Below are positions 1-58,481 of a stretch of DNA of 58,481 bases, piece by piece (positions within the stretch are counted from its first letter, which is position 1; each line of letters begins with the position of its first letter). The position numbers and the translations under genes are program-made. Below the pieces are notes generated by a model that made no database searches, was not told the origin of the DNA, and saw only the letters and a list, made by a program, of their open reading frames with translations. This DNA comes from Candidatus Nitrospira nitrificans (GTDB taxonomy: Bacteria; Nitrospirota; Nitrospiria; Nitrospirales; Nitrospiraceae). The stretch is from positions 1-58,481 of the forward strand of contig NZ_CZPZ01000016.1 in assembly GCF_001458775.1 (NCBI RefSeq), given 5' to 3'.

Positions 1-1
1 G

Positions 2-418
2 CCTGATTTTACCTTTGAGACCACCCTCGGCGGGAATACCATCACAAGCCTCCTTGCCCGAGCAGCAGAACAGGGCATCGAGGTGCATGTCTGGTACGTG
101 GGACTGTCCAGCCCGGAATTGCACATCGCGCGCGTGCAGGCCCGAGTCAGCCGAGGCGGGCACGACATCCCTGCGCACGACATTCATCGGCGCTACGAAC
201 ATAGCCGTCTCAACCTCATCACGCTGCTCCCCCACCTCACCACCCTGCATATGCACGACAACAGCGGGGACGCGGACCCAGCAGCCGGGCGAACGCCAAA
301 GCTGAAACCGGTGCTGCATTTGGCGCATGGCAGCATTCTCGGCCCGTCCGACCTCGCGTCCACGCCGAACTGGGCCAAACCGATCGTCGCCGCCGCGCTC
401 AAGCTCCGCCAACCCTGA
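2..418 (+). CDS. Zeta-toxin-like P-loop kinase, C-terminal part (5' truncated by window)
   Basis: The reading frame is open from the first base, so the start and the Walker A motif lie outside the window. What remains (138 residues) begins with a Phe-Glu-Thr-Thr-Leu segment like the substrate-side motif of zeta-toxin and COG4185 'predicted ABC-type ATPase' proteins. It continues with the family's YVGL segment, the ELHIARV helix, an Arg-rich RVxRGGHDIP loop, RRYEHSRLNLI and a late YDNS-like HDNS. Family members phosphorylate UDP-sugars or similar small molecules, either as toxins or as house-cleaning kinases. The stop lies 5 bp from the stop of the convergent methyltransferase gene. No antitoxin can be seen because the upstream side is missing, so toxin activity is not established. 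Confidence 0.8.
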   Translation, partial: PDFTFETTLGGNTITSLLARAAEQGIEVHVWYVGLSSPELHIARVQARVSRGGHDIPAHDIHRRYEHSRLNLITLLPHLTTLHMHDNSGDADPAAGRTPKLKPVLHLAHGSILGPSDLASTPNWAKPIVAAALKLRQP

Positions 419-423
419 ATCCT

Positions 424-2805
424 TCACCCCACCGTCACCGGCACCAGTGTCATGGTGTCGTTGCCGAAGATGTCGATGACTTTGACGGCGATGATGTAGC
501 GTCCGGGCTTGTCGTAGCGGTGTGTGGCGGTTTTCAGTTCCAGGTCACGGTCCTGGCGGGTGCGGAAGCTCTGCCATTCGTTCTCGAAAATGTAGGCGCC
601 GGTCCAACGCTCCTCGAAATCGTCGGCAGACAGCTCAAGGTCCCGTTGCGCCGGCTCTTGCCCTGGCAAAAAGCCATGCACCCCTCCGAGGCCGGTGCCG
701 CGCGGGACCTTGATGATTTCCTGCCGGCTTTCGTAATTGAAGTCCACCGCCCAGTAGTCCACCCAGTCGGTCCATTTTTTAGTCAGCACGTCGCGGGTGA
801 CGACACCCTGCTTGTCTTTGCTGATCTTCAGCAACTTGCCCGATTCACAGACGACCTCGCTCTTGCCTTCCTTCAGTTCGGCGGCGATGGATTCGGCAAT
901 ACCCTGCGAGTAGTAGACGGAAAAGTCCGTCAGCTCCACCGCCAAGGTCAGCTTGTCCTTCTTGTCGAAACGCGGCGTGACTTCGATATAGGCCACGTCG
1001 TGGAACCGCACCTGGCCCTTCTCGACAGCGCGTTTGTCGAACACTTCCGGCGGGATCGTCTTGGGCGCCAGATCGATGCCCTTCTGCTTCGCCTCATCCA
1101 AGACGGCTGGGAACAGACCCATCTCGAACTCGAACGCCAGCACGTCCACGCGAGCGGCGCCGCGCTTGCGGCATTCCGTGATGACTTCCTCGATGAACAG
1201 CCGACCGACGGGCAAGTTGATCGGGCCGACGACCACCAGCCGCCCGCTGTTTTTTCCGTGAAAGAAACCCGTATGGGGCAACGGCTCGGCGCGATAGGCT
1301 TTCAGAATCAACTCGCGGAACTCCTGCTCCTTCTTAGCGAGCGCCTGTTCCTTCTGTTTGCCCGTCAACCGCCCGGCGACATTCAGATAGGCCTGACGTT
1401 CATAGCGACCCAGGTTCAGCACCTCGAACGCGCGGAAGGGTTTGCCGTTAGCCTTCAACTCCCGCTGCACTTGAATCAGCCGTTTGCGCGTCGTGTGAAT
1501 GCCGAACTTGCCAAGATCCGTGGCGATCCATTTCCGCCCGAGCTTTTCCGCCACGGCAGCGGTCGTGCCGCTGCCGCAGAAGAAATCGGCGACCAAATCG
1601 CCTTCTTTTGAGCCAATGTTGATAATTCGCTCAACAAGACGGTCTGGCTTCTGTGTTGGATAATCCGTGCCACCCTTCATCCGCCCAACTTCATCCCAAA
1701 TGTCCTGAAGGGGAATCCCTTTCACGTCATCCAAATATCGCTTCACGCATCGTGATGATCCAACTTTCTGGTCGCGAAGATAAAGTTCACCACGAGCCAA
1801 TGCCGCTTCCATTCCTTGAAAATCGTAAATCCATTCGCGCTTCGACGATGGCGAAGCGCCTCGCCAAACGAATCGGTTCTTGTTACCCTTCCAAGTCGCA
1901 TTCTCAAGTTTGAACCGTTTGCCCTTCTTCGATTCGTTGCCGCGATAATTCACAACTTCGCCATCTTCCAGTTCGAGGAGGGAGTATTCAGATTCAGCCG
2001 AATCCGAGAGTTCAGTTCGTTCGATGTCGGAATCGTAATAGTATTTGTCGCTTTTGCCGAACCACAGAATTCTGTCGGTGACTACGCCAAGTTTATTCAC
2101 TGCGTCGTTGTGCGGATCGGTTCTCTGCCAAATAATTTCGCCCAGCAAATTTTTGTTAGAAAAAAGTTCGTCACAGATCATTCTCGCGTGCGGCGCAAGT
2201 TTTGGCCCGATGTGAACAAAGATGCTCGCCTCCTCGTGCATCAAATCGCGCATGAGGATGAGCCGTTCGTAAATCATGGCGATGAAGGAATCCGCGCCGC
2301 GTCCCCAGGTGTCGCGATAGGCGATTTGTTCGAGGAGGTTCGGCTCCTTGTGGAAGGTCTCGCCGCCAATCTCGATGTCCATGCTGAAGTCCGCGCCCAC
2401 GTCGAAGGGCGGGTCGATGTAGATGAGCTTGAGGCCGCCGGCGTCCTCGATCTGGCGGCGGAGCGCCCCGGCCTTGAGGGACGAGAGAATCAGCTTGTTG
2501 TCGCCCCAGATGAGTTTATTGGTCCAGCCCTTGATCTGCCGCCCGCCCAGGTCGAAGCCGAGTTCCCCCTGATCGCGCTGTTCCTTCCGCGGCTCGTCGA
2601 TATGTTCGAGCGTCTGGAAAGGCAGGATGGCGGTGCAGACTTCGCGGGATTTGCCGTTCCAGACGAGTTCGACCTCGCGTTTGTCGGCGAAGAGGAGGAA
2701 GCGATACTTCTCCGGCAGCGGCTTGCCCTGCTCGATGAGCTTGATCAGGTCGCGCTTCTCAGCGTCGGAGAGGTCGTATTTCTCGCTGTCGTGTTGACGT
2801 GCCAT
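424..2805 (-). CDS. mod: Type III restriction-modification system, modification methyltransferase (Mod)
   Basis: A 793-residue DNA adenine-N6 methyltransferase of the beta group, which places the catalytic motif before the SAM-binding motif. Motif IV is DPPF at residues 131-134. The specificity region follows, then PTQKP at 383-387 and the SAM-binding DFFCGSGTT at 407-415. In type III systems Mod recognises the site, methylates one strand and forms a complex with Res for cleavage. The C-terminal half (about 450-793) has no motif I recognise. The gene is last in the reverse-strand res-fic-mod unit. Its ATG follows the stop of a 31-codon ORF by 10 nt containing GAGG. Length and motif order fit a complete, intact gene. 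Confidence 0.93.
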   Translation of the reverse strand: MARQHDSEKYDLSDAEKRDLIKLIEQGKPLPEKYRFLLFADKREVELVWNGKSREVCTAILPFQTLEHIDEPRKEQRDQGELGFDLGGRQIKGWTNKLIWGDNKLILSSLKAGALRRQIEDAGGLKLIYIDPPFDVGADFSMDIEIGGETFHKEPNLLEQIAYRDTWGRGADSFIAMIYERLILMRDLMHEEASIFVHIGPKLAPHARMICDELFSNKNLLGEIIWQRTDPHNDAVNKLGVVTDRILWFGKSDKYYYDSDIERTELSDSAESEYSLLELEDGEVVNYRGNESKKGKRFKLENATWKGNKNRFVWRGASPSSKREWIYDFQGMEAALARGELYLRDQKVGSSRCVKRYLDDVKGIPLQDIWDEVGRMKGGTDYPTQKPDRLVERIINIGSKEGDLVADFFCGSGTTAAVAEKLGRKWIATDLGKFGIHTTRKRLIQVQRELKANGKPFRAFEVLNLGRYERQAYLNVAGRLTGKQKEQALAKKEQEFRELILKAYRAEPLPHTGFFHGKNSGRLVVVGPINLPVGRLFIEEVITECRKRGAARVDVLAFEFEMGLFPAVLDEAKQKGIDLAPKTIPPEVFDKRAVEKGQVRFHDVAYIEVTPRFDKKDKLTLAVELTDFSVYYSQGIAESIAAELKEGKSEVVCESGKLLKISKDKQGVVTRDVLTKKWTDWVDYWAVDFNYESRQEIIKVPRGTGLGGVHGFLPGQEPAQRDLELSADDFEERWTGAYIFENEWQSFRTRQDRDLELKTATHRYDKPGRYIIAVKVIDIFGNDTMTLVPVTVG

Positions 2806-2815
2806 ACCTCAGCTC

Positions 2816-2911
2816 TTACCCTCTCTCTTCCCCTCTTTTAAGAGGTAGTATCCCCTTCATCCGCCCCACATCCTTCAATAGCTCTTCTTTTATCTCTTTT
2901 CGGCCAACCAT
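2816..2911 (-). CDS. Small ORF (31 aa) between fic and mod, coupled to fic
   Basis: The ATG overlaps the fic stop codon in a TAATG arrangement, and the stop lies 10 nt before the mod ATG. The predicted peptide starts MVGRKEIKEELLKDVGRM and is highly charged, with 9 Lys/Arg and 6 Glu/Asp in its first 27 residues. I do not recognise it. It may be a real small protein, or it may simply carry ribosomes from fic to mod by termination-reinitiation. It is one of two tiny coupled ORFs in this operon. The sequence alone does not prove that it is translated. Confidence 0.45.
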   Translation of the reverse strand: MVGRKEIKEELLKDVGRMKGILPLKRGEERG

Positions 2912-3966
2912 TAGCTCTTTTCATCTTTCAGATGCCAGAGTGCCCCAGGGCCACGCCCGATGGCTTCAACCCGACCCTCTTTCCGCAGCCGGGCCATGAC
3001 CAGGCGAATGGTCGCGCGACTCACTCCCGGACACTGCCTGACCACATCCTCGACGGAGAACTCGCCCATCATGTGGTTGATCGCATAGGAAACCAGTTCT
3101 GCCTTCGCCGCCGGCCCGGCGCTTTCACGGCCCGCCCTTCGCTCAAACTCGGTGTAGGCCATATTGACCACATCCACGGTGTACGAGAAAAACGGAAGCA
3201 CGTCGTGCTGACTCTCATGCCAGCCTTGAGAGCTTTCATGCAGGCGCGCGTAATAGGATTCCTTGGTCGTTTCGATCAACCGCTCCAAGCTGATGTATCG
3301 CCCGACTTCGTAGCCAAGCTGGTACAGCGCAAGCAGCATGAGTAACCGGGAAACCCGGCCATTTCCGTCGGCAAAGGGGTGGATACACAGGAAATCCAGC
3401 ATGAGCGCGCTCACAGCCAGAATCGGCGTGACCTGCTTCTGCTCCAGCACATGCTGATACAGGAGGCAGAGATGTTCTATTGCCTTGGGAACATCCTCAG
3501 GTTCGACCGGCTTAAAGCGGATCTCCGTTGTACCATCTGAATAACGCGCCACAATGTGGTTGGGGCGATCCTTCCATTCCCCCGCCCTCGGATCGACTTC
3601 GCCGTGGATCAGTCGGTGAAATTTCCGGAACGTATCCGGCGCGATCTGAATTTCATCAGCTTTGGCATGAATCCATGCCAGCGCCCTCCGGTAACCGGCT
3701 ATTTCATTTTCGGAACGGTTCGTGGGCCTGGCCCGCCCCAACACCAGTGGTCGCAAGCGATCCCGCGCAACGGTGACACCCTCGATACGGTTCGATGATT
3801 CGACACTTTCCACCAACGCCATTTCGCGGAGAGCCTTCAGCACCTGTGGAGTTTGCTTGCCGTAGAGCGCCTGCCGTCCTCGCGCCGAGGCGATGTCGGT
3901 CAGCGCCGTGACCAGCCGCTGCGGAATAGCCAATTCGGAGAGTCGGACAGTCCTGAACGAGTTCAT
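2911..3966 (-). CDS. Fic family protein (AMP-transferase type)
   Basis: A 351-residue Fic protein. The catalytic motif HPFADGNGR is at residues 196-204, with the active His and the ATP-phosphate loop intact. An N-terminal inhibitory helix motif SSNRIEG at 57-63 matches the (S/T)xxxE(G/N) signature of self-inhibited class II Fic enzymes. The N-terminal part resembles the Fic_N domain. Residues about 285-345 look like a winged helix-turn-helix (SVEDVVRQCPGVSRATIRLVMARL), so the protein could bind DNA as well. Fic enzymes usually transfer AMP to a target hydroxyl. The gene sits between res and mod of a type III system with overlapping stops and starts on both sides, so it is probably co-translated with them. 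Its role there (toxin, regulator or guard) is inference. Confidence 0.9.
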   Translation of the reverse strand: MNSFRTVRLSELAIPQRLVTALTDIASARGRQALYGKQTPQVLKALREMALVESVESSNRIEGVTVARDRLRPLVLGRARPTNRSENEIAGYRRALAWIHAKADEIQIAPDTFRKFHRLIHGEVDPRAGEWKDRPNHIVARYSDGTTEIRFKPVEPEDVPKAIEHLCLLYQHVLEQKQVTPILAVSALMLDFLCIHPFADGNGRVSRLLMLLALYQLGYEVGRYISLERLIETTKESYYARLHESSQGWHESQHDVLPFFSYTVDVVNMAYTEFERRAGRESAGPAAKAELVSYAINHMMGEFSVEDVVRQCPGVSRATIRLVMARLRKEGRVEAIGRGPGALWHLKDEKS

Positions 3967-4052
3967 GAGGCAGCGGATTCCTGTTCAAGAAATGAGTGAT
4001 CCAGATCGCGGATGCGAATCTGCGCGGTCAGGGGTTGGCGGAGCGTCATCAT
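3963..4052 (-). CDS. Small ORF (29 aa) between res and fic, ATGA-coupled at both ends
   Basis: The start ATG overlaps the TGA stop of res, and its own TGA overlaps the ATG of fic, both as four-base ATGA overlaps. The predicted peptide begins MMTLRQPLTAQIRIRDLDH. I do not recognise it and it has no motif. The exact fit between two genes is the main evidence. It could be a genuine microprotein, or a translational bridge that lets fic be read after res. Confidence 0.45.
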   Translation of the reverse strand: MMTLRQPLTAQIRIRDLDHSFLEQESAAS

Positions 4053-6763
4053 GATTTGTGTTTGTACTCCGTAAAGCTCGATGCGAGCGAGGCAAACGTG
4101 CCCGGCGTATGTTTCTCAAATCCTAGTTGATCCACGAAGACGAAGTCGTACCGCCGTCCGTTCGCTTCGGCAACCGTCGCGTCGGCACACCACAGCTTGA
4201 GCCGCGCCATTTTCTGTGGCAGATCCAACTCCTCTCGTCCCTTGGTCTCGACGACCCAGACTGTGCCGTCGATGGTGCGGACGATAAAGTCCGGCGTATA
4301 GGTGGAGAGGTCGCCGTCGGCTCTCACATAGTCGAGCTTGAAGCCGACTGCCAGGTAGTTCTTGGCAAAGGCCGCCACGTCGTTCGCGGATTCCAGAAAG
4401 GCAGCGAACGACAGCTCAAAACCGCCGGACTGCGACTCCCCGACGGTTTTGGTGAAAATGGATTTCTTTGCCGCGAGGAATGGACGATGCTCGGTACGGA
4501 AGGGGCGCGTCTCGCGAAGACGAATCCGGGCCTCGATGTGCGTGGTGCCGCTGTCTTGAATGGTCAGCGCATTGATGGCGGTCTTGAACGCGTCGTACAG
4601 GACTTTGCCGACTTCCGGCTCGGAGAGATTGCGGAGCACTACCGGGTCTTCGAGGTTCACCGGTGACGAGGCGAACAGCTGTTCACGCATGAAGATTTTC
4701 ACTTTCCCATAGAGCACGTCATAGCCGCCAACGAGCCGTAAATCTTTGAGCAATTGGCGCGCAAAGAACGCCACGACGGAGCGGAAGTCGGCAGGCCCTG
4801 AGCCGTCCAGTTGAATCGTATGATGAATCTCCGAATCGAGCATCGTTTTGAAGACGATTTCCCTGGTCTCCTCGGGCGTGAACGGTTTGAGGGGCAGTTG
4901 TTTGTTGCCCAAGGCCGCGGGGTCGAGCGCATCGAGGTCTTTGAAGTCGCGCTGAAAGCGGCGGGTCAGCTTGGGGAGCGGAATGTCGAGGTCGTCGAGA
5001 TTTTTATCCGGATTCTCTGTGTCCACTTCGACAATGAGCGAGTCCTGGCGTGTCGTACCGCCGCCCATCGGCACGTGCTCGAAACTGACGCCCTCAGTCT
5101 GGATGGATTCGACGAACTCCATAAAGGCAGGAGTTCCCATGACCGAGACGGTTTCTTTTGTATCAGTGCCGAAATACATCCGGCGCAGGCCGCGCCCGAG
5201 GGTTTGCTCGGGAAGAATTTTGCTCTCCGCGCTGTATTCCCGCAACCCGACAATGACCGTCACGTTGCGGACGTCCCAGCCTTCCTTGAGCATCAATACC
5301 GAGACGATGGCCTTGCAGGGCGACATCCAGGAATCGATCTCGTTCGACTGCTTGCGGAGCAGTTCGAGTTCCTCCTTTTTCTTGCCCGACGCGGCCTCGG
5401 AGATTTCGCCGTTGTTCTTGGTGTGGATCACCAGCACCCCACCCTGCAGTTCGGGGCAGATCTTTTCGAGATGGACGCCCACGTCGTCGCAGTTGCGGGT
5501 GTCGTCCACCATGACGAAGAGCACGGCTTTTTTGCCGAGTTGTTGGTGTTCGGCAGCGCTCTTCTTCCACTCTTCAATCCCCAGCGCGAGGTAGTCTGCA
5601 TACTTCTCCGTGAAGAGGGCGCTCTTGCGTTCCTGCAGTTTGGCGCGACTGGCCGCATCCGGCAGCACCGGATGTTTCACGACGTTCTGATGAATGGCCT
5701 CGACCAGCGGATAATCGGACACGGTTTGGACGAAGATGGCTCCGTTGTTGTGGCGCGGCGTGGCGGTCACATCGACCTGCAAGGCGAGGCGGCAATCCTT
5801 TTGCAGCATCTTGTGATGGATGTCCTGGATAGATTTGAACCAGGCCATCTTCGGGTCGTGGATATGGTGCGCTTCGTCGTTGAAGAGGGCCAGTTCCTCC
5901 ACCTCGCGGACGATTTCGCCGAGATCGGTCCGGCTGTCGGTGGTCTTGCCGATCGGCTTGGGGCCGAAGGGCGAGAGGAAGTAATCACGCAGATCGTCGT
6001 CATCCAATGAGGGGTCGGTCACCTCGCCAAGGAAGACGCGGTGGATGTTGGTCAAGAACAGGTTGCCTATGTCGCGCACGACGCGCACATCGTCCTGTAT
6101 GTGCAATGTGAGCTGAAAATCGTCCCGCCAGTTCCGGCCTTCATGGCCGTTGCCGGGCAGAATGGGGTCGTTGAAGAAAATCCTGAGGCCGTCGAAGTCG
6201 GCGCGTAACCGATCGAGCACAATGATGTTCGGCGCGATGACGAGGAAGTTACGCGACAGCGCCGAGTCTGCTTCGTAGAGTTTATGAAAGAAGCTCCAAG
6301 CAATGAGCAGGGAAAGCACTTTGGTTTTCCCGGCGCCGGTTGCCATCTTTAAGACATAACGGGGCCAGTCTTCGTCGAACATGCCGGACGAGACCGCGCC
6401 GGACGCGTCGAATCGGAGCAGATCGTACTTGTCACGTGCACGCCGGACCTCGAAGAGCCAGACGACGGTTTCCACCGCCTCGCGTTGAGCAAAATAATAG
6501 CGGAACGGCGATAGAGAGCCGTCGGCATTTTCGATCAAATGCTCTGTTTCAAACCAATGGCGGAGCAAGGCGGCTGAGGTTGCGGACGCGCCGGCATATC
6601 GATCGGTTCGCCAGGCAAAGACTTCCTCCCGCACTTTGGCAACCAACGGCGGCAGCAGTTTTTCATAGGCCGTGCTTCTCAGCGCTTCGTCGGCTGGAAA
6701 CCAGCGCTGGTCAGGGATGAGGGGCTCGTAAGGCGAGTTCGGAAAATCAGGGTGAAGCGACAT
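4049..6763 (-). CDS. res: Type III restriction endonuclease, Res subunit (helicase-nuclease)
   Basis: A 904-residue SF2 helicase with a C-terminal nuclease. Counting from the chosen start, the Walker A motif MATGAGKT is at about 140-147 and the DEAH box at 296-299. Motifs V and VI (LKEGWDVRN and LPEQTLGRGLRR) follow. The PD-(D/E)xK site YTPDF...VVETKG is at about 822-842 (Asp825, Glu839, Lys841). Res uses ATP to translocate from methylation-free sites and cut DNA with Mod. I chose the ATG at 6763 because MSLHPDFPNSPYEPL matches the family N-terminus. An in-frame ATG at 6859 would add 32 residues. It is the first gene of the operon; its stop overlaps the next small ORF by ATGA. Confidence 0.92.
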   Translation of the reverse strand: MSLHPDFPNSPYEPLIPDQRWFPADEALRSTAYEKLLPPLVAKVREEVFAWRTDRYAGASATSAALLRHWFETEHLIENADGSLSPFRYYFAQREAVETVVWLFEVRRARDKYDLLRFDASGAVSSGMFDEDWPRYVLKMATGAGKTKVLSLLIAWSFFHKLYEADSALSRNFLVIAPNIIVLDRLRADFDGLRIFFNDPILPGNGHEGRNWRDDFQLTLHIQDDVRVVRDIGNLFLTNIHRVFLGEVTDPSLDDDDLRDYFLSPFGPKPIGKTTDSRTDLGEIVREVEELALFNDEAHHIHDPKMAWFKSIQDIHHKMLQKDCRLALQVDVTATPRHNNGAIFVQTVSDYPLVEAIHQNVVKHPVLPDAASRAKLQERKSALFTEKYADYLALGIEEWKKSAAEHQQLGKKAVLFVMVDDTRNCDDVGVHLEKICPELQGGVLVIHTKNNGEISEAASGKKKEELELLRKQSNEIDSWMSPCKAIVSVLMLKEGWDVRNVTVIVGLREYSAESKILPEQTLGRGLRRMYFGTDTKETVSVMGTPAFMEFVESIQTEGVSFEHVPMGGGTTRQDSLIVEVDTENPDKNLDDLDIPLPKLTRRFQRDFKDLDALDPAALGNKQLPLKPFTPEETREIVFKTMLDSEIHHTIQLDGSGPADFRSVVAFFARQLLKDLRLVGGYDVLYGKVKIFMREQLFASSPVNLEDPVVLRNLSEPEVGKVLYDAFKTAINALTIQDSGTTHIEARIRLRETRPFRTEHRPFLAAKKSIFTKTVGESQSGGFELSFAAFLESANDVAAFAKNYLAVGFKLDYVRADGDLSTYTPDFIVRTIDGTVWVVETKGREELDLPQKMARLKLWCADATVAEANGRRYDFVFVDQLGFEKHTPGTFASLASSFTEYKHKS

Positions 6764-6949
6764 TCCTATCTTTCGCTCAAGAGTTGCGAGGTGCCGCCGG
6801 AGAATACCCTTTTCCCCAAGAGAAATCATCACGCCCATGCGGAGAGGGCTCTGACCCATGTTCCTGGTCCATTGAGTTTTCCGGCAAGGCGGTCTTGCAG
6901 GCTCCCTTGTAGCGAACGCTTCAGAAGGTCACAGCTGTGTTCACCCCTT

Positions 6950-6977
6950 TTATCGACACACACGTCTCCGCTATAAT
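6950..6977 (+). promoter_or_regulatory. Candidate sigma70-type promoter for the gene at 7001
   Basis: A perfect TATAAT lies at 6972-6977. A poor -35 (TTATCG, 6950-6955) lies 16 bp upstream. Transcription would begin about 17 nt before the ATG at 7001. Confidence 0.4.
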
Positions 6978-7000
6978 CCCCGCTGCGCTTGAGCAGACCT

Positions 7001-7837
7001 ATGGCCACCACCGACACTGACTACAAAGAACGCCTCCGCCAGCTGGCCGAACTGATGCTCGCCGTGTCGGGCGAATCGGTCACACTGATGAAGCACACCG
7101 CGCCGGAGCAGGCGCTCAAGCTCAAGCGGCAGCAAGAGTGGGGCATCTATCTGGAATTCCTCAAGGTCATGTTCAATCTCGCGGATCGGCTGGTGGCCCT
7201 GCACATTCCGCTCAAGGACCAGATGGAGTTCATGAACGGGCTGGAAGACGCGGTGACGCAACAGCTGAAGCGCGCGCTGGAACCGGCCTTCGGAAATAAC
7301 GCGGATCAGATGGAAATCGTCATGACGATCGGAACCACCGTGGCGGAAAGTCGGCAAGCCTACGAGCACTACAAGTTCCTGATCACCGAAGACTCGAAGG
7401 CAAAGAACGAGATGTTCCGCGACTTCGGCGACAAAGTCGCCGAGGCCCTCGGCACGGCCGGCAACACGCAGCTCCGCTCCGCGGCGACACTTTGCGCAAG
7501 CGCGGTCGTGCCGGCGCTCAGCGCAGTCCTGCAAGGGCAGGCTCCTCCCGCTCAAGACGCTCCGCACGTCGTGCCTCCGGACGTCGGGACCTCGACGGAA
7601 CAGCAAAAGTCCACCGGCCAGGAGATCAAGCTTGTCAGCTTGATGTCGAGCGTGTCGGGCGAAGAAGTGGAGACCCGTTGGGGGCTCCATCCCCGGTTTC
7701 GCGAGGACCTCAGCACGTCCGAACTGCAGCAGCTCTCCAAACTCCTGAACCGGGTTGCAAAAATCCTTGGCGAACGTTATGCCGCCGTGGCATTCTCCAA
7801 AGACTGGGCCTCGTGGCATAAGGCCGGGCACGCCTGA
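7001..7837 (+). CDS. Conserved hypothetical protein, largely alpha-helical
   Basis: A 278-residue soluble protein that I do not recognise. It starts MATTDTDYKERLRQL. It has no signal peptide and no membrane segment. The first 165 residues look like a helical bundle (ELMLAVSGESVTLMKHTAP, LKDQMEFMNGLEDAV). A Pro/Ser/Thr-rich linker follows at about 180-210, then a second helical part ending in KDWASWHKAGHA. The phrase SVSGE appears in both halves (near residue 22 and again near 222), which may indicate related halves. A TTG 12 bp upstream is in frame, but the ATG is preferred because of its distance from the TATAAT box. It is transcribed away from res and precedes glgP. Confidence 0.7.
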   Translation: MATTDTDYKERLRQLAELMLAVSGESVTLMKHTAPEQALKLKRQQEWGIYLEFLKVMFNLADRLVALHIPLKDQMEFMNGLEDAVTQQLKRALEPAFGNNADQMEIVMTIGTTVAESRQAYEHYKFLITEDSKAKNEMFRDFGDKVAEALGTAGNTQLRSAATLCASAVVPALSAVLQGQAPPAQDAPHVVPPDVGTSTEQQKSTGQEIKLVSLMSSVSGEEVETRWGLHPRFREDLSTSELQQLSKLLNRVAKILGERYAAVAFSKDWASWHKAGHA

Positions 7838-7901
7838 TCGCAACCGGTGATCGCCCGTCATTGCCGATCCTGATTACGTGACCTTGACCAAAGGAGTGCT
7901 T

Positions 7902-10052
7902 GTGGATTCTCCTAACGTGGTGAACGGTTCTCTCCCGCAAACCCTCAATCGTCTGCCCGAGCTGGCGCAAAATCTCTGGTGGAGCTGGACGTTGGAAGCC
8001 CGCCAATTGTTCGAAATGATCGATCCGACCCTGTGGTTTCTCACGCACCATAATCCGGTCAAGCTCCTGTCCGATGTGACGCCGGACCGGCTCACGCGCT
8101 TGGCCGAAGACCCGTCGTTTCTCCGCCAATACTCGGCGGTGTTCCGCCTGTTCGACGAATATCTGGCCAACAAGAAAAGTTGGGTCGGGACGCACCATGC
8201 GGATTTGACGAAATCGGCGATTGCGTACTTCTCGGCCGAATTCGGCCTCCATGCCTCCGTGCCCATTTATAGCGGCGGTCTCGGAATCTTGGCCGGAGAT
8301 CATTGTAAGGAGGCGAGCGACATCGGCTTGCCGCTCGTCGGCATCGGATTCATGTACCCGCAAGGATATTTCCGCCAACGGATCACGCCGGAAGGGTGGC
8401 AAGAGGCGGCCTACGCCCCGTTCAACCGCGATGAATCCCCGGTTCATCAGGCTCTGACCCCGTCGGGAGAACCCTGTCGGTTTGCCGTCGAGATGGGCAG
8501 TCGGCGGGTGACCGCGACTGTTTGGAAAGTGTTGGTGGGAAGAATCTCGCTCTTTCTCATCGATACGGATGTGCCGGAAAACAGCCCGGAGGACCGAGCC
8601 CTCTCCGCCCGTCTCTACGGCGGGGATCAAGAAATGCGCCTCTGTCAGGAGATCCTGTTGGGGATCGGCGGCGTGCGCATGTTGCGCTCGCTCAACATCT
8701 CGCCGTCGATCTGGCATGCGAACGAAGGGCACTCGGCCTTCCTTACCTTGGAGCGGGTGCGTGAATTCGTTCAAAAGGGGTCGTCCCACGCGGAAGCCTC
8801 GGAGCTGGTCCGTCAGAGCACCGTCTTCACCACGCATACCCCCGTGCCGGCCGGACACGATGTCTTCCCGCACCATCTGATGGATCGATACTTTGCCGGC
8901 TATTGGGAACAACTCGGCCTCTCGCGGGACGAATTCCTCCGCCTTGGAGAAACTCCGGAGTCGCGCGGACACGGCTTCAACATGACCGCGCTGGTCATGC
9001 GCCTCTCGGCGCACGTCAACGGCGTCAGCCGCGAACATGGCCGCGTCTCACGAGAGATGTGGCAACACTTCTGGCCGGGGTTGCCGGCCGACCAAGTCCC
9101 CATCCGCAGCGTGACCAACGGCATTCATGCGCCGACATGGATCTCGCCGGAGCTACACCACCTCTACAGCAAGTCGCTCAGCCCGACCTGGACCCATACC
9201 TGCGATGATCCGGCCATGTGGCAGCGGGTGATGGATGTGCCGGATCACGAGCTGTGGGCGGTCCGGCAAACGATGAAGCGGAAACTGATGAGTTTTATCC
9301 GTGAGCGAGCCAGGGTCGGCTGGATGCATGGGCATCTCCAGCCGTCTCAAGTGCTCACGCGCGGCACGCTCCTGGATCCCGAGGCCTTGACGATCGGGTT
9401 TGCCAGGCGGTTCGCGACGTACAAACGAGCGACCTTGCTCTTTCGAGACCTAGAACGGCTGAAGGCGCTCCTCCAAGACCGCTGGCGGCCGGTCCAACTC
9501 ATCTTCGCCGGCAAGGCCCACCCCGCCGACGAACCAGGGCGATACTTCATTCACGAAGTCCTGAACTTCTGCCACGACCACAAGCTGGGCGGTCGCGTGG
9601 CGTTCTTGGAAAACTACGAGATGCATATGGCGAAATATCTCGTTCAGGGCGTCGACATTTGGTTGAATACCCCGCGCTTTCCGATGGAAGCCAGCGGCAC
9701 CAGCGGCATGAAAGCCGCCCTGAACGGCGTGTTGAACCTCAGCGTCCTCGATGGCTGGTGGGTGGAAGGATATAACGGAGCCAACGGGTGGGGCATCCAG
9801 CCGCTCAGCGAACAGGCCGACGCGCAGACGCAGGATCATCATGATGCCGAACAGCTCTATCACGTCTTGGAACAAGAGGTCGTGCCGCTGTTCTACCAGC
9901 GTGATCGTGACGGGATTCCGAGGGGCTGGCTTCAAATGGTCAAAGAATGCATCCGTACCATCGCGCCCCAGTTCTGCACCACGCGCATGCTGAAGGACTA
10001 CGTCGGCCTGATGTACCGCGCCGCCACGGTGCGGCAACCGACGACATGGTAA
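7902..10052 (+). CDS. glgP: Alpha-glucan (glycogen) phosphorylase
   Basis: A 716-residue PLP-dependent phosphorylase that releases glucose-1-phosphate from glycogen or maltodextrin. It belongs to the shorter bacterial/archaeal type with an N-terminal DUF3417 region (LPELAQNLWWSW near residues 16-27). The central part contains AYFSAEFGLH and GIGFMYPQGYFRQR. The late part has FAGKAHPAD and the PLP-lysine segment EASGTSGMKAALNG, with the Lys at about residue 604, then NGANGWGI. I chose the GTG at 7902 because AAGGAG (7891-7896) lies 5 bp upstream. An earlier in-frame GTG at 7878 lacks such a site. The last bases overlap the start of the HEAT-repeat gene, which suggests co-translation. Confidence 0.93.
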   Translation: MDSPNVVNGSLPQTLNRLPELAQNLWWSWTLEARQLFEMIDPTLWFLTHHNPVKLLSDVTPDRLTRLAEDPSFLRQYSAVFRLFDEYLANKKSWVGTHHADLTKSAIAYFSAEFGLHASVPIYSGGLGILAGDHCKEASDIGLPLVGIGFMYPQGYFRQRITPEGWQEAAYAPFNRDESPVHQALTPSGEPCRFAVEMGSRRVTATVWKVLVGRISLFLIDTDVPENSPEDRALSARLYGGDQEMRLCQEILLGIGGVRMLRSLNISPSIWHANEGHSAFLTLERVREFVQKGSSHAEASELVRQSTVFTTHTPVPAGHDVFPHHLMDRYFAGYWEQLGLSRDEFLRLGETPESRGHGFNMTALVMRLSAHVNGVSREHGRVSREMWQHFWPGLPADQVPIRSVTNGIHAPTWISPELHHLYSKSLSPTWTHTCDDPAMWQRVMDVPDHELWAVRQTMKRKLMSFIRERARVGWMHGHLQPSQVLTRGTLLDPEALTIGFARRFATYKRATLLFRDLERLKALLQDRWRPVQLIFAGKAHPADEPGRYFIHEVLNFCHDHKLGGRVAFLENYEMHMAKYLVQGVDIWLNTPRFPMEASGTSGMKAALNGVLNLSVLDGWWVEGYNGANGWGIQPLSEQADAQTQDHHDAEQLYHVLEQEVVPLFYQRDRDGIPRGWLQMVKECIRTIAPQFCTTRMLKDYVGLMYRAATVRQPTTW

Positions 10053-11455
10053 CTCGGCACCGCGTGGCAGGCCGGTATCCTCTGCGCGCCGGCTTGCGAT
10101 CCATTTCTACACTCGCGTGTGTGACCGGCGCGCTTCTCCTGATTCTCGTCACCGGGTCTCTCGTTCCGGCATCGGCAGGCCCCCCTTCCACGGTCGAATC
10201 GAAAGCCACGGCCCTCTTCAAGGCCGGTGACTACCCCGAAGTGATCGCTCTCTACCGGGGTCTTCCACCGGAGGCGACGCCCTCGAACGCATTCCTCCGC
10301 CTCTCCCTGCTCAGCCATGTCCGCCTGGGGCGAACGGACGAAGCCTTGGCCATCTATGCGAAATTGACCCAGCCGGGACAACCCCATGATGCGTCGCTGC
10401 TCCGTCCGTTGGCACTCGGAGTGATCACCGGCCACGTTCGAGACCGAAAAGAACATGTCCGCATTGCAGCCTACTCGGCCCTCGCGGAATTGGGCCTGGC
10501 GGAGACCGCCGCGATTTTGGAGGACGGCTTGCTGGACGCCTCGGTGGTCGTGCGCGCGCGCGCCGCCGAGGCGATCGGAAAAGCCGGACTCGCGGCAAAG
10601 TCCGGCGCTCTGCGCCGCGCGTTGCGGGATGACATGCCGACCGTCCGCATCGCCGCGATGACGGCGCTCGGGGAAGCACAGGCCACCGACGTTCAGCAGC
10701 GGTTGCTGGATGTCGCTCGCACTGAGGATGGGCCTGAGGCCATCTTCGCCTACGCCGCGCTGTTCAAGCTGGGACATGTGGAAAAGCTGGACGATATCAC
10801 CAGCGCCGCGACCCTGCCGGACGCGGAGACGAGAATGGCCGCGCTGGGGGTATTGGGACGCCTCAAACGTCCGGCCAGCCTGGCGGTCCTGGCGCAAGCC
10901 GTGTATGATCCCGATCCGTCGGTGCGCGCCTTCGCTGCCGGAGCACTGGGAGAATTTGGTTCCCCTGGCGGCGTGGCTCCACTGACGCATGCCATCGGGG
11001 ACGAGATGGCGATGGTGCGCGGTCTCGCGGCGGCAAGTCTTGGAAAGCTCGGCATCAAGGACAATCGGCCTTTGCTGCTGGCGCTCACACGAGACTCGGA
11101 TATCCATGTCCGTGCCGGCGCCACAGAGGGATTGATTCGTTTGGGCGATACCTCCGCCTTCACGCTGGCCACGGAGCTCGCTCGGCATCCCGACCCTTCC
11201 ATCCGTGGCGCGGCGGCGCAGGCCTTGAGCGCCTCCGCCGAGAAAGACGCACTGCCGATTCTCCACAAGCTCTTACAGGACCAGCAGCCGCTTCCTCGCC
11301 TGATGGCCGCCAAGGGATTGCGGAAAAGCGGCGAAAGTGCCATTCCTATCTTGGTCAAGGGGTTGCACGACTCGGACGAGGCCGTGCGTATCGCAAGCGC
11401 GAACAGCCTGCTCCAGCAGTTGACTCGGTCGGGCTCGTCACAACGTCACCGCTAA
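10046..11455 (+). CDS. Exported or membrane-anchored HEAT-repeat protein
   Basis: A 469-residue protein. A hydrophobic segment at about residues 20-42 (ACVTGALLLILVTGSLVPA) is a signal peptide or N-terminal anchor. A TPR-like stretch follows at about 50-110 (ATALFKAGDYPEVIALYRGL, LRLSLLSHVRLGRTDEALAIYAKL). From about 135 to the end there are repeated 30-residue HEAT/PBS-lyase units such as ASVVVRARAAEAIGKAGL, PSVRAFAAGALGEFG and IRGAAAQALSASAEKDALPI. Such solenoids are protein-binding scaffolds, and no catalytic motif is seen. The ATG overlaps the last codons of glgP. An extension further upstream inside glgP is unlikely because it would not carry the signal at the N-terminus. Its partner is unknown. 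Confidence 0.85.
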   Translation: MVTRHRVAGRYPLRAGLRSISTLACVTGALLLILVTGSLVPASAGPPSTVESKATALFKAGDYPEVIALYRGLPPEATPSNAFLRLSLLSHVRLGRTDEALAIYAKLTQPGQPHDASLLRPLALGVITGHVRDRKEHVRIAAYSALAELGLAETAAILEDGLLDASVVVRARAAEAIGKAGLAAKSGALRRALRDDMPTVRIAAMTALGEAQATDVQQRLLDVARTEDGPEAIFAYAALFKLGHVEKLDDITSAATLPDAETRMAALGVLGRLKRPASLAVLAQAVYDPDPSVRAFAAGALGEFGSPGGVAPLTHAIGDEMAMVRGLAAASLGKLGIKDNRPLLLALTRDSDIHVRAGATEGLIRLGDTSAFTLATELARHPDPSIRGAAAQALSASAEKDALPILHKLLQDQQPLPRLMAAKGLRKSGESAIPILVKGLHDSDEAVRIASANSLLQQLTRSGSSQRHR

Positions 11456-11467
11456 TCGAGGGCCATC

Positions 11468-11923
11468 ATGGTTAAATTTCTCGCTGTTCTCTTGCTGCTC
11501 GCCGGGGCGTTCGGAGCGGGCTACTATCTCGGACAACGGCCCGTCGGGACGCTTCAGCGAACGGTCGCGGAGCTTCAACAGTCGTTGAAAGATGTATCCA
11601 GAAACGTATTGGACACGACCCTCGGGATCGAACGCGATCTGCGCAAGCGGCAAGGGCTCGTGGATGCGAAGTCTCGATTAGTCCAGGCGAAGGCGCACCT
11701 CGTCGATCGCAATTTCGGCGACGCGGCGAAAGAATTGGCCGAAGCCGTCACTGCCGTGGAAGCCGCCGCGAAGGGAGTCAAATCCGATACCGCGACCAAC
11801 CCCCTCAGGGACATGGCCGGATCGCTGCGGGAGGTGAAGTTGGAGATTACGACAGGGAAACAGGTGTCAATGAAAAAGCTGGACGAACTCCAGCAGCGAA
11901 TGGACCAACTCTTGAACAACTAA
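11468..11923 (+). CDS. Small membrane-anchored coiled-coil protein, unknown function
   Basis: A 151-residue protein with one N-terminal membrane segment (LAVLLLLAGAFGAGYYLG, about 5-22). It is followed by charged helical sequence with heptad-like spacing (LQRTVAELQQSLKDVSRNVL, then ELAEAVTAVEAAAKG, ending LDELQQRMDQLLNN). I do not recognise a family. It lies 12 bp after the HEAT-repeat gene on the same strand, so it probably shares its transcript and acts at the inner face of the envelope. Its stop is 1 bp from the stop of the convergent HEAT gene. Confidence 0.7.
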   Translation: MVKFLAVLLLLAGAFGAGYYLGQRPVGTLQRTVAELQQSLKDVSRNVLDTTLGIERDLRKRQGLVDAKSRLVQAKAHLVDRNFGDAAKELAEAVTAVEAAAKGVKSDTATNPLRDMAGSLREVKLEITTGKQVSMKKLDELQQRMDQLLNN

Positions 11924-11924
11924 C

Positions 11925-12752
11925 TCAGGCGTTGGCCGCTTGAGAGATCGGGGGCTTCTTCCACTTCGCAAGAATTCGTTCCACCCGCATCTTCACCACC
12001 ATATCGGGATCTTTAAGCAACGATTTGATCGCCTCGCGGCCGCGTTCGTCGCCGATCGACTCCAACGCGGCGGCGGCCGTCAACCGCGTATACCAGTCTT
12101 TATCACCGAGCATCCCAATGAGCGGATCGATGGCTTCGCCGCTTTTGATCCGCCCCAAGGCGCGGACGGCGCACTTGCGAACATTTTCGTCCTTATCACG
12201 AAGAGCAGCGACCAGCCGCCCGACGGACGGCTCCCCCAGTTGAACCAACGCATCCACGGCATCATCTTTGAACTCATCGTTCCGAAGTTGAAGCACCAAG
12301 GGATCAAGCACCCGCTCGTCGCGGATTTTCCCGAGCGAAGCAATCGCGTATTTACGGACCTCCCAATCGCGGAGCAGCTTCAGGAGTGTCTCGACGGCGG
12401 GAGAGCCCACCTGCCCCATCGCCTCGATGGCGACCTCTCGAACCTGCCAATCACCGTCTCGTAACGCGCGGGCCAGCGGTTCGACACAACGCTCATCACC
12501 CATCTCGCCCAGCGTGATCACCGCTTCGCGGCGGACCACCCAATCAGGATCAGCGAGCAGATCGATCTGAATGTCGATCTCGTCCTTGACCTGCTCTTCG
12601 TCCAGCGCGACCGTGTCTCGGCCGGTCGCTCCCGCCTCAGCGGCGGAAGTGACAGCCTGCATCTGATCGGCTGCTTCATCCGCGGGCGGCTCCTCACCGG
12701 TTTGCCGGCTGAGAGGAGTAATACCCTGGGGGGACTTCAGTTCTTCTTCCAT
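11925..12752 (-). CDS. Cytoplasmic HEAT-repeat protein
   Basis: A 275-residue protein with no signal peptide. The first 60 residues are acidic and low in complexity. From about 63 onward there are six or so HEAT/PBS-lyase repeats of roughly 31 residues: DPDWVVRREAVITLGEMGD, DWQVREVAIEAMGQVG, EVRKYAIASLGKIRD, ENVRKCAVRALGRIKSG and DWYTRLTAAAALESIGD. Such repeats form a superhelical binding surface. It is not closely similar to the exported HEAT protein at 10046-11455, to which it is convergent. The partner and role cannot be read from the sequence. Confidence 0.85.
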   Translation of the reverse strand: MEEELKSPQGITPLSRQTGEEPPADEAADQMQAVTSAAEAGATGRDTVALDEEQVKDEIDIQIDLLADPDWVVRREAVITLGEMGDERCVEPLARALRDGDWQVREVAIEAMGQVGSPAVETLLKLLRDWEVRKYAIASLGKIRDERVLDPLVLQLRNDEFKDDAVDALVQLGEPSVGRLVAALRDKDENVRKCAVRALGRIKSGEAIDPLIGMLGDKDWYTRLTAAAALESIGDERGREAIKSLLKDPDMVVKMRVERILAKWKKPPISQAANA

Positions 12753-12788
12753 GGATCAGTACCTGACACGACCGTGCCCGTTGAAAGA

Positions 12789-13004
12789 TTAGGCCGACGC
12801 AGGGGCGGCAGCCGCGCCTTTGCTCCCGGCGGCTCGTTTCTTCCGTTGCGCAAGCGCCCGCCGTTTACGCTGCTCTCTCTTCAAACGTTTCCTCAGTGAC
12901 CGGAGAGCAGCGTCACCCTCAGGGTTGTCGTGATTGGTCAGCTTTGCGCCGACCTTCTTTTTCAACTTCACTTCATCCGGTTCCGCTGCGCGCTTCTTGG
13001 CCAT
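12789..13004 (-). CDS. Small very basic protein, unknown function
   Basis: A 71-residue protein with a Lys/Arg-dominated helix (LRSLRKRLKREQRKRRALAQ) and an Ala-rich tail. It may bind nucleic acid, but no known fold is recognised. The ATG at 13004 is chosen because GGGGAGG lies 9 nt upstream on the reverse strand. A GTG 30 bp further up would place that site inside the gene. A good promoter with a TTGACA box lies at 13064-13093. It sits 36 bp upstream of the HEAT-repeat gene on the same strand. Confidence 0.65.
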   Translation of the reverse strand: MAKKRAAEPDEVKLKKKVGAKLTNHDNPEGDAALRSLRKRLKREQRKRRALAQRKKRAAGSKGAAAAPASA

Positions 13005-13063
13005 CGCTCCATGCCTCCCCTTCGATAAACTCACGTATTGTCAGCCGCCGACGAGAAGACTGC

Positions 13064-13093
13064 AGTCTAGTGGAGAGCTTTGCACCGTGTCAA
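13064..13093 (-). promoter_or_regulatory. Candidate sigma70-type promoter for the small basic protein
   Basis: On the reverse strand TTGACA (13093-13088) and TAGACT (13069-13064) are separated by 18 bp. The start of transcription would be roughly 50 nt before the ATG at 13004. Confidence 0.5.
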
Positions 13094-13133
13094 CCTGAGT
13101 GGGACCAGCAAGATGAACCTTCACAGGAGCCTG

Positions 13134-13326
13134 CAGGCTGTTCGAAAAGGCTGTCCGGCCGGCAGTGTCCCAGGCCAGGCGTAACCTTTCTCACCCGACC
13201 CACCCCGACCTGCCCAGGGCAGCTCTCTCCCGGTTGGTACGATGAGCCTCTGAGCGATGCGACCTGCCTCGCGAAGCCGCTTCGGCAAGGCGGGGAACGC
13301 CGCGGGCGGACTTTTTCAACAGCCTG
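13134..13326. repeat. MITE-like intergenic element with terminal inverted repeats
   Basis: The left end begins CAGGCTGTTCGAAAAG (13134) and the right end, read on the reverse strand from 13326, begins CAGGCTGTTGAAAAAG. They agree at 14 of 16 positions. The roughly 160 bp between them are GC-rich, have no coding signature and contain smaller inverted repeats such as GAAGCCGCTTC near 13273. It has the size and form of a non-autonomous miniature transposable element. The right end abuts the rlpA stop codon. A decayed relative of the left end is seen near 28190. Confidence 0.55.
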
Positions 13327-13965
13327 TTAGTTGAGGACCAACGATGCGACCGGCGTGCCGGCCGGATGGGTGACCGCCAGCACCGCAAGGGCCCAGCGGT
13401 TCCGCCTGGCAATCCAGAGGTCGCCAAGGAAGTTTCTCGCCGGATGGGCCATCCCATGCGACGCCCGATCGGTCCAAGGCCGCGCATCGGCAAGCAGCGA
13501 AGCCGCTCGGTCTGAGAATTGTTCCGACAACAGCATCAGCTCCGGTCGGCGTTCGCCGACGATCTCAACCTGCACATAGGCCACCCCTTCGTGCGTCATG
13601 CCCAACTGGACAGCCGCACCATGGGAAAGGTCGAGAATCCGCCCTTTCTCGTAGGGACCCCGGTCTGTGATTCGGACATAGAGATGCTTGCCGTTCGTCA
13701 AATTCACCACACGCACCACGCTGCCGAGAGGCATCGTCCGATGGGCAGCCGTCAACGCTTCCATATCGAACAACTCGCCGTTCGCCGCTTGCCTGCCATG
13801 GAACTGTTCGCCGTACCACGATGCGACGCCCCGATCCTTGATCCCGACATCCAATTGCATATCTCCTTTGGGAACCCAGGAACAGGCCCCCAACGACAAG
13901 CAGAGGATGACGGCAAACGATGTGGACGACGATGAAAGCCGACTCTGATGAAGCTCAGTGTGCAT
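13327..13965 (-). CDS. rlpA: RlpA-like septal-ring lipoprotein (putative lytic transglycosylase)
   Basis: A 212-residue exported protein. An N-terminal hydrophobic stretch ends in a lipobox (CLSLGAC, Cys at about 28). The double-psi beta-barrel domain follows: RGVASWYGEQFHGRQAANGE, AAHRTMPLGSVVRVVNLTNG and VRITDRGPYEKGRILDLS, in which the Asp of RITDRGP is the conserved residue. RlpA binds and cleaves glycan strands lacking stem peptides and acts during septation. There is no C-terminal SPOR domain. Instead the tail (about 140-212) is unrecognised, so septal targeting must come from elsewhere. Its stop codon touches the MITE-like repeat. Confidence 0.87.
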   Translation of the reverse strand: MHTELHQSRLSSSSTSFAVILCLSLGACSWVPKGDMQLDVGIKDRGVASWYGEQFHGRQAANGELFDMEALTAAHRTMPLGSVVRVVNLTNGKHLYVRITDRGPYEKGRILDLSHGAAVQLGMTHEGVAYVQVEIVGERRPELMLLSEQFSDRAASLLADARPWTDRASHGMAHPARNFLGDLWIARRNRWALAVLAVTHPAGTPVASLVLN

Positions 13966-14398
13966 GCTGGGTATCGCCTCCCTTTGATGGCAACGATGAG
14001 ACCACTGGTCGATTCAGAGTATGAAAGGCGGGGGACTTCGACAATACCGACTGGAGTATCGGCTCCCCCACTTCCGTATGGAGCTCCCCTCCGCGAACGA
14101 AAGAGAGGCTGCAGGGAAAATTCAACGGATAGGCTTCGTCGCGCCCCCTATATAAACGAGCTGGAAGTTAAATTCAAGACCGGTGGCTCGCGCGGAGCCG
14201 GAATCGACAGTGGAGCATCGCCGAGCGATCACGTTCCCGACATTGCGTAGATGCCCCATCAGGCTTGATACGCACCCTACTGCCCGTATATTGACTGCCT
14301 TGAACGGAGTGAGTAAGATCCTTCGTCAAGGAACATGGTGTTGTTTCGAGAGCGGTACCGCTCCAATCTCCGCGATTGTTCGCACCGATACCACATTC
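13966..14398. other. Divergent intergenic region between rlpA and the ABC operon
   Basis: This 433-bp gap holds a good forward promoter (14265-14292) and a small imperfect dyad around 14045-14060 (CCGA...TCGG). The forward frame is open from before 14183 into the ATPase gene, but its translation has no resemblance to ABC ATPases before 14399. Nothing else could be supported. Confidence 0.4.
14265..14292 (+). promoter_or_regulatory. Candidate sigma70-type promoter of the ABC operon
   Basis: TTGATA (14265-14270) and TATATT (14287-14292) each match consensus at five of six positions and are 16 bp apart. Transcription would start about 100 nt before the ATPase gene. Confidence 0.45.
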
Positions 14399-15385
14399 GT
14401 GATCGACGTTCATAACATCACCAAGCGCTACGGGCATCATACGGCCATCGATCGCGTCACCTTCTCGGTGGCCAAAGGCGAGGTGTTGGCGTTTCTTGGC
14501 CCCAACGGCGCCGGCAAAACAACCACGATGCGGATCTTGACCTGCTTCATGCCGGCGACCGAAGGCACGGCGCGAGTGGCGGGCTTTGATTGCACCGAGC
14601 AGCCGTTGGAGGTGAAACGGCAGATCGGCTACCTGCCGGAAACGCCGCCGGTCTATCAGGAACTCACCGTGGCGGAATATCTGACCTTTGTCGGACGACT
14701 CCGCGGAATCACGGGACCGAAGCTCTCGTCGGCGCTCGACCAATCGATTGGGCGGCTTGAGCTGGGCTCCGTCCGCCATCGGTTGATCGGGAACCTGTCC
14801 CGAGGCTACCGTCAGCGCGTGGGGTTGGCGCAAGCGCTCTTACACGATCCCCCGGTGTTGATCCTTGACGAGCCGACGGTCGGCCTTGATCCCAAACAAA
14901 TCATTGAAATACGAGAGTTGATCAAAAGCCTGGCCGGCTCGCATTCCGTCATTCTCAGCACCCATATTCTTCCGGAGGCGACAGCCGTCTGCCAACGGGT
15001 CGTCATCATCAATAAAGGCCGCATCGTGGCGGAGGATACCCCCGAACAGTTGTCGGCCCGATTGCGTCAATCGGAGAAAGTTTCGATTACCCTCAAGGCA
15101 TGCCCGACGGACTGCGAGATGAAGCTTCGAGCGATTCCCGGCGTGCTCAACGTTTTTCCCGGACAGGCGGGAGGAAGCTTCCTTCTCGAATGCGAGCTGG
15201 GCCGTGACCTACGGGACGAGATCGCGCGCGTAGCCGTGTCGAGCCAATGGGGATTGCTTGAGCTCCGCACCGTGTCCATGACGTTGGAAGACGTTTTCCT
15301 CCAGCTCACGCGCCACGAGGACCAGCTCTCCGAACCGCCTGAGGCCGCCGTCGGCATGGTCACCGCCGAAAGGACGGACTCATAG
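14399..15385 (+). CDS. ABC transporter ATP-binding protein (GldA-like)
   Basis: A 328-residue ATPase if read from the GTG at 14399 (MIDVHNITKRYG). Walker A GPNGAGKT is at 34-41, the signature LSRGYRQR at 133-140 and Walker B VLILDEPT at 153-160. The C-terminal 90 residues are the extension common in CcmA/NatA/GldA-type exporters. There is no clear ribosome site before the GTG. Another GTG at 14312 is possible but would add sequence unlike the family. It powers the permease encoded 7 bp downstream. The four-gene order ATPase, permease, GldG-like, DUF4340 resembles the Gld-type ABC set of Bacteroidetes and similar sets in other phyla. The substrate is unknown, and gliding is not implied. Confidence 0.88.
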   Translation: MIDVHNITKRYGHHTAIDRVTFSVAKGEVLAFLGPNGAGKTTTMRILTCFMPATEGTARVAGFDCTEQPLEVKRQIGYLPETPPVYQELTVAEYLTFVGRLRGITGPKLSSALDQSIGRLELGSVRHRLIGNLSRGYRQRVGLAQALLHDPPVLILDEPTVGLDPKQIIEIRELIKSLAGSHSVILSTHILPEATAVCQRVVIINKGRIVAEDTPEQLSARLRQSEKVSITLKACPTDCEMKLRAIPGVLNVFPGQAGGSFLLECELGRDLRDEIARVAVSSQWGLLELRTVSMTLEDVFLQLTRHEDQLSEPPEAAVGMVTAERTDS

Positions 15386-15392
15386 ATACCTT

Positions 15393-16163
15393 ATGACCCC
15401 GGTGCAAGCCATCATCGCCAAGGAACTGCGCGGCTATTTCGTCTCTCCCATCGTCTACGTGGTCGGCGCGGTCTTTCTGTTGATCTTCGGACTGCTCTCC
15501 TACCTCTACGTTGGTTTTGCCGGGGCGCAAGCCATCCAATTGATGCAGATGCAGGGGGGAACGGCCCAGATCAACTTGAACGATCTGGTCTTCCGAAATC
15601 TGTTCGCGAGCATGCGGATCGTCCTCGTGATTATTCTGCCCATCCTGACCATGCGGTTGTTCGCGGAAGAGCGCAAGCTGCGAACCTTTGAATTTTTGAT
15701 GACCTCGCCGGTCAGAATCCATGAAATCGTTGTCGGCAAATTCGTCAGTGTCTTCGTGATCTATCTCGGCCTCGTCGGGCTGACCGTCTTGGTCCCCACC
15801 GTGCTGATGCTGTTCAGCGACTTCGACTGGAATCCCATCTGGACCGGCTATTTGGGCATGGTCCTGCTGGGAGCCCTGTTTCTTTCCGTGGGCCTGTTCG
15901 CCTCGGCGCTGACGGAAAATCAAATCGTCGCCGCCTTTGTGAGCTTCGGCTTGCTCCTGATCATCTGGTTGATCGCCGGACTGGGAAGCCTGTTCGGAGA
16001 TACCACCGCGGGCCGCGTCATCTCATATGTTTCATACATGGAACATTATGACCGGCTGGTGCGGGGGCTGATCGACACGAGCGACCTCCTGTACTTCGGC
16101 AGCGGATTGGCGCTCATGCTGTTTCTCACCCATCGCGTCGTGGAGTCGACCAGCTGGAAATGA
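15393..16163 (+). CDS. ABC transporter permease (GldF-like)
   Basis: A 256-residue membrane protein with about six hydrophobic segments: near 12-35, then SMRIVLVIILPILTMRLFAE, VFVIYLGLVGLTVLVPTVL, YLGMVLLGALFLSVGLFA, AAFVSFGLLLIIWLIAGLG and a last one near the end. It matches ABC-2 type permeases of the GldF/NosY group, including the MRLFAEERKLRTFEFLMTSP loop typical of them. It works with the ATPase just upstream. Its TGA stop overlaps the ATG of the GldG-like gene by four bases, which indicates translational coupling. Confidence 0.87.
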   Translation: MTPVQAIIAKELRGYFVSPIVYVVGAVFLLIFGLLSYLYVGFAGAQAIQLMQMQGGTAQINLNDLVFRNLFASMRIVLVIILPILTMRLFAEERKLRTFEFLMTSPVRIHEIVVGKFVSVFVIYLGLVGLTVLVPTVLMLFSDFDWNPIWTGYLGMVLLGALFLSVGLFASALTENQIVAAFVSFGLLLIIWLIAGLGSLFGDTTAGRVISYVSYMEHYDRLVRGLIDTSDLLYFGSGLALMLFLTHRVVESTSWK

Positions 16164-17683
16164 GTCTAAGATCCTTTCCTCTCGGCATTCTCGGCATCGC
16201 GCTCGGCCTCGGCGGCATGATCACCTACAGCCTTCGGCCCGACTGGCTGTGGGCCGTCACGATCGCGGAAGGGTTGGCGCTGGGATGCCTTGTCCTGTTC
16301 TTTGTCTTCCATTTCGAGGCGGTCAAGACGTTCTCCGGACGACGCTCGACCAGAATGGGGCTGAATAGCTTCCTGATGATCGTGCTGTTCACCGGCATTC
16401 TGGTCATCGTGAACTTTCTGGCCTCTCGACACTCGATCCGTTGGGACCTCTCGGAAAGTCAGAATTTCACGCTCGCTCCACAAACCCACCGAGTGCTTCG
16501 CGGTCTGCCCCACGACGTCAAAATTACCGTCTTCACGAGAGAAAAAGATCCCGGTTATCAAGTATTCAAGGAGCGGCTGGAGAGTTATCGGCAAGCCTCT
16601 CCCAAGCTCAGCGTGGAATTCATCGATCCGGAAAAACAGCCGAAATTGGCTCAGAACTATGGAATCTTCCGAACCGATACCGCCATTTTCGAGAGCAACG
16701 GCGAAACGATCCGCGTCACCTCTCCCTCGGAGGTGGAACTGACCGGCGCCTTGATCCGCATTTCCAAGGATGCCAAGAAGCGCATCGTCTTCGTCGAAGG
16801 CCACAGCGAACTGAATGTCGAGGATAAGGACCGCAACGGTCTCTCCATTGCCAAGGAGGCCCTGACCCGACAAGGCTATGAGGTCGGCACAGTCTCGCTT
16901 CTCAAGGAATCTGCCGTGCCGGATCATACCGCTGTGCTGGTGTTGGCAGGGCCGCGCCGCTCCGTGATGAAGGACGAGCAGGACCGTATCCAGGCCTACG
17001 TCGAGAAGGGCGGCCATCTCTTGGTCTTGACCGATCCCGATACACAGAGCGGGCTGGAATCATTGCTCGCCCGCTGGGGGCTTGGCCTGGGATCGGGGGT
17101 GTTAGTCGATCTGCAAGATCGATTGGCCCAGGGAGACCTCACCGCGCTGTTGGTCAGGACGTTTACCGAGCATGAGATCACTCAAGACCTGACCTCCGCC
17201 GTGCTGTTGCCGCTGTCCCGGCACGTGACCTTCGACGAGCAGGTCGGGAAAGACTGGGACTTCGTGCCGCTGGCCCGCACCTCGCCGAACAGCTGGGCTG
17301 AAACGAACATGCAAGGCCGGGTCGTGAGCCTGAACGAAAAGGAAGACGTGAAAGGACCGCTCCCCATGGCGGCCGCGCTGACGCCGAAGAAGGCCCCGGA
17401 GGAGAACACGCCTCGGCCCGCGATCGTGGTCATCGGAAACTCCACCTTCGCCTCCAATGCCTTTTTCAACTTCCCCGGCAACAGCGACTTTTTTCTCCAC
17501 ACGACCGGTTGGCTGGCCGAGGAACGGGATTTGATTTCCATCGCTCCGAAAGAGCCGGCATTGAGGCCGTTCACACCCAACCCCACTCAAGAACGGGCGT
17601 TGATTTACATCCAGGTCGTATTCCTTCCACTCCTGACGCTGCTCACCGGCGTCATCGTGTGGAGAAAACGCCGGCGTCTCTAG
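16160..17683 (+). CDS. GldG-like auxiliary protein of the ABC transporter
   Basis: A 507-residue protein. Two N-terminal membrane segments (about 6-25 and 70-90, FLMIVLFTGILVIVNFLA) and one at the C-terminus (about 482-502) hold a large periplasmic domain. That domain has the ABC_transp_aux (PF09822) pattern: WDLSESQNFTLAPQTHRVLR, VKITVFTREKDPGY, VEFIDPEKQP, and later VLAGPRRSVMKDEQDRIQAY with HLLVLTDPD. Members accompany GldA/GldF-type exporters. It starts inside the stop of the permease gene, and the DUF4340 gene follows 3 bp after its stop, so all four form one operon. Confidence 0.87.
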   Translation: MSLRSFPLGILGIALGLGGMITYSLRPDWLWAVTIAEGLALGCLVLFFVFHFEAVKTFSGRRSTRMGLNSFLMIVLFTGILVIVNFLASRHSIRWDLSESQNFTLAPQTHRVLRGLPHDVKITVFTREKDPGYQVFKERLESYRQASPKLSVEFIDPEKQPKLAQNYGIFRTDTAIFESNGETIRVTSPSEVELTGALIRISKDAKKRIVFVEGHSELNVEDKDRNGLSIAKEALTRQGYEVGTVSLLKESAVPDHTAVLVLAGPRRSVMKDEQDRIQAYVEKGGHLLVLTDPDTQSGLESLLARWGLGLGSGVLVDLQDRLAQGDLTALLVRTFTEHEITQDLTSAVLLPLSRHVTFDEQVGKDWDFVPLARTSPNSWAETNMQGRVVSLNEKEDVKGPLPMAAALTPKKAPEENTPRPAIVVIGNSTFASNAFFNFPGNSDFFLHTTGWLAEERDLISIAPKEPALRPFTPNPTQERALIYIQVVFLPLLTLLTGVIVWRKRRRL

Positions 17684-17686
17684 CCT

Positions 17687-19069
17687 ATGACTCGCTACTG
17701 GCCGACCCTCCTCATGTTCCTCCTCCTGGCTGGTCTAGGAACCTATCTCTACCTGGTGGAGCTTCCCGCCGAGCAGCGAGAAGAAAAGCAGGAACGCGCG
17801 CAGAAGCAACTCCTGCCTTTTCCGGACACCGCCATTACCGGCCTCTCGATCACCACCGCTCAGGGGCCCATCGAATTCAAGCTGACGGAACCGGGCAAAT
17901 GGTCGATCGTGGCTCCGCTTCAAACGGACGCCGATCAGCGCGAAGTGCAGGCGCTGATTCGAGCGCTCGTGACAGGAGCCGTCACCAGAACCGTCGAGGA
18001 ACAGGCGACACAGTTGGCGGCCTTCGGCCTTGAACAGCCGGTGACCACCCTCACCGTCACGGCCGGGACACAACAGGAGACGATTTCGATCGGCGACAGC
18101 GGTCCGCTGTCCAATACCCTCTATGTGCTTCGGGCATCGGACCGGAGCGTGTTGCTGACCAACCTGGCGCCGAAGAACTTCATCAACAGGTCGTTGATGA
18201 CATTCCGCCGAAAAGAGCTCTTGCGATTTGTCCAGAATGACATCGAACGAGTCCGCCTGACCTATGCCACCACTGAAATCGTGCTGTACAACATGGCCAA
18301 GGATAAGCCGAAACCGTTGTGGAAGATCCGCTATCCGATCGAAGCCGAAGCCGACCAGAATGAAGTCCGCTCGTTGATGTTTCGATTGGAAGATCTGAAA
18401 GCGCTCGGCATCATCGATCCCGGCCCTGAACGCGATACCATAGCCAAGACTCTGACGACCCCCAAGCTCAAAATCACGCTGCATACGGCAGCCGGGGACC
18501 AGTCCGTCCGGCTGTATCAACCGGACCCCCAGAGCGGAGAAGCCATCGCGGAGACCACCGCCGACGGCCCGCTCTATCGCATCAACCCCGCGCTGATCAG
18601 AGATCTCACGAAAGAACTCTTCACGCTCCAGGACAAACGACTGCTCGGCCTCGACTACACCGATATCGCCATGTTGTCGGTCAAGACACGGGAGCATCAG
18701 TACGTCTTGATCAACCAGACCGGCGAGTGGGTGCTCGAAGATCAGCCCCACGAGAAAATCAGCCAAGAAGCGGCGGATCTCTTTGTCAGCCGAGTCGCGA
18801 ATCTTCCCGCGGAAGAACGCGTCATGAAACAATCCGCGCCGCTTGCCCCCTATGGGCTCCTCGCGCCAGCCGCGGAGTTTGTGGCGACCGGCAAGGACGG
18901 CAAGACCATGGGAAAACTGACCCTCGGCAACAAGGCGGGCAATCTCCTCTATGCCAGCGGTCAACGTCTGCAAGGTGTCTTTCAGGTCCGGCCGGACCTT
19001 CTTACGCAGATCCCTTCCAAGACCGAGCTCCTCGCCAAATCACAGGGCACTTCGGAAACCGGGCGCTGA
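17687..19069 (+). CDS. DUF4340 domain protein (ABC-operon partner)
   Basis: A 460-residue protein with an N-terminal membrane anchor (LLMFLLLAGLGTYLYLVEL). The periplasmic part fits DUF4340 repeats: ITTAQGPIEFKLTEPGKWSI, QREVQALIRALVTG, FGLEQPVTTLTVTAGTQQ, and a second copy around LGLDYTDIAMLSVKTREHQY, GEWVLEDQP and YGLLAPAAEFVATGKDGK. The family nearly always lies beside GldG-like proteins, as here. The biochemical role is unknown, and binding of an exported substrate is a guess. It is the last gene of the ABC operon. Confidence 0.85.
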   Translation: MTRYWPTLLMFLLLAGLGTYLYLVELPAEQREEKQERAQKQLLPFPDTAITGLSITTAQGPIEFKLTEPGKWSIVAPLQTDADQREVQALIRALVTGAVTRTVEEQATQLAAFGLEQPVTTLTVTAGTQQETISIGDSGPLSNTLYVLRASDRSVLLTNLAPKNFINRSLMTFRRKELLRFVQNDIERVRLTYATTEIVLYNMAKDKPKPLWKIRYPIEAEADQNEVRSLMFRLEDLKALGIIDPGPERDTIAKTLTTPKLKITLHTAAGDQSVRLYQPDPQSGEAIAETTADGPLYRINPALIRDLTKELFTLQDKRLLGLDYTDIAMLSVKTREHQYVLINQTGEWVLEDQPHEKISQEAADLFVSRVANLPAEERVMKQSAPLAPYGLLAPAAEFVATGKDGKTMGKLTLGNKAGNLLYASGQRLQGVFQVRPDLLTQIPSKTELLAKSQGTSETGR

Positions 19070-19110
19070 CCGCCGCTCCACGCGAAGCAGCTCCCACACT
19101 CTCGCGCCGA

Positions 19111-19138
19111 CGGACAATGGCGATGCCACCGCTATAAC
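19111..19138 (+). promoter_or_regulatory. Candidate promoter of lipoprotein 1
   Basis: CGGACA (19111-19116, four of six) and TATAAC (19133-19138, five of six) are 16 bp apart. It occupies the same relative place as the TTGACC-type promoters of the next lipoprotein genes, upstream of the shared leader. Confidence 0.35.
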
Positions 19139-19185
19139 CTCGTCCGTTCAGCAGCAGACCTCCTCTCCGCACAATGACGGCAAAC

Positions 19186-19250
19186 CCTTACCTATGTAGG
19201 GCTCGACCGAGTTCAACCCCTCTCGTAGTATCAGCGCCTATGGTTGGCGT
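19186..19250 (+). promoter_or_regulatory. Structured leader of lipoprotein 1 (copy 1 of 5)
   Basis: Hairpin 1 pairs CCTTAC (19186-19191) with GTAGGG (19196-19201) around loop CTAT, with one G-U pair. Stem 2 pairs AACC (19215-19218) with GGTT (19242-19245). The motif CTCGTAGTATC between the stem-2 arms is shared with copy 2. Confidence 0.45.
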
Positions 19251-19307
19251 TTATAAGCATGAACCAGTCCGGCACTCCTTAATTTAAAAGAAAGTGATCG
19301 GCGTCAT

Positions 19308-20924
19308 ATGAAACGGAACCTCATCTCCACGGGACAATGGCTTGTCACGCTTCTGATTCTCGCAATCGGCTTGAGTGCCTACGGCTGCGCGGACACCGCG
19401 TCAGTTTCGGAAAACGTCGCAGCGCCCTTGGCCAGCCTCACGGTTACCCCTGGTGACCTCCAGCCGGCATTTTTTTCCAATACCACGACCTACGCGGTCA
19501 ACGCGCCGACCGCTGCAACCAGCGTCACCGTGACAGCTGCCCCGAAGGACAGTACGGCCATAGTCACGATCGATGGGGTCGTGACCTCGCAACGGTCCGT
19601 GACCCTTGGTGGACCGGGATCGACCAAAACAATCCTTGTCGCGGTGGAAACACTGAATGGACTCGAGACCACCTATACCATCACCGTCACGAGACTCCGA
19701 TCGAGCGACAACAATCTGTCCGCTTTAACGGTGACACAAGGCTCCTTGGTTCCCGCCTTTACATCAAGCACCTTGGATTACTCGGTGAACGTGGCAACCA
19801 ACGTCACCAGCGTGACCGTCTCCGCCACCAAATCGGATCCGAATGCCGTGATATCCGGTGATGTGCCCAGCCAAGGACAAGCAACTATTCAGCTGGACGG
19901 GCCAGGGACCACCAAGATCATATCGGTCATTGTCACTGCGCCGAATGGCGACTCGAAGACGTACCGCATCACGGTAAACCGAGCGGCGCCTTCGAGCAAC
20001 AATACCCTGTCGGCCTTGAGCGTAACGCAGGGTTCTCTGGATCCCGCCTTTGCTGCCAATATATTGAACTACACGGTAAACGTGGCGACCACTGTCCCTA
20101 GCCTTGTGGTCTCTGCAACCAAGGCCGATGCGGATGCCGTGATGTCCGGCGACGTCACAGCCGGAGCTGGAATTGCAACCGGCCAAGCAACCATCCCGCT
20201 CGATGGGCCGGGGACAAGCAAGGTGGTATCGATCACCGTGACCGCGCCAAGTGGAGTCTTTCAAACGTATACCGTTACGGTGAACCGGGCCGCATCGAGC
20301 GATGACACTCTGTCGGCCTTGACAGTAACGGCGAATGCTGCCGTTCAACCGTTGGTCCCAGACTTCAATGCGAACGTCCTGACCTACACGGTCAATGTGG
20401 CTAACACCATCGATCAGGTAACCGTTGCCGCTACCAAGTCCGATCTGAATGCCGTGATGCTGATCGGATCCATCACCATCCCGGCCGGCACCACATCAGG
20501 TCAAGAGACCTTCCCGCTCGGCGGACCTGGTACCCCGACCGCCGTGTCGATTTCCGTGACCGCTCAGAGTGGAGGAGCCCCCAAGACCTATACCGTCACG
20601 GTGAACCGAGCGGCGCCATCGAGCGACGCCACCCTGTCGGCATTAATTGTGACAGGAGGCCCCTTGGTTCCTGACTTTGCTCCCAATGCCATGGACTACA
20701 CGTTGGACGTTCCATTCAGTGTCGACAGCGTGACCGTCTCGGCCACGAAATCCGACCCCAATGCCGTAATGTCCGGCGACGTCACAGCCGGGGCCGGGGC
20801 TCCAACAGGTCATGCAACCTTCCCACTCCTACCACTGCTCCCCAGAACGGTGTCGATCACTGTCATGGCTCCGAATGGAGACTCAAAGATATACTCCGTG
20901 ACGATCACTCGAGTTTTCCCCTAG
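19308..20924 (+). CDS. Cadherin-like beta-sandwich repeat lipoprotein 1 (5 repeats)
   Basis: A 538-residue outer-envelope lipoprotein. The signal peptide ends with a lipobox (LSAYGC), giving Cys27 as the lipidated residue. Ala at +2 argues against inner-membrane retention. The rest is five repeats of about 90-100 residues matching the cadherin-like beta-sandwich family (PF12733). Each opens like LSALTVTQGSLVPAF, passes through YSVNVATNVTSVTVSATKSD and closes with KTYTVTVNRAAPSS. These repeats are structural and adhesive; no enzyme motif is seen. The ATG follows GAAAGTGA at the same distance as in lipoproteins 3 and 5. It is first in a tandem array of five paralogues, each with its own leader. 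Confidence 0.88.
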   Translation: MKRNLISTGQWLVTLLILAIGLSAYGCADTASVSENVAAPLASLTVTPGDLQPAFFSNTTTYAVNAPTAATSVTVTAAPKDSTAIVTIDGVVTSQRSVTLGGPGSTKTILVAVETLNGLETTYTITVTRLRSSDNNLSALTVTQGSLVPAFTSSTLDYSVNVATNVTSVTVSATKSDPNAVISGDVPSQGQATIQLDGPGTTKIISVIVTAPNGDSKTYRITVNRAAPSSNNTLSALSVTQGSLDPAFAANILNYTVNVATTVPSLVVSATKADADAVMSGDVTAGAGIATGQATIPLDGPGTSKVVSITVTAPSGVFQTYTVTVNRAASSDDTLSALTVTANAAVQPLVPDFNANVLTYTVNVANTIDQVTVAATKSDLNAVMLIGSITIPAGTTSGQETFPLGGPGTPTAVSISVTAQSGGAPKTYTVTVNRAAPSSDATLSALIVTGGPLVPDFAPNAMDYTLDVPFSVDSVTVSATKSDPNAVMSGDVTAGAGAPTGHATFPLLPLLPRTVSITVMAPNGDSKIYSVTITRVFP

Positions 20925-21113
20925 AGATGATGCACTTGCTTGGTTAACGAGAGAGACCCATACGTTTTAGTATTCATCATGTCATGCCACGCAAGACGCT
21001 TCTTCCACTCTGCTGCGAATCACTCGTGAGCGGACAGGAGCCCTATCGGGAACCTACTCATCCATCATTCCAAAGTCGCCCAGACCGCTTCCTTCCATCG
21101 TGATTCGAGGATC
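20925..21113. other. Non-coding gap after lipoprotein 1
   Basis: No gene, clear terminator or repeat was seen here. The whole gap to the next gene is 354 bp; its second half carries the promoter and leader of lipoprotein 2. Confidence 0.4.
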
Positions 21114-21142
21114 TTGACCTCACCAGAAGGATCAGCTATAGG
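21114..21142 (+). promoter_or_regulatory. Candidate promoter of lipoprotein 2
   Basis: TTGACC (21114-21119) and TATAGG (21137-21142) are 17 bp apart. The spacer ends GGATCAGC, resembling the GGATTGGC and GGATCGGT spacers of lipoproteins 3 and 5. Confidence 0.5.
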
Positions 21143-21156
21143 TACACTACCTATTT

Positions 21157-21230
21157 CCCCCTATACATAAGTAGGGGTAGACCAATCTTTAGCCGTCTCG
21201 TAGTATCCGCACCTTCTATCGAGGTTCATA
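21157..21230 (+). promoter_or_regulatory. Structured leader of lipoprotein 2 (copy 2 of 5)
   Basis: Hairpin 1 pairs CCCCTA (21158-21163) with TAGGGG (21172-21177). CTCGTAGTATC starts at 21197 and GGTTCA is at 21223-21228, 21 bp after CTCGT as in copies 3 to 5. Stem 2 is weak in this copy; GACC near 21179 could pair with GGTT. Confidence 0.45.
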
Positions 21231-21278
21231 ACGATGGACCCGCACTCCACACCTCCTAGAGAAAGAGACCACACCACC

Positions 21279-23618
21279 ATGATGCGTACCCTGACCGTCG
21301 TAAGACAGTATCTCGCTGCCTCGTTCCTCTTTGGGATCGGTCTGGTCGCCTACGGCTGCGGCGATTCAGCGACGGTTAGCGAGCCGGCAGAACTCGGTGG
21401 CCTATCGGTCTCCACAGGAACACTGGAACCGCCTTTTAATCCTGCAACAACTGATTACACGGTTCAGCTCTCCAGTGACGTCTCGAGTACGACCATCACC
21501 GCCAGCCCGCGAGTCGCTGGCGACACCATACGGATCGACAACCAGCCGACAACGAGTCAGACTATTACGCTCGACTCGCCAGGCGCTGAGAAATCCGTCA
21601 GTATCGTTGTCACAGATTCAGGCGCAGGAGGCGGTTCGAAATCTTACACCGTTCGTGTCAGGCGGGACTTAGAGGACAATTCGTTACGGGCCCTGTCCGT
21701 TTCGAGCGGAACTCTGGCTCCCTCTCCATTCGACAAGGATACGCTTAACTATTCGGTCAATGGCGTGGGTGCATCTGTTACCAGCATCACCATCTCCGCC
21801 ACCAAGTCGGACCAAGATTCGATAATGCGGATTGGTTCGGTCACTGTCCCGGCGGGAACTCCATCAGGACAAGCGACTGTTCAGCTCGGCAACACAGGGT
21901 CAGCCACACCTGTGTCGATAGAGATTACGCGTCCGGGCGGGAGTAAGAAGACTTACACGGTTACTATAAATCGCGGCCCATCAGACAATAGCTTCCTGCA
22001 AAGCTTATCCCTTCCGCCGGGACTGCAGTTAAACCCGAGGTTCGGATCCAGCATAACCGGCTATGAAGTCAATGTAGCAAACAACGTGACCAGCATCACG
22101 GTAACTCCCAGGGCGCAAGATACCACTGCGCGTATATCGGTCAATGGGCTAGCCACTGCCTCAGGGCAACCCTCCCAGCCCATTCTCTTGAATGAACCAG
22201 GTGTTAACGCCTCGAGAACCAACATCAACATCACCGTGATCGCTCAAAATAATAACACCCAGAAGGTCTACACGGTAACAGTCATTCGTGCCGCTCTTGG
22301 CGGGAATAACAATCTGTCGGCCTTGAGTGTGAGAGCAGGGACGACGACGCTTTCCTTGTCGCCATCACCATTTGATTCGAACACCCTGGTCTACACAGGC
22401 AATGTGGCAAACAATGTGACGGAGGTCGCCGTAACCGCAACGCGCCAGGATGCAAATGCCAGCATCACCGTGAATGGGCAGCCCACGAACTCCGGGGCAG
22501 CTCGCACCGTTACCCTCATCCCCGCAGGTCAAAACCAAAGCACGACGACCATTCCGATTATCGTGACTGCGCAGAACAGCAGCCAGAAAACCTATACCGT
22601 CAACATCATTCGTGCCGCCCTTGGAGGAAACAACAACCTGCAGAGCTTGACCGTCCAGAGTTTGAATGTTCCCTCCCACACCCTGTCTCCCCCATTTAGC
22701 CAGACGAGGGCCAGGACCGACTATGCACTGGATGTCGACAACAACGTTGGCAGCATTACTGTGAATGCGATTCCTCAGGATAGTGGCGCGAGCGTTAGAA
22801 TCCTTGTCAACGGCGCGGCAAGTGGTACAAATTCCATCTCTCTGCCACTTGGTCCATCCACGACAGAAATAGAAATTATTGTGAGGGCACCGAATGGGAC
22901 CGAGAAGCCGTATTCCATCACCGTGGACCGCGCAGCAGCATCAAGCAACAATAATCTGTCTGCTTTGAGTGTGCGAGTAGGTAATATAGCTCAGCCCTTG
23001 TCTCCTCCTTTTGCTGCGGGCACTTTGGCCTACACGGTAAACGTGGCGAGCAGTGTCAACGAGGTGACCGTCGCCGCCACCAAGGCAGATCGCGACGCCA
23101 CAATGGCGATAGGTAGTGTTACCGTCCCACCAGGCACCCTAACGGGAGAGACAACCGTACCTGTGAATACCACACTATCGATCGCTGTCACGGCACCAAG
23201 CGGGGGAGCCCCAAAGACCTACACCGTCACGGTCAATCGAACTGTAGCAGAACCACCACCCCCCACCGTCGCGCCGGATTTGATACGCGAGGATGACACC
23301 TGTCCCCCTGGTATTCCCCCTGCTGAATGCGCTCCGGACTTTAACGGCAATCCCACCAGTAGGGAAGACAACATCACCAGCGTCACAAGACCAAGATTCA
23401 GCATACCTCCGCCGGGTGCGGGAGAGACGGCAAAACTTTACAGAGATGGAGTCGAGGAACCTTCGTCTTTTAATTCAGGAGACAACACCCTCAGGCCGAA
23501 CAACCCGTTGCCTGATGGAGCTTATGACATCACCTACACCTTAAGTAATTCCGGTAGTGAGTCTGGCCCGAGTCCGGCCATGACGCCACAATTGCAGATC
23601 AATACAAGCGCGCCGTAG
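21279..23618 (+). CDS. Cadherin-like beta-sandwich repeat lipoprotein 2 (6 repeats plus Ig-like tail)
   Basis: A 779-residue lipoprotein, the longest of the five. I place the start at 21279 (MMRTLTVVRQYL), which puts the lipid-attachment Cys at 27 as in lipoproteins 1, 3 and 5. GAAAGAGACC upstream aligns with GAAAGTGACC of its paralogues. A start at 21234 would add 15 residues before the signal. Six PF12733-type repeats follow (openings LGGLSVSTGTLEPPF, LRALSVSSGTLAPSPF, LSALSVRAGTTTLS and others). After a Pro-rich hinge (EPPPPTVAP) there is a different C-terminal domain of about 110 residues (DNITSVTRPRFSIPPPGAGE, KLYRDG, LPDGAYDITYTLSN) resembling bacterial Ig-like domains. Only this copy has that tail. 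Confidence 0.87.
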   Translation: MMRTLTVVRQYLAASFLFGIGLVAYGCGDSATVSEPAELGGLSVSTGTLEPPFNPATTDYTVQLSSDVSSTTITASPRVAGDTIRIDNQPTTSQTITLDSPGAEKSVSIVVTDSGAGGGSKSYTVRVRRDLEDNSLRALSVSSGTLAPSPFDKDTLNYSVNGVGASVTSITISATKSDQDSIMRIGSVTVPAGTPSGQATVQLGNTGSATPVSIEITRPGGSKKTYTVTINRGPSDNSFLQSLSLPPGLQLNPRFGSSITGYEVNVANNVTSITVTPRAQDTTARISVNGLATASGQPSQPILLNEPGVNASRTNINITVIAQNNNTQKVYTVTVIRAALGGNNNLSALSVRAGTTTLSLSPSPFDSNTLVYTGNVANNVTEVAVTATRQDANASITVNGQPTNSGAARTVTLIPAGQNQSTTTIPIIVTAQNSSQKTYTVNIIRAALGGNNNLQSLTVQSLNVPSHTLSPPFSQTRARTDYALDVDNNVGSITVNAIPQDSGASVRILVNGAASGTNSISLPLGPSTTEIEIIVRAPNGTEKPYSITVDRAAASSNNNLSALSVRVGNIAQPLSPPFAAGTLAYTVNVASSVNEVTVAATKADRDATMAIGSVTVPPGTLTGETTVPVNTTLSIAVTAPSGGAPKTYTVTVNRTVAEPPPPTVAPDLIREDDTCPPGIPPAECAPDFNGNPTSREDNITSVTRPRFSIPPPGAGETAKLYRDGVEEPSSFNSGDNTLRPNNPLPDGAYDITYTLSNSGSESGPSPAMTPQLQINTSAP

Positions 23619-23649
23619 GGGGGAGTCGGTAGAGGGATCGTTTGCCACT

Positions 23650-23673
23650 CTTGTGAAGACACTTTTTCACAAG
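23650..23673. repeat. Short perfect inverted repeat after lipoprotein 2
   Basis: CTTGTGAA (23650-23657) and TTCACAAG (23666-23673) form an 8-bp stem with an 8-nt loop, 31 bp after the stop codon. It has no T-run, so it is at best a weak terminator. Confidence 0.35.
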
Positions 23674-23763
23674 GCTGTGCCACGAGCGCTGGCTCTCCTT
23701 GAAAATTCCCTCATCGCACATGCTTGCCACACACCTCGCTTCTCCACGTCTCGATTTGACGTC

Positions 23764-23792
23764 TTGACCTCCCCGGTCGGATTGGCTATATC
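23764..23792 (+). promoter_or_regulatory. Candidate promoter of lipoprotein 3
   Basis: TTGACC (23764-23769) and TATATC (23787-23792) are 17 bp apart, with the spacer ending GGATTGGC as in the sister promoters. Confidence 0.5.
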
Positions 23793-23799
23793 TGTCACT

Positions 23800-23862
23800 C
23801 CTACTTCGCCTCAGTAGACACTCGAACCCTCTCGTCGTTTCCACATTCGCGTTTGGGTTCAC
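23800..23862 (+). promoter_or_regulatory. Structured leader of lipoprotein 3 (copy 3 of 5)
   Basis: Hairpin 1 pairs CTAC (23801-23804) with GTAG (23814-23817). Stem 2 pairs GAACCC (23824-23829) with GGGTTC (23855-23860), with CTCGT directly inside the left arm. Stem 2 is identical in copy 5. Confidence 0.5.
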
Positions 23863-23911
23863 CAGAGCACACAGGCTCATCACTTCACGCATCAAGGAAA
23901 GTGACCGCCTC

Positions 23912-25522
23912 ATGGGACGCTCGTTCACTATTGCCGTGCAATACCTTGCCTCTTCCCTCATCCTCATGATGGGGTTGAATCTGGTCGGCTGCTCGGACTC
24001 GGCATCGGTCAATCCCGTGGTCGAGCTGGCCAGTCTAATCGTCACCACCGGAACCACCGACGCAACGCTGCAACCGTCGTTTCACCCGGCCACGACGAAC
24101 TACACCGTTGATCTCTCCACCAACCTCACGAGCGTCACCGTCACTGCTCAACCGGCGGTGACCGGCGACAGCGTAACGATCAATGGCGAGGCGACGACCA
24201 GCCGCCCCATCCCGCTCGGCGGGGCCGGAACGACGACCCCCGTGAATATCGTCGTGTCAGAATCGGGCACCAATTCGAGGACCTATACGATCCTGCTTAC
24301 GAAAGCGGACCTCACGGGAAACAATTCGTTGCGGAGTTTGTCGATCTCCCCGAGCGCTCTCAACCCAAGATTTGATCGCAATACCCTGAGCTATGAAGTC
24401 GCTGTCGCAAGCACCGTCGACAGCATGAGGGTGACGCCCGCCTTAGACGATCCTGCTGCAACCATGACGGTGAATGGGCAACCCGCGACCTCCGGGCAAG
24501 CCCACACTATTCCACTGCGTGATCCTGGGCTGAGCACGATTCTCACGATTACCGTCACCGCGCAGAACGGCACCCCGAAAACCTACACGGTGGTCGTCAC
24601 CCGCGCCGCGCTTGGCGGGAATAACAATCTTCAAAGCTTGACGGTGTCGCCGAGCCGTTTGGACCCAGCATTTAGCCCGAGCCGGACAAGTTATACGGTC
24701 AATGTCGATGGCAGGGTCGACAGCATCGCGGTGACCGCCGCGCCTCAAGATGCGAATGCGCGCATGACGATCGATGGACAAGAAACGAGGTCGCGTTCAA
24801 TCCCCCTGCCGGTAGGTCCATCGGACACGGAAATCGAAATTCTCGTGACCGCCCCGAATGGCACCCAAAAGACGTACCTCATCACCGTGAGCCGTGAGGC
24901 GCTTTCGGGCAACAACAACCTGTCCGCTCTGACGGTGACACCGGGCGCCTTGGCTCCTGCCTTCACTCCTGATCAGCTGACCTATACCGTGGACGTGGCG
25001 ACCGGTGTCTCCCGTCTCACCGTCACCGCAACGGTTCAGGATTCAAATGCCGGCTTGCTGATCGATGGACAAGGAATCAGCTCCGGTCAACCACGCGAGA
25101 TTTCGCCGCTGGCACCTCCAGGATCGGATACCGTCATCACCATCCTCGTGCGAGCACCCAGTGGAGCTGAAAAGACCTACAGGGTCACCGTAAAACGACC
25201 GCTGCCCTCAAGCGACGCCGCGCTCTCGGCCTTGACCGTAAGCGCAGGCATCTTGAATCCAGGATTTGCCGCCGGCACGCCGACCTATACGGTCACTGTC
25301 CCGGCCGGCGTCGACAGCATGACGGTAACGGCGACCAAGTCTGATCCGAATGCGGTGCTGTCATCGTCAGGGTCCGTGATCGCGCCGGCAGGAACCTTAA
25401 CCGGAAGCGTAAGCGGTTCACTCGGCTTGGGAACCACGACCCTCTTCACCCTGGCCGTGAGCGCTCAGGATGGAGTGAGCACCAGGCAGTACACGATCAC
25501 CGTCTTCAGAGATTCGCGCTAG
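23912..25522 (+). CDS. Cadherin-like beta-sandwich repeat lipoprotein 3 (5 repeats)
   Basis: A 536-residue lipoprotein with a classical lipobox (LNLVGC, Cys27) followed by Ser-Asp, consistent with an outer-membrane lipoprotein. Five PF12733-type repeats open with LASLIVTTGTTDATLQPSF, LRSLSISPSALNPRF, LQSLTVSPSRLDPAF, LSALTVTPGALAPAF and LSALTVSAGILNPGF. AAGGAAAGTGA precedes the ATG. The last repeat is almost identical in DNA to the last repeat of lipoprotein 5, a sign of recent duplication or gene conversion. The role is inferred to be surface structure, adhesion or matrix. Confidence 0.88.
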   Translation: MGRSFTIAVQYLASSLILMMGLNLVGCSDSASVNPVVELASLIVTTGTTDATLQPSFHPATTNYTVDLSTNLTSVTVTAQPAVTGDSVTINGEATTSRPIPLGGAGTTTPVNIVVSESGTNSRTYTILLTKADLTGNNSLRSLSISPSALNPRFDRNTLSYEVAVASTVDSMRVTPALDDPAATMTVNGQPATSGQAHTIPLRDPGLSTILTITVTAQNGTPKTYTVVVTRAALGGNNNLQSLTVSPSRLDPAFSPSRTSYTVNVDGRVDSIAVTAAPQDANARMTIDGQETRSRSIPLPVGPSDTEIEILVTAPNGTQKTYLITVSREALSGNNNLSALTVTPGALAPAFTPDQLTYTVDVATGVSRLTVTATVQDSNAGLLIDGQGISSGQPREISPLAPPGSDTVITILVRAPSGAEKTYRVTVKRPLPSSDAALSALTVSAGILNPGFAAGTPTYTVTVPAGVDSMTVTATKSDPNAVLSSSGSVIAPAGTLTGSVSGSLGLGTTTLFTLAVSAQDGVSTRQYTITVFRDSR

Positions 25523-25550
25523 AGATCATGCAGATTAGTCTCACCATCTG

Positions 25551-25579
25551 TTGACCTCCTCTACCCATTAGAGAGAACC
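25551..25579 (+). promoter_or_regulatory. Weak candidate promoter of lipoprotein 4
   Basis: TTGACC (25551-25556) is conserved with its sisters, but the matching -10 position (25574-25579, AGAACC) is poor. This copy may be less active. Confidence 0.25.
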
Positions 25580-25596
25580 ATGCGCCGACCCTGCTT

Positions 25597-25667
25597 ATCC
25601 TACGCAAGTAGGGATAGATCCATTCAGGAATCCTTTCGTAATATCTGCCTCTACCCTATGGTTCACA
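25597..25667 (+). promoter_or_regulatory. Structured leader of lipoprotein 4 (copy 4 of 5)
   Basis: Hairpin 1 pairs CCTAC (25599-25603) with GTAGG (25608-25612) and is capped by GCAA, a GNRA-type tetraloop. Stem 2 pairs GAATCC (25628-25633) with GGTTC (25660-25664) with one bulged base. TTCGTAATATC lies between the arms. Confidence 0.5.
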
Positions 25668-25719
25668 CGGGTGGCTGGACCCAACAGGTTATCCAGCAAG
25701 AGCACGTGCTGGGTCCACC

Positions 25720-26730
25720 ATGCGACGATTCTTCATCATCCCAATACGGTATGTGGTCATCACTCTTTTCGCCGGAGCCACCAACTTGGGTCTGCATGGC
25801 TGCACGGACACAGGATCGATTGATCCAGGCCCTCAACTTGCCGGCCTCTCGGTCTCCAGCGCATCGCTTCAACCGCCGTTCGCCCGCGAAACGACCGGAT
25901 ACATCGTTGATTTGCCCGGCAACAGCCCTGACCTAACCGTCTTGGCAACCAAGTCCGATCCGAATGACGTATTGTCTGGTGCGATCACTGCCCCAGCAGG
26001 GCAAGCTACCGGGCAAACAACGATTTCACCCCCTGGCCCTGGGTCAACCAAAGATATCTCACTGACCGTCACGTCCCCGGATGGAAGAGCCAAGATCTAC
26101 ACGATTACCCTGAGAGCGATAACTCTTGGCTGGGATAACACTCTTCGGAGTTTGACCCTGTCGCCAGGTGCCTTATCTCCTGCCTTTTCCGCAGGAACTC
26201 AGGACTACCGTGTGAACGTAGCCGCCGCTGTCACCGAGGTAACCGTCTCGGCAACCAAGTCTGATCCAACCGCCGTGATATCGGGTGATGTACCGAACGA
26301 AGGACGAGCGACGATCATACTCAACGGGCCAGGAACAACGAAGGTGGTGTCGATTGTCGTCACGGCGCCGAATGGAACCTCAAGGGCCTACACCATCACC
26401 GTGGTACGAGCGGCCCCTTCGAGCGATGATGCTCTATCCGGCTTGATTGTGAGCCCAGGTTCACTGGACCCTGATTTTGCTTCGGGAATCTTGAACTACC
26501 GAGTTGATGTTGATAATAACGTGGACCGTGTGCTCATCTCGGCCACGAAGTCCGATCCGAATGCGACGATGTTCGCGTTTGGTTCAGTGATCGCCACGGC
26601 AGGAACACCCACGGGGCAGGTATCCCTCCCACTGGACGGGAGACGCACCGAGGCCGACATCACCGTGACCGCTCAAGACGGCCTGAGTACAAATTCTTAT
26701 ACCATCACCGTCATCCGATCTCGCCGATAG
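25720..26730 (+). CDS. Cadherin-like beta-sandwich repeat lipoprotein 4 (3 repeats)
   Basis: A 336-residue lipoprotein. The N-terminus MRRFFIIPIRYVVITLF is followed by a lipobox-like NLGLHGC with Cys28, which is less typical because of His before Gly. Three PF12733-type repeats open with LAGLSVSSASLQPPF, LRSLTLSPGALSPAF and LSGLIVSPGSLDPDF. A GTAATGTCC-like start context is absent. The upstream region lacks the GAAAGTGA sequence present before lipoproteins 1, 3 and 5, and an inverted repeat (CTGGACCCAACAGG and GCTGGGTCCA) lies between the leader and the ATG instead. With its poor -10 box, this copy looks the least well expressed of the five. Confidence 0.85.
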   Translation: MRRFFIIPIRYVVITLFAGATNLGLHGCTDTGSIDPGPQLAGLSVSSASLQPPFARETTGYIVDLPGNSPDLTVLATKSDPNDVLSGAITAPAGQATGQTTISPPGPGSTKDISLTVTSPDGRAKIYTITLRAITLGWDNTLRSLTLSPGALSPAFSAGTQDYRVNVAAAVTEVTVSATKSDPTAVISGDVPNEGRATIILNGPGTTKVVSIVVTAPNGTSRAYTITVVRAAPSSDDALSGLIVSPGSLDPDFASGILNYRVDVDNNVDRVLISATKSDPNATMFAFGSVIATAGTPTGQVSLPLDGRRTEADITVTAQDGLSTNSYTITVIRSRR

Positions 26731-26900
26731 GCGGTAGCCCGCGCTTCAAGCCTGGGCGAACGCAAGCCTTGTTTTCTCACTCGCACATCGACGAAAGGTA
26801 TCCCCGCAGTGAGGGAGAGATCCGCGAGACAGGGCTGATCCTCAACGCTCCCACGGGCACCATTTAGGATCTTCCTATCCCTCTCCCTCGATCTGATCTG
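26731..26900. other. Non-coding gap after lipoprotein 4
   Basis: No gene or repeat was recognised in this first half of a 330-bp intergenic region. Its second half holds the promoter and leader of lipoprotein 5. Confidence 0.4.
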
Positions 26901-26929
26901 TTGACCCCATTAGTTGGATCGGTTATAGA
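26901..26929 (+). promoter_or_regulatory. Candidate promoter of lipoprotein 5
   Basis: TTGACC (26901-26906) and TATAGA (26924-26929) are 17 bp apart, with the spacer ending GGATCGGT as in the sister promoters. Confidence 0.5.
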
Positions 26930-26942
26930 ATGACGGCTGCTC

Positions 26943-27011
26943 GGCCTACGAAAAATCCTGACAGGCCGCCGTTGAACCCTCTCGTGATCTCGATACCTGC
27001 CGTTTGGGTTC
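26943..27011 (+). promoter_or_regulatory. Structured leader of lipoprotein 5 (copy 5 of 5)
   Basis: Hairpin 1 pairs GGCCT (26943-26947) with AGGCC (26963-26967). Stem 2 pairs GAACCC (26974-26979) with GGGTTC (27006-27011), with CTCGT directly inside. The hairpin-1 sequence differs from the other copies but pairing is kept. Confidence 0.5.
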
Positions 27012-27060
27012 ACTCAATAATTAGGCTCGTTGCTGTTACTTAGAAAGTGGCCCATATCAT

Positions 27061-28065
27061 ATGCACCGTACACTCACCGTCGCTCGACAATGTTTCGCCG
27101 GCATTCTTTCCTTGACCATCGTCCTCAGCGCCTCCGGCTGCAAAGATACGGGATCGATCTCGGAGGGACCACAGGTACGGCTTTCCGGCTTGTCGGTCTC
27201 CGAGCCCGGACTCCAACCGGCTTTTTCGAGCGCAATCACCGCCTATACGCTCACTGTTCCGTCAACCGTCGACAGCGTGACGGTGACCGCCACTCCGGAA
27301 AACAGCAATGCCGGTATCACTATCGCGGGGACCGTGACCCGAAGTCTTTCCGTGAACCTCAATCCTCCAGGATCGAGCAAAGACATCACCATTACCCTTA
27401 CCGATCAGAGCGGAAGTCAAAGCTCCTACGTCATCACGGTGAACCGGGCAGCTCCATTATCGGGCAACAATGAGTTGTCGAACCTGACTGTGTCCTCAGG
27501 GAGTTTGACTCCGGGGTTTTCACCGGGCACGCTGAGCTATGTCGTGGATGTGGCAACCGGCGTCACCAGTGTAGATATCGCGGCAACCAAATCCGACCCT
27601 AATGCCGTCGTATCCGGAGATCTCCCGAATAGCGGGCAAGCGACCATTCCGCTCGATGGACCAGGAAGCAGCAAGACCGTCTCGATCACCGTGACCGCGC
27701 CCAATCAAGTTTCCAGGACCTACCGCATCACGATCAACCGACTCGCGCCCTCGAACAATGCCGATCTATCGGCCTTGTCCGTAAGCGCAGGCATCTTGAA
27801 TCCTGGATTTGCCGCCGGCACACCGACCTATACGGTCACTGTCCCGGCCGGCATCGACAGCATGACGGTGACGGCGACCAAGTCTGATCCGAATGCGGTG
27901 ATGTCCGCATCAGGGTCCGTGATCGCGCCGGCAGGAACCTTAACCGGAAGCGTAAGCGGTTCACTCGGCTTGGGAACCACGACCCTCTTCACCATAACCG
28001 TGATCGCTCAGGATGGAGTGAGCACCAAGCAATACTCGATCACCGTCTTCAGAGATTTGCGCTGA
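27061..28065 (+). CDS. Cadherin-like beta-sandwich repeat lipoprotein 5 (3 repeats)
   Basis: A 334-residue lipoprotein, lipobox LSASGC with Cys27 and Lys at +2. Three PF12733-type repeats open with LSGLSVSEPGLQPAF, LSNLTVSSGSLTPGF and LSALSVSAGILNPGF. AGAAAGTGG precedes the ATG (CATATG context shared with lipoprotein 1). The signal peptide MHRTLTVARQCFAG is closest to that of lipoprotein 2 (MMRTLTVVRQYLAA), while the last repeat is nearly identical to that of lipoprotein 3, so the gene looks like a mosaic of its neighbours. It closes the array. Confidence 0.88.
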   Translation: MHRTLTVARQCFAGILSLTIVLSASGCKDTGSISEGPQVRLSGLSVSEPGLQPAFSSAITAYTLTVPSTVDSVTVTATPENSNAGITIAGTVTRSLSVNLNPPGSSKDITITLTDQSGSQSSYVITVNRAAPLSGNNELSNLTVSSGSLTPGFSPGTLSYVVDVATGVTSVDIAATKSDPNAVVSGDLPNSGQATIPLDGPGSSKTVSITVTAPNQVSRTYRITINRLAPSNNADLSALSVSAGILNPGFAAGTPTYTVTVPAGIDSMTVTATKSDPNAVMSASGSVIAPAGTLTGSVSGSLGLGTTTLFTITVIAQDGVSTKQYSITVFRDLR

Positions 28066-28189
28066 GCATGCCGACGCAAACGGGTAGGTTGCTCTCCGAG
28101 TGAGAGTCGCCAACGGGCTGTGGGAACATTCAGTATGACCTCAGTAGCCGTCGCGGATATCGGGCTTTGAGACGAGGCTGATCAGCCGG

Positions 28190-28226
28190 CAGGAGGCGCA
28201 AAAAGGCCGTCCGGCACAGCATCGGC
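28190..28226. repeat. Decayed end of the dispersed intergenic repeat
   Basis: GGCAGGAGGCGCAAAAAGG followed by CCGTCCGGC resembles the left end of the element at 13134 (CAGGCTGTTCGAAAAGG followed by CTGTCCGGC). No matching right end was found nearby. The rest of 28066-28316 holds no gene I can support. Confidence 0.3.
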
Positions 28227-28316
28227 GAGTGAAGAGGCGACTCGTAGACTGTCTTTATCCGCCCGCCCGGCATCCTGCCAAAGAAGACTGTGTTCAGGAA
28301 CCTTCCCGCCAGGACC

Positions 28317-28988
28317 CTACCGTTTCGGATCCAATTCGATCAGGCCTTTACGGATGGCGAGAATGGCCGCTTGTGTGCGGTCATAGACTTGTAGCTTGTG
28401 GAAAATGTTTCGAACGTGATTCTTGACCGTCTTTTCGCTCAAATCAAGGTTGTTGGCGATCTCCTTGTTAGTTTTCCCGTCGGCAACCAATCGTAACACC
28501 GTAATCTCCCGCTCCGTCAGATCATGCTCGGCCCAGGATGACTTCTTCCCCTTCTTTTGGGCCATCAACGAGAATTCCGCCAGGATTTTACTGGCGACGG
28601 ACGGATGTATCAGCGATTCACCCCGATAGATCGCTCGAATGGCCGCCACGATTTGCGACGATTCCGAGTCTTTCAAGAGATAGCCTGTGGCGCCCGCGCG
28701 GACAAGATCGAAGATGTACTGTTGTTCTTCGTACATGGTCAACGCCACGATGCCGATGTGGGGAAACTCACGTTTGACTTGTCTGGTAGCCTCGACGCCT
28801 CCCATCCGTGGCATGCTCACATCCATGAGAATCACATCCGGAAGCAGCGCCCTGGCCTTCTCGACGGCCTCCGCGCCGTCTTGCGCTTCGCCGATGACAT
28901 GAATATCCTCTTTGGTCTTGAGAATGGCCGCCAAGCCTTCCCGAACCACCCGGTGATCGTCGGCGATCAGCACCTTAATTTTCTCCAT
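28317..28988 (-). CDS. LuxR/NarL-family response regulator
   Basis: A 223-residue two-component regulator. The receiver domain (about 4-120) has the acidic pair Asp10-Asp11, the phosphoacceptor Asp56 (DVILMDVSMPRMGG) and a Lys in YLLKDSES. The C-terminal LuxR helix-turn-helix (about 150-215) reads LTEREITVLRLVADGKTNKE then IANNLDLSEKTVKNHV. The start at 28988 is chosen because GAGGGG lies just upstream. It overlaps the end of the kinase gene by 14 bp, so the two form a coupled pair. It is next to the lipoprotein array, with its stop 252 bp from the end of lipoprotein 5. Control of the array is possible but only suggested by position. Confidence 0.92.
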   Translation of the reverse strand: MEKIKVLIADDHRVVREGLAAILKTKEDIHVIGEAQDGAEAVEKARALLPDVILMDVSMPRMGGVEATRQVKREFPHIGIVALTMYEEQQYIFDLVRAGATGYLLKDSESSQIVAAIRAIYRGESLIHPSVASKILAEFSLMAQKKGKKSSWAEHDLTEREITVLRLVADGKTNKEIANNLDLSEKTVKNHVRNIFHKLQVYDRTQAAILAIRKGLIELDPKR

Positions 28989-30078
28989 TGCCCCTCTCTT
29001 CCCGATGCCCCAGCGGCACCTCGACGATGATTTTCGTGCCCTTGCCCGGTTTCGATTGAACGCGTCCCTCTCCTCCCACCAATCGAGCTCGTTCCAAGAT
29101 GCCCTTGATGCCGAAATGATCCCACTTTTCCGGGTCGCGCAGCACGGCCTCCTGATCGAATCCGATTCCATTGTCGGCGATGGTGACCCGCAACAGATCC
29201 ATATCCATGTCCAGCTTGATCGAGACTCGATCGGCCCGCGCATGCTTTTGCACGTTGCTCAAGGCCTCCTGGATGATGCGAAAGAGAAAGATCTTCGTCC
29301 GCGGGAAGAGAATCTGTTCATCTCCCGTCACGGAAAACTTCGTGGCGATATGGGTCTGGAGCTGATACGACTTGAAATAATTCGTCAGCGCGGGAATCAA
29401 TTCCATCTTGTCGTAGTGCAGGGGACGCAGGTTGAAGATCACTTGGCGGGCTTCCTGGATGGCCAATTTCAGTTGAGCCTTGCTCTCCTTGATGGTGGCT
29501 AAACTGGCCCGCGGGTTTTTCCGGATGAGTTGCTGGCAGAGATCCAGTTTGAAGTTCACACCCGCCAAACTCTGCACGAATCCGTCGTGGATCTCGCAGG
29601 CGATTCTCGTCCGCTCCTCCGTCACCGCCGCCCCGGTCTCTTTCACGTACAACCGATACAGGGATTGATATTTGTTCAACGTCTTCTCGATTTCCGCCGT
29701 CGCGCGAATACGGGCTCCGATCAGTTCCCACATGAATTTCGCGCTGGCGCCGCCGATCACGGTGACACCCATTCGATGAAAATCTTGCAGGAACGTTCCA
29801 ACCCCCGCATCACCCGACACATCGATGATCAAATCGACGCGCTCCATCGCGAGCAGCTGCCGATAGTCGGGCGTGATCGGGATTCTGAGCCGGCGAGCCA
29901 ACTCTACTCCTGGAGCGTTCGGATCGAGCTCCGCGACGCCGACAATCCGCACGAGGGGATCGTTCGCAAAGATCTCCATCAATGCGGTCCCTCCGCGACC
30001 GGCGCCGATAATGGCGACGTTTGTCGCCCCGGAGGTCGGCGTGTTCCGTGGAACGCGCTGAGGGGGAGGCTTCTTCAT
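28975..30078 (-). CDS. NarX-type sensor histidine kinase with N-terminal Rossmann domain
   Basis: A 367-residue protein without membrane segments or signal peptide. Residues about 20-125 form an NAD(P)-binding-like Rossmann domain: glycine motif GAGRGG at 25-30 after a hydrophobic strand (VAII), AELDPNAPG at the second strand, DYRQLL and VDLIIDVSGD, resembling GFO/IDH-type dehydrogenases. A short coiled helix follows. The HisKA_3 motif RIACEIHDGFVQSLAGV has the phosphoacceptor His at about 164. The ATPase domain has the N box (RIIQEALSNVQKHA), DNGIGF and GKGTKIIVEV. The ATG at 30078 is preferred because AGGAAG lies upstream; a GTG at 30126 is the other option. It is cytoplasmic and may sense a nucleotide or redox ligand, which is inference. 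Confidence 0.88.
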   Translation of the reverse strand: MKKPPPQRVPRNTPTSGATNVAIIGAGRGGTALMEIFANDPLVRIVGVAELDPNAPGVELARRLRIPITPDYRQLLAMERVDLIIDVSGDAGVGTFLQDFHRMGVTVIGGASAKFMWELIGARIRATAEIEKTLNKYQSLYRLYVKETGAAVTEERTRIACEIHDGFVQSLAGVNFKLDLCQQLIRKNPRASLATIKESKAQLKLAIQEARQVIFNLRPLHYDKMELIPALTNYFKSYQLQTHIATKFSVTGDEQILFPRTKIFLFRIIQEALSNVQKHARADRVSIKLDMDMDLLRVTIADNGIGFDQEAVLRDPEKWDHFGIKGILERARLVGGEGRVQSKPGKGTKIIVEVPLGHREERGNGEN

Positions 30079-30189
30079 CGGTAGGGCGCTTCCTGCACAA
30101 GGATTGTCGGAGCTCACAACGACCACGCGTCGAATCCGGGAACATGAACGAGGTTGGGAGAGAGGGGTGAGGGATCCAGACGGTACGTC

Positions 30190-30654
30190 TTAACTCTCAC
30201 GCCGGTGCTGAGCAAGCGTTTGTAACTCGTCCATAAATTGGTCGATGTCCTTGAACTCTCGATACACGGACGCAAACCGGACATAGGCGACCTGATCCAG
30301 CTGATGCAACTCTTTCATAACCTCTTCACCGACGACCCGGCTTTCAATTTCAGTCTCGCCCATCTCCTGAATCCGTTTTTCTATCCGATCGGTGACGGCC
30401 TCAATGGTGCCGATACTGATCGGCCGCTTTTCACAGGCCTTTTTCAACCCGACGAGAATCTTGTTCCGATCAAACGACTCCCGGCGGCCGTCCTTCTTCG
30501 CCACGACCGGCAGTATTTCCTCGACTCGCTCGTAGGTGGTATAGCGGCGTTTACAACCAAGGCATTCACGACGTCGGCGGATGACCTCGCCTTCCTTGGC
30601 CATGCGGGAATCGACCACCTTGTCTTCGAGTTCATCGCAGAACGGACATTTCAC
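30190..30654 (-). CDS. nrdR: Transcriptional repressor NrdR
   Basis: A 154-residue protein of normal NrdR length. The N-terminal zinc ribbon uses Cys3, Cys6, Cys31 and Cys34 (CPFC and CLGC). Residues about 45-140 form the ATP-cone, with [20 protein letters not shown] near its start. NrdR senses ATP/dATP and represses ribonucleotide reductase genes by binding NrdR boxes. No nrd gene is in the window. The gene lies 33 bp after glyA on the same strand, a linkage common in bacteria. Confidence 0.95.
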
Positions 30655-30687
30655 CGGTGGCGACCCTGCCCTCTCACGATCAGCTGG

Positions 30688-31962
30688 CTAGTAGGGATGA
30701 AAGATGGGAAACCGGGCGCACAACGCTTTCGCCTGCGCGCGAACCTCCTCCAGGATCGCCGGCTCTTGCCGGTGCCGGAGGACACGGTCGACCAAGTCGA
30801 CGATCTGCTTCATCTCGGCTTCACGCATGCCGCGCGTCGACACAATCGGGGACCCGAGGCGGATGCCGCTGGCCACCGCCGGCGGCTTTTCATCATACGG
30901 GACGGCATTCTTGTTGACGATAATTCCGGCCGCATCGAGGGCCGCATCAGCCTCTTTTCCCGTGATGCCCTTATTCGCCAGATTCAGGAGCATCAGATGC
31001 GTATCGGTCCCGCCGGAGACGATCTTATAGCCACGATCGACAAACTCTTGCGCCAAGGCTTTCGCATTGGTCAAGACTTGCTGCTGATAACGTTTGAATC
31101 CCGGCGACAAGGCCTCTTTGAAGGCGACCGCCTTGGCCGCAATCACATGCATCAGCGGTCCACCTTGCAGCCCCGGAAATACAAGCTTATCGACCCCCTT
31201 CGCATGCTCAGCTCGACACATCGTGACCCCTCCGCGCGGACCCCGCAATGTCTTGTGGGTCGTGGTCGTCACGAAGTCGGCATAGGGAACGGGATTTGGG
31301 TGAAGCCCCGCCGCAATGAGCCCGGCGATATGCGCGATATCGACCAAGAGATATGCGCCGACCGATTTGGCGATCTGTTGAAATCGTGGGAAATCGAGCA
31401 CGCGGGCATAGGCGCTGGCCCCGACCACGATCATTCGCGGACGGCATTCCTCCGCGACCTTCTGCACGGCATCGTAGTCGATCCGTTCCGTCTGGCGATC
31501 GACACCATACGAAAACACGCGGAAGAGGATGCCGGAGAAATTGACCTTGCTCCCGTGCGTGAGATGACCACCCTGGGCCAGGTCCATTCCAAGAATGGTG
31601 TCCCCTGCCTTGAGGACCGAGAGATAGGCCGCCATGTTGGCCTGTGAACCTGAGTGCGGCTGCACGTTCACGTGCTCCGCGCCGAAGATCTCTTTGCATC
31701 GCTGGATCGCCAAATTCTCGACGGCATCGGCATGCTGACACCCGCCGTAGTAGCGCTTGCCGGGATAGCCTTCGGCATACTTGTTGGTCAGCAACGAGCC
31801 TTGCGCCGCCAAGACGGCGGGACTGGCGAAATTTTCCGATGCAATCAGCAGTAGTTTCTCACGCTGCCGGATTTCCTCCGCCTCAATCGCGGCGCAGACC
31901 TCCGGATCTGCCGCCTTCAGAGCGTCCCAGGAACCGAGTGCATAACTGTTCATCTTCTCCAT
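30688..31962 (-). CDS. glyA: Serine hydroxymethyltransferase
   Basis: A 424-residue PLP enzyme interconverting serine plus tetrahydrofolate with glycine plus 5,10-methylene-tetrahydrofolate. Typical segments are intact: ASENFAS (about 41-47), [15 protein letters not shown] (60-74), HSGSQAN (103-109), the PLP-Lys in [14 protein letters not shown] (Lys237) and FPGLQGGP. The start at 31962 has AGGA 9 nt upstream; an ATG three codons later is also possible. It lies 11 bp after rplI and before nrdR. With kbl and tdh nearby it connects threonine-derived glycine to one-carbon metabolism. Confidence 0.96.
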
Positions 31963-31973
31963 CGTCGCATATC

Positions 31974-32441
31974 CTATGCTGAAGGCTCCTCAGTCTCTTG
32001 CTTCTTCACCACGTGGATCTTCACCGTTGCTACCACATCTCTGGGCATCTTGATGGGCACGGCCACGGTACCGAGTTCCTTGATCGGTTGCGCCAATTGG
32101 ATCTTTCGCCGATCCACCGTGAGACCTTGTGCCGCCAATCCTTCCGCGATGTCTTTGGCGGTGACGGAACCGAACATCTTATCGTCCTTGCCGACCTGTG
32201 CTTCGATCGTCAGCTCAACAGCCGACACCTTCTTGGCGTAGGATTCGATTTCCAGCGTTTCCTTCTTGGCCTTATCGGCCGCCACTCGCTTGGCATGTTC
32301 GAAAGCCTTGATGCTCCGACCATCAGCCTCAACGGCCTTCCGGCGCGGTAACAGATAGTTTCTCGCAAACCCATCGGCGACGTTGATGAGATCGCCGAGA
32401 TGCCCCACCCCTTCCAGGGTCTCTTGAAGAATGACTTTCAT
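31974..32441 (-). CDS. rplI: 50S ribosomal protein L9
   Basis: A 155-residue bL9. The N-terminal rRNA-binding domain reads [17 protein letters not shown] then [17 protein letters not shown] long connecting helix (about 45-80) leads to the C-terminal domain with [12 protein letters not shown]. The ATG at 32441 is chosen over the one at 32447 because AAGGAG is 7 nt from it, a normal spacing, against 1 nt for the other. It has its own good promoter at 32473-32501 and probably leads glyA and nrdR. The usual neighbours rpsF and rpsR are absent here. Confidence 0.95.
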
Positions 32442-32472
32442 ACCCATACTCCTTCACTAGATAAAGTAGCCG

Positions 32473-32501
32473 AGGATACTGACCTGACTGAGAAATGTCA
32501 A
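32473..32501 (-). promoter_or_regulatory. Candidate sigma70-type promoter of rplI
   Basis: On the reverse strand a perfect TTGACA (32501-32496) and TATCCT (32478-32473) are 17 bp apart. The transcript leader before the rplI ATG would be about 25 nt. Confidence 0.55.
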
Positions 32502-32526
32502 TTCTGAGAAGTTCCCGTGAGGCAGG

Positions 32527-33717
32527 TTACTGGATCACGCCGAGAGCCCGGCCCACCTTCGCAAACGCCGCCACCGCTTGTTGCAACTGCGTCCTTGCAT
32601 GGGCCGCCGACATTTGAGTCCGGATCCTCGCCTGTCCTTGCGGCACCACCGGATAACTGAATCCCACGACATAGACCCCTTCTTTCAGCAACGCCTCCGC
32701 CATCGAGGTCGCAAGGGCGGCATCACCCAACAGCACGGGAATGATCGGATGCTCGCCCGGCACGAGCCGGAAACCGAGCGCAGTCAGTTCCCCTCTGAAG
32801 TAGGCGGCATTGGCTCGAAGCTGCTCTCTGAGATGATCACCTTGCTTCACGAGCTCGATGGCATGCAACGCACCGGCCGCGATGGGCGGAGGAAGGGAGT
32901 TCGAGAACAGGTAGGGTCGCGACCGTTGACGCAGCAGCGCGATCACCTCGGCCTTGCCGGATGTAAACCCGCCGGTCGCGCCACCCAGCGTTTTCCCCAA
33001 GGTGCTCGTCACCATCTCAATGCGGTCGGCGAGGCCGTAATAAGCCGGTGTCCCCCTCCCCTTCGGACCGAGCACCCCTGTGGCATGGCTATCATCAACC
33101 ACCACCGCCGCGTCATACCGTTCGGCCAGCTCCACGATCCGATCCAGTTTGGCCAGATCGCCATCCATCGAGAACACCCCATCGGTGACGATCAGCCGCA
33201 GGCGGCACGCACTCGCTTCCTGAAGCCGCGTTTCGAGGTCCGTCATGTTGGAATGGGCGTAGCGGAATCGTGTGGCCTTGCACAGTCTGATGCCATCGAT
33301 CAGGCTGGCATGGTTCAAGGCATCGCTGATGACCACATCCGCCTCGTCCATCAACACTTCGAACAGTCCCCCATTCGCGTCGAAGCAGGAACTGTAGAGG
33401 ATGGTGTCCTCGGTGCCGAGAAAGTCGCTGACGCTCTGCTCCAATTGCTTGTGCAAATCCTGCGTGCCGCAAATAAACCGCACCGAAGCCATGCCGTAGC
33501 CATGGGTTTTCAACCCATTGTGAGCCGCCTGCGCGACGGCGGGATGATTCGCGAGCCCGAGATAATTATTGGCGCAGAGGTTCAGAACCGAGCCTTGGTC
33601 CACCAGGATGTCCGAGCCTTGAGGACCCAGAATGAGCCGCTCAGACTTGTAGAGGCCCTTTCCGCGAATGTCGGCGAGCTGAGTATTGAGAACCTGTTTG
33701 AGAGAGTCGTAGGCCAT
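32527..33717 (-). CDS. kbl: Glycine C-acetyltransferase (2-amino-3-ketobutyrate CoA ligase)
   Basis: A 396-residue PLP enzyme that splits 2-amino-3-oxobutyrate with CoA into glycine and acetyl-CoA, the second step of threonine breakdown. It closely follows the E. coli Kbl pattern: [14 protein letters not shown]-like [59 protein letters not shown] and the PLP-Lys in [14 protein letters not shown]. The ATG at 33717 matches the family N-terminus. A GTG at 33738 would add seven residues and has AAGGG directly abutting. It lies 52 bp after tdh, which makes its substrate. Confidence 0.95.
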
Positions 33718-33724
33718 TTTTTTC

Positions 33725-33738
33725 GTGAAACGTTTCAC
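33725..33738. repeat. 14-bp perfect palindrome in the tdh-kbl gap
   Basis: GTGAAACGTTTCAC is its own reverse complement and lies 8 bp upstream of the chosen kbl ATG. It could be a regulator half-site pair or an mRNA hairpin hiding the start. The gap also contains degenerate CACGTATCACG-type sequence resembling that after nth (52870). Confidence 0.4.
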
Positions 33739-33769
33739 CCCTTATCACGTATCACGCTCACCGTACCCC

Positions 33770-34804
33770 TCACGGGATCAAAACCACTTTGCCGCACTGG
33801 CCCGACTGAATCAACTCAAACCCGGCCGCAAACTCTTTCAGAGGCAACGAATGAGTCACGACCGGCCGAATATCCAGACCCGCCTTAAAGAGTCCCGCCA
33901 GCCGATACCACGTACCGAACAGGCGACGACCGGTGATTCCGTAGACACGGATCCCCTTAAAAATCATTTCGTTCGGCAGGTCGAAGCACACGGGACCGGT
34001 CGGGATGCCGAACAAGGTGACTCGACCGCCGTTCTTCACTGCGCGAAAAGCTTGATGCAATGCCGTGGGATCCCCCGACATCTCCAGCGAGGCATCGACT
34101 CCTTCACCATCGGTCATCTCGAGAATAGCCTCGGCCACCTGCGCGACTGACTCGGTCCTCGCGTTGAGAACATGATCCACGCCGATCTTCTTCGCCAACC
34201 CAAGCCGATAATCGCTGACATCGGTCGCGATAATGGTCGCGGCGCCGGCTGTTCGCGCAATAGCCGCGGCAAATAAGCCGGTCGGGCCGCATCCCGTGAT
34301 CAACACCGTCTGGCCGGTCAGATCCTCGGCCAGCGCGGCATCGACCGCATTGCCAAGCGGCTCCTGCACACAGGCTAACTCCGGAGGAATGTCCGGAGCC
34401 GTGTGCCATAAGACACCTTCAGGCAACGAGACACACTGCGCGTAAGACCCGTCCCGATCGATCCCGAGAATCTTGTAATTCTTGCAGACATGCGCCTGTC
34501 CGGTGCGACATTGAAAACAGGCTCCGCAGGTCAGATGCGATTCGGCGGCCACATAATCACCCACCTTGACCAGAGACACCTCGCGACCTACCTCCACGAC
34601 ATGGCCGCATAACTCATGTCCGATGATTCGCGGCGGATGAATCCGCCGCTGTGCCCATTCGTCCCAACGATAGATATGGACGTCGGTTCCACAGAGCGAG
34701 GTCGCCGCCACCTTCACCACCGCGTCGTGTGGTCCAGGAGTGGGGTCCGCCCAATCAGTGGGGGTGAGACCAGGCCCGGCGGTCGCTTTGACGAGTGCGT
34801 ACAT
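33770..34804 (-). CDS. tdh: L-threonine 3-dehydrogenase
   Basis: A 344-residue zinc medium-chain dehydrogenase oxidising threonine to 2-amino-3-oxobutyrate with NAD. It follows E. coli Tdh closely: LCGTDVHIYRWDEWAQ (catalytic zinc Cys and the Tdh-specific WDEW), GHELCGHVVEVG, structural-zinc CGACFQCRTGQAHVC, QEPLGNAVDAAL, the Rossmann segment TGCGPTGLFAAA and LEMSGDPTA. The ATG lies 6 nt after a TAGAAT box, so the mRNA may be leaderless. It forms an operon with kbl. Confidence 0.94.
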   Translation of the reverse strand: MYALVKATAGPGLTPTDWADPTPGPHDAVVKVAATSLCGTDVHIYRWDEWAQRRIHPPRIIGHELCGHVVEVGREVSLVKVGDYVAAESHLTCGACFQCRTGQAHVCKNYKILGIDRDGSYAQCVSLPEGVLWHTAPDIPPELACVQEPLGNAVDAALAEDLTGQTVLITGCGPTGLFAAAIARTAGAATIIATDVSDYRLGLAKKIGVDHVLNARTESVAQVAEAILEMTDGEGVDASLEMSGDPTALHQAFRAVKNGGRVTLFGIPTGPVCFDLPNEMIFKGIRVYGITGRRLFGTWYRLAGLFKAGLDIRPVVTHSLPLKEFAAGFELIQSGQCGKVVLIP

Positions 34805-34810
34805 GAACCT

Positions 34811-34818
34811 ATTCTATA
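34811..34818 (-). promoter_or_regulatory. Candidate -10 box giving a leaderless tdh transcript
   Basis: On the reverse strand TATAGAAT spans 34818-34811. Six bases then separate it from the A of the tdh ATG at 34804, so transcription would begin at or next to the start codon. The -35 region (TGTCAA-like) is weak. Confidence 0.35.
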
Positions 34819-34970
34819 CCAATTCAACCAGTTGACACCCGTGTTTCAGGGAAAGAAACGGGTTGCAGTGGCTTCTTGGCGATAGGTAGGATACCGGATC
34901 TCTCTGAGGATTGCGCGAAGAGGCGCGCGCTGTTCACATTGGCCGGCAAGAAAAACCGAAAGGCGAGGGT

Positions 34971-35582
34971 ATGCAAATCCGGCGGCACTGGCTGCAGGGA
35001 GTCGTCATGGCGGGTCTGTTGGGACTCTTCCCGCCGGGCGTCGAGGCGGAAACGGCTCGGTGGGACATCGATCCGGACCACTCTCTGATCGAGTTTCGCG
35101 TGACGCATATGGTGATTTCCAAAACGTCGGGGCGATTCATGGACTATCGCGGTTTCGTCGAGATGGATGCGAGCGCGAATACCCTCAAGACGATTGAAGC
35201 CACGATCCAGGCCGAGTCCATCAACACGAATCAAGAGAAGCGCGATATGCATCTCCGCAATGCCGACTTCTTGGATGTCAAACAGTTTCCCACGATGACC
35301 TATAAGATGAAGCATTATCGAAAACAGGGAGCCACCTATACGATCGTCGGCAACCTCACCCTGCGTGGCGTGACCAAAGAGGTCACGCTCATCGGCACGC
35401 TCAACGGCGTGACGCAGGATCCCTGGGGCAATACCAGAGCTGGATTCACCGCCGAAGGAACATTGAATCGCAAGGATTTTGGCATGGTCTGGAACAAGAC
35501 ACTCGATAGCGGCGGACTCATCGTCGGAGACGAAGTGCAGATCCGTTTGGATATCGAGTGCATCAAAGCGAAAAAGTCGTGA
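34971..35582 (+). CDS. YceI family periplasmic protein
   Basis: A 203-residue exported protein. The signal peptide MQIRRHWLQGVVMAGLLGLF ends near PGVEA. The mature part is the YceI lipocalin-like barrel: WDIDPDHSLIEFRVTHMVIS, TSGRFMDYRGFVEMD, RDMHLRNADFLDVKQFPTMT, GNLTLRGVTKEVTL and a late RKDFGMVWNKTLDSGGLIVG. Members bind polyisoprenoids or similar lipids. The ATG at 34971 has AAGG 7 nt upstream; an upstream ATG at 34911 would spoil the signal peptide. It is divergent from tdh. Confidence 0.92.
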   Translation: MQIRRHWLQGVVMAGLLGLFPPGVEAETARWDIDPDHSLIEFRVTHMVISKTSGRFMDYRGFVEMDASANTLKTIEATIQAESINTNQEKRDMHLRNADFLDVKQFPTMTYKMKHYRKQGATYTIVGNLTLRGVTKEVTLIGTLNGVTQDPWGNTRAGFTAEGTLNRKDFGMVWNKTLDSGGLIVGDEVQIRLDIECIKAKKS

Positions 35583-35679
35583 GAGCGTACGATGTTTCGA
35601 GGATTGTGTGACCTAAGTGTTTCATACCCGAAACCCAAAGCTCTAGAAATCCGAACTCGAAACGCATAACGTCGAGCTG

Positions 35680-36684
35680 ATGATGAAAGCGATGGTCCTC
35701 CACCAGGCGAACGACGTTTTCAGGAATCCGCTGCAACTTCAAGATCAGCCTGTCCCTGTACCGAAGTCGGATCAGATCCTCGTCAAGATTCACGTCTGCG
35801 GCGTCTGTCGGACAGATCTCCATGTGGTGGAAGGGGAGCTTCCCGATATTTCATTCCCGCTGATCCCAGGACATCAAGCCGTCGGCGCGGTGGTGCAAGT
35901 CGGCGCCAAGGTCTCGGAGGTCAAGGAAGGGGACCGCGTTGGGATTGCCTGGCTTCAACGCATATGTGGGCAGTGCGAGTTCTGCGCAAACGGGAGGGAA
36001 AATCTTTGTTTGCAAGCGACGTTCACCGGCTATCAGGTCGACGGAGGATATGCTGAGTATGCGGTCGTGCCGGCTCGATTCGCCTATCCAATCCCGTCGA
36101 TCTTTTCCGACGACGAAGCCGCTCCCCTGCTCTGCGCAGGGATTATCGGCTACCGCGCGTTACGCCTCAGCGGCATCAAGCCGGGCCAACGTCTCGGGTT
36201 ATATGGCTTTGGCGCCTCCGCGCACATCGCCATCCAGATCGCGCGCCATTGGGGCTGCCGGGTCTATGTCAGTTCGCTCAAGCCGGAGCATCAAGCGTTG
36301 GCCAGACAGCTGGGGGCGGTCTGGGTCGGCGGGGCCACGGATACGCCGCCTGAGAAGCTGCATGGGTCAATCATCTTTGCGCCGGCCGGTGAACTCGTGC
36401 CTCGAGCATTGAGGGCGCTGGACCGAGGAGGAACATTGGCTTTGGCCGGTATCCACATGTCGCCGATTCCCTCGCTGGACTACGATCGGGACATTTTCGG
36501 AGAGCGCGTCATCCGCAGCGTCACCGCCAACACCAGGCAGGATGGACTCGACCTGTTACGCGAAGCGGCAGCCATTCCGATTAAGCCGCATACCGTCCGT
36601 TTTCCTCTTGAACAGGCGAACCGCGCATTACAAGAATTAAAAGCCGGGAACTTTCAAGGAGCGGCGGTGCTGACGATGCAATGA
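35680..36684 (+). CDS. Zinc-dependent alcohol dehydrogenase
   Basis: A 334-residue medium-chain dehydrogenase. The catalytic-zinc residues are in CGVCRTDLHVVEG (about 40-52) and GHQAVG, where Gln replaces the usual Glu after the His. The structural-zinc Cys cluster is CGQCEFCANGRENLC. The NAD-binding segment is GLYGFGASAHIAIQIA. This pattern matches the group of alcohol dehydrogenases with a zinc-binding domain often annotated 'zinc-binding alcohol dehydrogenase family'. The substrate is not evident. The start is an ATGATG pair; either Met may be used. It stands alone between yceI and a non-coding stretch. Confidence 0.9.
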   Translation: MMKAMVLHQANDVFRNPLQLQDQPVPVPKSDQILVKIHVCGVCRTDLHVVEGELPDISFPLIPGHQAVGAVVQVGAKVSEVKEGDRVGIAWLQRICGQCEFCANGRENLCLQATFTGYQVDGGYAEYAVVPARFAYPIPSIFSDDEAAPLLCAGIIGYRALRLSGIKPGQRLGLYGFGASAHIAIQIARHWGCRVYVSSLKPEHQALARQLGAVWVGGATDTPPEKLHGSIIFAPAGELVPRALRALDRGGTLALAGIHMSPIPSLDYDRDIFGERVIRSVTANTRQDGLDLLREAAAIPIKPHTVRFPLEQANRALQELKAGNFQGAAVLTMQ

Positions 36685-36836
36685 TGGCAGGACCGAATTA
36701 CTGATGTTTTTCAGCTCTTCAGAACATCTCCGCCAGGTCTTCCTCAAAATTCTCAGTCTCCGTCGTACCCCTCGTCGTCCTGATTCTGAACAATTCGCGC
36801 ATTTCACCTACCGGGGTTTCACAGGCCTTTGGGTGA
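36685..36836. other. Non-coding stretch before the RelE remnant
   Basis: No gene, terminator or repeat was recognised. It may contain eroded sequence of the former toxin gene or of its antitoxin. Confidence 0.35.
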
Positions 36837-36947
36837 CACAGGGGGGAATATCGCATCATCTATGCGACCGATGAAAAGGCTAAGGTGGTGAAAGTGGCCA
36901 GAGTTCTGCACCGCGACCGGGATGATCGAGAGCTGGATAGGATCTAA
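36837..36947 (+). pseudogene. RelE/ParE-family toxin remnant (C-terminal end only)
   Basis: Following an in-frame TGA at 36834-36836 the frame reads HRGEYRIIYATDEKAKVVKV and then ARVLHRDRDDREL to a TAA. This matches the last third of RelE toxins: the GDYRVIYxIDDxAKVVxVLRVGHR strand pair and the final Arg/His-rich helix. The first two thirds, a start codon and an antitoxin gene are missing, so the product cannot be a full mRNA interferase. It is best read as a relic of a toxin-antitoxin pair. Confidence 0.6.
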
Positions 36948-37054
36948 TTTGCAGAAACCGCGCGTTCTGGTGATCTTGTCACCCATTTCAGACGTTCTAG
37001 CCACGTTTTCCAATCGGCTGCAAACATGAAAAGCGTTCGCGTTATTCCTCCTGC

Positions 37055-38374
37055 CTATGACGACAAGACTCCCGCAATACAACCGGTCAGCAACGTCGTC
37101 AAGAATGCGGTCCAGAGCGCACGGATTCCCAAGAGCGACACATCCTTTGCCCGATGAGGCATCAGTGCGGTGATACCCCCGACAAAAATGCCCATGCTCG
37201 CGACATGAACGAACCCGCACAGCGCGTAGGTCATCGTCGTGAGGGATCGTGGGGAGAGCGGTGGGGGGGATGCCGCTTGCCATGCCGCCAACTTGAAATA
37301 GGCCGCGACTTCCGTCTCGACGAACCGCGAACCCAGCAAGTCCGCGCCGATCTGCCATTCCTCCGGACGGAGACCGAGAAGGATCGTGAACGGCCAAGTC
37401 AGCCAGGCCAGGACACGGGTGACCGAGAGCGGAGCTCCCCCGAGCATGGGGAGCTGCGCCAGCGCCAGATCCACCAGGGCTTCCAAACCGAGAAACACGA
37501 TCAGCAACGCCGCAATGCCGGCGGCCATTGTCATGCCCTGCCCCGCCCCGTCGATCAAGGCGACGATAAGGTTGGAAGGCGGCGGAATCGCATCTCCTTC
37601 TGATGAACCTGATGTTTCGCGTGGGCTGTTGTCGGTCGGCACGCCCCCGAGCGTCACCGGCCGCCCGTCCTCAGGAAACGACAGTTTGCTGATGAGCACC
37701 GCACAGGGAATCGAAATCACGGAGGCAGAAATCAGATGTCCGGCAATCTGGGGCACGACATGCTGGAGCGCCGAGACATAGATGCCCATGACGGTGCCGG
37801 CCACCGTCGCCATCATGCAGGTGAGCACCATCAACAATTCCGACCGGGTCATAGCGGCCAGATAGGGGCGGACGATCAAGCCGGCCTCGATGCCGACGAA
37901 GATATTGGCGGCGCCGGAGAGGGATTCGGCGCCCGATAAGCCCATCGTTCGATAGAAGAGTCGGGCAAACAGCCCCACGACCACTTGCATGATGCCCGTG
38001 TAGTAGAGGCCTGCCATCAGGGCTGCAAAGAACACGACGGCCGGCAGCGCTTGCGCGGCCAAGATAAACCCCACCGACACCGTCCCATCCGGCAGTGCCT
38101 GGCCCGGGCCGAGCGCCAGCGGACCCAAGAGAAAGAGCGTGCCCTTTTGGGAGGCGGTCAGCATGGCCACGACCATATCGTTGATCATCCCCCACAACCA
38201 GCGCGCCCCCGGAAACCAGAAGGACACGATACCCAGTCCCCACGCCAAGGCCGCACTGCCGCCGATGGTCGTCCAGTTCAGCCGAGTGCGTCGTCCCGTT
38301 ACCCAAGCCAGCGAGGCGATCGCAAAGAATCCGACAAACGCGAGCAGGCGATAGGGCCATTCCTCCACCGTCAT
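37055..38374 (-). CDS. CNT-family nucleoside transporter
   Basis: A 439-residue membrane protein with about ten hydrophobic segments. The concentrative nucleoside transporter signature is clear in GAESLSGAANIFVGIEAGLI followed by VRPYLAAMTRSELLMVLTCM and MATVAGTVMGIYV. A conserved pore gate region (LPAVVFFAALMAGLYY) lies before it, and GFVHVASMGIFVGGI near the C-terminus. These carriers import nucleosides with H+ or Na+. It has a hydrophilic loop at about 235-265. No nucleoside-degradation gene is adjacent. A 356-bp non-coding region lies upstream. Confidence 0.9.
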   Translation of the reverse strand: MTVEEWPYRLLAFVGFFAIASLAWVTGRRTRLNWTTIGGSAALAWGLGIVSFWFPGARWLWGMINDMVVAMLTASQKGTLFLLGPLALGPGQALPDGTVSVGFILAAQALPAVVFFAALMAGLYYTGIMQVVVGLFARLFYRTMGLSGAESLSGAANIFVGIEAGLIVRPYLAAMTRSELLMVLTCMMATVAGTVMGIYVSALQHVVPQIAGHLISASVISIPCAVLISKLSFPEDGRPVTLGGVPTDNSPRETSGSSEGDAIPPPSNLIVALIDGAGQGMTMAAGIAALLIVFLGLEALVDLALAQLPMLGGAPLSVTRVLAWLTWPFTILLGLRPEEWQIGADLLGSRFVETEVAAYFKLAAWQAASPPPLSPRSLTTMTYALCGFVHVASMGIFVGGITALMPHRAKDVSLLGIRALWTAFLTTLLTGCIAGVLSS

Positions 38375-38641
38375 GTCCTCCCCCTGTGTGATGGAAACCC
38401 GGCGGGAGGCTACGCTGAGCGGCGGCAGGCGTCAAGAGAGAACGGACCGAGTGGACTCTGTCCTCGTGGATCGTTTGGGCATCCGTGACTTACAGCGTAT
38501 CCCCCACATCCTGCTTAAGACCCGCTCTCATGCCGGCATGGAATTGGGGGTCACAAATTGGGAGCTAAATCGGGATGGCCTTTTTCTTCACACAATCCGT
38601 AAACGCGAGAACTTGTTCGGAGTATGATATGCGAGTCTCAT
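38375..38641. other. Upstream region of the nucleoside transporter
   Basis: No convincing gene was found, although a forward frame is open for 84 codons (38373-38627) with a translation I do not recognise. The part next to the palindrome at 38642 is AT-richer than its surroundings. Confidence 0.35.
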
Positions 38642-38669
38642 TGCCTTCCATGCAATTGCATGGAAGGCA
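38642..38669. repeat. Perfect 28-bp palindrome
   Basis: Arm TGCCTTCCATGCAA is followed directly by its exact reverse complement, with no spacer. A partial echo (CTTCATGGAAG) follows at 38675-38685. It lies 61 bp downstream of the serine-hydrolase gene. It lacks a T-run, so it may be a regulator site or a processing hairpin more than a standard terminator. Confidence 0.5.
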
Positions 38670-38730
38670 CCGCCCTTCATGGAAGCCTCAGGTGAATGTC
38701 GCATAAACGAATGGCGGCTGACTGTGTTTG

Positions 38731-40457
38731 TCAGGCACGCACAAAGACATACTCTCCCGCCGAGACTCTTTGTTTGAGAGCCGTAATCTCCCCCTGCTCT
38801 TCGACAAATTCATAGACCACGTCGGAATATCTCTCGACACGGAACTGCAGATCCTTGTAATGGATCAGCTTTTCGTCTGGGTCCCCCGGGAATACGATGT
38901 ACAAATTGCCTCCCTGCCCGAGAACCACTTGGAATTTGAACATAGCCGGGGTCTTATAAGTTCCGGCAAGTTGTTGCAGACGCTCGGGAACCGGAGGCTC
39001 GGCAATACGCATAAATGGCACATCAGCATCGTCCAAGGACATCACCGCCTTGTCCACTTCCCCTTGGGGATTCGTAAGAAAGTTCACTGACCATTTTCCG
39101 TGACACTCATCATCCAGCGTATCGAAGCGGTCATAGTGAAAATGGAACAAAGGAAACTTGAGCTTATGAAAGGCGAACTGGAGTTGCTCTCCGGTAAGCC
39201 CGATCTTCAATCTCCCATATGCCGGATGCTCATAGTCGCCCGCGTAGTCCGCGAGGGAGTGGGACGGGTGTGTGTGTGGCACGCGCCCAACATTCGCTTT
39301 CGACCGTGCCGCGGTCCCGGCCTTTTTCCCTTGCTTCGCCACCTCCAGCCATCTTTCGCTCCAGGGAGTCAGATCCAGGTCCAAGAGGCGCTCATAGATG
39401 CCAAAACCGATGATGTCGCGGAGGGCAGCGCAGTGGTCCCCGATGACAAAGACAATGACTCCGATGCGATCGAGGGGGAGGTAAGAGATTTGCGAATGGA
39501 AGCCGCGTATGGTTCCACCGTGGCGCGTAAGCAGATGCCCTCGGTAGGAGTGGAGCTGTCGCCCCATTCCATACCCACCCTCTATGAGTTCCCAAAATCC
39601 CTTCGTCTCGCCTAACACGTTGGGAAGTGCGATAGCTGGTCCAGCGTCGCCTTGAGCACGTGCCGAGGAAGGACTTCCCGCCCGAGATAGGTCCCTTCAT
39701 TCATCAAGGCGATGAGCCACCGGGACATGTCCTGAATGTTGCCAATGATCGCTCCGCCTGGGGCTACTCCACCCATCTCCTCATAGTAGGGGATCTTATA
39801 GATCTCACTGGTGTCACGTTTTTCGGTGAAGGGGACGACATAGTCGGATTGTTTCAGCATATCCGCGATGGTGTAGACGGTACTACTCATGTCCAACGGG
39901 TTGAGGATCCTTTCACGAACGAACTCTTCCCAGGTTTGGCCGGTCTGCAATTCAATGAGATAGCCGACCGCTGCATACATCAAATTGTTGTACAGGAAGG
40001 TCTGCCGCAACGGTGCCTGTGGTTCTAAATACTTCAATCGCTCGAAGAGCTCCTTGCGGCTGAACTCGGCCTCATACCAGATCGTATCGTGTCGGGTGAT
40101 GCCGGTGCGATGAGCCAGCATATCCCGCAAGGTGACCGTGTTGTTCAGCGCATCGTTGTAAAACCGAATACGAGGCACCGCATCACGGACAGGCATATCC
40201 CATGTCAATTTCCCTTCCGCTACGAGAAGTCCTGCCGCTACCGCCGTGAAGAGCTTGGTGTTGGACGCAATCGGGCATAATGTGGCCGGCGTGAAGGGCA
40301 AGTGTTTTTCATAGTCCCGGTAGCCATAACCTTTGGCAAATGCCAGCTTGTCATCCACCACGATCCCCACTCCGACGCCTGGTGCGTTCCAGTCTTTCAG
40401 GAGTTGCTCCACATCAATGTCAAAGTCTTTGAGTTTCTCGGATAGCGCGTTTTCCAT
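38731..40457 (-). pseudogene. Beta-lactamase-related serine hydrolase split by a frameshift
   Basis: Two overlapping frames (40457-39612 and 39618-38731) together make one class-C-like serine hydrolase. The first part has the catalytic SNTK (Ser65, Lys68) and the YNN motif (156-158). It ends at TAG after SHFPTC. The second continues with ETKGFWELIEGGYGMGRQLH, carries the third active-site motif in TRHGGTIRGF and ends in a DUF3471-like domain. Neither piece alone has a full active site. One base gained or lost near 39620 explains it. It may be a pseudogene or a sequencing error. It lies 7 bp after hemD on the same strand. The family includes esterases and peptidases, so no antibiotic resistance is implied. 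Confidence 0.75.
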
Positions 40458-40464
40458 ATCATCT

Positions 40465-41292
40465 CTACCGTTTTCGATCGAGAATGCGCATAGTCCGCTC
40501 AGCCACTTCTTTCACCAAGATTCCCATCTTCGGATGTGACGGTTCGACATCAACCGGCCAGTCGAAATGGCGCAATCGTTCGCTTGCGGTCGGACCGATT
40601 GAAGCGACGACCAGCTTCTCTATCGCCGTTCGAAACTGTTCCACCTTTCCATCTTGCTCCAGCACCCGCATGACATGATCGACCTGCGCGGCATTGGTGA
40701 TCAGTATCACCTGAACTCGTCCGGCAATGATTTGATCGAGTGCAAGACGAATCAGACCAAGATCCTCCGGCAGGGCCCATTTGTAGATGGGCACCGGAAA
40801 CACTTCGGCGCCCCGCTGCTCCAGCGCTTTCACGAGATCAGGATTGGAGACTCCGTATTCTTGAACGGCAACCCGCAATCCCCTTACAGGGCGATGCTGA
40901 TCGAGGACTGAAATGAGATCGACCCAGGTATTGGGTTCCGGCACCGTGAGGGTTGCTTGGAGACCAAAACGCTTGAGGGCCGCAACCGGCTTCGGCCCTC
41001 GTGCGACGATCACCGTGCCTTCGAGTGCCGCGACAATCGATGGCCAGGAACAGCGCGCCTTCAGCAGATCGAACAACGCGGTGACCCCAACTCCCGTCAG
41101 TAGGATGAGCACATCCACCCGTCCAACCATGAGCCGAACACCGAACTCCTGTGCCCTCCGATTGTCCTCCAGCGGGACTTCTCGCAGAACGGGAGCAACC
41201 AGCGGCCGTCCGCCGCACCGCTCGATCATGCGGGTAATCTCGGTGGCCATCCGGCTCTCGAAGGCAGCGACTGTCATGCCGTTGAACGCCAT
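40465..41292 (-). CDS. hemD: Uroporphyrinogen-III synthase
   Basis: A 275-residue two-lobed HemD protein, which closes hydroxymethylbilane to uroporphyrinogen III in tetrapyrrole synthesis. Family segments are TVAAFESRMATEITRMIERC near the start, VDVLILLTGVGVTALFDLL (about 60-78), VIVARGPKPVAALKRFGL, LRVAVQEYG, VQVILITNAAQVDHVMRVL and VASIGPTASERLRHFDWPVD near the end. The family is weakly conserved in sequence, but both lobes are present. No other heme gene is adjacent. A frameshifted serine hydrolase lies just downstream. Confidence 0.88.
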   Translation of the reverse strand: MAFNGMTVAAFESRMATEITRMIERCGGRPLVAPVLREVPLEDNRRAQEFGVRLMVGRVDVLILLTGVGVTALFDLLKARCSWPSIVAALEGTVIVARGPKPVAALKRFGLQATLTVPEPNTWVDLISVLDQHRPVRGLRVAVQEYGVSNPDLVKALEQRGAEVFPVPIYKWALPEDLGLIRLALDQIIAGRVQVILITNAAQVDHVMRVLEQDGKVEQFRTAIEKLVVASIGPTASERLRHFDWPVDVEPSHPKMGILVKEVAERTMRILDRKR

Positions 41293-41347
41293 GGATGTGC
41301 TGATTTTATCATAGCCATCGAGCCTGAAGAGGACGCCGGTTTTGCCA

Positions 41348-41377
41348 TTGACGCCCTGCCGTCGGTCTCCCTACTAT
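41348..41377 (+). promoter_or_regulatory. Candidate sigma70-type promoter of the VOC gene
   Basis: TTGACG (41348-41353) and TACTAT (41372-41377) each match consensus at five of six positions and are 18 bp apart. The start of transcription would be about 35 nt before the ATG at 41418. Confidence 0.45.
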
Positions 41378-41417
41378 ACAACGTATTCACTGGCTCAACG
41401 ATGAACGAGTTCTCCCT

Positions 41418-41861
41418 ATGACCGTTCCACTCCATCGAGGTCTCCGTCACTTGGCGCTGCGCGTGATCGACCTTCCTCGCTCTCGCCGATTCTATGAAGA
41501 GTTACTCGGGATGCGTGTCGTCTGGGAGCCTGATCCGGAGAACGTCTATTTCAGCTCTGGGGTCGATAACCTGGCGCTTCATCAGATCTCAAAGGATGAA
41601 CTGAGTTCCTACGACCCCTCGAAGACTCAACTCCTCGATCACATGGGCGTGATGTGCGACAGTCCGCAGGCCGTCGACCAGATGTACCGAGCCATCGTCC
41701 CGAAGATTGCATCTCTGGGCGGGCGGATCGCCAAAGAGCCCAAGCAGCACCGGGACGATAGTTATTCATTCTATTTTGCCGATCCTGACGGCAACCTGAT
41801 CCAGGCTCTCTATGAACCGACGATCAGCAAGATCAGGATAGGACTGGGTGACGAGGACTGA
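41418..41861 (+). CDS. VOC-family (glyoxalase-like) metalloprotein
   Basis: A 147-residue single vicinal-oxygen-chelate unit with two beta-alpha-beta-beta-beta modules. LRHLALRVIDLPRSRRFYEE leads to the first metal-binding His. DHMGVMCDSPQAVDQMYRAI and SYSFYFADPDGNLIQALYEP give the second His and the C-terminal Glu. This fits fosfomycin-resistance, glyoxalase I or extradiol-dioxygenase relatives, and the exact reaction cannot be told. Proteins of this kind usually act as dimers. It is divergent from hemD. Confidence 0.85.
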   Translation: MTVPLHRGLRHLALRVIDLPRSRRFYEELLGMRVVWEPDPENVYFSSGVDNLALHQISKDELSSYDPSKTQLLDHMGVMCDSPQAVDQMYRAIVPKIASLGGRIAKEPKQHRDDSYSFYFADPDGNLIQALYEPTISKIRIGLGDED

Positions 41862-41990
41862 TGGCTGAAGTCGCGCGAATTATAGGCGGTCTGCCAAAGG
41901 TCGTGTCTACGCGACGAATACCGGCTCGCGCTTCTACGGCCAGGGCGAAATCCTTTGAACCTCTGTCCTCGGTCCCCAGTCCTGACTAGC

Positions 41991-43622
41991 ATGAGCCAGA
42001 TCTTTGGCAGCGTCCCCAACAATCACTACGTGAGCCTCGCCCCCTGGTGTTGGGTGCAATTGGAAAGCGCGGAAGCGCCCGGGCCGTTCCCGTTCATGGG
42101 AGGGGTGGCCCCTGAAGTCGTCGCCGGTCTTCAAGAGGCCCATAGCCTCCTCTCCAGCGCGATCGATACGGCCATCAGCGATGTCTTCTCCAAGCGGGCG
42201 CCGCTCGACGATCCTGATCGCCGGCGCCGTCTGGAAAATGCGTATGCCGAGTTGGTCAACGCGCGGCCTTACCTGAAGCAACACATTCGCTGCGGCCGTC
42301 GACCGGATGGAACCTTTCAGTGGGAATTTCCGACCGATCCGAGCAAATCCGCCGCCGTCACCAACGGTGGCCTCCGCGTCTTTCATGCGATCAATCACCA
42401 AGCCCTTCCGTTCGGTTTCAATCAACTTCCCCTGGGTCCGACTGTCGGAAGATTACTCGGCCGACTCGATGGGACCCATACGGCCGACGAGATTCGCTCC
42501 GTGGTGTCGGCACTACCGCGTGACTCCCAGGGCCTGCTGACGAGACTGTTAGAGCTCCTGCAGCTGCGGGGATGCTTGATCACGTCAACCACCGCTTCGA
42601 CGAGCCGACACTGGTTCGATGTCGTTCAAGATCAGGACATGGTACACCTGGGACATGCGGCCCTCCTCTACCGACAACGTCATACCCTGCTCCTCTTCGA
42701 TCCATGGCTTTTGCCGTGGTTTGCCGAGTCACCGACACCATCGCTCTGGGGAGGGCTCCTGCCAAGACCCGCCGCAGTGTTCCTGACGCACGATCACGAC
42801 GACCACGTCGATCCCCGCACCCTGCTCCATTTGCCGAAAGACATCCCGATCATCGTCCCCAGTCGGCGCAATCGGACACAGTTGTTCTTCGATTATCACG
42901 GACTGCTCGCGGAATTAGGGTTTGAACAGGTCATCGAGCTCGCGCATGGCGAAAGCTGGGCCTTTGAAGGCGGCGCGGTCGTCTCTGTCCCCTTCTACGG
43001 GGAAGATCCGTGCGATCTGAGAATGCCGAGAAATTGCTATCTGATCTCGGATCGGGGATACAACGTGCTCGTTCATGCGGACAGCGGCCCGACGAACGAC
43101 GGCCGGTCTGCGCTCAAGGACAATGTCATCCAACGGTTGGTCGGGCAATACGGACCGATTTCGCTGGTGCTCGCCTCACAACAGCAGTTACGTGAAATTC
43201 GAAGTCACGCGGCCCACGCCCCCCTCTCCCACCCAGGCAAATGGTTGGATGTCGGCGAAAACGGCTATCTCACGAATGCCTATCTGGCAGAGGTCTGCGC
43301 GGCCGCCCACGCACGGTTGTTTGTGTCCTATGCCACCGGGGGAGCCGATTGGTACCCCGATCACTTGTCCTTCATGTTCAGCCGCCGCAATCCCGCTAGA
43401 ACTGCGTTATTGACGGCGCACTGGGAGCCGCCTGAAAAATTGAAGGACCTTCTTGCTTCGCTGGAGTGTCGATATCATTATGCTCAAGCACTGGATCTGT
43501 ACCGAGCAGCGGGCACCCGTGAGGTAGAAGTGATTGCCGCGGGGGATGCCCTTGCTCCGCTGACTCTGTATCGGTTGGATCATGGCGATCCACCGTTTAT
43601 GAAGTCCGGCAAGAAACGGTAG
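41991..43622 (+). CDS. MBL-fold metallo-hydrolase with PqqD-like N-terminal region
   Basis: A 543-residue protein. The metal-binding motif HDHDDHVDP begins at His267, and later His/Asp ligands are in LVHADSGPTND. Before it, at about 125-205, RVFHAINHQALPFGFNQLPL, GPTVGRLLGRLDGTHTADE and LLELLQLRGCLI resemble a PqqD-like winged-helix module that binds peptide substrates. The first 120 residues are unrecognised. The ATG at 41991 is chosen over a TTG at 41955. No classical ribosome site precedes either. It may act on a modified peptide or complex lipid, but the substrate is not known. The epimerase gene follows 27 bp downstream. Confidence 0.8.
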   Translation: MSQIFGSVPNNHYVSLAPWCWVQLESAEAPGPFPFMGGVAPEVVAGLQEAHSLLSSAIDTAISDVFSKRAPLDDPDRRRRLENAYAELVNARPYLKQHIRCGRRPDGTFQWEFPTDPSKSAAVTNGGLRVFHAINHQALPFGFNQLPLGPTVGRLLGRLDGTHTADEIRSVVSALPRDSQGLLTRLLELLQLRGCLITSTTASTSRHWFDVVQDQDMVHLGHAALLYRQRHTLLLFDPWLLPWFAESPTPSLWGGLLPRPAAVFLTHDHDDHVDPRTLLHLPKDIPIIVPSRRNRTQLFFDYHGLLAELGFEQVIELAHGESWAFEGGAVVSVPFYGEDPCDLRMPRNCYLISDRGYNVLVHADSGPTNDGRSALKDNVIQRLVGQYGPISLVLASQQQLREIRSHAAHAPLSHPGKWLDVGENGYLTNAYLAEVCAAAHARLFVSYATGGADWYPDHLSFMFSRRNPARTALLTAHWEPPEKLKDLLASLECRYHYAQALDLYRAAGTREVEVIAAGDALAPLTLYRLDHGDPPFMKSGKKR

Positions 43623-43649
43623 CATCTTTTCTTTCTGTAAGGAGTCCAT

Positions 43650-44672
43650 ATGACCGGAACGCAGCCGCCGATTCTTGTCACAGGTGCCGCGGGGTTCATC
43701 GGGTTTCACGTGGTCAAGCGCCTCTTGGACCGTGGCGATCACGTGATCGGCCTCGACAATATCAACGACTACTACGATGTGCGCTTGAAACAGGCCCGCC
43801 TGGCCCAATTGACGCCGCACGAACGATTCCGTTTCGTCAAACTCGACCTCGCCAACCGGCAAGGGATGCGGGACCTCTTTGCCGACACAGTCATACAGCG
43901 GGTCGTTCATCTCGCGGCCCAAGCGGGCGTGCGCTATTCACTCGTCAACCCTCACGCCTATACCGAAAGCAACATCGAAGGATTCTTGAATATTCTGGAA
44001 GGCTGCAGGCACACTCAGGTCGAACACCTCGTCTATGCGTCATCGAGTTCCGTTTACGGCGGCAATACACATATGCCGTTTTCCGTGCATGACAATGTGG
44101 ACCATCCGGTCTCGCTGTATGCCGCCAGCAAGAAGGCCAATGAGCTGATGGCTCACTGTTATGCGCATCTGTATCACCTGCCTTGCACAGGCCTTCGTTT
44201 CTTCACCGTGTATGGACCTTGGGGACGCCCCGATATGGCCCTCTTCATCTTTACGAAGGCCATCCTGGAGGGCCAACCGATTGAAGTCTTCAATCACGGC
44301 AAGATGAAACGCGATTTCACCTATGTGGACGACATCGTCGAGGGAGTCATTCGGACGCTTGATCATCCTGCGACGGCCGATTCAGCATGGTCGGGAGAGA
44401 AGCCGGATCCAGGAACCAGCTCGGCTCCGGCTCGAATCTATAATATCGGCAACCATCAGCCGGTCGAGCTGCTGCACTTCATCGACGTATTAGAGCGCTC
44501 GCTGGGGAAGAAGGCGGAGAAGAGACTGATGCCGTTACAGCCTGGAGACGTCCCTGCGACATATGCCGATATCGACGATCTTTCCAACGACGTCGGATTC
44601 AAGCCGACGACACCGGTCGAAGTGGGAATACCCCGTTTTGTGAAGTGGTATCGTGAGTTCTATAGGGTCTAA
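43650..44672 (+). CDS. NAD-dependent epimerase, probably UDP-glucuronate 4-epimerase
   Basis: A 340-residue extended short-chain dehydrogenase. The NAD-binding motif TGAAGFIG is at 11-18. The loop [18 protein letters not shown] after the second strand is characteristic of UDP-glucuronate 4-epimerases. [12 protein letters not shown], the serine SSSSVYGG and the catalytic YAASKK follow. [15 protein letters not shown] and [14 protein letters not shown] complete the family pattern. It supplies UDP-galacturonate for surface polysaccharide. AAGGAG sits 5 bp before the ATG. No glycosyltransferase gene is adjacent. Confidence 0.93.
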
Positions 44673-44689
44673 AGGTCGCGGTCTAAAAT

Positions 44690-45253
44690 CTAGAAACATC
44701 CAATAGGTACGAATCCCGTGCCAAAGAGTCTCGACAGCGCGATATAGCGCGCATTATCGTAAAAAGAATGGCTTGGCATTCGCTGAGTACGCCCGGTGAC
44801 ATCTCCCCCATAGGAAGGGTCGGATCCGAAAAACATCCCTCCACGGGTCCTCTGCACAAGTTGTATCCATTCCATGTATAACGCGCACACTTCGGCCTGT
44901 ATTGAGCCGGAAGCCGTGTTGCTCGCATGCCAGTCACGCGCCCAATCCGGCACTTGGCGCCCTTCTGTTCCAATGGCGCGGTCTTGGTAGGAAGGGATCT
45001 GATACTGTGGTTCGCCGGCAATCGTGGTTCGGGGAAGTGTCGGCATATTCTCCAAATCAGGCACGACGGAAAGCGGCTTGAGCGCCATGGCACGGCAACT
45101 GATCCGCTCCTTGTTGGTGTAGATTGAACTGCCATCGGCTTGAGGACAGTCCCAGGTTATCCCCGATCCGGACTCGGCATCCGAGAATGCCGGAGAAGCG
45201 GAAAAGACCGCCAGCATCGCAGCGAGGAAAGAACATATCCGCGTCGGCCTCAT
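44690..45253 (-). CDS. Exported hypothetical protein (DUF4124-like start)
   Basis: A 187-residue secreted protein. The signal peptide is MRPTRICSFLAAMLAVFSAS ending near PAFSDA. The early mature part (WDCPQADGSSIYTNKERISC) recalls the short DUF4124-type segment of envelope proteins. The rest is unrecognised and has five Cys in all, so disulfides are likely. The start at 45253 is chosen because GGAGGT lies 5 nt upstream; an in-frame ATG at 45271 lies before that site. It lies alone, convergent with the epimerase gene. Confidence 0.7.
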   Translation of the reverse strand: MRPTRICSFLAAMLAVFSASPAFSDAESGSGITWDCPQADGSSIYTNKERISCRAMALKPLSVVPDLENMPTLPRTTIAGEPQYQIPSYQDRAIGTEGRQVPDWARDWHASNTASGSIQAEVCALYMEWIQLVQRTRGGMFFGSDPSYGGDVTGRTQRMPSHSFYDNARYIALSRLFGTGFVPIGCF

Positions 45254-45584
45254 GGGACACCTCCAAATCATGTGACGAAGGCGCCAGGACCTCGTCCCCC
45301 GTCGTCAGTTCTGTGAAACCCGCCTCCACACCCTACTCAATACTTTCTTCTTTGGTCTATGCCCCTTTAGAGGGAGAACTCCAGGACTGGAGCGGCGCGC
45401 CACGATTGCTCGATCGATCATGGCCAACGCCTTGTCCAACGCACAAACCTCAGGTATCCTGCGCATCTACCGATCGACTGAAAGAACGTGCTGGCACGAT
45501 GACCACCCCCAGCTCCAACAGATCGTCGGATCGTTTGATTCCGAAGCGGCATCAGGCAAGACGAACGACAAGATACGACTCACG
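45254..45584. other. Divergent region upstream of the CPA2 antiporter
   Basis: A 331-bp gap. The forward frame of the antiporter is open back to about 45420, but that part lacks membrane character and is unlike antiporter N-termini. The gap holds a possible forward promoter (45432-45460) and nothing else I can support. Confidence 0.35.
45432..45460 (+). promoter_or_regulatory. Possible promoter of the CPA2 antiporter
   Basis: TTGTCC (45432-45437) and TATCCT (45455-45460) each match consensus at four of six positions and are 17 bp apart. Confidence 0.3.
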
Positions 45585-47594
45585 ATGACGGACTACAGCG
45601 TACTCGGAAATTTGCTGCTGATCTACACCGTCTCCATCGCCGTGGTGTTTCTGTTTCATCAATTCCGGCTGCCGTCCATCGCCGGGTTTCTCGTCGCCGG
45701 AGCCTTGATCGGCCCTCACGGGCTCAATCTGATTTCTGATATCGCGACGGTACAAGTGCTGGCGGAAATCGGGATTGTGTTGCTTCTGTTTACCATCGGT
45801 ATCGAATTCTCGCTGAGGCAACTGACCTCGCTGCGGCGACTGCTCTTGATCGCCGCTCCGATCCAAGTCGGGGGAGTCATCGTGTGCGCGTGGCTCGGCG
45901 GAACGCTGGCCGGGTTGCCGGCATCGCAGGCGATCTTCTGGGGCTTTCTGCTCTCGCTGAGCAGCACGGCCATCGTGTTGAAGGGGTTGGCTGCCAACGG
46001 GGACAGCGATTCGCCTCACGGACGAGCCACCATCGGCATCCTGGTCTTCCAAGACCTGGCCGTCGTCCCCATGATCTTGCTGACGCCCATTCTCGCCAGT
46101 CCCGACGGCGGCTCGCTGACGCCCGTGCTGCTCTCGTTGGGCAAGTCTCTGTTGGTGGTCGCCTGTATCGTCGCGGCCGCGTGGTATGCGGTCCCCAGAC
46201 TGCTCGAACATATCGTTCGCAGCCGAAGCCGGGAACTCTTCTTGTTGACCATCATTGTCATGTGCCTCGGCATTGCTTGGTTGACCTCTCTCGGCGGGCT
46301 TTCGCTTGCTCTGGGAGCTTTCATCGCGGGACTCGTGATTTCCGAATCGGAGTACAGCCACCAAGCGATCGCAGAAGTGCTGCCCTTTCGTGACAGTTTC
46401 AACAGTCTGTTCTTTGTCTCGATCGGCATCCTGATGGATTGGCGGATCCTGCTGGAGTATCCGCTCGTCGTGCCCGGGGTGTTGCTTGTCGTGCTACTCG
46501 TCAAGCTTGTCGCCGGAACGGGAGCCGTCTTAGCCGTCTCCGTGCCTCCCCGCTCCGCCGTCATGACCGGCATCGCCCTCGCGCAGGTGGGTGAATTCAG
46601 TTTTATCCTGGCGCAAGTCGGCCTGGAGAATAAGCTCTTGTCCGGACCGCCCTACCAAATCTTTTTGGCGGTCTCGATTTGCTCCATGATCATCACACCG
46701 CTCCTGATGCAATGGTCTCCCCATCTCGCGCGACGCGTCGAGGCCGTCCAACGCCTTCGCCGCTGGTTTCCCGGACAGACCACCGCTCATGTGCTGGAGG
46801 CCGAGGGACGGCATCTCCGCATCAAGGACCATGTGATTATCGTGGGGTATGGATTGAACGGGCGCAATCTCGCTCGCGTCTTGAGCGAGACGGAAGTGCC
46901 GCATATCGCCTTGGATCTGGATGGTGACACGGTGCGCCGCGAGGCAGCCCATGGCTTGCCCCTCTATTATGGCGACGCGACGAATCCGAATGTGTTGCGG
47001 CATGTGAAAATCGACGATGCGCGAGTCCTGGTCGTCGCCATCTCCGATCCGTTCATAGCCCGCCGGACCGTACAGGTGGCCCGAGCCTTGAATCCGAAGA
47101 TTCATATCGTCGTGAGAACTCGCTATTTGCGGGAATTAGAGGAGCTCCATCAGCTGGGCGCCGACGATGTCGTCCCGGAAGAATTTGAAACGTCGATTGA
47201 AATCTTTGCGCTCGTCCTCCGCACCTACAACATGCCGCAAGATTTCGTCATGCGGAAAGCGGAACAAGTGCGTCGTGAGGGATACGCGCTCCTCCGCCGG
47301 AGCGAGCTTCCCGAACTGGCTCACCATCTTCGCGGCGGAACCCTCACTGACGTCGAAGTGGAGACCTGTCGAATCGAGGAGAACTCACCGGCTGCGGGAA
47401 AGACGATCGTCCAATTGGCGCTGCGGCCACGGACCGGCGCGTCCATCATTGCCTTGACCAGAAGCGGCGTGACGGAATCCAATCCACCGGAGAAAACCAC
47501 GCTCCTTGCCGGTGACATCGTCGTCCTGCTCGGAGCGCGCGAAGAGATCAGACGAGCGATGGGATTTATTGCCGCCAATGAGCGCGCGGGCTAG
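45585..47594 (+). CDS. CPA2-family cation:proton antiporter with TrkA domains (KefB-like)
   Basis: A 669-residue membrane protein. Residues about 1-385 hold some twelve hydrophobic segments of the Na+/H+ exchanger fold, with GFLVAGALIGPHGLNLI, LLLFTIGIEFSLRQL, LSLSSTAIVLKGLA and the FQDLAVVPM segment typical of Kef/CPA2 proteins. A cytoplasmic TrkA-N domain (about 415-530) has the nucleotide motif VGYGLNGRNLARVL. A TrkA-C domain follows at about 575-660 (GKTIVQLALRPRTGASIIAL). It exchanges K+ or Na+ for protons under nucleotide or glutathione control. The ATG at 45585 is where the transporter fold starts. Its stop overlaps the convergent S16-protein stop at a shared CTAG. Confidence 0.92.
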   Translation: MTDYSVLGNLLLIYTVSIAVVFLFHQFRLPSIAGFLVAGALIGPHGLNLISDIATVQVLAEIGIVLLLFTIGIEFSLRQLTSLRRLLLIAAPIQVGGVIVCAWLGGTLAGLPASQAIFWGFLLSLSSTAIVLKGLAANGDSDSPHGRATIGILVFQDLAVVPMILLTPILASPDGGSLTPVLLSLGKSLLVVACIVAAAWYAVPRLLEHIVRSRSRELFLLTIIVMCLGIAWLTSLGGLSLALGAFIAGLVISESEYSHQAIAEVLPFRDSFNSLFFVSIGILMDWRILLEYPLVVPGVLLVVLLVKLVAGTGAVLAVSVPPRSAVMTGIALAQVGEFSFILAQVGLENKLLSGPPYQIFLAVSICSMIITPLLMQWSPHLARRVEAVQRLRRWFPGQTTAHVLEAEGRHLRIKDHVIIVGYGLNGRNLARVLSETEVPHIALDLDGDTVRREAAHGLPLYYGDATNPNVLRHVKIDDARVLVVAISDPFIARRTVQVARALNPKIHIVVRTRYLRELEELHQLGADDVVPEEFETSIEIFALVLRTYNMPQDFVMRKAEQVRREGYALLRRSELPELAHHLRGGTLTDVEVETCRIEENSPAAGKTIVQLALRPRTGASIIALTRSGVTESNPPEKTTLLAGDIVVLLGAREEIRRAMGFIAANERAG

Positions 47595-48250
47595 CGGACC
47601 GTCATGGCTTGGTAGGCCTCATCGAGTGTGCCCACTTGAATGAGTTGGACTCTCCTGCGAGAGGCGACATCCGTCGAACTGGTCCAGTCCGACGTGAGTA
47701 CCTGATCCAGCGGGACGATGATGGCTCGATAATGCGCGTTCGCGGCGGCCTCGATTTTCACGGGCAACCCTCCGACCACGTCCAAGCGACCATCCGGAGT
47801 GATCTGGCCGGATAACGCCACATCCGATCTGAGCACGCCCCCGCGATGGGCTGCCATAATCGCCACGGCAACGGCGGCGCTGGCGCTCATCCCGTCGGTC
47901 AAGGACGTCGCGGAGCGATTTTTGATCGTAATCATCCAGCCATGCCCGCTGTCACCCACGGCATGGAGCACGGCGCGCACGGCCCGGCGGGCTCCTTCCT
48001 TCCATTCTTCACCGACGAGGGACCCTCCCCCCAGGTTGACTTCATTGAATTGAATGGTCGGGCCATCTGTCGAGGCAACGTGATCGAGCTGGACTACGAT
48101 GTAGTTCACGACACCGGGAAGTCCCTCGCCCTGTATGCCCAGAGTCGGGACGGAGACGATGTTGGAGCTCCCGGCATACGCGGGCATCGCTGGCATGGTC
48201 GCCAGCATCAGCAGACACGCCAGCCGAAACGACACGGTCAGCTTCGCCAC
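47591..48250 (-). CDS. Exported Lon-type (S16) serine peptidase domain protein
   Basis: A 219-residue protein with a signal peptide (MAKLTVSFRLACLLMLATMP, ending near AYAG). The mature part is a stand-alone Lon protease domain: TDGMSASAAVAVAIMAAHRG, SGQITPDGRLDVVGGLPVKI, then HYRAIIVP. The catalytic dyad is Ser122 and Lys165. The spacing of 43 residues equals that of Ser679 and Lys722 in E. coli Lon. No ATPase domain is present, so it would act ATP-independently in the periplasm, or only fold like Lon. The start overlaps the end of the Rieske gene by 13 bp, so the two are co-transcribed. The substrate is unknown. Confidence 0.8.
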   Translation of the reverse strand: MAKLTVSFRLACLLMLATMPAMPAYAGSSNIVSVPTLGIQGEGLPGVVNYIVVQLDHVASTDGPTIQFNEVNLGGGSLVGEEWKEGARRAVRAVLHAVGDSGHGWMITIKNRSATSLTDGMSASAAVAVAIMAAHRGGVLRSDVALSGQITPDGRLDVVGGLPVKIEAAANAHYRAIIVPLDQVLTSDWTSSTDVASRRRVQLIQVGTLDEAYQAMTVR

Positions 48251-49329
48251 CGAAGCGTCACTCGCTCTTTGAGAGGATGATCAAACGGTCGGCCTGTTTG
48301 GACTGACACCTGATGAGCAGCCTTCAATTTGTAGTACCATTTCGCCGGCATATCGGCATCGCCGAGAAACATCGACGAAGGTTTGTGCCGAAGCCCCACC
48401 GCCAGATGCTTCATCGCCCGCTCATCCTGGCCGAGAAACATCTTTGTCAATGTACGAAAAATCAAATTGCCGAACGGCAACCAATGCAGCCCGCGCCAGT
48501 AGGCCGAAAAATCAATGCGACATTCCATATCGGACACCGGCGTGGCCATCAATCGATTGGCAAGCCACGCCCGTCCACATTGCATGAGCTCCACTCGTTG
48601 ATTCGGTAACAAGAAGTCGATCGTCGTCGTCAACGGCCCTCCGTAGACGCGTTCCATCCAATGAAACGGACCGCTGTTCTTGGCGGGACGATGCGGAATC
48701 ATCCGGAAGCCGTTCGGGATCGGCTCGAAGATCTTCGTTTTCTCATGCATGCGCGCATCGCTTCGCCACCATGAATGCACGTAGGGGCCATGCACCGGAT
48801 CGATGAGACCGATGATGCCATCGTCGGGAGTACAGGTGTAGGTCAATGAGATATGGAACGATTGCCGAGGCTCCGACGGGAGCGGCATGCGTGGAACAGG
48901 CGGCAACGGATCGATAGCGCCTCGTTCGTCCGGGAGATAGAGCCAAATCATGCCGTCCGTTTCTTCAGCCGGATAGATCGTGACGCCGATCTTGTCGGTT
49001 TGTAAATTCCCCTGTTCGGGCAGGGCGGGAATGCACCGGCAGCGCCCCTTCATGTCGAACTGCCATCCGTGGTACGAACATTCCACTCGTTCCCCGTCGA
49101 ACCGGCCGAATGACAGAGGCATGCCCCGGTGCGGACAGATATCGCGCATCGCCGCGAGGCCACCGGCTCGATCTCGACAGAGAACGATCGGCAGCCCCAA
49201 CCTCTGCAGCCCCGTCATCGCGCCCGGACGCAGGGTATGGCTGGGAACGGCCGGGTACCAGAATCCAAAGAGCGGAGCGCTTCTGGAAGATACGATCTCG
49301 AGTGATGGTTGTTCGATCATGAGGGTCAT
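48238..49329 (-). CDS. Rieske [2Fe-2S] aromatic-ring-hydroxylase-like protein
   Basis: A 363-residue oxygenase alpha-subunit-like protein. The Rieske cluster ligands are Cys65, His67, Cys84 and His87 (CPHRG and CSYHGW). The C-terminal part has the START-like catalytic domain: GIIGLIDPVHGPYVHSWW contains the Asp/His set expected for the mononuclear iron. Related enzymes act on aromatics, pheophorbide or choline-type substrates, and the present one cannot be assigned. The ATG at 49329 is preferred; ATG 49320 is three codons further in. No ferredoxin or reductase gene is nearby. It precedes the exported S16 gene in one transcript. Confidence 0.87.
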   Translation of the reverse strand: MTLMIEQPSLEIVSSRSAPLFGFWYPAVPSHTLRPGAMTGLQRLGLPIVLCRDRAGGLAAMRDICPHRGMPLSFGRFDGERVECSYHGWQFDMKGRCRCIPALPEQGNLQTDKIGVTIYPAEETDGMIWLYLPDERGAIDPLPPVPRMPLPSEPRQSFHISLTYTCTPDDGIIGLIDPVHGPYVHSWWRSDARMHEKTKIFEPIPNGFRMIPHRPAKNSGPFHWMERVYGGPLTTTIDFLLPNQRVELMQCGRAWLANRLMATPVSDMECRIDFSAYWRGLHWLPFGNLIFRTLTKMFLGQDERAMKHLAVGLRHKPSSMFLGDADMPAKWYYKLKAAHQVSVQTGRPFDHPLKERVTLRWRS

Positions 49330-49448
49330 TCGATATCGGGAGGACACTCGCCGGACGGGTTTAGCGTAAGCGTAATGGGTTCCGACTATAACGAGGGGAT
49401 AGAGATAGGTCAAGCAATGCGCGCGCCATACGCGCGATGACCGCTTCC

Positions 49449-49478
49449 TTGACACCCCGAAGGATCACATACTATTCT
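49449..49478 (+). promoter_or_regulatory. Candidate sigma70-type promoter of the dsrE2-tusA pair
   Basis: A perfect TTGACA (49449-49454) lies 18 bp before TATTCT (49473-49478). TACTAT at 49470-49475 with a 15-bp spacer is the other choice. The leader would be about 40 nt. Confidence 0.5.
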
Positions 49479-49524
49479 CTATTCTGTTCATGCGCGGAAT
49501 TTGGAAAGATCACGAGGTGAGATC

Positions 49525-50055
49525 ATGATTGCCACACAGATAGAACCGGCGACGGCCTTGGCGCAACTACAGGAATCCAAGCCTGATCGAGTAACGATCG
49601 TGTTGCTGAGCGGGGATCTCGATAAGGCCATGGCGGCTTTTATTATCGCCACGGGCGCCGCCGCGATGGGCATGCGTGTGACCATGTTTTTTACGTTTTG
49701 GGGACTGAATGCGATTCGACGAAGGGGCGCCACGAGTTCAGCCAAAGATTGGCTTCGGCGGATGTTCGGCCTGCTCAACAAAGGCGGGGCCGATGCGCTT
49801 CCGTTATCCCGATTCCACTTCGGTGGGTTGGGAACGAAGATGATGCAGACGGTGATGAAGCAAAACCGGATGCCAGGCGTGCCCGAGCTGATGCAAACGG
49901 CTCTCGATCTGGACGTGCGGTTCATCGCCTGCACGACAACGATGGGCCTCATGGGTATCACCAAGGACACCTTGATCGACGGCATCGATCAGTTCGCCGG
50001 CGTGACCACGTATCTGGCGGAAGCCAAACAGGGCAGTGTCAATCTGTTCATTTGA
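49525..50055 (+). CDS. DsrE/DsrF/DsrH-like sulfur carrier protein (DsrE2 type)
   Basis: A 176-residue protein with the DsrE fold. VTIVLLSGDLDKAMAAFIIA and AAAMGMRVTMFFTFWGLNAI open the fold, the latter hydrophobic as in membrane-associated DsrE2. The conserved active Cys is in VRFIACTTTMGLMG. The end, GVTTYLAEAKQGSVNLFI, is characteristic. DsrE2 proteins pass persulfide sulfur to TusA-type carriers in sulfur oxidation and sulfur relay. The ATG at 49525 has GAGGTGA 4 nt upstream; a TTG at 49501 lies before it. tusA follows 27 bp later, so the pair is functional context. Confidence 0.9.
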   Translation: MIATQIEPATALAQLQESKPDRVTIVLLSGDLDKAMAAFIIATGAAAMGMRVTMFFTFWGLNAIRRRGATSSAKDWLRRMFGLLNKGGADALPLSRFHFGGLGTKMMQTVMKQNRMPGVPELMQTALDLDVRFIACTTTMGLMGITKDTLIDGIDQFAGVTTYLAEAKQGSVNLFI

Positions 50056-50082
50056 ATCGTCCACCGAAGCGAGGGTGTTTTC

Positions 50083-50328
50083 ATGATGCAGGCCGATGTC
50101 AAACTCGACACCTTGGGGTACTTTTGTCCCATGCCGATCATTCTCACCTCCAAGAAAATCAAAGAGATGGTCTTGGGGCAGGTGCTGGAAGTGGTCTCCG
50201 ATGATGAGGGCATCAAAAAAGACATGCCGGCTTGGTGTGAAAACACCGGGCATCAAATGGTCGGCTTGGAAGAGGAGCAAGCCAAGTCCGGCCGCATCTA
50301 TAAGGCGTTCGTGAAGAAGACGAAGTAG
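50083..50328 (+). CDS. TusA-family sulfur carrier
   Basis: An 81-residue protein with the TusA motif LGYFCPMPIILTSKKIKEM; Cys15 in CPxP carries the persulfide. The late VSDDEGIKKDMPAWCENTGH is also typical. It probably exchanges sulfur with the DsrE2 protein encoded just upstream. The start is an ATGATG pair. A rho-independent terminator follows the gene, so the transcription unit ends here. Confidence 0.92.
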   Translation: MMQADVKLDTLGYFCPMPIILTSKKIKEMVLGQVLEVVSDDEGIKKDMPAWCENTGHQMVGLEEEQAKSGRIYKAFVKKTK

Positions 50329-50362
50329 CCAGCTCCTGTCAGAAAACGATGGTTAAGCCGGA

Positions 50363-50397
50363 AGCCGGATGATCGGTCATCGATCCTCCGGCTTTTT
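50363..50397 (+). terminator. Rho-independent terminator after tusA
   Basis: AGCCGGA, a mismatched T and GATCG (50363-50375) pair with CGATC, C and TCCGGCT (50381-50393) around loop GTCAT. The stem has 12 pairs and one mismatch, and TTTTT follows at 50393-50397. Confidence 0.85.
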
Positions 50398-50420
50398 CGT
50401 TGACATGTGCTGGACCCTCT

Positions 50421-51887
50421 ATGGATCGACTCGTCGAGTGTGTTCCCAATTTCAGTGAAGGTCGGGATCAAGGAACGGTTCACGCCTTGATCGATGCCGT
50501 GACGGCGACAGCCGACGTGACTCTGCTCGACCACTCGCTGGATGCGGACCACCACCGGTCGGTACTGACATTCTGTGGTCCCCCGGACGCAATGGTCGAA
50601 GCTGCATTTCGGGCCGTTCGGCTCGCGACTGAACTCATCGACCTACGGACACATGTCGGGGTGCATCCCCGCATAGGAGCGACGGATGTAGTGCCGTTTA
50701 TCCCGATCAAGGGTATGACGATGCAAGATTGCGTCCTGCTTGCGAAGCGACTTGGAGAACGAGTCGGGCGTGAGCTGGGAATCCCCGTTTTCTTGTATGA
50801 ACGTGCCGCGGGTCGTGCCGACCACGCCCCATTGGAGTCAGTCAGACGTGGAGGGCTCGAAGGACTCACGTTCCGGATGGAGTCAGACCCTGATTGGATT
50901 CCCGACTACGGCCCCCCACGACTGCATGGACGCGCGGGAGCGATCGCAATCGGTGCCCGACCTCCGCTGATCGCCTACAACGTGAACCTTCGCTCGACAA
51001 ACGTCGAGCAAGCCCGGTCCATCGCCAGAGCCGTCCGTCACTCAAGCGGCGGGTTGCCGGCTGTTAAAGCGATCGGCGTAGAACTATCCAGTCGCGGCAT
51101 GGTGCAGGTCGCCATGAATGTGACCGATTATCTCGTGACGCCTATTCTGACCGTGTTTCAGAGCGTCAAGGCCGAAGCCGCGAAACGCGACATCGAAGTG
51201 GCGGGGAGTGAATTGATCGGCCTTGCTCCTCAAGCGGCATTGGACCAGGCAGCCGCTGCCTCGTTGCAGCTCGATCGATTCGATTCCAGCCAGATTCTCG
51301 AAACAAGGATCGCCGAGGCGATGCGCAGTACGCATGGACCGGCGCACCCCCTCTCACATTTCCTTGCCGCCGTGGCCGACGCCAAGCCGACGCCGGCCGG
51401 TGGTAGCGTCGCGGCATTCGTAGGCGCCCTGGCGGCTTCCTTAGGGGTGATGGGGGCGCGCCTCGCCGGACAGTCGGACAGAGAGCAGCGCTTGCTTGAA
51501 TTGAGCCGACAGCTCCATCAGCTCGTTCAAACAGATACAGAGGTCTACAATGGACTGATGGATGCGTACAAGATATCTAAACACCAGCCCGACCGCCCCC
51601 ATGCGATTGTGATGGCGCTCCAACGGGCTACCGAAGTGCCGTTAGAAATCACTGAGCTGTCCTGCGAGGTTGCGCGGTTGCTCCATCCGTTACGCGAGGG
51701 GGCGAAGCCGGCCGTCCGATCAGATCTCACGGTAGGACTGGCCCTCGCCATCGCAGCGGCCCAAGCCGGTCTTGTGACCGCCAATACAAATACAAATGCA
51801 CAACAAAATCATCAACTTGCAGATTCCATACGACATAGAATCGTGCAGGCCACAGAAAGTCTTGAGGAACTCAGGACGTTGTGCTAG
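50421..51887 (+). CDS. ftcD: Glutamate formimidoyltransferase fused to cyclodeaminase
   Basis: A 488-residue bifunctional protein. The N-terminal formiminotransferase domains (about 1-300) start MDRLVECVPNFSEGRD and contain LTFCGPPDAM, VGVHPRIGATDVVPFIP, FLYERAA and LHGRAGAIAIGARPPLIAYN. From about 310 to the end is the helical cyclodeaminase (FTCD_C) domain: FLAAVADAKPTPAGGSVAAF, DTEVYNGLMDAYK and SDLTVGLALAIAAAQAG. Together they move the formimino group from formiminoglutamate to tetrahydrofolate and release ammonia. No histidine-degradation gene is in the window. The ATG at 50421 fits the family start; an upstream ATG at 50400 adds seven residues. Confidence 0.93.
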   Translation: MDRLVECVPNFSEGRDQGTVHALIDAVTATADVTLLDHSLDADHHRSVLTFCGPPDAMVEAAFRAVRLATELIDLRTHVGVHPRIGATDVVPFIPIKGMTMQDCVLLAKRLGERVGRELGIPVFLYERAAGRADHAPLESVRRGGLEGLTFRMESDPDWIPDYGPPRLHGRAGAIAIGARPPLIAYNVNLRSTNVEQARSIARAVRHSSGGLPAVKAIGVELSSRGMVQVAMNVTDYLVTPILTVFQSVKAEAAKRDIEVAGSELIGLAPQAALDQAAAASLQLDRFDSSQILETRIAEAMRSTHGPAHPLSHFLAAVADAKPTPAGGSVAAFVGALAASLGVMGARLAGQSDREQRLLELSRQLHQLVQTDTEVYNGLMDAYKISKHQPDRPHAIVMALQRATEVPLEITELSCEVARLLHPLREGAKPAVRSDLTVGLALAIAAAQAGLVTANTNTNAQQNHQLADSIRHRIVQATESLEELRTLC

Positions 51888-51890
51888 ACT
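51862..51890 (+). promoter_or_regulatory. Possible promoter of rpsU
   Basis: TTGAGG (51862-51867) and TAGACT (51885-51890) each match consensus at four of six positions and are 17 bp apart. The leader would be about 63 nt. Confidence 0.35.
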
Positions 51891-51921
51891 CCGGCGCCGG
51901 ATTATTGAAAACCGTAAGCAG

Positions 51922-51938
51922 CAGGCCCACTTGGCCTG
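51922..51938 (+). promoter_or_regulatory. Hairpin in the rpsU leader
   Basis: CAGGCC (51922-51927) pairs exactly with GGCCTG (51933-51938) around CACTT, ending 21 nt before the rpsU ATG. It could take part in control of S21 synthesis. Only the pairing is seen. Confidence 0.4.
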
Positions 51939-51959
51939 AGAAAGTCGAAAATCACTGGG

Positions 51960-52154
51960 ATGGAAATCAAGGTCTTCAACAACAACGTTGAGAAAGCGCT
52001 GAAGGTTGCCAAGAAAAAGCTCGCGGGAGAAGGTCTGTTCCGTGAGCTGAAGCGCCGTCGGTTTTACGAAAAGCCCAGCGTGCGGAAGAAGGCGAAGCAA
52101 CGCGAAGCTCAACGGCGCCGCCAGAAATGGCTGTCAAAACGGAAGCCTGAGTAG
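51960..52154 (+). CDS. rpsU: 30S ribosomal protein S21
   Basis: A 64-residue bS21 of normal length, starting MEIKVFNNNVEKALKVAKKK. The very basic tail KAKQREAQRRRQKWLSKRK is typical. LFRELKRRRFYEKPSVRK is the central family segment. S21 sits near the 3' end of 16S rRNA and aids mRNA docking. The start has only a GGGATG context with no strong Shine-Dalgarno sequence, which is common for this gene. nth follows after 53 bp. Confidence 0.95.
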   Translation: MEIKVFNNNVEKALKVAKKKLAGEGLFRELKRRRFYEKPSVRKKAKQREAQRRRQKWLSKRKPE

Positions 52155-52207
52155 ACACGGTTTTCCGCTCGTCTCACCAGCCTCCTCCCCGTTCATGACC
52201 ATTCTCC

Positions 52208-52867
52208 ATGCGTCAGGAGCAAATCCATGCCGCGATCCGTATTGTCAAGCGGGATATTCCCCGTTGGCAAGGACCGGTCGTTGGGGTCGTAGCCAAAGAG
52301 TCAGGCCGCAACCCCTTTCTCATCCTCGTTTCCACTCTCCTCAGTTTGCGAACCAAAGATAAAACGACGAGGGAAGCGGGAGACCGACTCTTCGCCCTGG
52401 CTCGCACACCGGCAACCATGTTAGAGCTGCAGCGGAAGAAGATCGAGCAGGCCATTTATCCGGTTGGGTTTTACCGAACGAAAGCCAAATCGATTCTCGA
52501 AATCTGCAGCCGCCTGATCGACGACTATGGTGGGAAAGTTCCGGACTCCATCGATGAGCTACTGACCTTACCTGGAGTCGGGAGAAAGACGGCGAATCTT
52601 GTCGTCACGATCGGCTTCGGCAAGCCTGGAATCTGTGTCGATATTCACGTCCACCGAATCAGCAACCGGTGGGGGTATATCAAAACGAAGACCCCGGAAG
52701 AGTCCGAAACAGTGCTCCGGGAAACACTGCCGAAACAATACTGGATCATCTACAACGATCTACTCGTCCCCTACGGGCAGAACCTGTGCCTTCCGGTCTC
52801 GCCGTTGTGCAGCATCTGCAAATTAGCGGGCATGTGCGATCGAGTGGGAGTGACGAAAAGTCGTTAA
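52208..52867 (+). CDS. nth: Endonuclease III (DNA glycosylase/AP lyase)
   Basis: A 219-residue base-excision repair enzyme removing oxidised pyrimidines. The helix-hairpin-helix LPGVGRKTANLVV holds the catalytic Lys127. The GPD loop VDIHVHR holds the catalytic Asp145. A [4Fe-4S] cluster uses Cys194, Cys201, Cys204 and Cys210 in the C-x6-C-x2-C-x5-C pattern. All key residues are present and the length is standard. A long hairpin lies between its stop and the convergent DsrE gene. Confidence 0.95.
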   Translation: MRQEQIHAAIRIVKRDIPRWQGPVVGVVAKESGRNPFLILVSTLLSLRTKDKTTREAGDRLFALARTPATMLELQRKKIEQAIYPVGFYRTKAKSILEICSRLIDDYGGKVPDSIDELLTLPGVGRKTANLVVTIGFGKPGICVDIHVHRISNRWGYIKTKTPEESETVLRETLPKQYWIIYNDLLVPYGQNLCLPVSPLCSICKLAGMCDRVGVTKSR

Positions 52868-52883
52868 GCGTGAAGCGTATCTC

Positions 52884-52935
52884 GTGAAGCGCCATCCGAA
52901 GCTCATCTCTTAACAAGAGACGAGCGACGCTTCAC
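52884..52935. terminator. Long hairpin between convergent nth and dsrE-like genes
   Basis: GTGAAGCG (52884-52891) pairs with CGCTTCAC (52928-52935). Inside, GCTC-a-TCTCTT pairs with AAGAGA-c-GAGC around AAC. Its place between two stops suggests a two-way terminator, although no long T-run follows. GTGAAGCGTATCTC-type sequence also appears at 52870, hinting at an origin as a repeat. Confidence 0.5.
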
Positions 52936-52944
52936 GTACGACGT

Positions 52945-53364
52945 TCAGATAAAGAGTTTCGTCTCCGCGTCGGTGGTCAGGGAAAGAATGGCAGGTAACC
53001 CCAGCACTTCATCCACGCTCCTTTCGACTGCGCCGGCATCCACACCCATATATTCCAAGCCGGCGCTGCAAGCGATCAGCCGCAGCTTTCCGACATGCTT
53101 GGCATCCTGGAACATCTCGGAAATCTTCGGCACCTTCTTCTCTTTGAGCAACCGGGTAACCTCCTCGGCTGATTCCGCATATTCCGGTGGGAAGTCGATC
53201 TGATCGATCTTCCCTTCGGCGAGTTTTTTGATCGTCCAAAACAACAAGACGATGATCACATCTTTCCCCATCGCGGCGGCCGTCATGCCGAGCGTCGCGA
53301 CCTGATGCAGCTTATCGTACGTGGCGTTGTGGGCGAAGATAACGAATTTGGACGTGGTCGACAT
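52945..53364 (-). CDS. DsrE-family sulfur-relay-like protein
   Basis: A 139-residue DsrE/F-fold protein. SKFVIFAHNATYDKLHQVAT and GMTAAAMGKDVIIVLLFWTI form the first two strands and helices. The conserved Cys is in LRLIACSAGLEYMGV. The end TTDAETKLFI resembles that of the DsrE2 protein at 49525. It is shorter and lacks the second hydrophobic segment. It lies 2 nt after a gene for an exported or anchored protein, and the pair is co-transcribed. A role in persulfide transfer is inferred from the fold. Confidence 0.82.
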   Translation of the reverse strand: MSTTSKFVIFAHNATYDKLHQVATLGMTAAAMGKDVIIVLLFWTIKKLAEGKIDQIDFPPEYAESAEEVTRLLKEKKVPKISEMFQDAKHVGKLRLIACSAGLEYMGVDAGAVERSVDEVLGLPAILSLTTDAETKLFI

Positions 53365-53366
53365 CA

Positions 53367-53744
53367 CTATTTCTTCCGGGCTCTGGTCTTCACGCTGTTC
53401 ACGTAGTCCGTAATCGCGGCGTCGACTTCATCCGCCGTCATGGGGCGATCATGTGTTTCGCTTTCGTCGACCACATACCGGTCCTGATCCTTTTCTTGCT
53501 TGAGAATGACGGTGTTTTCAGGAGTGACATCGACCAGCATGAACCATTCTTTCGCCTCCTGTGAAATCACGACCTGCTTGCCTGCGCCCTTTCCGGCAAC
53601 CTCAATTCGGAGCTCCTGGGCCGTATCGGTAGAGCCTTGGACCATGGAGACAGGAGCAAAGTACCAGGCCGCCGACAGGGCGACATACAAGAGAGCTTTA
53701 CGGACTTCCACTGCGGCCGGCACCGACTCAGACCGAGACTTCAT
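53367..53744 (-). CDS. Small anchored or exported hypothetical protein
   Basis: A 125-residue protein with one hydrophobic segment at about 16-37 (KALLYVALSAAWYFAPVSMV), which could be an uncleaved signal-anchor or a signal peptide. The rest is soluble (LRIEVAGKGAGKQVVISQEA, WFMLVDVTPENTVILKQEKD) with a late helix ADEVDAAITDYVNSVKTRAR. I do not recognise a family. It immediately precedes the DsrE-like gene, suggesting a joint role at the envelope. Confidence 0.65.
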   Translation of the reverse strand: MKSRSESVPAAVEVRKALLYVALSAAWYFAPVSMVQGSTDTAQELRIEVAGKGAGKQVVISQEAKEWFMLVDVTPENTVILKQEKDQDRYVVDESETHDRPMTADEVDAAITDYVNSVKTRARKK

Positions 53745-53788
53745 GCCCGGTGATTATAACGATCAGGTTCGACCGCGTAAACATGAGA

Positions 53789-53831
53789 CTAGCCCGCATT
53801 ATTCATGACAGTCATGAATAATGCGGGCTAG
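53789..53831. repeat. Perfect 43-bp inverted repeat (21-bp arms, 1-bp centre)
   Basis: The arm begins CTAGCCCGCATTATTCATGA and is matched exactly by its reverse complement with a single A between. It lies between divergent genes (53744 reverse, 53882 forward). It could be two insertion-element ends brought together, a mobile palindromic repeat, or a strong hairpin. No ORF is inside. Confidence 0.7.
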
Positions 53832-53881
53832 GACCCGCTTCGCCTTGAGGGGCGCCGAGGCCCATGCTAGGATGCCGACCG

Positions 53882-54313
53882 ATGGACGGGCTTCTTTCAA
53901 CGGTTCAGCAATACATCTCGACGGAAACCCTCGTGACCCTGACGGCTCTGTCGATTGTCTTTTTTGTGGGATCGTTGATCGCCATCCCCTTCATCCTTGT
54001 CCGGATCCCGACGGATTTTTTCGACATCCGTGTGCCGCGCCCTTGGATGGAGAATCATCACCCGGTGCTACGGTTACTCGGCCACCTGGCCAAGAACGTG
54101 GTGGGCGCCATCTTTCTGTTTGCAGGCTTCTTGATGCTGTTCCTGCCGGGCCAGGGCATCCTCACGATGTTGATCGGGGTGACGATGCTGGACTTCCCCG
54201 GCAAGCGCAAGTTGGAAGCGAAAATGATCGGGCAGCCGGCCGTCCTGAGCACCATCAATGCCATGCGTCAGAAGTTCGGGAAGCCGCCGCTCACGATCGC
54301 GCCGGATCCTTAG
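53882..54313 (+). CDS. PGPGW-like small membrane protein
   Basis: A 143-residue protein with two clear membrane segments, at about 20-45 (TLTALSIVFFVGSLIAIPFI) and 75-105 (NVVGAIFLFAGFLMLFLPGQ, continuing GILTMLIGVTML). The segment LPGQGILT resembles the PGPGWLT motif of PF09656 putative transmembrane proteins. A final hydrophilic tail follows. The function of the family is unknown. I chose the ATG at 53882; an ATG at 53864 adds six residues and lies closer to the palindrome. It stands 117 bp before polA. Confidence 0.72.
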   Translation: MDGLLSTVQQYISTETLVTLTALSIVFFVGSLIAIPFILVRIPTDFFDIRVPRPWMENHHPVLRLLGHLAKNVVGAIFLFAGFLMLFLPGQGILTMLIGVTMLDFPGKRKLEAKMIGQPAVLSTINAMRQKFGKPPLTIAPDP

Positions 54314-54430
54314 CTGGAACTCAGATGAACGGACTAGCACTACAACCTTTCATGGACTGACGCTCCTGCTCGGCCATTAGGCCTTAGCCTCTCAGCCCTC
54401 TACGAGACGATTCAATAACCGGCACCCCCT

Positions 54431-57091
54431 ATGATATCGCTGCAAACCGACAGACGCCCGATCCTCTATCTGATTGACGGCAGTGCCTACATCTATCGGG
54501 CGTTCTTTGCCTTGCCGGCGCTGAACAATTCCAAGGGGCTCCAGACCAACGCGGTCTATGGATTCACGACCACATTGCTCAAGATCATCCGCGAACACAA
54601 ACCGGACGGGCTTGCGGTAGCCTTCGACGAAAAAGGCCCGACGCTCCGCCACGAGGAGTTCAAGGAATACAAGGCGCAGCGCCCGCCGATGCCGGACGGG
54701 ATGAAGGCTCAGATTCCCTATATTCATCGTGTGGTGGAGGCGCTGAACATTCCGGCGGCCAGACAGGCCGGCTACGAAGCCGATGACTTGATCGGCACGC
54801 TGGCCCGACAGGCGGAGCAGGCCGGCTACGACGTCGTGATCGTCACCGGCGATAAAGACATGCTTCAGCTCGTGACTTCACATGTCCGCATCTACGACCC
54901 GGTCAAGGACAAGTGGTCCGGCAACGCGGAATGCGTCGCCAAGTTCGGTGTCGAGCCCGGTCGTGTCATCGAAGTGATGGGTCTGATGGGCGACGCGAGC
55001 GACAACATTCCCGGCGTGAAGGGTATCGGCGAAAAGACCGCCATGAAACTCATCGCGCAGTTCGGGACAATCGACGAACTACTACGCCGCCTCGACGAGG
55101 TCACGCCTGCCCGCATCAAAACCCTTCTTTCTGAACAGGCGGAGAATGCGCGGCTCAGCCGGAAGCTGGCGACCATCGACATCAGAAGCCCGGTGGAGTT
55201 TCACCCCGAATCCTACCGAATCAGGCCGCCGCATGAGGAGCAACTCGCCGAGCTGCTGCGGGAGCTGGAATTCACCTCTCTCCTCAAAAGTCTCCAGCCA
55301 TCGCCGAAGCCTTCGGAGGCGGCGACCCATGCCACCGTCGTCATCGAAGATGAACCGGCCGCCAAGCGATTTGTCGAGGGGTTATCGAAAGGCGGGCCCC
55401 TGGGCTTGCACTGCTTGCTGGCCGGCCAACCAGGCGTCCATACCGACGTCCTTGGCCTGGCCCTCTCGACCCTCAACCAGACGGCGTTCATACCGATTGA
55501 CGTCCATGCCTACATGCGAACGATCATCGAACTGCTGCATGATCCCACTCACACCAAGACCGTGCACGATCTGAAATCGACGTTGCTGGCGTTCCATCGC
55601 ATCGGTATCACCTTGGCGCCCCCATACGTGGACACGATGATCGCGGACTATTTGCTCAACCCGAACCGCCGCGACCATAGCCTCGACACGATCATGTTGG
55701 AACGGCTCGGTGAACGACTTGGATCACGCAAGCAGGAGAAGGCCCAACCACAGTCGCTGTTCGACGTCGATACCGGATCTCGCGAGGAGACCGCGGAAGC
55801 CGCTGCGGCCCTGGCGAAGCTCGAACCACTCCTCATTGAACAGTTGACGGATCAGGGAAGCGTGAAACTCTTCACCGAAGTCGAAATGCCGCTCGTCCCG
55901 GTCTTGGCCGACATTGAGCGGAACGGGTTCTTGCTGGATGTCGACGGCCTCCGCGGGTTGAGTCAGGAGCTCGATCGGGAGCTCGCTCGCATGATGGAGA
56001 CTATTGCCGGAGCGGCCGGAGGGGAATTCAACATCAATTCGCCGAAACAACTCGCGACGGTCCTCTTTGAGAAGCTTGGTCTGAAACCCCTGCGGAAAAC
56101 GAAGACCGGCTATTCGACCGATGAAGACACCCTCACTCAACTCGCCATGCAGCACGAATTACCAAACCAAATTCTCGGTTATCGAAGTCTGAGCAAGCTC
56201 AAGTCGACCTACGTGGATGCGCTGCCGGAACTAGTCCATCGGGAAACGAAACGTCTTCACACCTCCTTGAACCAGACCGTCGCCGCAACCGGACGGCTCT
56301 CCTCCACCGATCCGAATCTCCAAAACATTCCCGTGAAAGGCGACTACGGTTTGCGTATCCGGGAGGCCTTCATCGTCCCCAAAGGCCATGAACTGCTCTG
56401 CGCCGACTACAGCCAGATCGAGCCGCGCATCCTCGCCCATCTCTCGCAAGATCCGCGCTTGCTCTCCGTCTTTGCCAAAGGCGAGGACATCCATATGGCC
56501 ACGGCCATGGAAATCTTCGGCCTACCCTCCGGTCAGATCACCCGAGACATGCGCCGCGCGGCCAAGACCGTTGTCTTCGGCATCGTCTACGGCATCAGCC
56601 CGTTCGGTCTTTCTCAGAACCTCGGTGTGCCTCAGACCGAGTCGAAGCGATACATCGACACCTTCTTCGAGCGCTTCGCGGCTGTCCGGGCCTTGATGGA
56701 CCGAAACATCGCCGAGGGGCGCGAGAAAGGCTACACCACCACCATCCTCGGCCGCCGCCGCCCGATTCCTGAGTTGCAGAGCGGCGATCCGGCCCAACGA
56801 GGATTCGGAGAGCGCATGGCGGTGAACAGCCCCATCCAAGGTTCCGCGGCGGACTTGATCAAAGTGGCCATGATCAACGTCCACAAGAAGCTTCGCGATG
56901 AACTGCCGCGCGTGAAGATGATCCTTCAAGTGCACGACGAGTTGATTTTCGAAGTCCCGGATCATGATCTCGAGGAAGCGAAACGGCTGGTGAAACAGGA
57001 AATGGAAGGCGTCGGCAAACGGTTGGGCCTATCGGTGCCGCTCAAAGTCGATCTCGGTGTCGGCAAAAACTGGCGAGTCGCACACCCCTAG
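54431..57091 (+). CDS. polA: DNA polymerase I
   Basis: An 886-residue family-A polymerase. The 5'-3' nuclease (about 10-265) has DGSAYIYRAFFA, AFDEKGPTLRHE, YEADDLIGTLAR and VTGDKDMLQLV. The middle (about 305-480) has the fold of the 3'-5' exonuclease, but its catalytic acids are gone: no DTE at the first strand (LGLHCLLA instead) and LKSTL in place of LKYD. The polymerase domain is complete. Motif A is ADYSQIEPRILAHLS with Asp659, motif B RRAAKTVVFGIVYG with Lys712, Phe716 and Tyr720, and motif C VHDE at 834-837. It should fill gaps and remove RNA primers but not proofread. Confidence 0.96.
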   Translation: MISLQTDRRPILYLIDGSAYIYRAFFALPALNNSKGLQTNAVYGFTTTLLKIIREHKPDGLAVAFDEKGPTLRHEEFKEYKAQRPPMPDGMKAQIPYIHRVVEALNIPAARQAGYEADDLIGTLARQAEQAGYDVVIVTGDKDMLQLVTSHVRIYDPVKDKWSGNAECVAKFGVEPGRVIEVMGLMGDASDNIPGVKGIGEKTAMKLIAQFGTIDELLRRLDEVTPARIKTLLSEQAENARLSRKLATIDIRSPVEFHPESYRIRPPHEEQLAELLRELEFTSLLKSLQPSPKPSEAATHATVVIEDEPAAKRFVEGLSKGGPLGLHCLLAGQPGVHTDVLGLALSTLNQTAFIPIDVHAYMRTIIELLHDPTHTKTVHDLKSTLLAFHRIGITLAPPYVDTMIADYLLNPNRRDHSLDTIMLERLGERLGSRKQEKAQPQSLFDVDTGSREETAEAAAALAKLEPLLIEQLTDQGSVKLFTEVEMPLVPVLADIERNGFLLDVDGLRGLSQELDRELARMMETIAGAAGGEFNINSPKQLATVLFEKLGLKPLRKTKTGYSTDEDTLTQLAMQHELPNQILGYRSLSKLKSTYVDALPELVHRETKRLHTSLNQTVAATGRLSSTDPNLQNIPVKGDYGLRIREAFIVPKGHELLCADYSQIEPRILAHLSQDPRLLSVFAKGEDIHMATAMEIFGLPSGQITRDMRRAAKTVVFGIVYGISPFGLSQNLGVPQTESKRYIDTFFERFAAVRALMDRNIAEGREKGYTTTILGRRRPIPELQSGDPAQRGFGERMAVNSPIQGSAADLIKVAMINVHKKLRDELPRVKMILQVHDELIFEVPDHDLEEAKRLVKQEMEGVGKRLGLSVPLKVDLGVGKNWRVAHP

Positions 57092-57363
57092 CATGGTCTC
57101 CAGTTAGCCGCCCCTCTTCACCTAAATAGAAGATTCTCAGATGCGACCATTCCGTTCGACGAACTGCTGCATTGCTGGGCGAGTTGGGTTTCCCTGGTGA
57201 AAGTTCGCGCCTCATAGCGAAGAAAACATTCGATCAGCCGGCTTATTCTCCCTCGAGCTTTCTCCGCCTCAAGCACTGTTTCTCTCATCGGTGTAAAATG
57301 ACGCGTGGTGCATCCCTAACCTGAACCTTCCTCGCTTCATTGGGGAAGAAAAAGGAGGCCGAT
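57092..57363. other. Non-coding gap after polA
   Basis: No gene or terminator is convincing. A reverse-strand segment near 57130-57190 translates in part as NPTRPAMQQFVERNGRI to a stop, but it has no start and no family I can name. A weak -10 (TAAAAT, near 57294) could serve the DUF4177-like gene. Confidence 0.35.
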
Positions 57364-57621
57364 ATGCAGAAGGTACGTCTTTCAGTCGCGTGGGTGATCG
57401 CAGGGATGAGTCTTAGCGCATTGATGCTTCTGCTGCTCATGGGACAACAGTTCAACGCGAAAGCACAAGAACCGAAGCGGTTTCAGTACATGATCGTCGA
57501 GGTGCTGCCTGACACCCAGAATATGCAAACCAAGTTGAACGAATTTGGGGCAAGCGGGTGGGAGCTCGTGGCAGTCCCGATGGGCAGCATGACCGAGCCG
57601 AGGCTGATCTTTAAGAAGTGA
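57364..57621 (+). CDS. DUF4177-like small anchored protein
   Basis: An 85-residue protein with an N-terminal hydrophobic segment (VAWVIAGMSLSALMLLLLMG), either an anchor or a signal peptide, followed by a DUF4177-like domain: FQYMIVEVLPDTQNMQTKLN, then EFGASGWELVAVPMG and a final RLIFKK. The pattern of Tyr-x-x-V, LN-x-x-G-x-x-GWELV and a closing basic strand is the family signature. The function is unknown. AAGGAGG 5 nt before the ATG at 57364 fixes the start; a TTG at 57340 lies before it. Confidence 0.8.
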   Translation: MQKVRLSVAWVIAGMSLSALMLLLLMGQQFNAKAQEPKRFQYMIVEVLPDTQNMQTKLNEFGASGWELVAVPMGSMTEPRLIFKK

Positions 57622-57693
57622 TACCTGCGACTTATTCAGAGCATTACTGTCACAGCCTTCCCACGAATCATTTAGGACGAAGGAGTTCATTTG

Positions 57694-58240
57694 ATGAGTT
57701 GGTCCTCCTGTTGGAATTCTGTCGGTTGCCTGGAGTCCTGGAAAGAAAGTCTGACCTCATTGAGGACCTGGTCAGGCCTTTTAGCCGGTGGCATCACATT
57801 ATTTGTAGCTATCATGACATTAGTTCTATGGAAATTTGACTCTAGAATTTCTGTTCTTGCAGCTCCCAGGCACTTGACAGAGTGGCAAAAGAAGACTCTC
57901 TTGGAAAATCTCAATGGCGTATCAGAAGCCTCGGTATACTTTGGGCTTACTCAACCAGTGATGAGAGTCAGGCGTACGCCGGAGAGTTAAAGGCTATATT
58001 TGGTGAAGCAGGATGGCAAACTCACGGCCTATCCTTTTTTATGTCGAAGGGGAACCGTTGCCACAAGGCATAATCGTTCTGGTAAAAAATAATCAGCAGA
58101 TTACTAACAAAGAAAAGCGCATCATTGATGCCCTGAAAGCTGCCGGGCTAGAAATGGTTTCCCATTCTGCTACAGAAACGGGAGATCATAATCTAACAGG
58201 TTCTGTCGGCATTCGAATCGGTGTAAGGCCCAGAATGTGA
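57694..58240 (+). pseudogene. Membrane-anchored hypothetical protein broken by two frameshifts
   Basis: AAGGAG (57680-57685) precedes the ATG at 57694. Frame 1 gives a membrane segment (LLAGGITLFVAIMTLVLWKF) and then LTEWQKKTLLENLNG and SVYFGLTQP. The protein-like text continues in a second frame near 57957 (SDESQAYAGELKAIFGEAGW, THGLSFF) and in a third near 58040 (YVEGEPLPQGIIVLVKNNQQ) to a TGA at 58240. The second shift falls in a run of six T. Joined, the pieces make one protein of about 180 residues of a type often seen after short membrane anchors. It is either a real pseudogene or contains sequencing errors. As it stands only the first 98 residues would be made. Confidence 0.6.
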
Positions 58241-58255
58241 GTAGGGGCAAGAAAG

Positions 58256-58345
58256 ATGTTGGAAGTGTTTTCTAAACTCACAACCAATGAGTCGCCCTCC
58301 ATTGACATGACTCCAGCATGGATAGCCGAATACGATAGAGAATAG
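58256..58345 (+). CDS. Possible small ORF (29 aa)
   Basis: ATG to TAG reading MLEVFSKLTTNESPSIDMTP and then AWIAEYDRE, preceded by an AAGAAAG purine run. It lies 10 bp before the presumed end of an IS element, so it may be a remnant of a longer gene cut off by the insertion. No family is recognised. Confidence 0.2.
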   Translation: MLEVFSKLTTNESPSIDMTPAWIAEYDRE

Positions 58346-58355
58346 ATGGCTGAGC

Positions 58356-58481
58356 TGTATAAGTCAAGACTTCATCGGACAGACAGCGAGTCCTCACCGG
58401 GTTTACGCCGCTAGGATTTTTTCCTTCGCCAAGGGCACACTGTCCAGGAACGTGTGCATCGGGGTCTTGCCATAACACCAA
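58356..58481 (-). mobile_element. Right end of an IS481-like insertion sequence (cut by window edge)
   Basis: The presumed terminal repeat starts TGTATAAGTCAAGACTTCAT at 58356. This outward TGT end, about 45 bp from the transposase stop, fits IS481-family architecture. The other end lies outside the window, so the target duplication cannot be checked. Confidence 0.6.
58403..58480 (-). CDS. IS481-type transposase, C-terminal end (partial)
   Basis: The reverse-strand frame ending at TAA (58405-58403) reads WCYGKTPMHTFLDSVPLAKE and then KILAA. This is the usual ending of IS481-family DDE transposases, in which YNxERTHQGKxxxGxTPMQTF-type sequence leads to LAKEK. The catalytic triad and most of the protein lie beyond the window. 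The gene reads in from the right edge. Confidence 0.7.
   Translation of the reverse strand, partial: WCYGKTPMHTFLDSVPLAKEKILAA

Follow-up and report, generated by a model that had tools for sequence, protein, structure and literature searches.

A conserved leader element of PF12733 lipoprotein genes in Nitrospira, a candidate 5'-UTR control element

Background

Stabilising stem-loops at the 5' terminus of a message are known, E. coli ompA being one example, and the vsa and vlp systems of mycoplasmas are variable lipoprotein arrays with conserved leaders. The locus described here lies in a window (the whole stretch of DNA that was analysed, 58,481 nt of contig NZ_CZPZ01000016.1, assembly GCF_001458775.1) from Candidatus Nitrospira nitrificans and, like the mycoplasma systems, it has tandem paralogous lipoproteins with a common 5' region, but here all of the genes are co-oriented, each has its own leader and the paralogous leaders are not homogenised.

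Results

The array is a tandem paralogous family of lipoproteins carrying PF12733, a cadherin-like domain, with five members in the window:

19308..20924, + strand, PF12733 lipoprotein 1 (Pfam E 2.1e-61)
21279..23618, + strand, PF12733 lipoprotein 2 (Pfam E 4.9e-85, query begun at 21273)
23912..25522, + strand, PF12733 lipoprotein 3 (Pfam E 1.6e-81)
25720..26730, + strand, PF12733 lipoprotein 4 (Pfam E 5.1e-34)
27061..28065, + strand, PF12733 lipoprotein 5 (Pfam E 7.7e-45)

On reading the sequence, the likely start of lipoprotein 2 is the ATG at 21279 or 21282, and another in-frame ATG lies upstream at 21234. The leader element before each gene is about 80-90 nt long and its 3' end is separated from the start codon by about 50 nt. 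Two covariance models were used, R1, whose training rows included copies 1, 2 and 4, and R2, whose training rows included copies 3 and 5:

19174..19257, + strand, leader copy 1, type I (R1 75.3 bits, E 2.3e-20, R1 training row; core match): hairpin CCCTTAC/GTAGGG at 19185-19201, then a CGACC block, core TCTCGTAGTATC at 19221-19232, degenerate GGCGTTTA at 19246-19253
21149..21232, + strand, leader copy 2, type I (R1 81.4 bits, E 3.2e-22, R1 training row; core match): hairpin CCCCTA/TAGGGG at 21158-21177, TAGACC, core at 21196-21207, AGGTTCA at 21222-21228
23785..23863, + strand, leader copy 3, type III, compact (R2 76.6 bits, E 3.2e-16, R2 training row): hairpin CTAC/GTAG at 23801-23817, GAACCC at 23824-23829, GGGTTCA at 23855-23861
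25587..25670, + strand, leader copy 4, type I (R1 62.5 bits, E 1.8e-16, R1 training row; core match): hairpin CCTAC-GCAA-GTAGG at 25599-25612, core at 25634-25645, GGTTCA at 25660-25665
26922..27014, + strand, leader copy 5, type II (R2 59 bits, E 7.8e-12, R2 training row): hairpin GGCCT/AGGCC at 26943-26967, GAACCC at 26974-26979, GGGTTCA at 27006-27012

An earlier note on this DNA had described a recurring hairpin in these leaders and a 20-21 bp spacing from CTCGT to GGTTCA in copies 2 to 5, and both are borne out by the sequence, the hairpin being present in all five copies and the spacing being 21, 20, 20 and 21 bp (copy 4 has TTCGT). Because copies 1, 2 and 4 trained R1 and copies 3 and 5 trained R2, the window copies match by construction and are the weaker proof of a shared leader; R1, untrained on copies 3 and 5, still matches both (E 0.0019 and 0.007 respectively), and it matches genomes outside its training set with E down to about 1e-21 (G092 for example), so the conserved leader that the note proposed is real. 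Whole-leader identity among the five copies is 57-66%, compared to a shuffled mean of 59% and maximum of 68%, and therefore the shared signal is confined to short blocks. The same leaders are 76-93% identical to their orthologues in another genome (G007), and so homogenisation between paralogues is no explanation for the shared blocks.

At E<=0.01 R1 found the element in 42/79 genomes of the window's genus, and the six pattern matches that carried a name were all from Nitrospira or Nitrospiraceae. A total of 129 distinct copies were collected at 56 loci, 25 of which (L100 and L124-L147) were chosen by R1 matches, independently of PF12733. A PF12733-like lipoprotein ORF lay downstream of 124 copies by a motif test (a regular expression, not a profile); of the remaining copies, three stood before such an ORF by eye and two ran off a contig end. 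Thus 127/129 copies precede PF12733-like genes, where a regulon-wide leader would precede unrelated genes of one pathway. Among 35 genomes of the genus, the element (E<1e-3) accompanied PF12733 in 20, 11 had neither, four had PF12733 only and none had the element only. In the sister genera the PF12733 search gave no positive at all (0/9 genomes), while the same family search did give matches in 27/59 genomes of another set, and R1 scored at most 18.9 bits in sister-genus genomes. The element was also found before two PF12733 genes away from their usual neighbourhood (L138 and L140), and 39/160 array lipoprotein ORFs had no model match, the core being visible by eye in some of these.

In its own genome R1 found the five window leaders only (E<=0.05), without the many dispersed palindromic copies that mark REP or BIME repeats. 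The exact pattern TYTCGTARTATC had four forward matches there, three of them window leaders, and no reverse-strand matches; the fourth sits within an ORF on the opposite strand, and as this sole extra match is within coding sequence, the idea of a larger regulon, or of an antisense partner, in this genome was rejected. Six weak off-array R1 matches were seen in other genomes (L102-L107, E 0.015-0.046). Separately, the G041 match resembles a REP/BIME-type repeat. Viral copies of the leader were rejected, the one pattern that was tried against viral_contigs giving 0 matches.

The type I alignment held 81/111 R1 rows (>=44.5 bits), or 78 after removal of duplicates and rows with N. Two anchors, L050:8268-8366 and L031:15587-15685, were dropped as chance or coding; in A6, L053:25-123 and L031:3687-3785 were omitted and 19/21 rows used. 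On one tree of the 78 rows, the TAC, GTAGGG, T-GACC (variable base aside) and CGTA--AT columns show 0-4 changes and columns 1-14 show 10-22, with the GGTTCA block looser (5-12 changes per column). Seven columns are free of change, five of them outside both stems. Since the model leaves many of the most conserved bases unpaired, the two-part protein-binding site considered in the earlier note was retained as a possible reading. A leader peptide was rejected by reading alone, since no start codon was seen to be conserved and the change counts showed no periodicity of three bases. It is hardly credible that the leaders have no function and are similar upstream DNA left by duplications: the genes do form a tandem paralogous family, but the blocks are almost unchanged in the 78 type I rows while the rest of the leader has diverged widely, and paralogous whole leaders are near the shuffled level of identity.

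Sequence scans with TTGACC as the -35 word, together with inspection of copy 4, gave the following sites upstream of the leaders:

21114..21142, + strand, promoter-like TTGACC-17-TATAGG, copy 2
23764..23792, + strand, promoter-like TTGACC-17-TATATC, copy 3
26901..26929, + strand, promoter-like TTGACC-17-TATAGA, copy 5
25551..25579, + strand, TTGACC with a poor -10 (AGAACC), copy 4

A leader similar to that of copy 4 (L034:6427) scored at shuffle level in the promoter scan. With TTGACC chosen as the -35 word after being seen in leaders, and the 5' end of the element fixed at 84 nt before its 3' end, 33/67 representatives had a promoter-like pair at the element or immediately 5' of it; a stricter sigma-70 consensus scan found no promoter in the window leaders (2 sites in 8 kb compared to 3.8 in shuffles). 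Since roughly one leader in two has such a pair in this position, we infer that the hairpin is close to the transcript's 5' end. The element is retained in leaders both with and without the pair.

The first (5') hairpin is paired in 95% of cells, and pairing was kept in 15/24 change events compared to 9.6 ± 2.1 expected (p ~0.011, uncorrected for the helices tried). The 5' segment had a folding z of -0.86 ± 0.15 (67 representatives), compared to +0.11 ± 0.11 for upstream DNA controls (65). When 3056 arbitrary 5-bp helices were scanned, at least 15 had a z above the 2.56 of the first hairpin; the subset of 32 in which over 70% of cells are paired includes one such helix. Covariation is thin, with double changes amounting to one event on the tree and two-sided changes to 5 cells among 38 type I leaders, and the compensatory base changes claimed earlier were not confirmed: copies 1 to 4 have almost the same stem sequence (CCTAC/GTAGG plus wobble forms) and only copy 5 differs, at a shifted place. 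Taken as a real local structure, the 5' hairpin is moderately supported. Whole-leader folds of copies 1, 2, 4 and 5 were within the shuffle range (z 0.05, -0.54, -1.15 and 0.20), and copy 3 had a z of -1.92, with 10/200 shuffles as good.

These results bear on two other explanations. A plain 5' mRNA stabiliser, with a 5'-terminal hairpin guarding messages from decay and the remainder being inherited spacer and ribosome-binding site, would fit both the placing of the promoter-like pairs and the variation in hairpin sequence between leader types, but it leaves the conservation of the downstream UnGACC and UCGUAnnAU unexplained and we consider it improbable. The main rival is control at the DNA level, in which the blocks form a transcription-factor site downstream of the promoter, acting on the array genes, and the hairpin is incidental. 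Conserved sequence blocks suit DNA binding equally well as RNA binding, the change-free columns fall mostly outside the stems, visual comparison suggests a conserved promoter spacer in leaders of the copy 2, 3 and 5 kinds, and GAACCC and GGGTTC are possible half-sites; against this, no palindrome is evident by eye in the blocks, shuffled versions of the 5' segment fold less well than the segment itself and the element is kept in leaders lacking a promoter-like pair. The adjacent response regulator is present in 75/79 genomes of the genus, compared to 42/79 for the element, and was therefore rejected as an array-specific partner. On balance we regard DNA-level control as possible though rather unlikely.

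An R-scape-like G-test found no significant, mostly canonical pair in the leaders, but as it found none in TPP riboswitch controls either, it is uninformative either way; in the all-types set two pairs reached E<0.05, and these were only 43% and 2% canonical. The TPP riboswitch (RF00059) is like the leader in length and is present in 70/79 genomes of the genus (control sets of 30 sequences, with 40 later found among 57 loci). On the phylum-wide TPP set the pair-keeping test gave 11.8/14.3 events kept compared to 6.3 expected (p ~0.005), and the genus-only TPP set had too few events. TPP helices (phylum set) thus kept pairing in 83% of events, on helices read from the consensus fold of the alignment itself, a choice that favours pairing, compared to 62% for the first hairpin of the leader and 30% for the type I second stem.

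The second stem proposed in the earlier note, GAACCC/GGGTTC, is present in copies 3 and 5, and 96% of cells are paired in types II and III, but it does not hold as a general stem: 62% of type I cells are paired, and type I pairs were kept in 25.6/84.3 events where 25.0 were expected (p ~0.5), suggesting no selection on pairing, so that a general conserved helix was rejected. Pair-keeping gave p ~0.08 in types II and III, a weak sign, and ~0.18 in all types. The second-stem, downstream and full-length segments had only a small folding advantage over shuffles (z -0.35, -0.24 and -0.32, each ± 0.14-0.15).

Copy 4 has two possible 5' strands, CCTAC at 25599-25603 or CCCTGCTT at 25589-25596, for one common 3' strand, AAGTAGGG at 25606-25613. 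The outer strand pairing CCCTGCTT/AAGTAGGG is good only in copy-4-like and some copy-2-like leaders and was rejected as a conserved alternative helix. Competing 8-bp hairpins are found in the copy-4-like leaders, both kinds of minimum-energy fold occur among type I leaders, GGUUCA has a possible partner upstream and, in some types, another downstream, and the folds predicted for copies 1, 3 and 4 place hairpins near the ribosome-binding site, all of which would suit a ligand-sensing riboswitch working by alternative pairings. We nonetheless find this very improbable, since conservation of the outer pairing does not extend to the whole set (44-72% of cells, with no excess of kept pairs), a single gene family is involved, and the leaders showed neither a terminator nor a switchable ribosome-binding site that could serve as expression platform. 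Terminators were rejected as there were no terminator-like sites on the + strand of the window leaders. Pairing of the core with the ribosome-binding region in 63 leaders (of 67 representatives, those with a usable start and core, a few cores being mis-anchored) was -5.95 for own partners, compared to -6.24 for permuted and -5.94 for shuffled ones, and sequestration of the ribosome-binding site by the core was thus rejected.

The earlier note saw no resemblance to a familiar riboswitch, and in the 58481 bases no Rfam family (release 15) reached its gathering score; the array region gave one weak minus-strand match (E 2.2) within a gene. A literature search on the leader found nothing, though this is not proof of absence in print.

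Discussion

There is, in our estimation, about an even chance that the leader is a genus-restricted 5'-UTR control element for the PF12733 lipoproteins of Nitrospira, in which a 5' hairpin and unpaired blocks are read by a putative trans-acting factor. The RNA would be a shared control handle of the array genes: the hairpin may shape or protect the 5' end of the transcript, while the UnGACC, YUCGUARUAUC and, less strictly, GGUUCA blocks would be read by one trans-acting factor, either an RNA-binding protein or a small RNA, and the array members might in this way be set together after transcription start, via translation or decay. A more ambitious version makes the leader a new, Nitrospira-confined class of 5'-UTR control RNA, with a 5'-terminal hairpin, a recognition face of UnGACC, UCGUAnnAUC and GGUUCA, one putative factor setting the whole lipoprotein family and competing 5' strands acting as a switch; taken as a whole this is unlikely.

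The leader offers a testable handle on the control of a large family of surface lipoproteins in nitrifying Nitrospira and, as the leader family is absent from the Rfam copy searched, the covariance models should ease its annotation in new genomes. Like the cis-regulatory families of Rfam release 15, it is a conserved 5'-UTR element before one functional class of genes, combining a hairpin with conserved unpaired bases, but it differs from them in having few supported helices and in being confined to one genus and one gene family. It resembles the E. coli ompA stem-loop in that a message for a surface protein may begin with a hairpin, and differs in the further conserved unpaired blocks that follow the hairpin.

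Array and leader element in the window

A leader-pattern search of genome contigs returned six matching records, five from Nitrospira and one from Nitrospiraceae, and the genome holding the window is of the Nitrospira type. Five lipoprotein genes, built of PF12733 cadherin-like repeats (Pfam match), lie on one strand at 19308-28065, and reading of the sequence confirmed that the leader described in the earlier note stands before each of them. Rfam gave 0 matches at the gathering score across the whole window and, in the array region, a single weak one (minus strand, within a gene, E 2.2), and literature searches in the library used returned no papers; the leader is a real element, absent from the libraries searched. 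The array has a conserved neighbourhood, with the two sides below flanking it in most array loci of sufficient length:

Conserved array neighbourhood in the window
14183-19069: transporter side, an ABC transporter operon (ATPase, permease, GldG-like, DUF4340)
28317-31962: response regulator, kinase, NrdR and GlyA side

The response regulator was ruled out as array-specific because it is present in 75 of the 79 genus genomes. The histidine kinase gene (28975-30126, minus strand) has a start that we take to resemble a nucleotide-binding (Rossmann-like) domain. In loci L138 and L140 the element accompanies a PF12733 gene, and all of these neighbours are missing.

Leader types and their spread

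PF12733 is present in 27 of 59 relatives, chiefly of the same genus, and leaders were located by an anchor within PF12733 loci fetched from relatives and split into three types.

Leader types (window copies all on the plus strand)
Type I: copies 1, 2 and 4 (19174-19257, 21149-21232, 25587-25670); CCnUAC, 4 nt, GUAGG, then UnGACC; alignment A2, 38 rows
Type II: copy 5 (26922-27014); alignment A4, 8 rows
Type III: copy 3 (23785-23863); alignment A3, 10 rows

Covariance models of type I (R1) and of types II/III (R2, 19 rows) were searched against genomes. R1 matched 42 of the 79 genus genomes (E<=0.01) and 24 of the 59 relatives (E<=0.05), and R2 matched 9 of the 33 genomes searched with it (E<=0.05). 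The five R1 matches in the own genome are the five window leaders, all of them training rows of one or the other model (1, 2 and 4 for R1; 3 and 5 for R2); R1, whose training rows did not include copies 3 and 5, finds these at E 0.0019 and 0.007. Off-array R1 matches among the 59 relatives were two in one genome (G041, REP-like repeats, best E 1.9e-4) and six further at E 0.015 to 0.046. At 900-1260 of a locus from an order-level relative (L101), repeated GTAGGGG(T/C)AGACC palindromes, which mimic part of R1, lie beside an ORF that presumably resembles a REP-type transposase.

Link to the PF12733 family

The 56 loci (849557 bases) hold 129 distinct elements, and a PF12733-like ORF is directly downstream of 124 by a regular-expression test and of three more by eye (L130, masked; L136:10887; L100:3743), a link that is partly circular in L031-L059, most of which were picked for PF12733; two elements are cut by the contig end (L055:8632, L042:112). 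The same link is seen in 25 loci picked for R1 matches (L100 and L124-L147). In the other direction, a model match accompanies 121 of the 160 lipoprotein ORFs whose 5' end is complete and is missing from 39. Two of the 39 (L051 2463, L054 8436) are PF12733 lipoproteins of a different kind, with the usual neighbours absent. Across 35 genus genomes (element E<1e-3), 20 had both PF12733 and element, 11 neither, four PF12733 without the element (G022, G023, G026, G027) and none the element only. Nine genomes of sister genera gave no PF12733 match, and R1 scored no higher than 18.9 bits in them.

Sequence conservation

Changes per column were counted by parsimony in a type I alignment of 78 rows. 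The first stem shows 0-3 in TAC and GTAGGG and 3-7 in its outer 5' strand; T-GACC has 0-1 at T, G, A and C, except one C with 4, and 6 at the variable base; the core has 0-2 in CGTA and 0 in AT, while GGTTCA has 5-12 and columns 1-14 have 10-22. Identity among the paralogous window leaders is 57-66%, and shuffling one pair 200 times gave a mean of 59% and a maximum of 68%, whereas orthologous leaders in one relative (G007) are 76-93% identical to them, so each leader evolves with its own gene, and the conserved blocks are kept by selection, not by homogenisation.

The first hairpin

A local hairpin lies in the 5' part of the leader, with 94.3% of cells paired in A2 and 95% in a larger set. In one clade (L032, L033, L037, L046, L134) the stem takes CCUC/GAGG-like forms and its bulge is moved. 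Against dinucleotide shuffles the 5' segment folds better (mean z -0.86 +- 0.15, 67 representatives), compared with +0.11 +- 0.11 for an upstream control (65 representatives), and z stays close to zero in the second-stem (-0.35), downstream (-0.24) and full (-0.32) segments. Against this, 15 or more of 3056 arbitrary 5-bp helices exceed the hairpin in the z for pair keeping, and four of the five full window leaders fold within shuffle range. Of 24.0 events at intact pairs 15.0 keep the pair, with 9.6 +- 2.1 expected (p about 0.011, uncorrected for the seven helices tried). The earlier note's hairpin thus stands with moderate support, but the compensatory changes claimed for it are weakly borne out.

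Promoters and mode of action

Scanning 67 representatives with a -35 word of TTGACC or TTGACA gave a best promoter-like pair of 10 or 11 out of 12 in 33, versus 0/67 in shuffles. In 16 of the 33, the end of the -10 is 2-7 bases upstream of the assumed 5' end of the element; in the remaining 17, for the most part matches that are compact or shortened, it lies between -17 and +18. Representatives of type A (copy-1-like) and of the copy-4-like kind score no better than shuffles. A stricter sigma-70 scan (final T in the -10 required) reported 2 sites in the region, against 3.8 in shuffles, and none in the window leaders, so that the case for a promoter is the repeated occurrence of one word at one position rather than agreement with a consensus. 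The strongest rival explanation is control at the DNA level, but leaders share the element whether or not they have a promoter-like pair, which points to a role once transcription has started. The leader may be transcribed and act as RNA, with the hairpin close to the transcript 5' end and the unpaired blocks read by a common factor.

The core was not found to pair with the ribosome-binding region, no terminator was seen in the leaders, and a search of the own genome for the core gave no exact match in reverse orientation. In the copy 4 leader, GGACCCA (25677-25683) and TGGGTCC (25710-25716) lie on either side of the ribosome-binding region, immediately ahead of the ATG, and by eye such a pair is kept in similar leaders of L034, L031 and L050. 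A GGTTCAT-AACG-ATGGACC hairpin (21223-21240) lies directly 3' of the copy 2 element, and by eye GGTTCAT-N4-ATGAACC occurs in several of the leaders that resemble copies 1 and 2 and not in other types. An upstream ATG is in frame with lipoprotein 2, and its stretch (21234-21278), for which relatives share a similar MNLPHHASGERDYIAM-like reading, contains the likely ribosome-binding site.

The second stem and comparison with the TPP riboswitch

The second stem, also claimed in the earlier note, can be upheld for copies 3 and 5 at most. In types II/III 96% of cells are paired and 11.4 of 18.4 events keep the pair (8.1 expected, p about 0.08), in type I 62% are paired and 25.6 of 84.3 are kept (25.0 expected), and over all types 40.6 of 117.3 are kept (36.3 expected, p about 0.18). 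A G-test for covariation gave no significant mostly canonical pair in the leaders, and none in controls with the TPP riboswitch (RF00059). In the pair-keeping test the genus-only TPP set, with 7.3 events only, showed nothing, and the phylum-wide set kept 11.8 of 14.3 versus 6.3 expected (p about 0.005).
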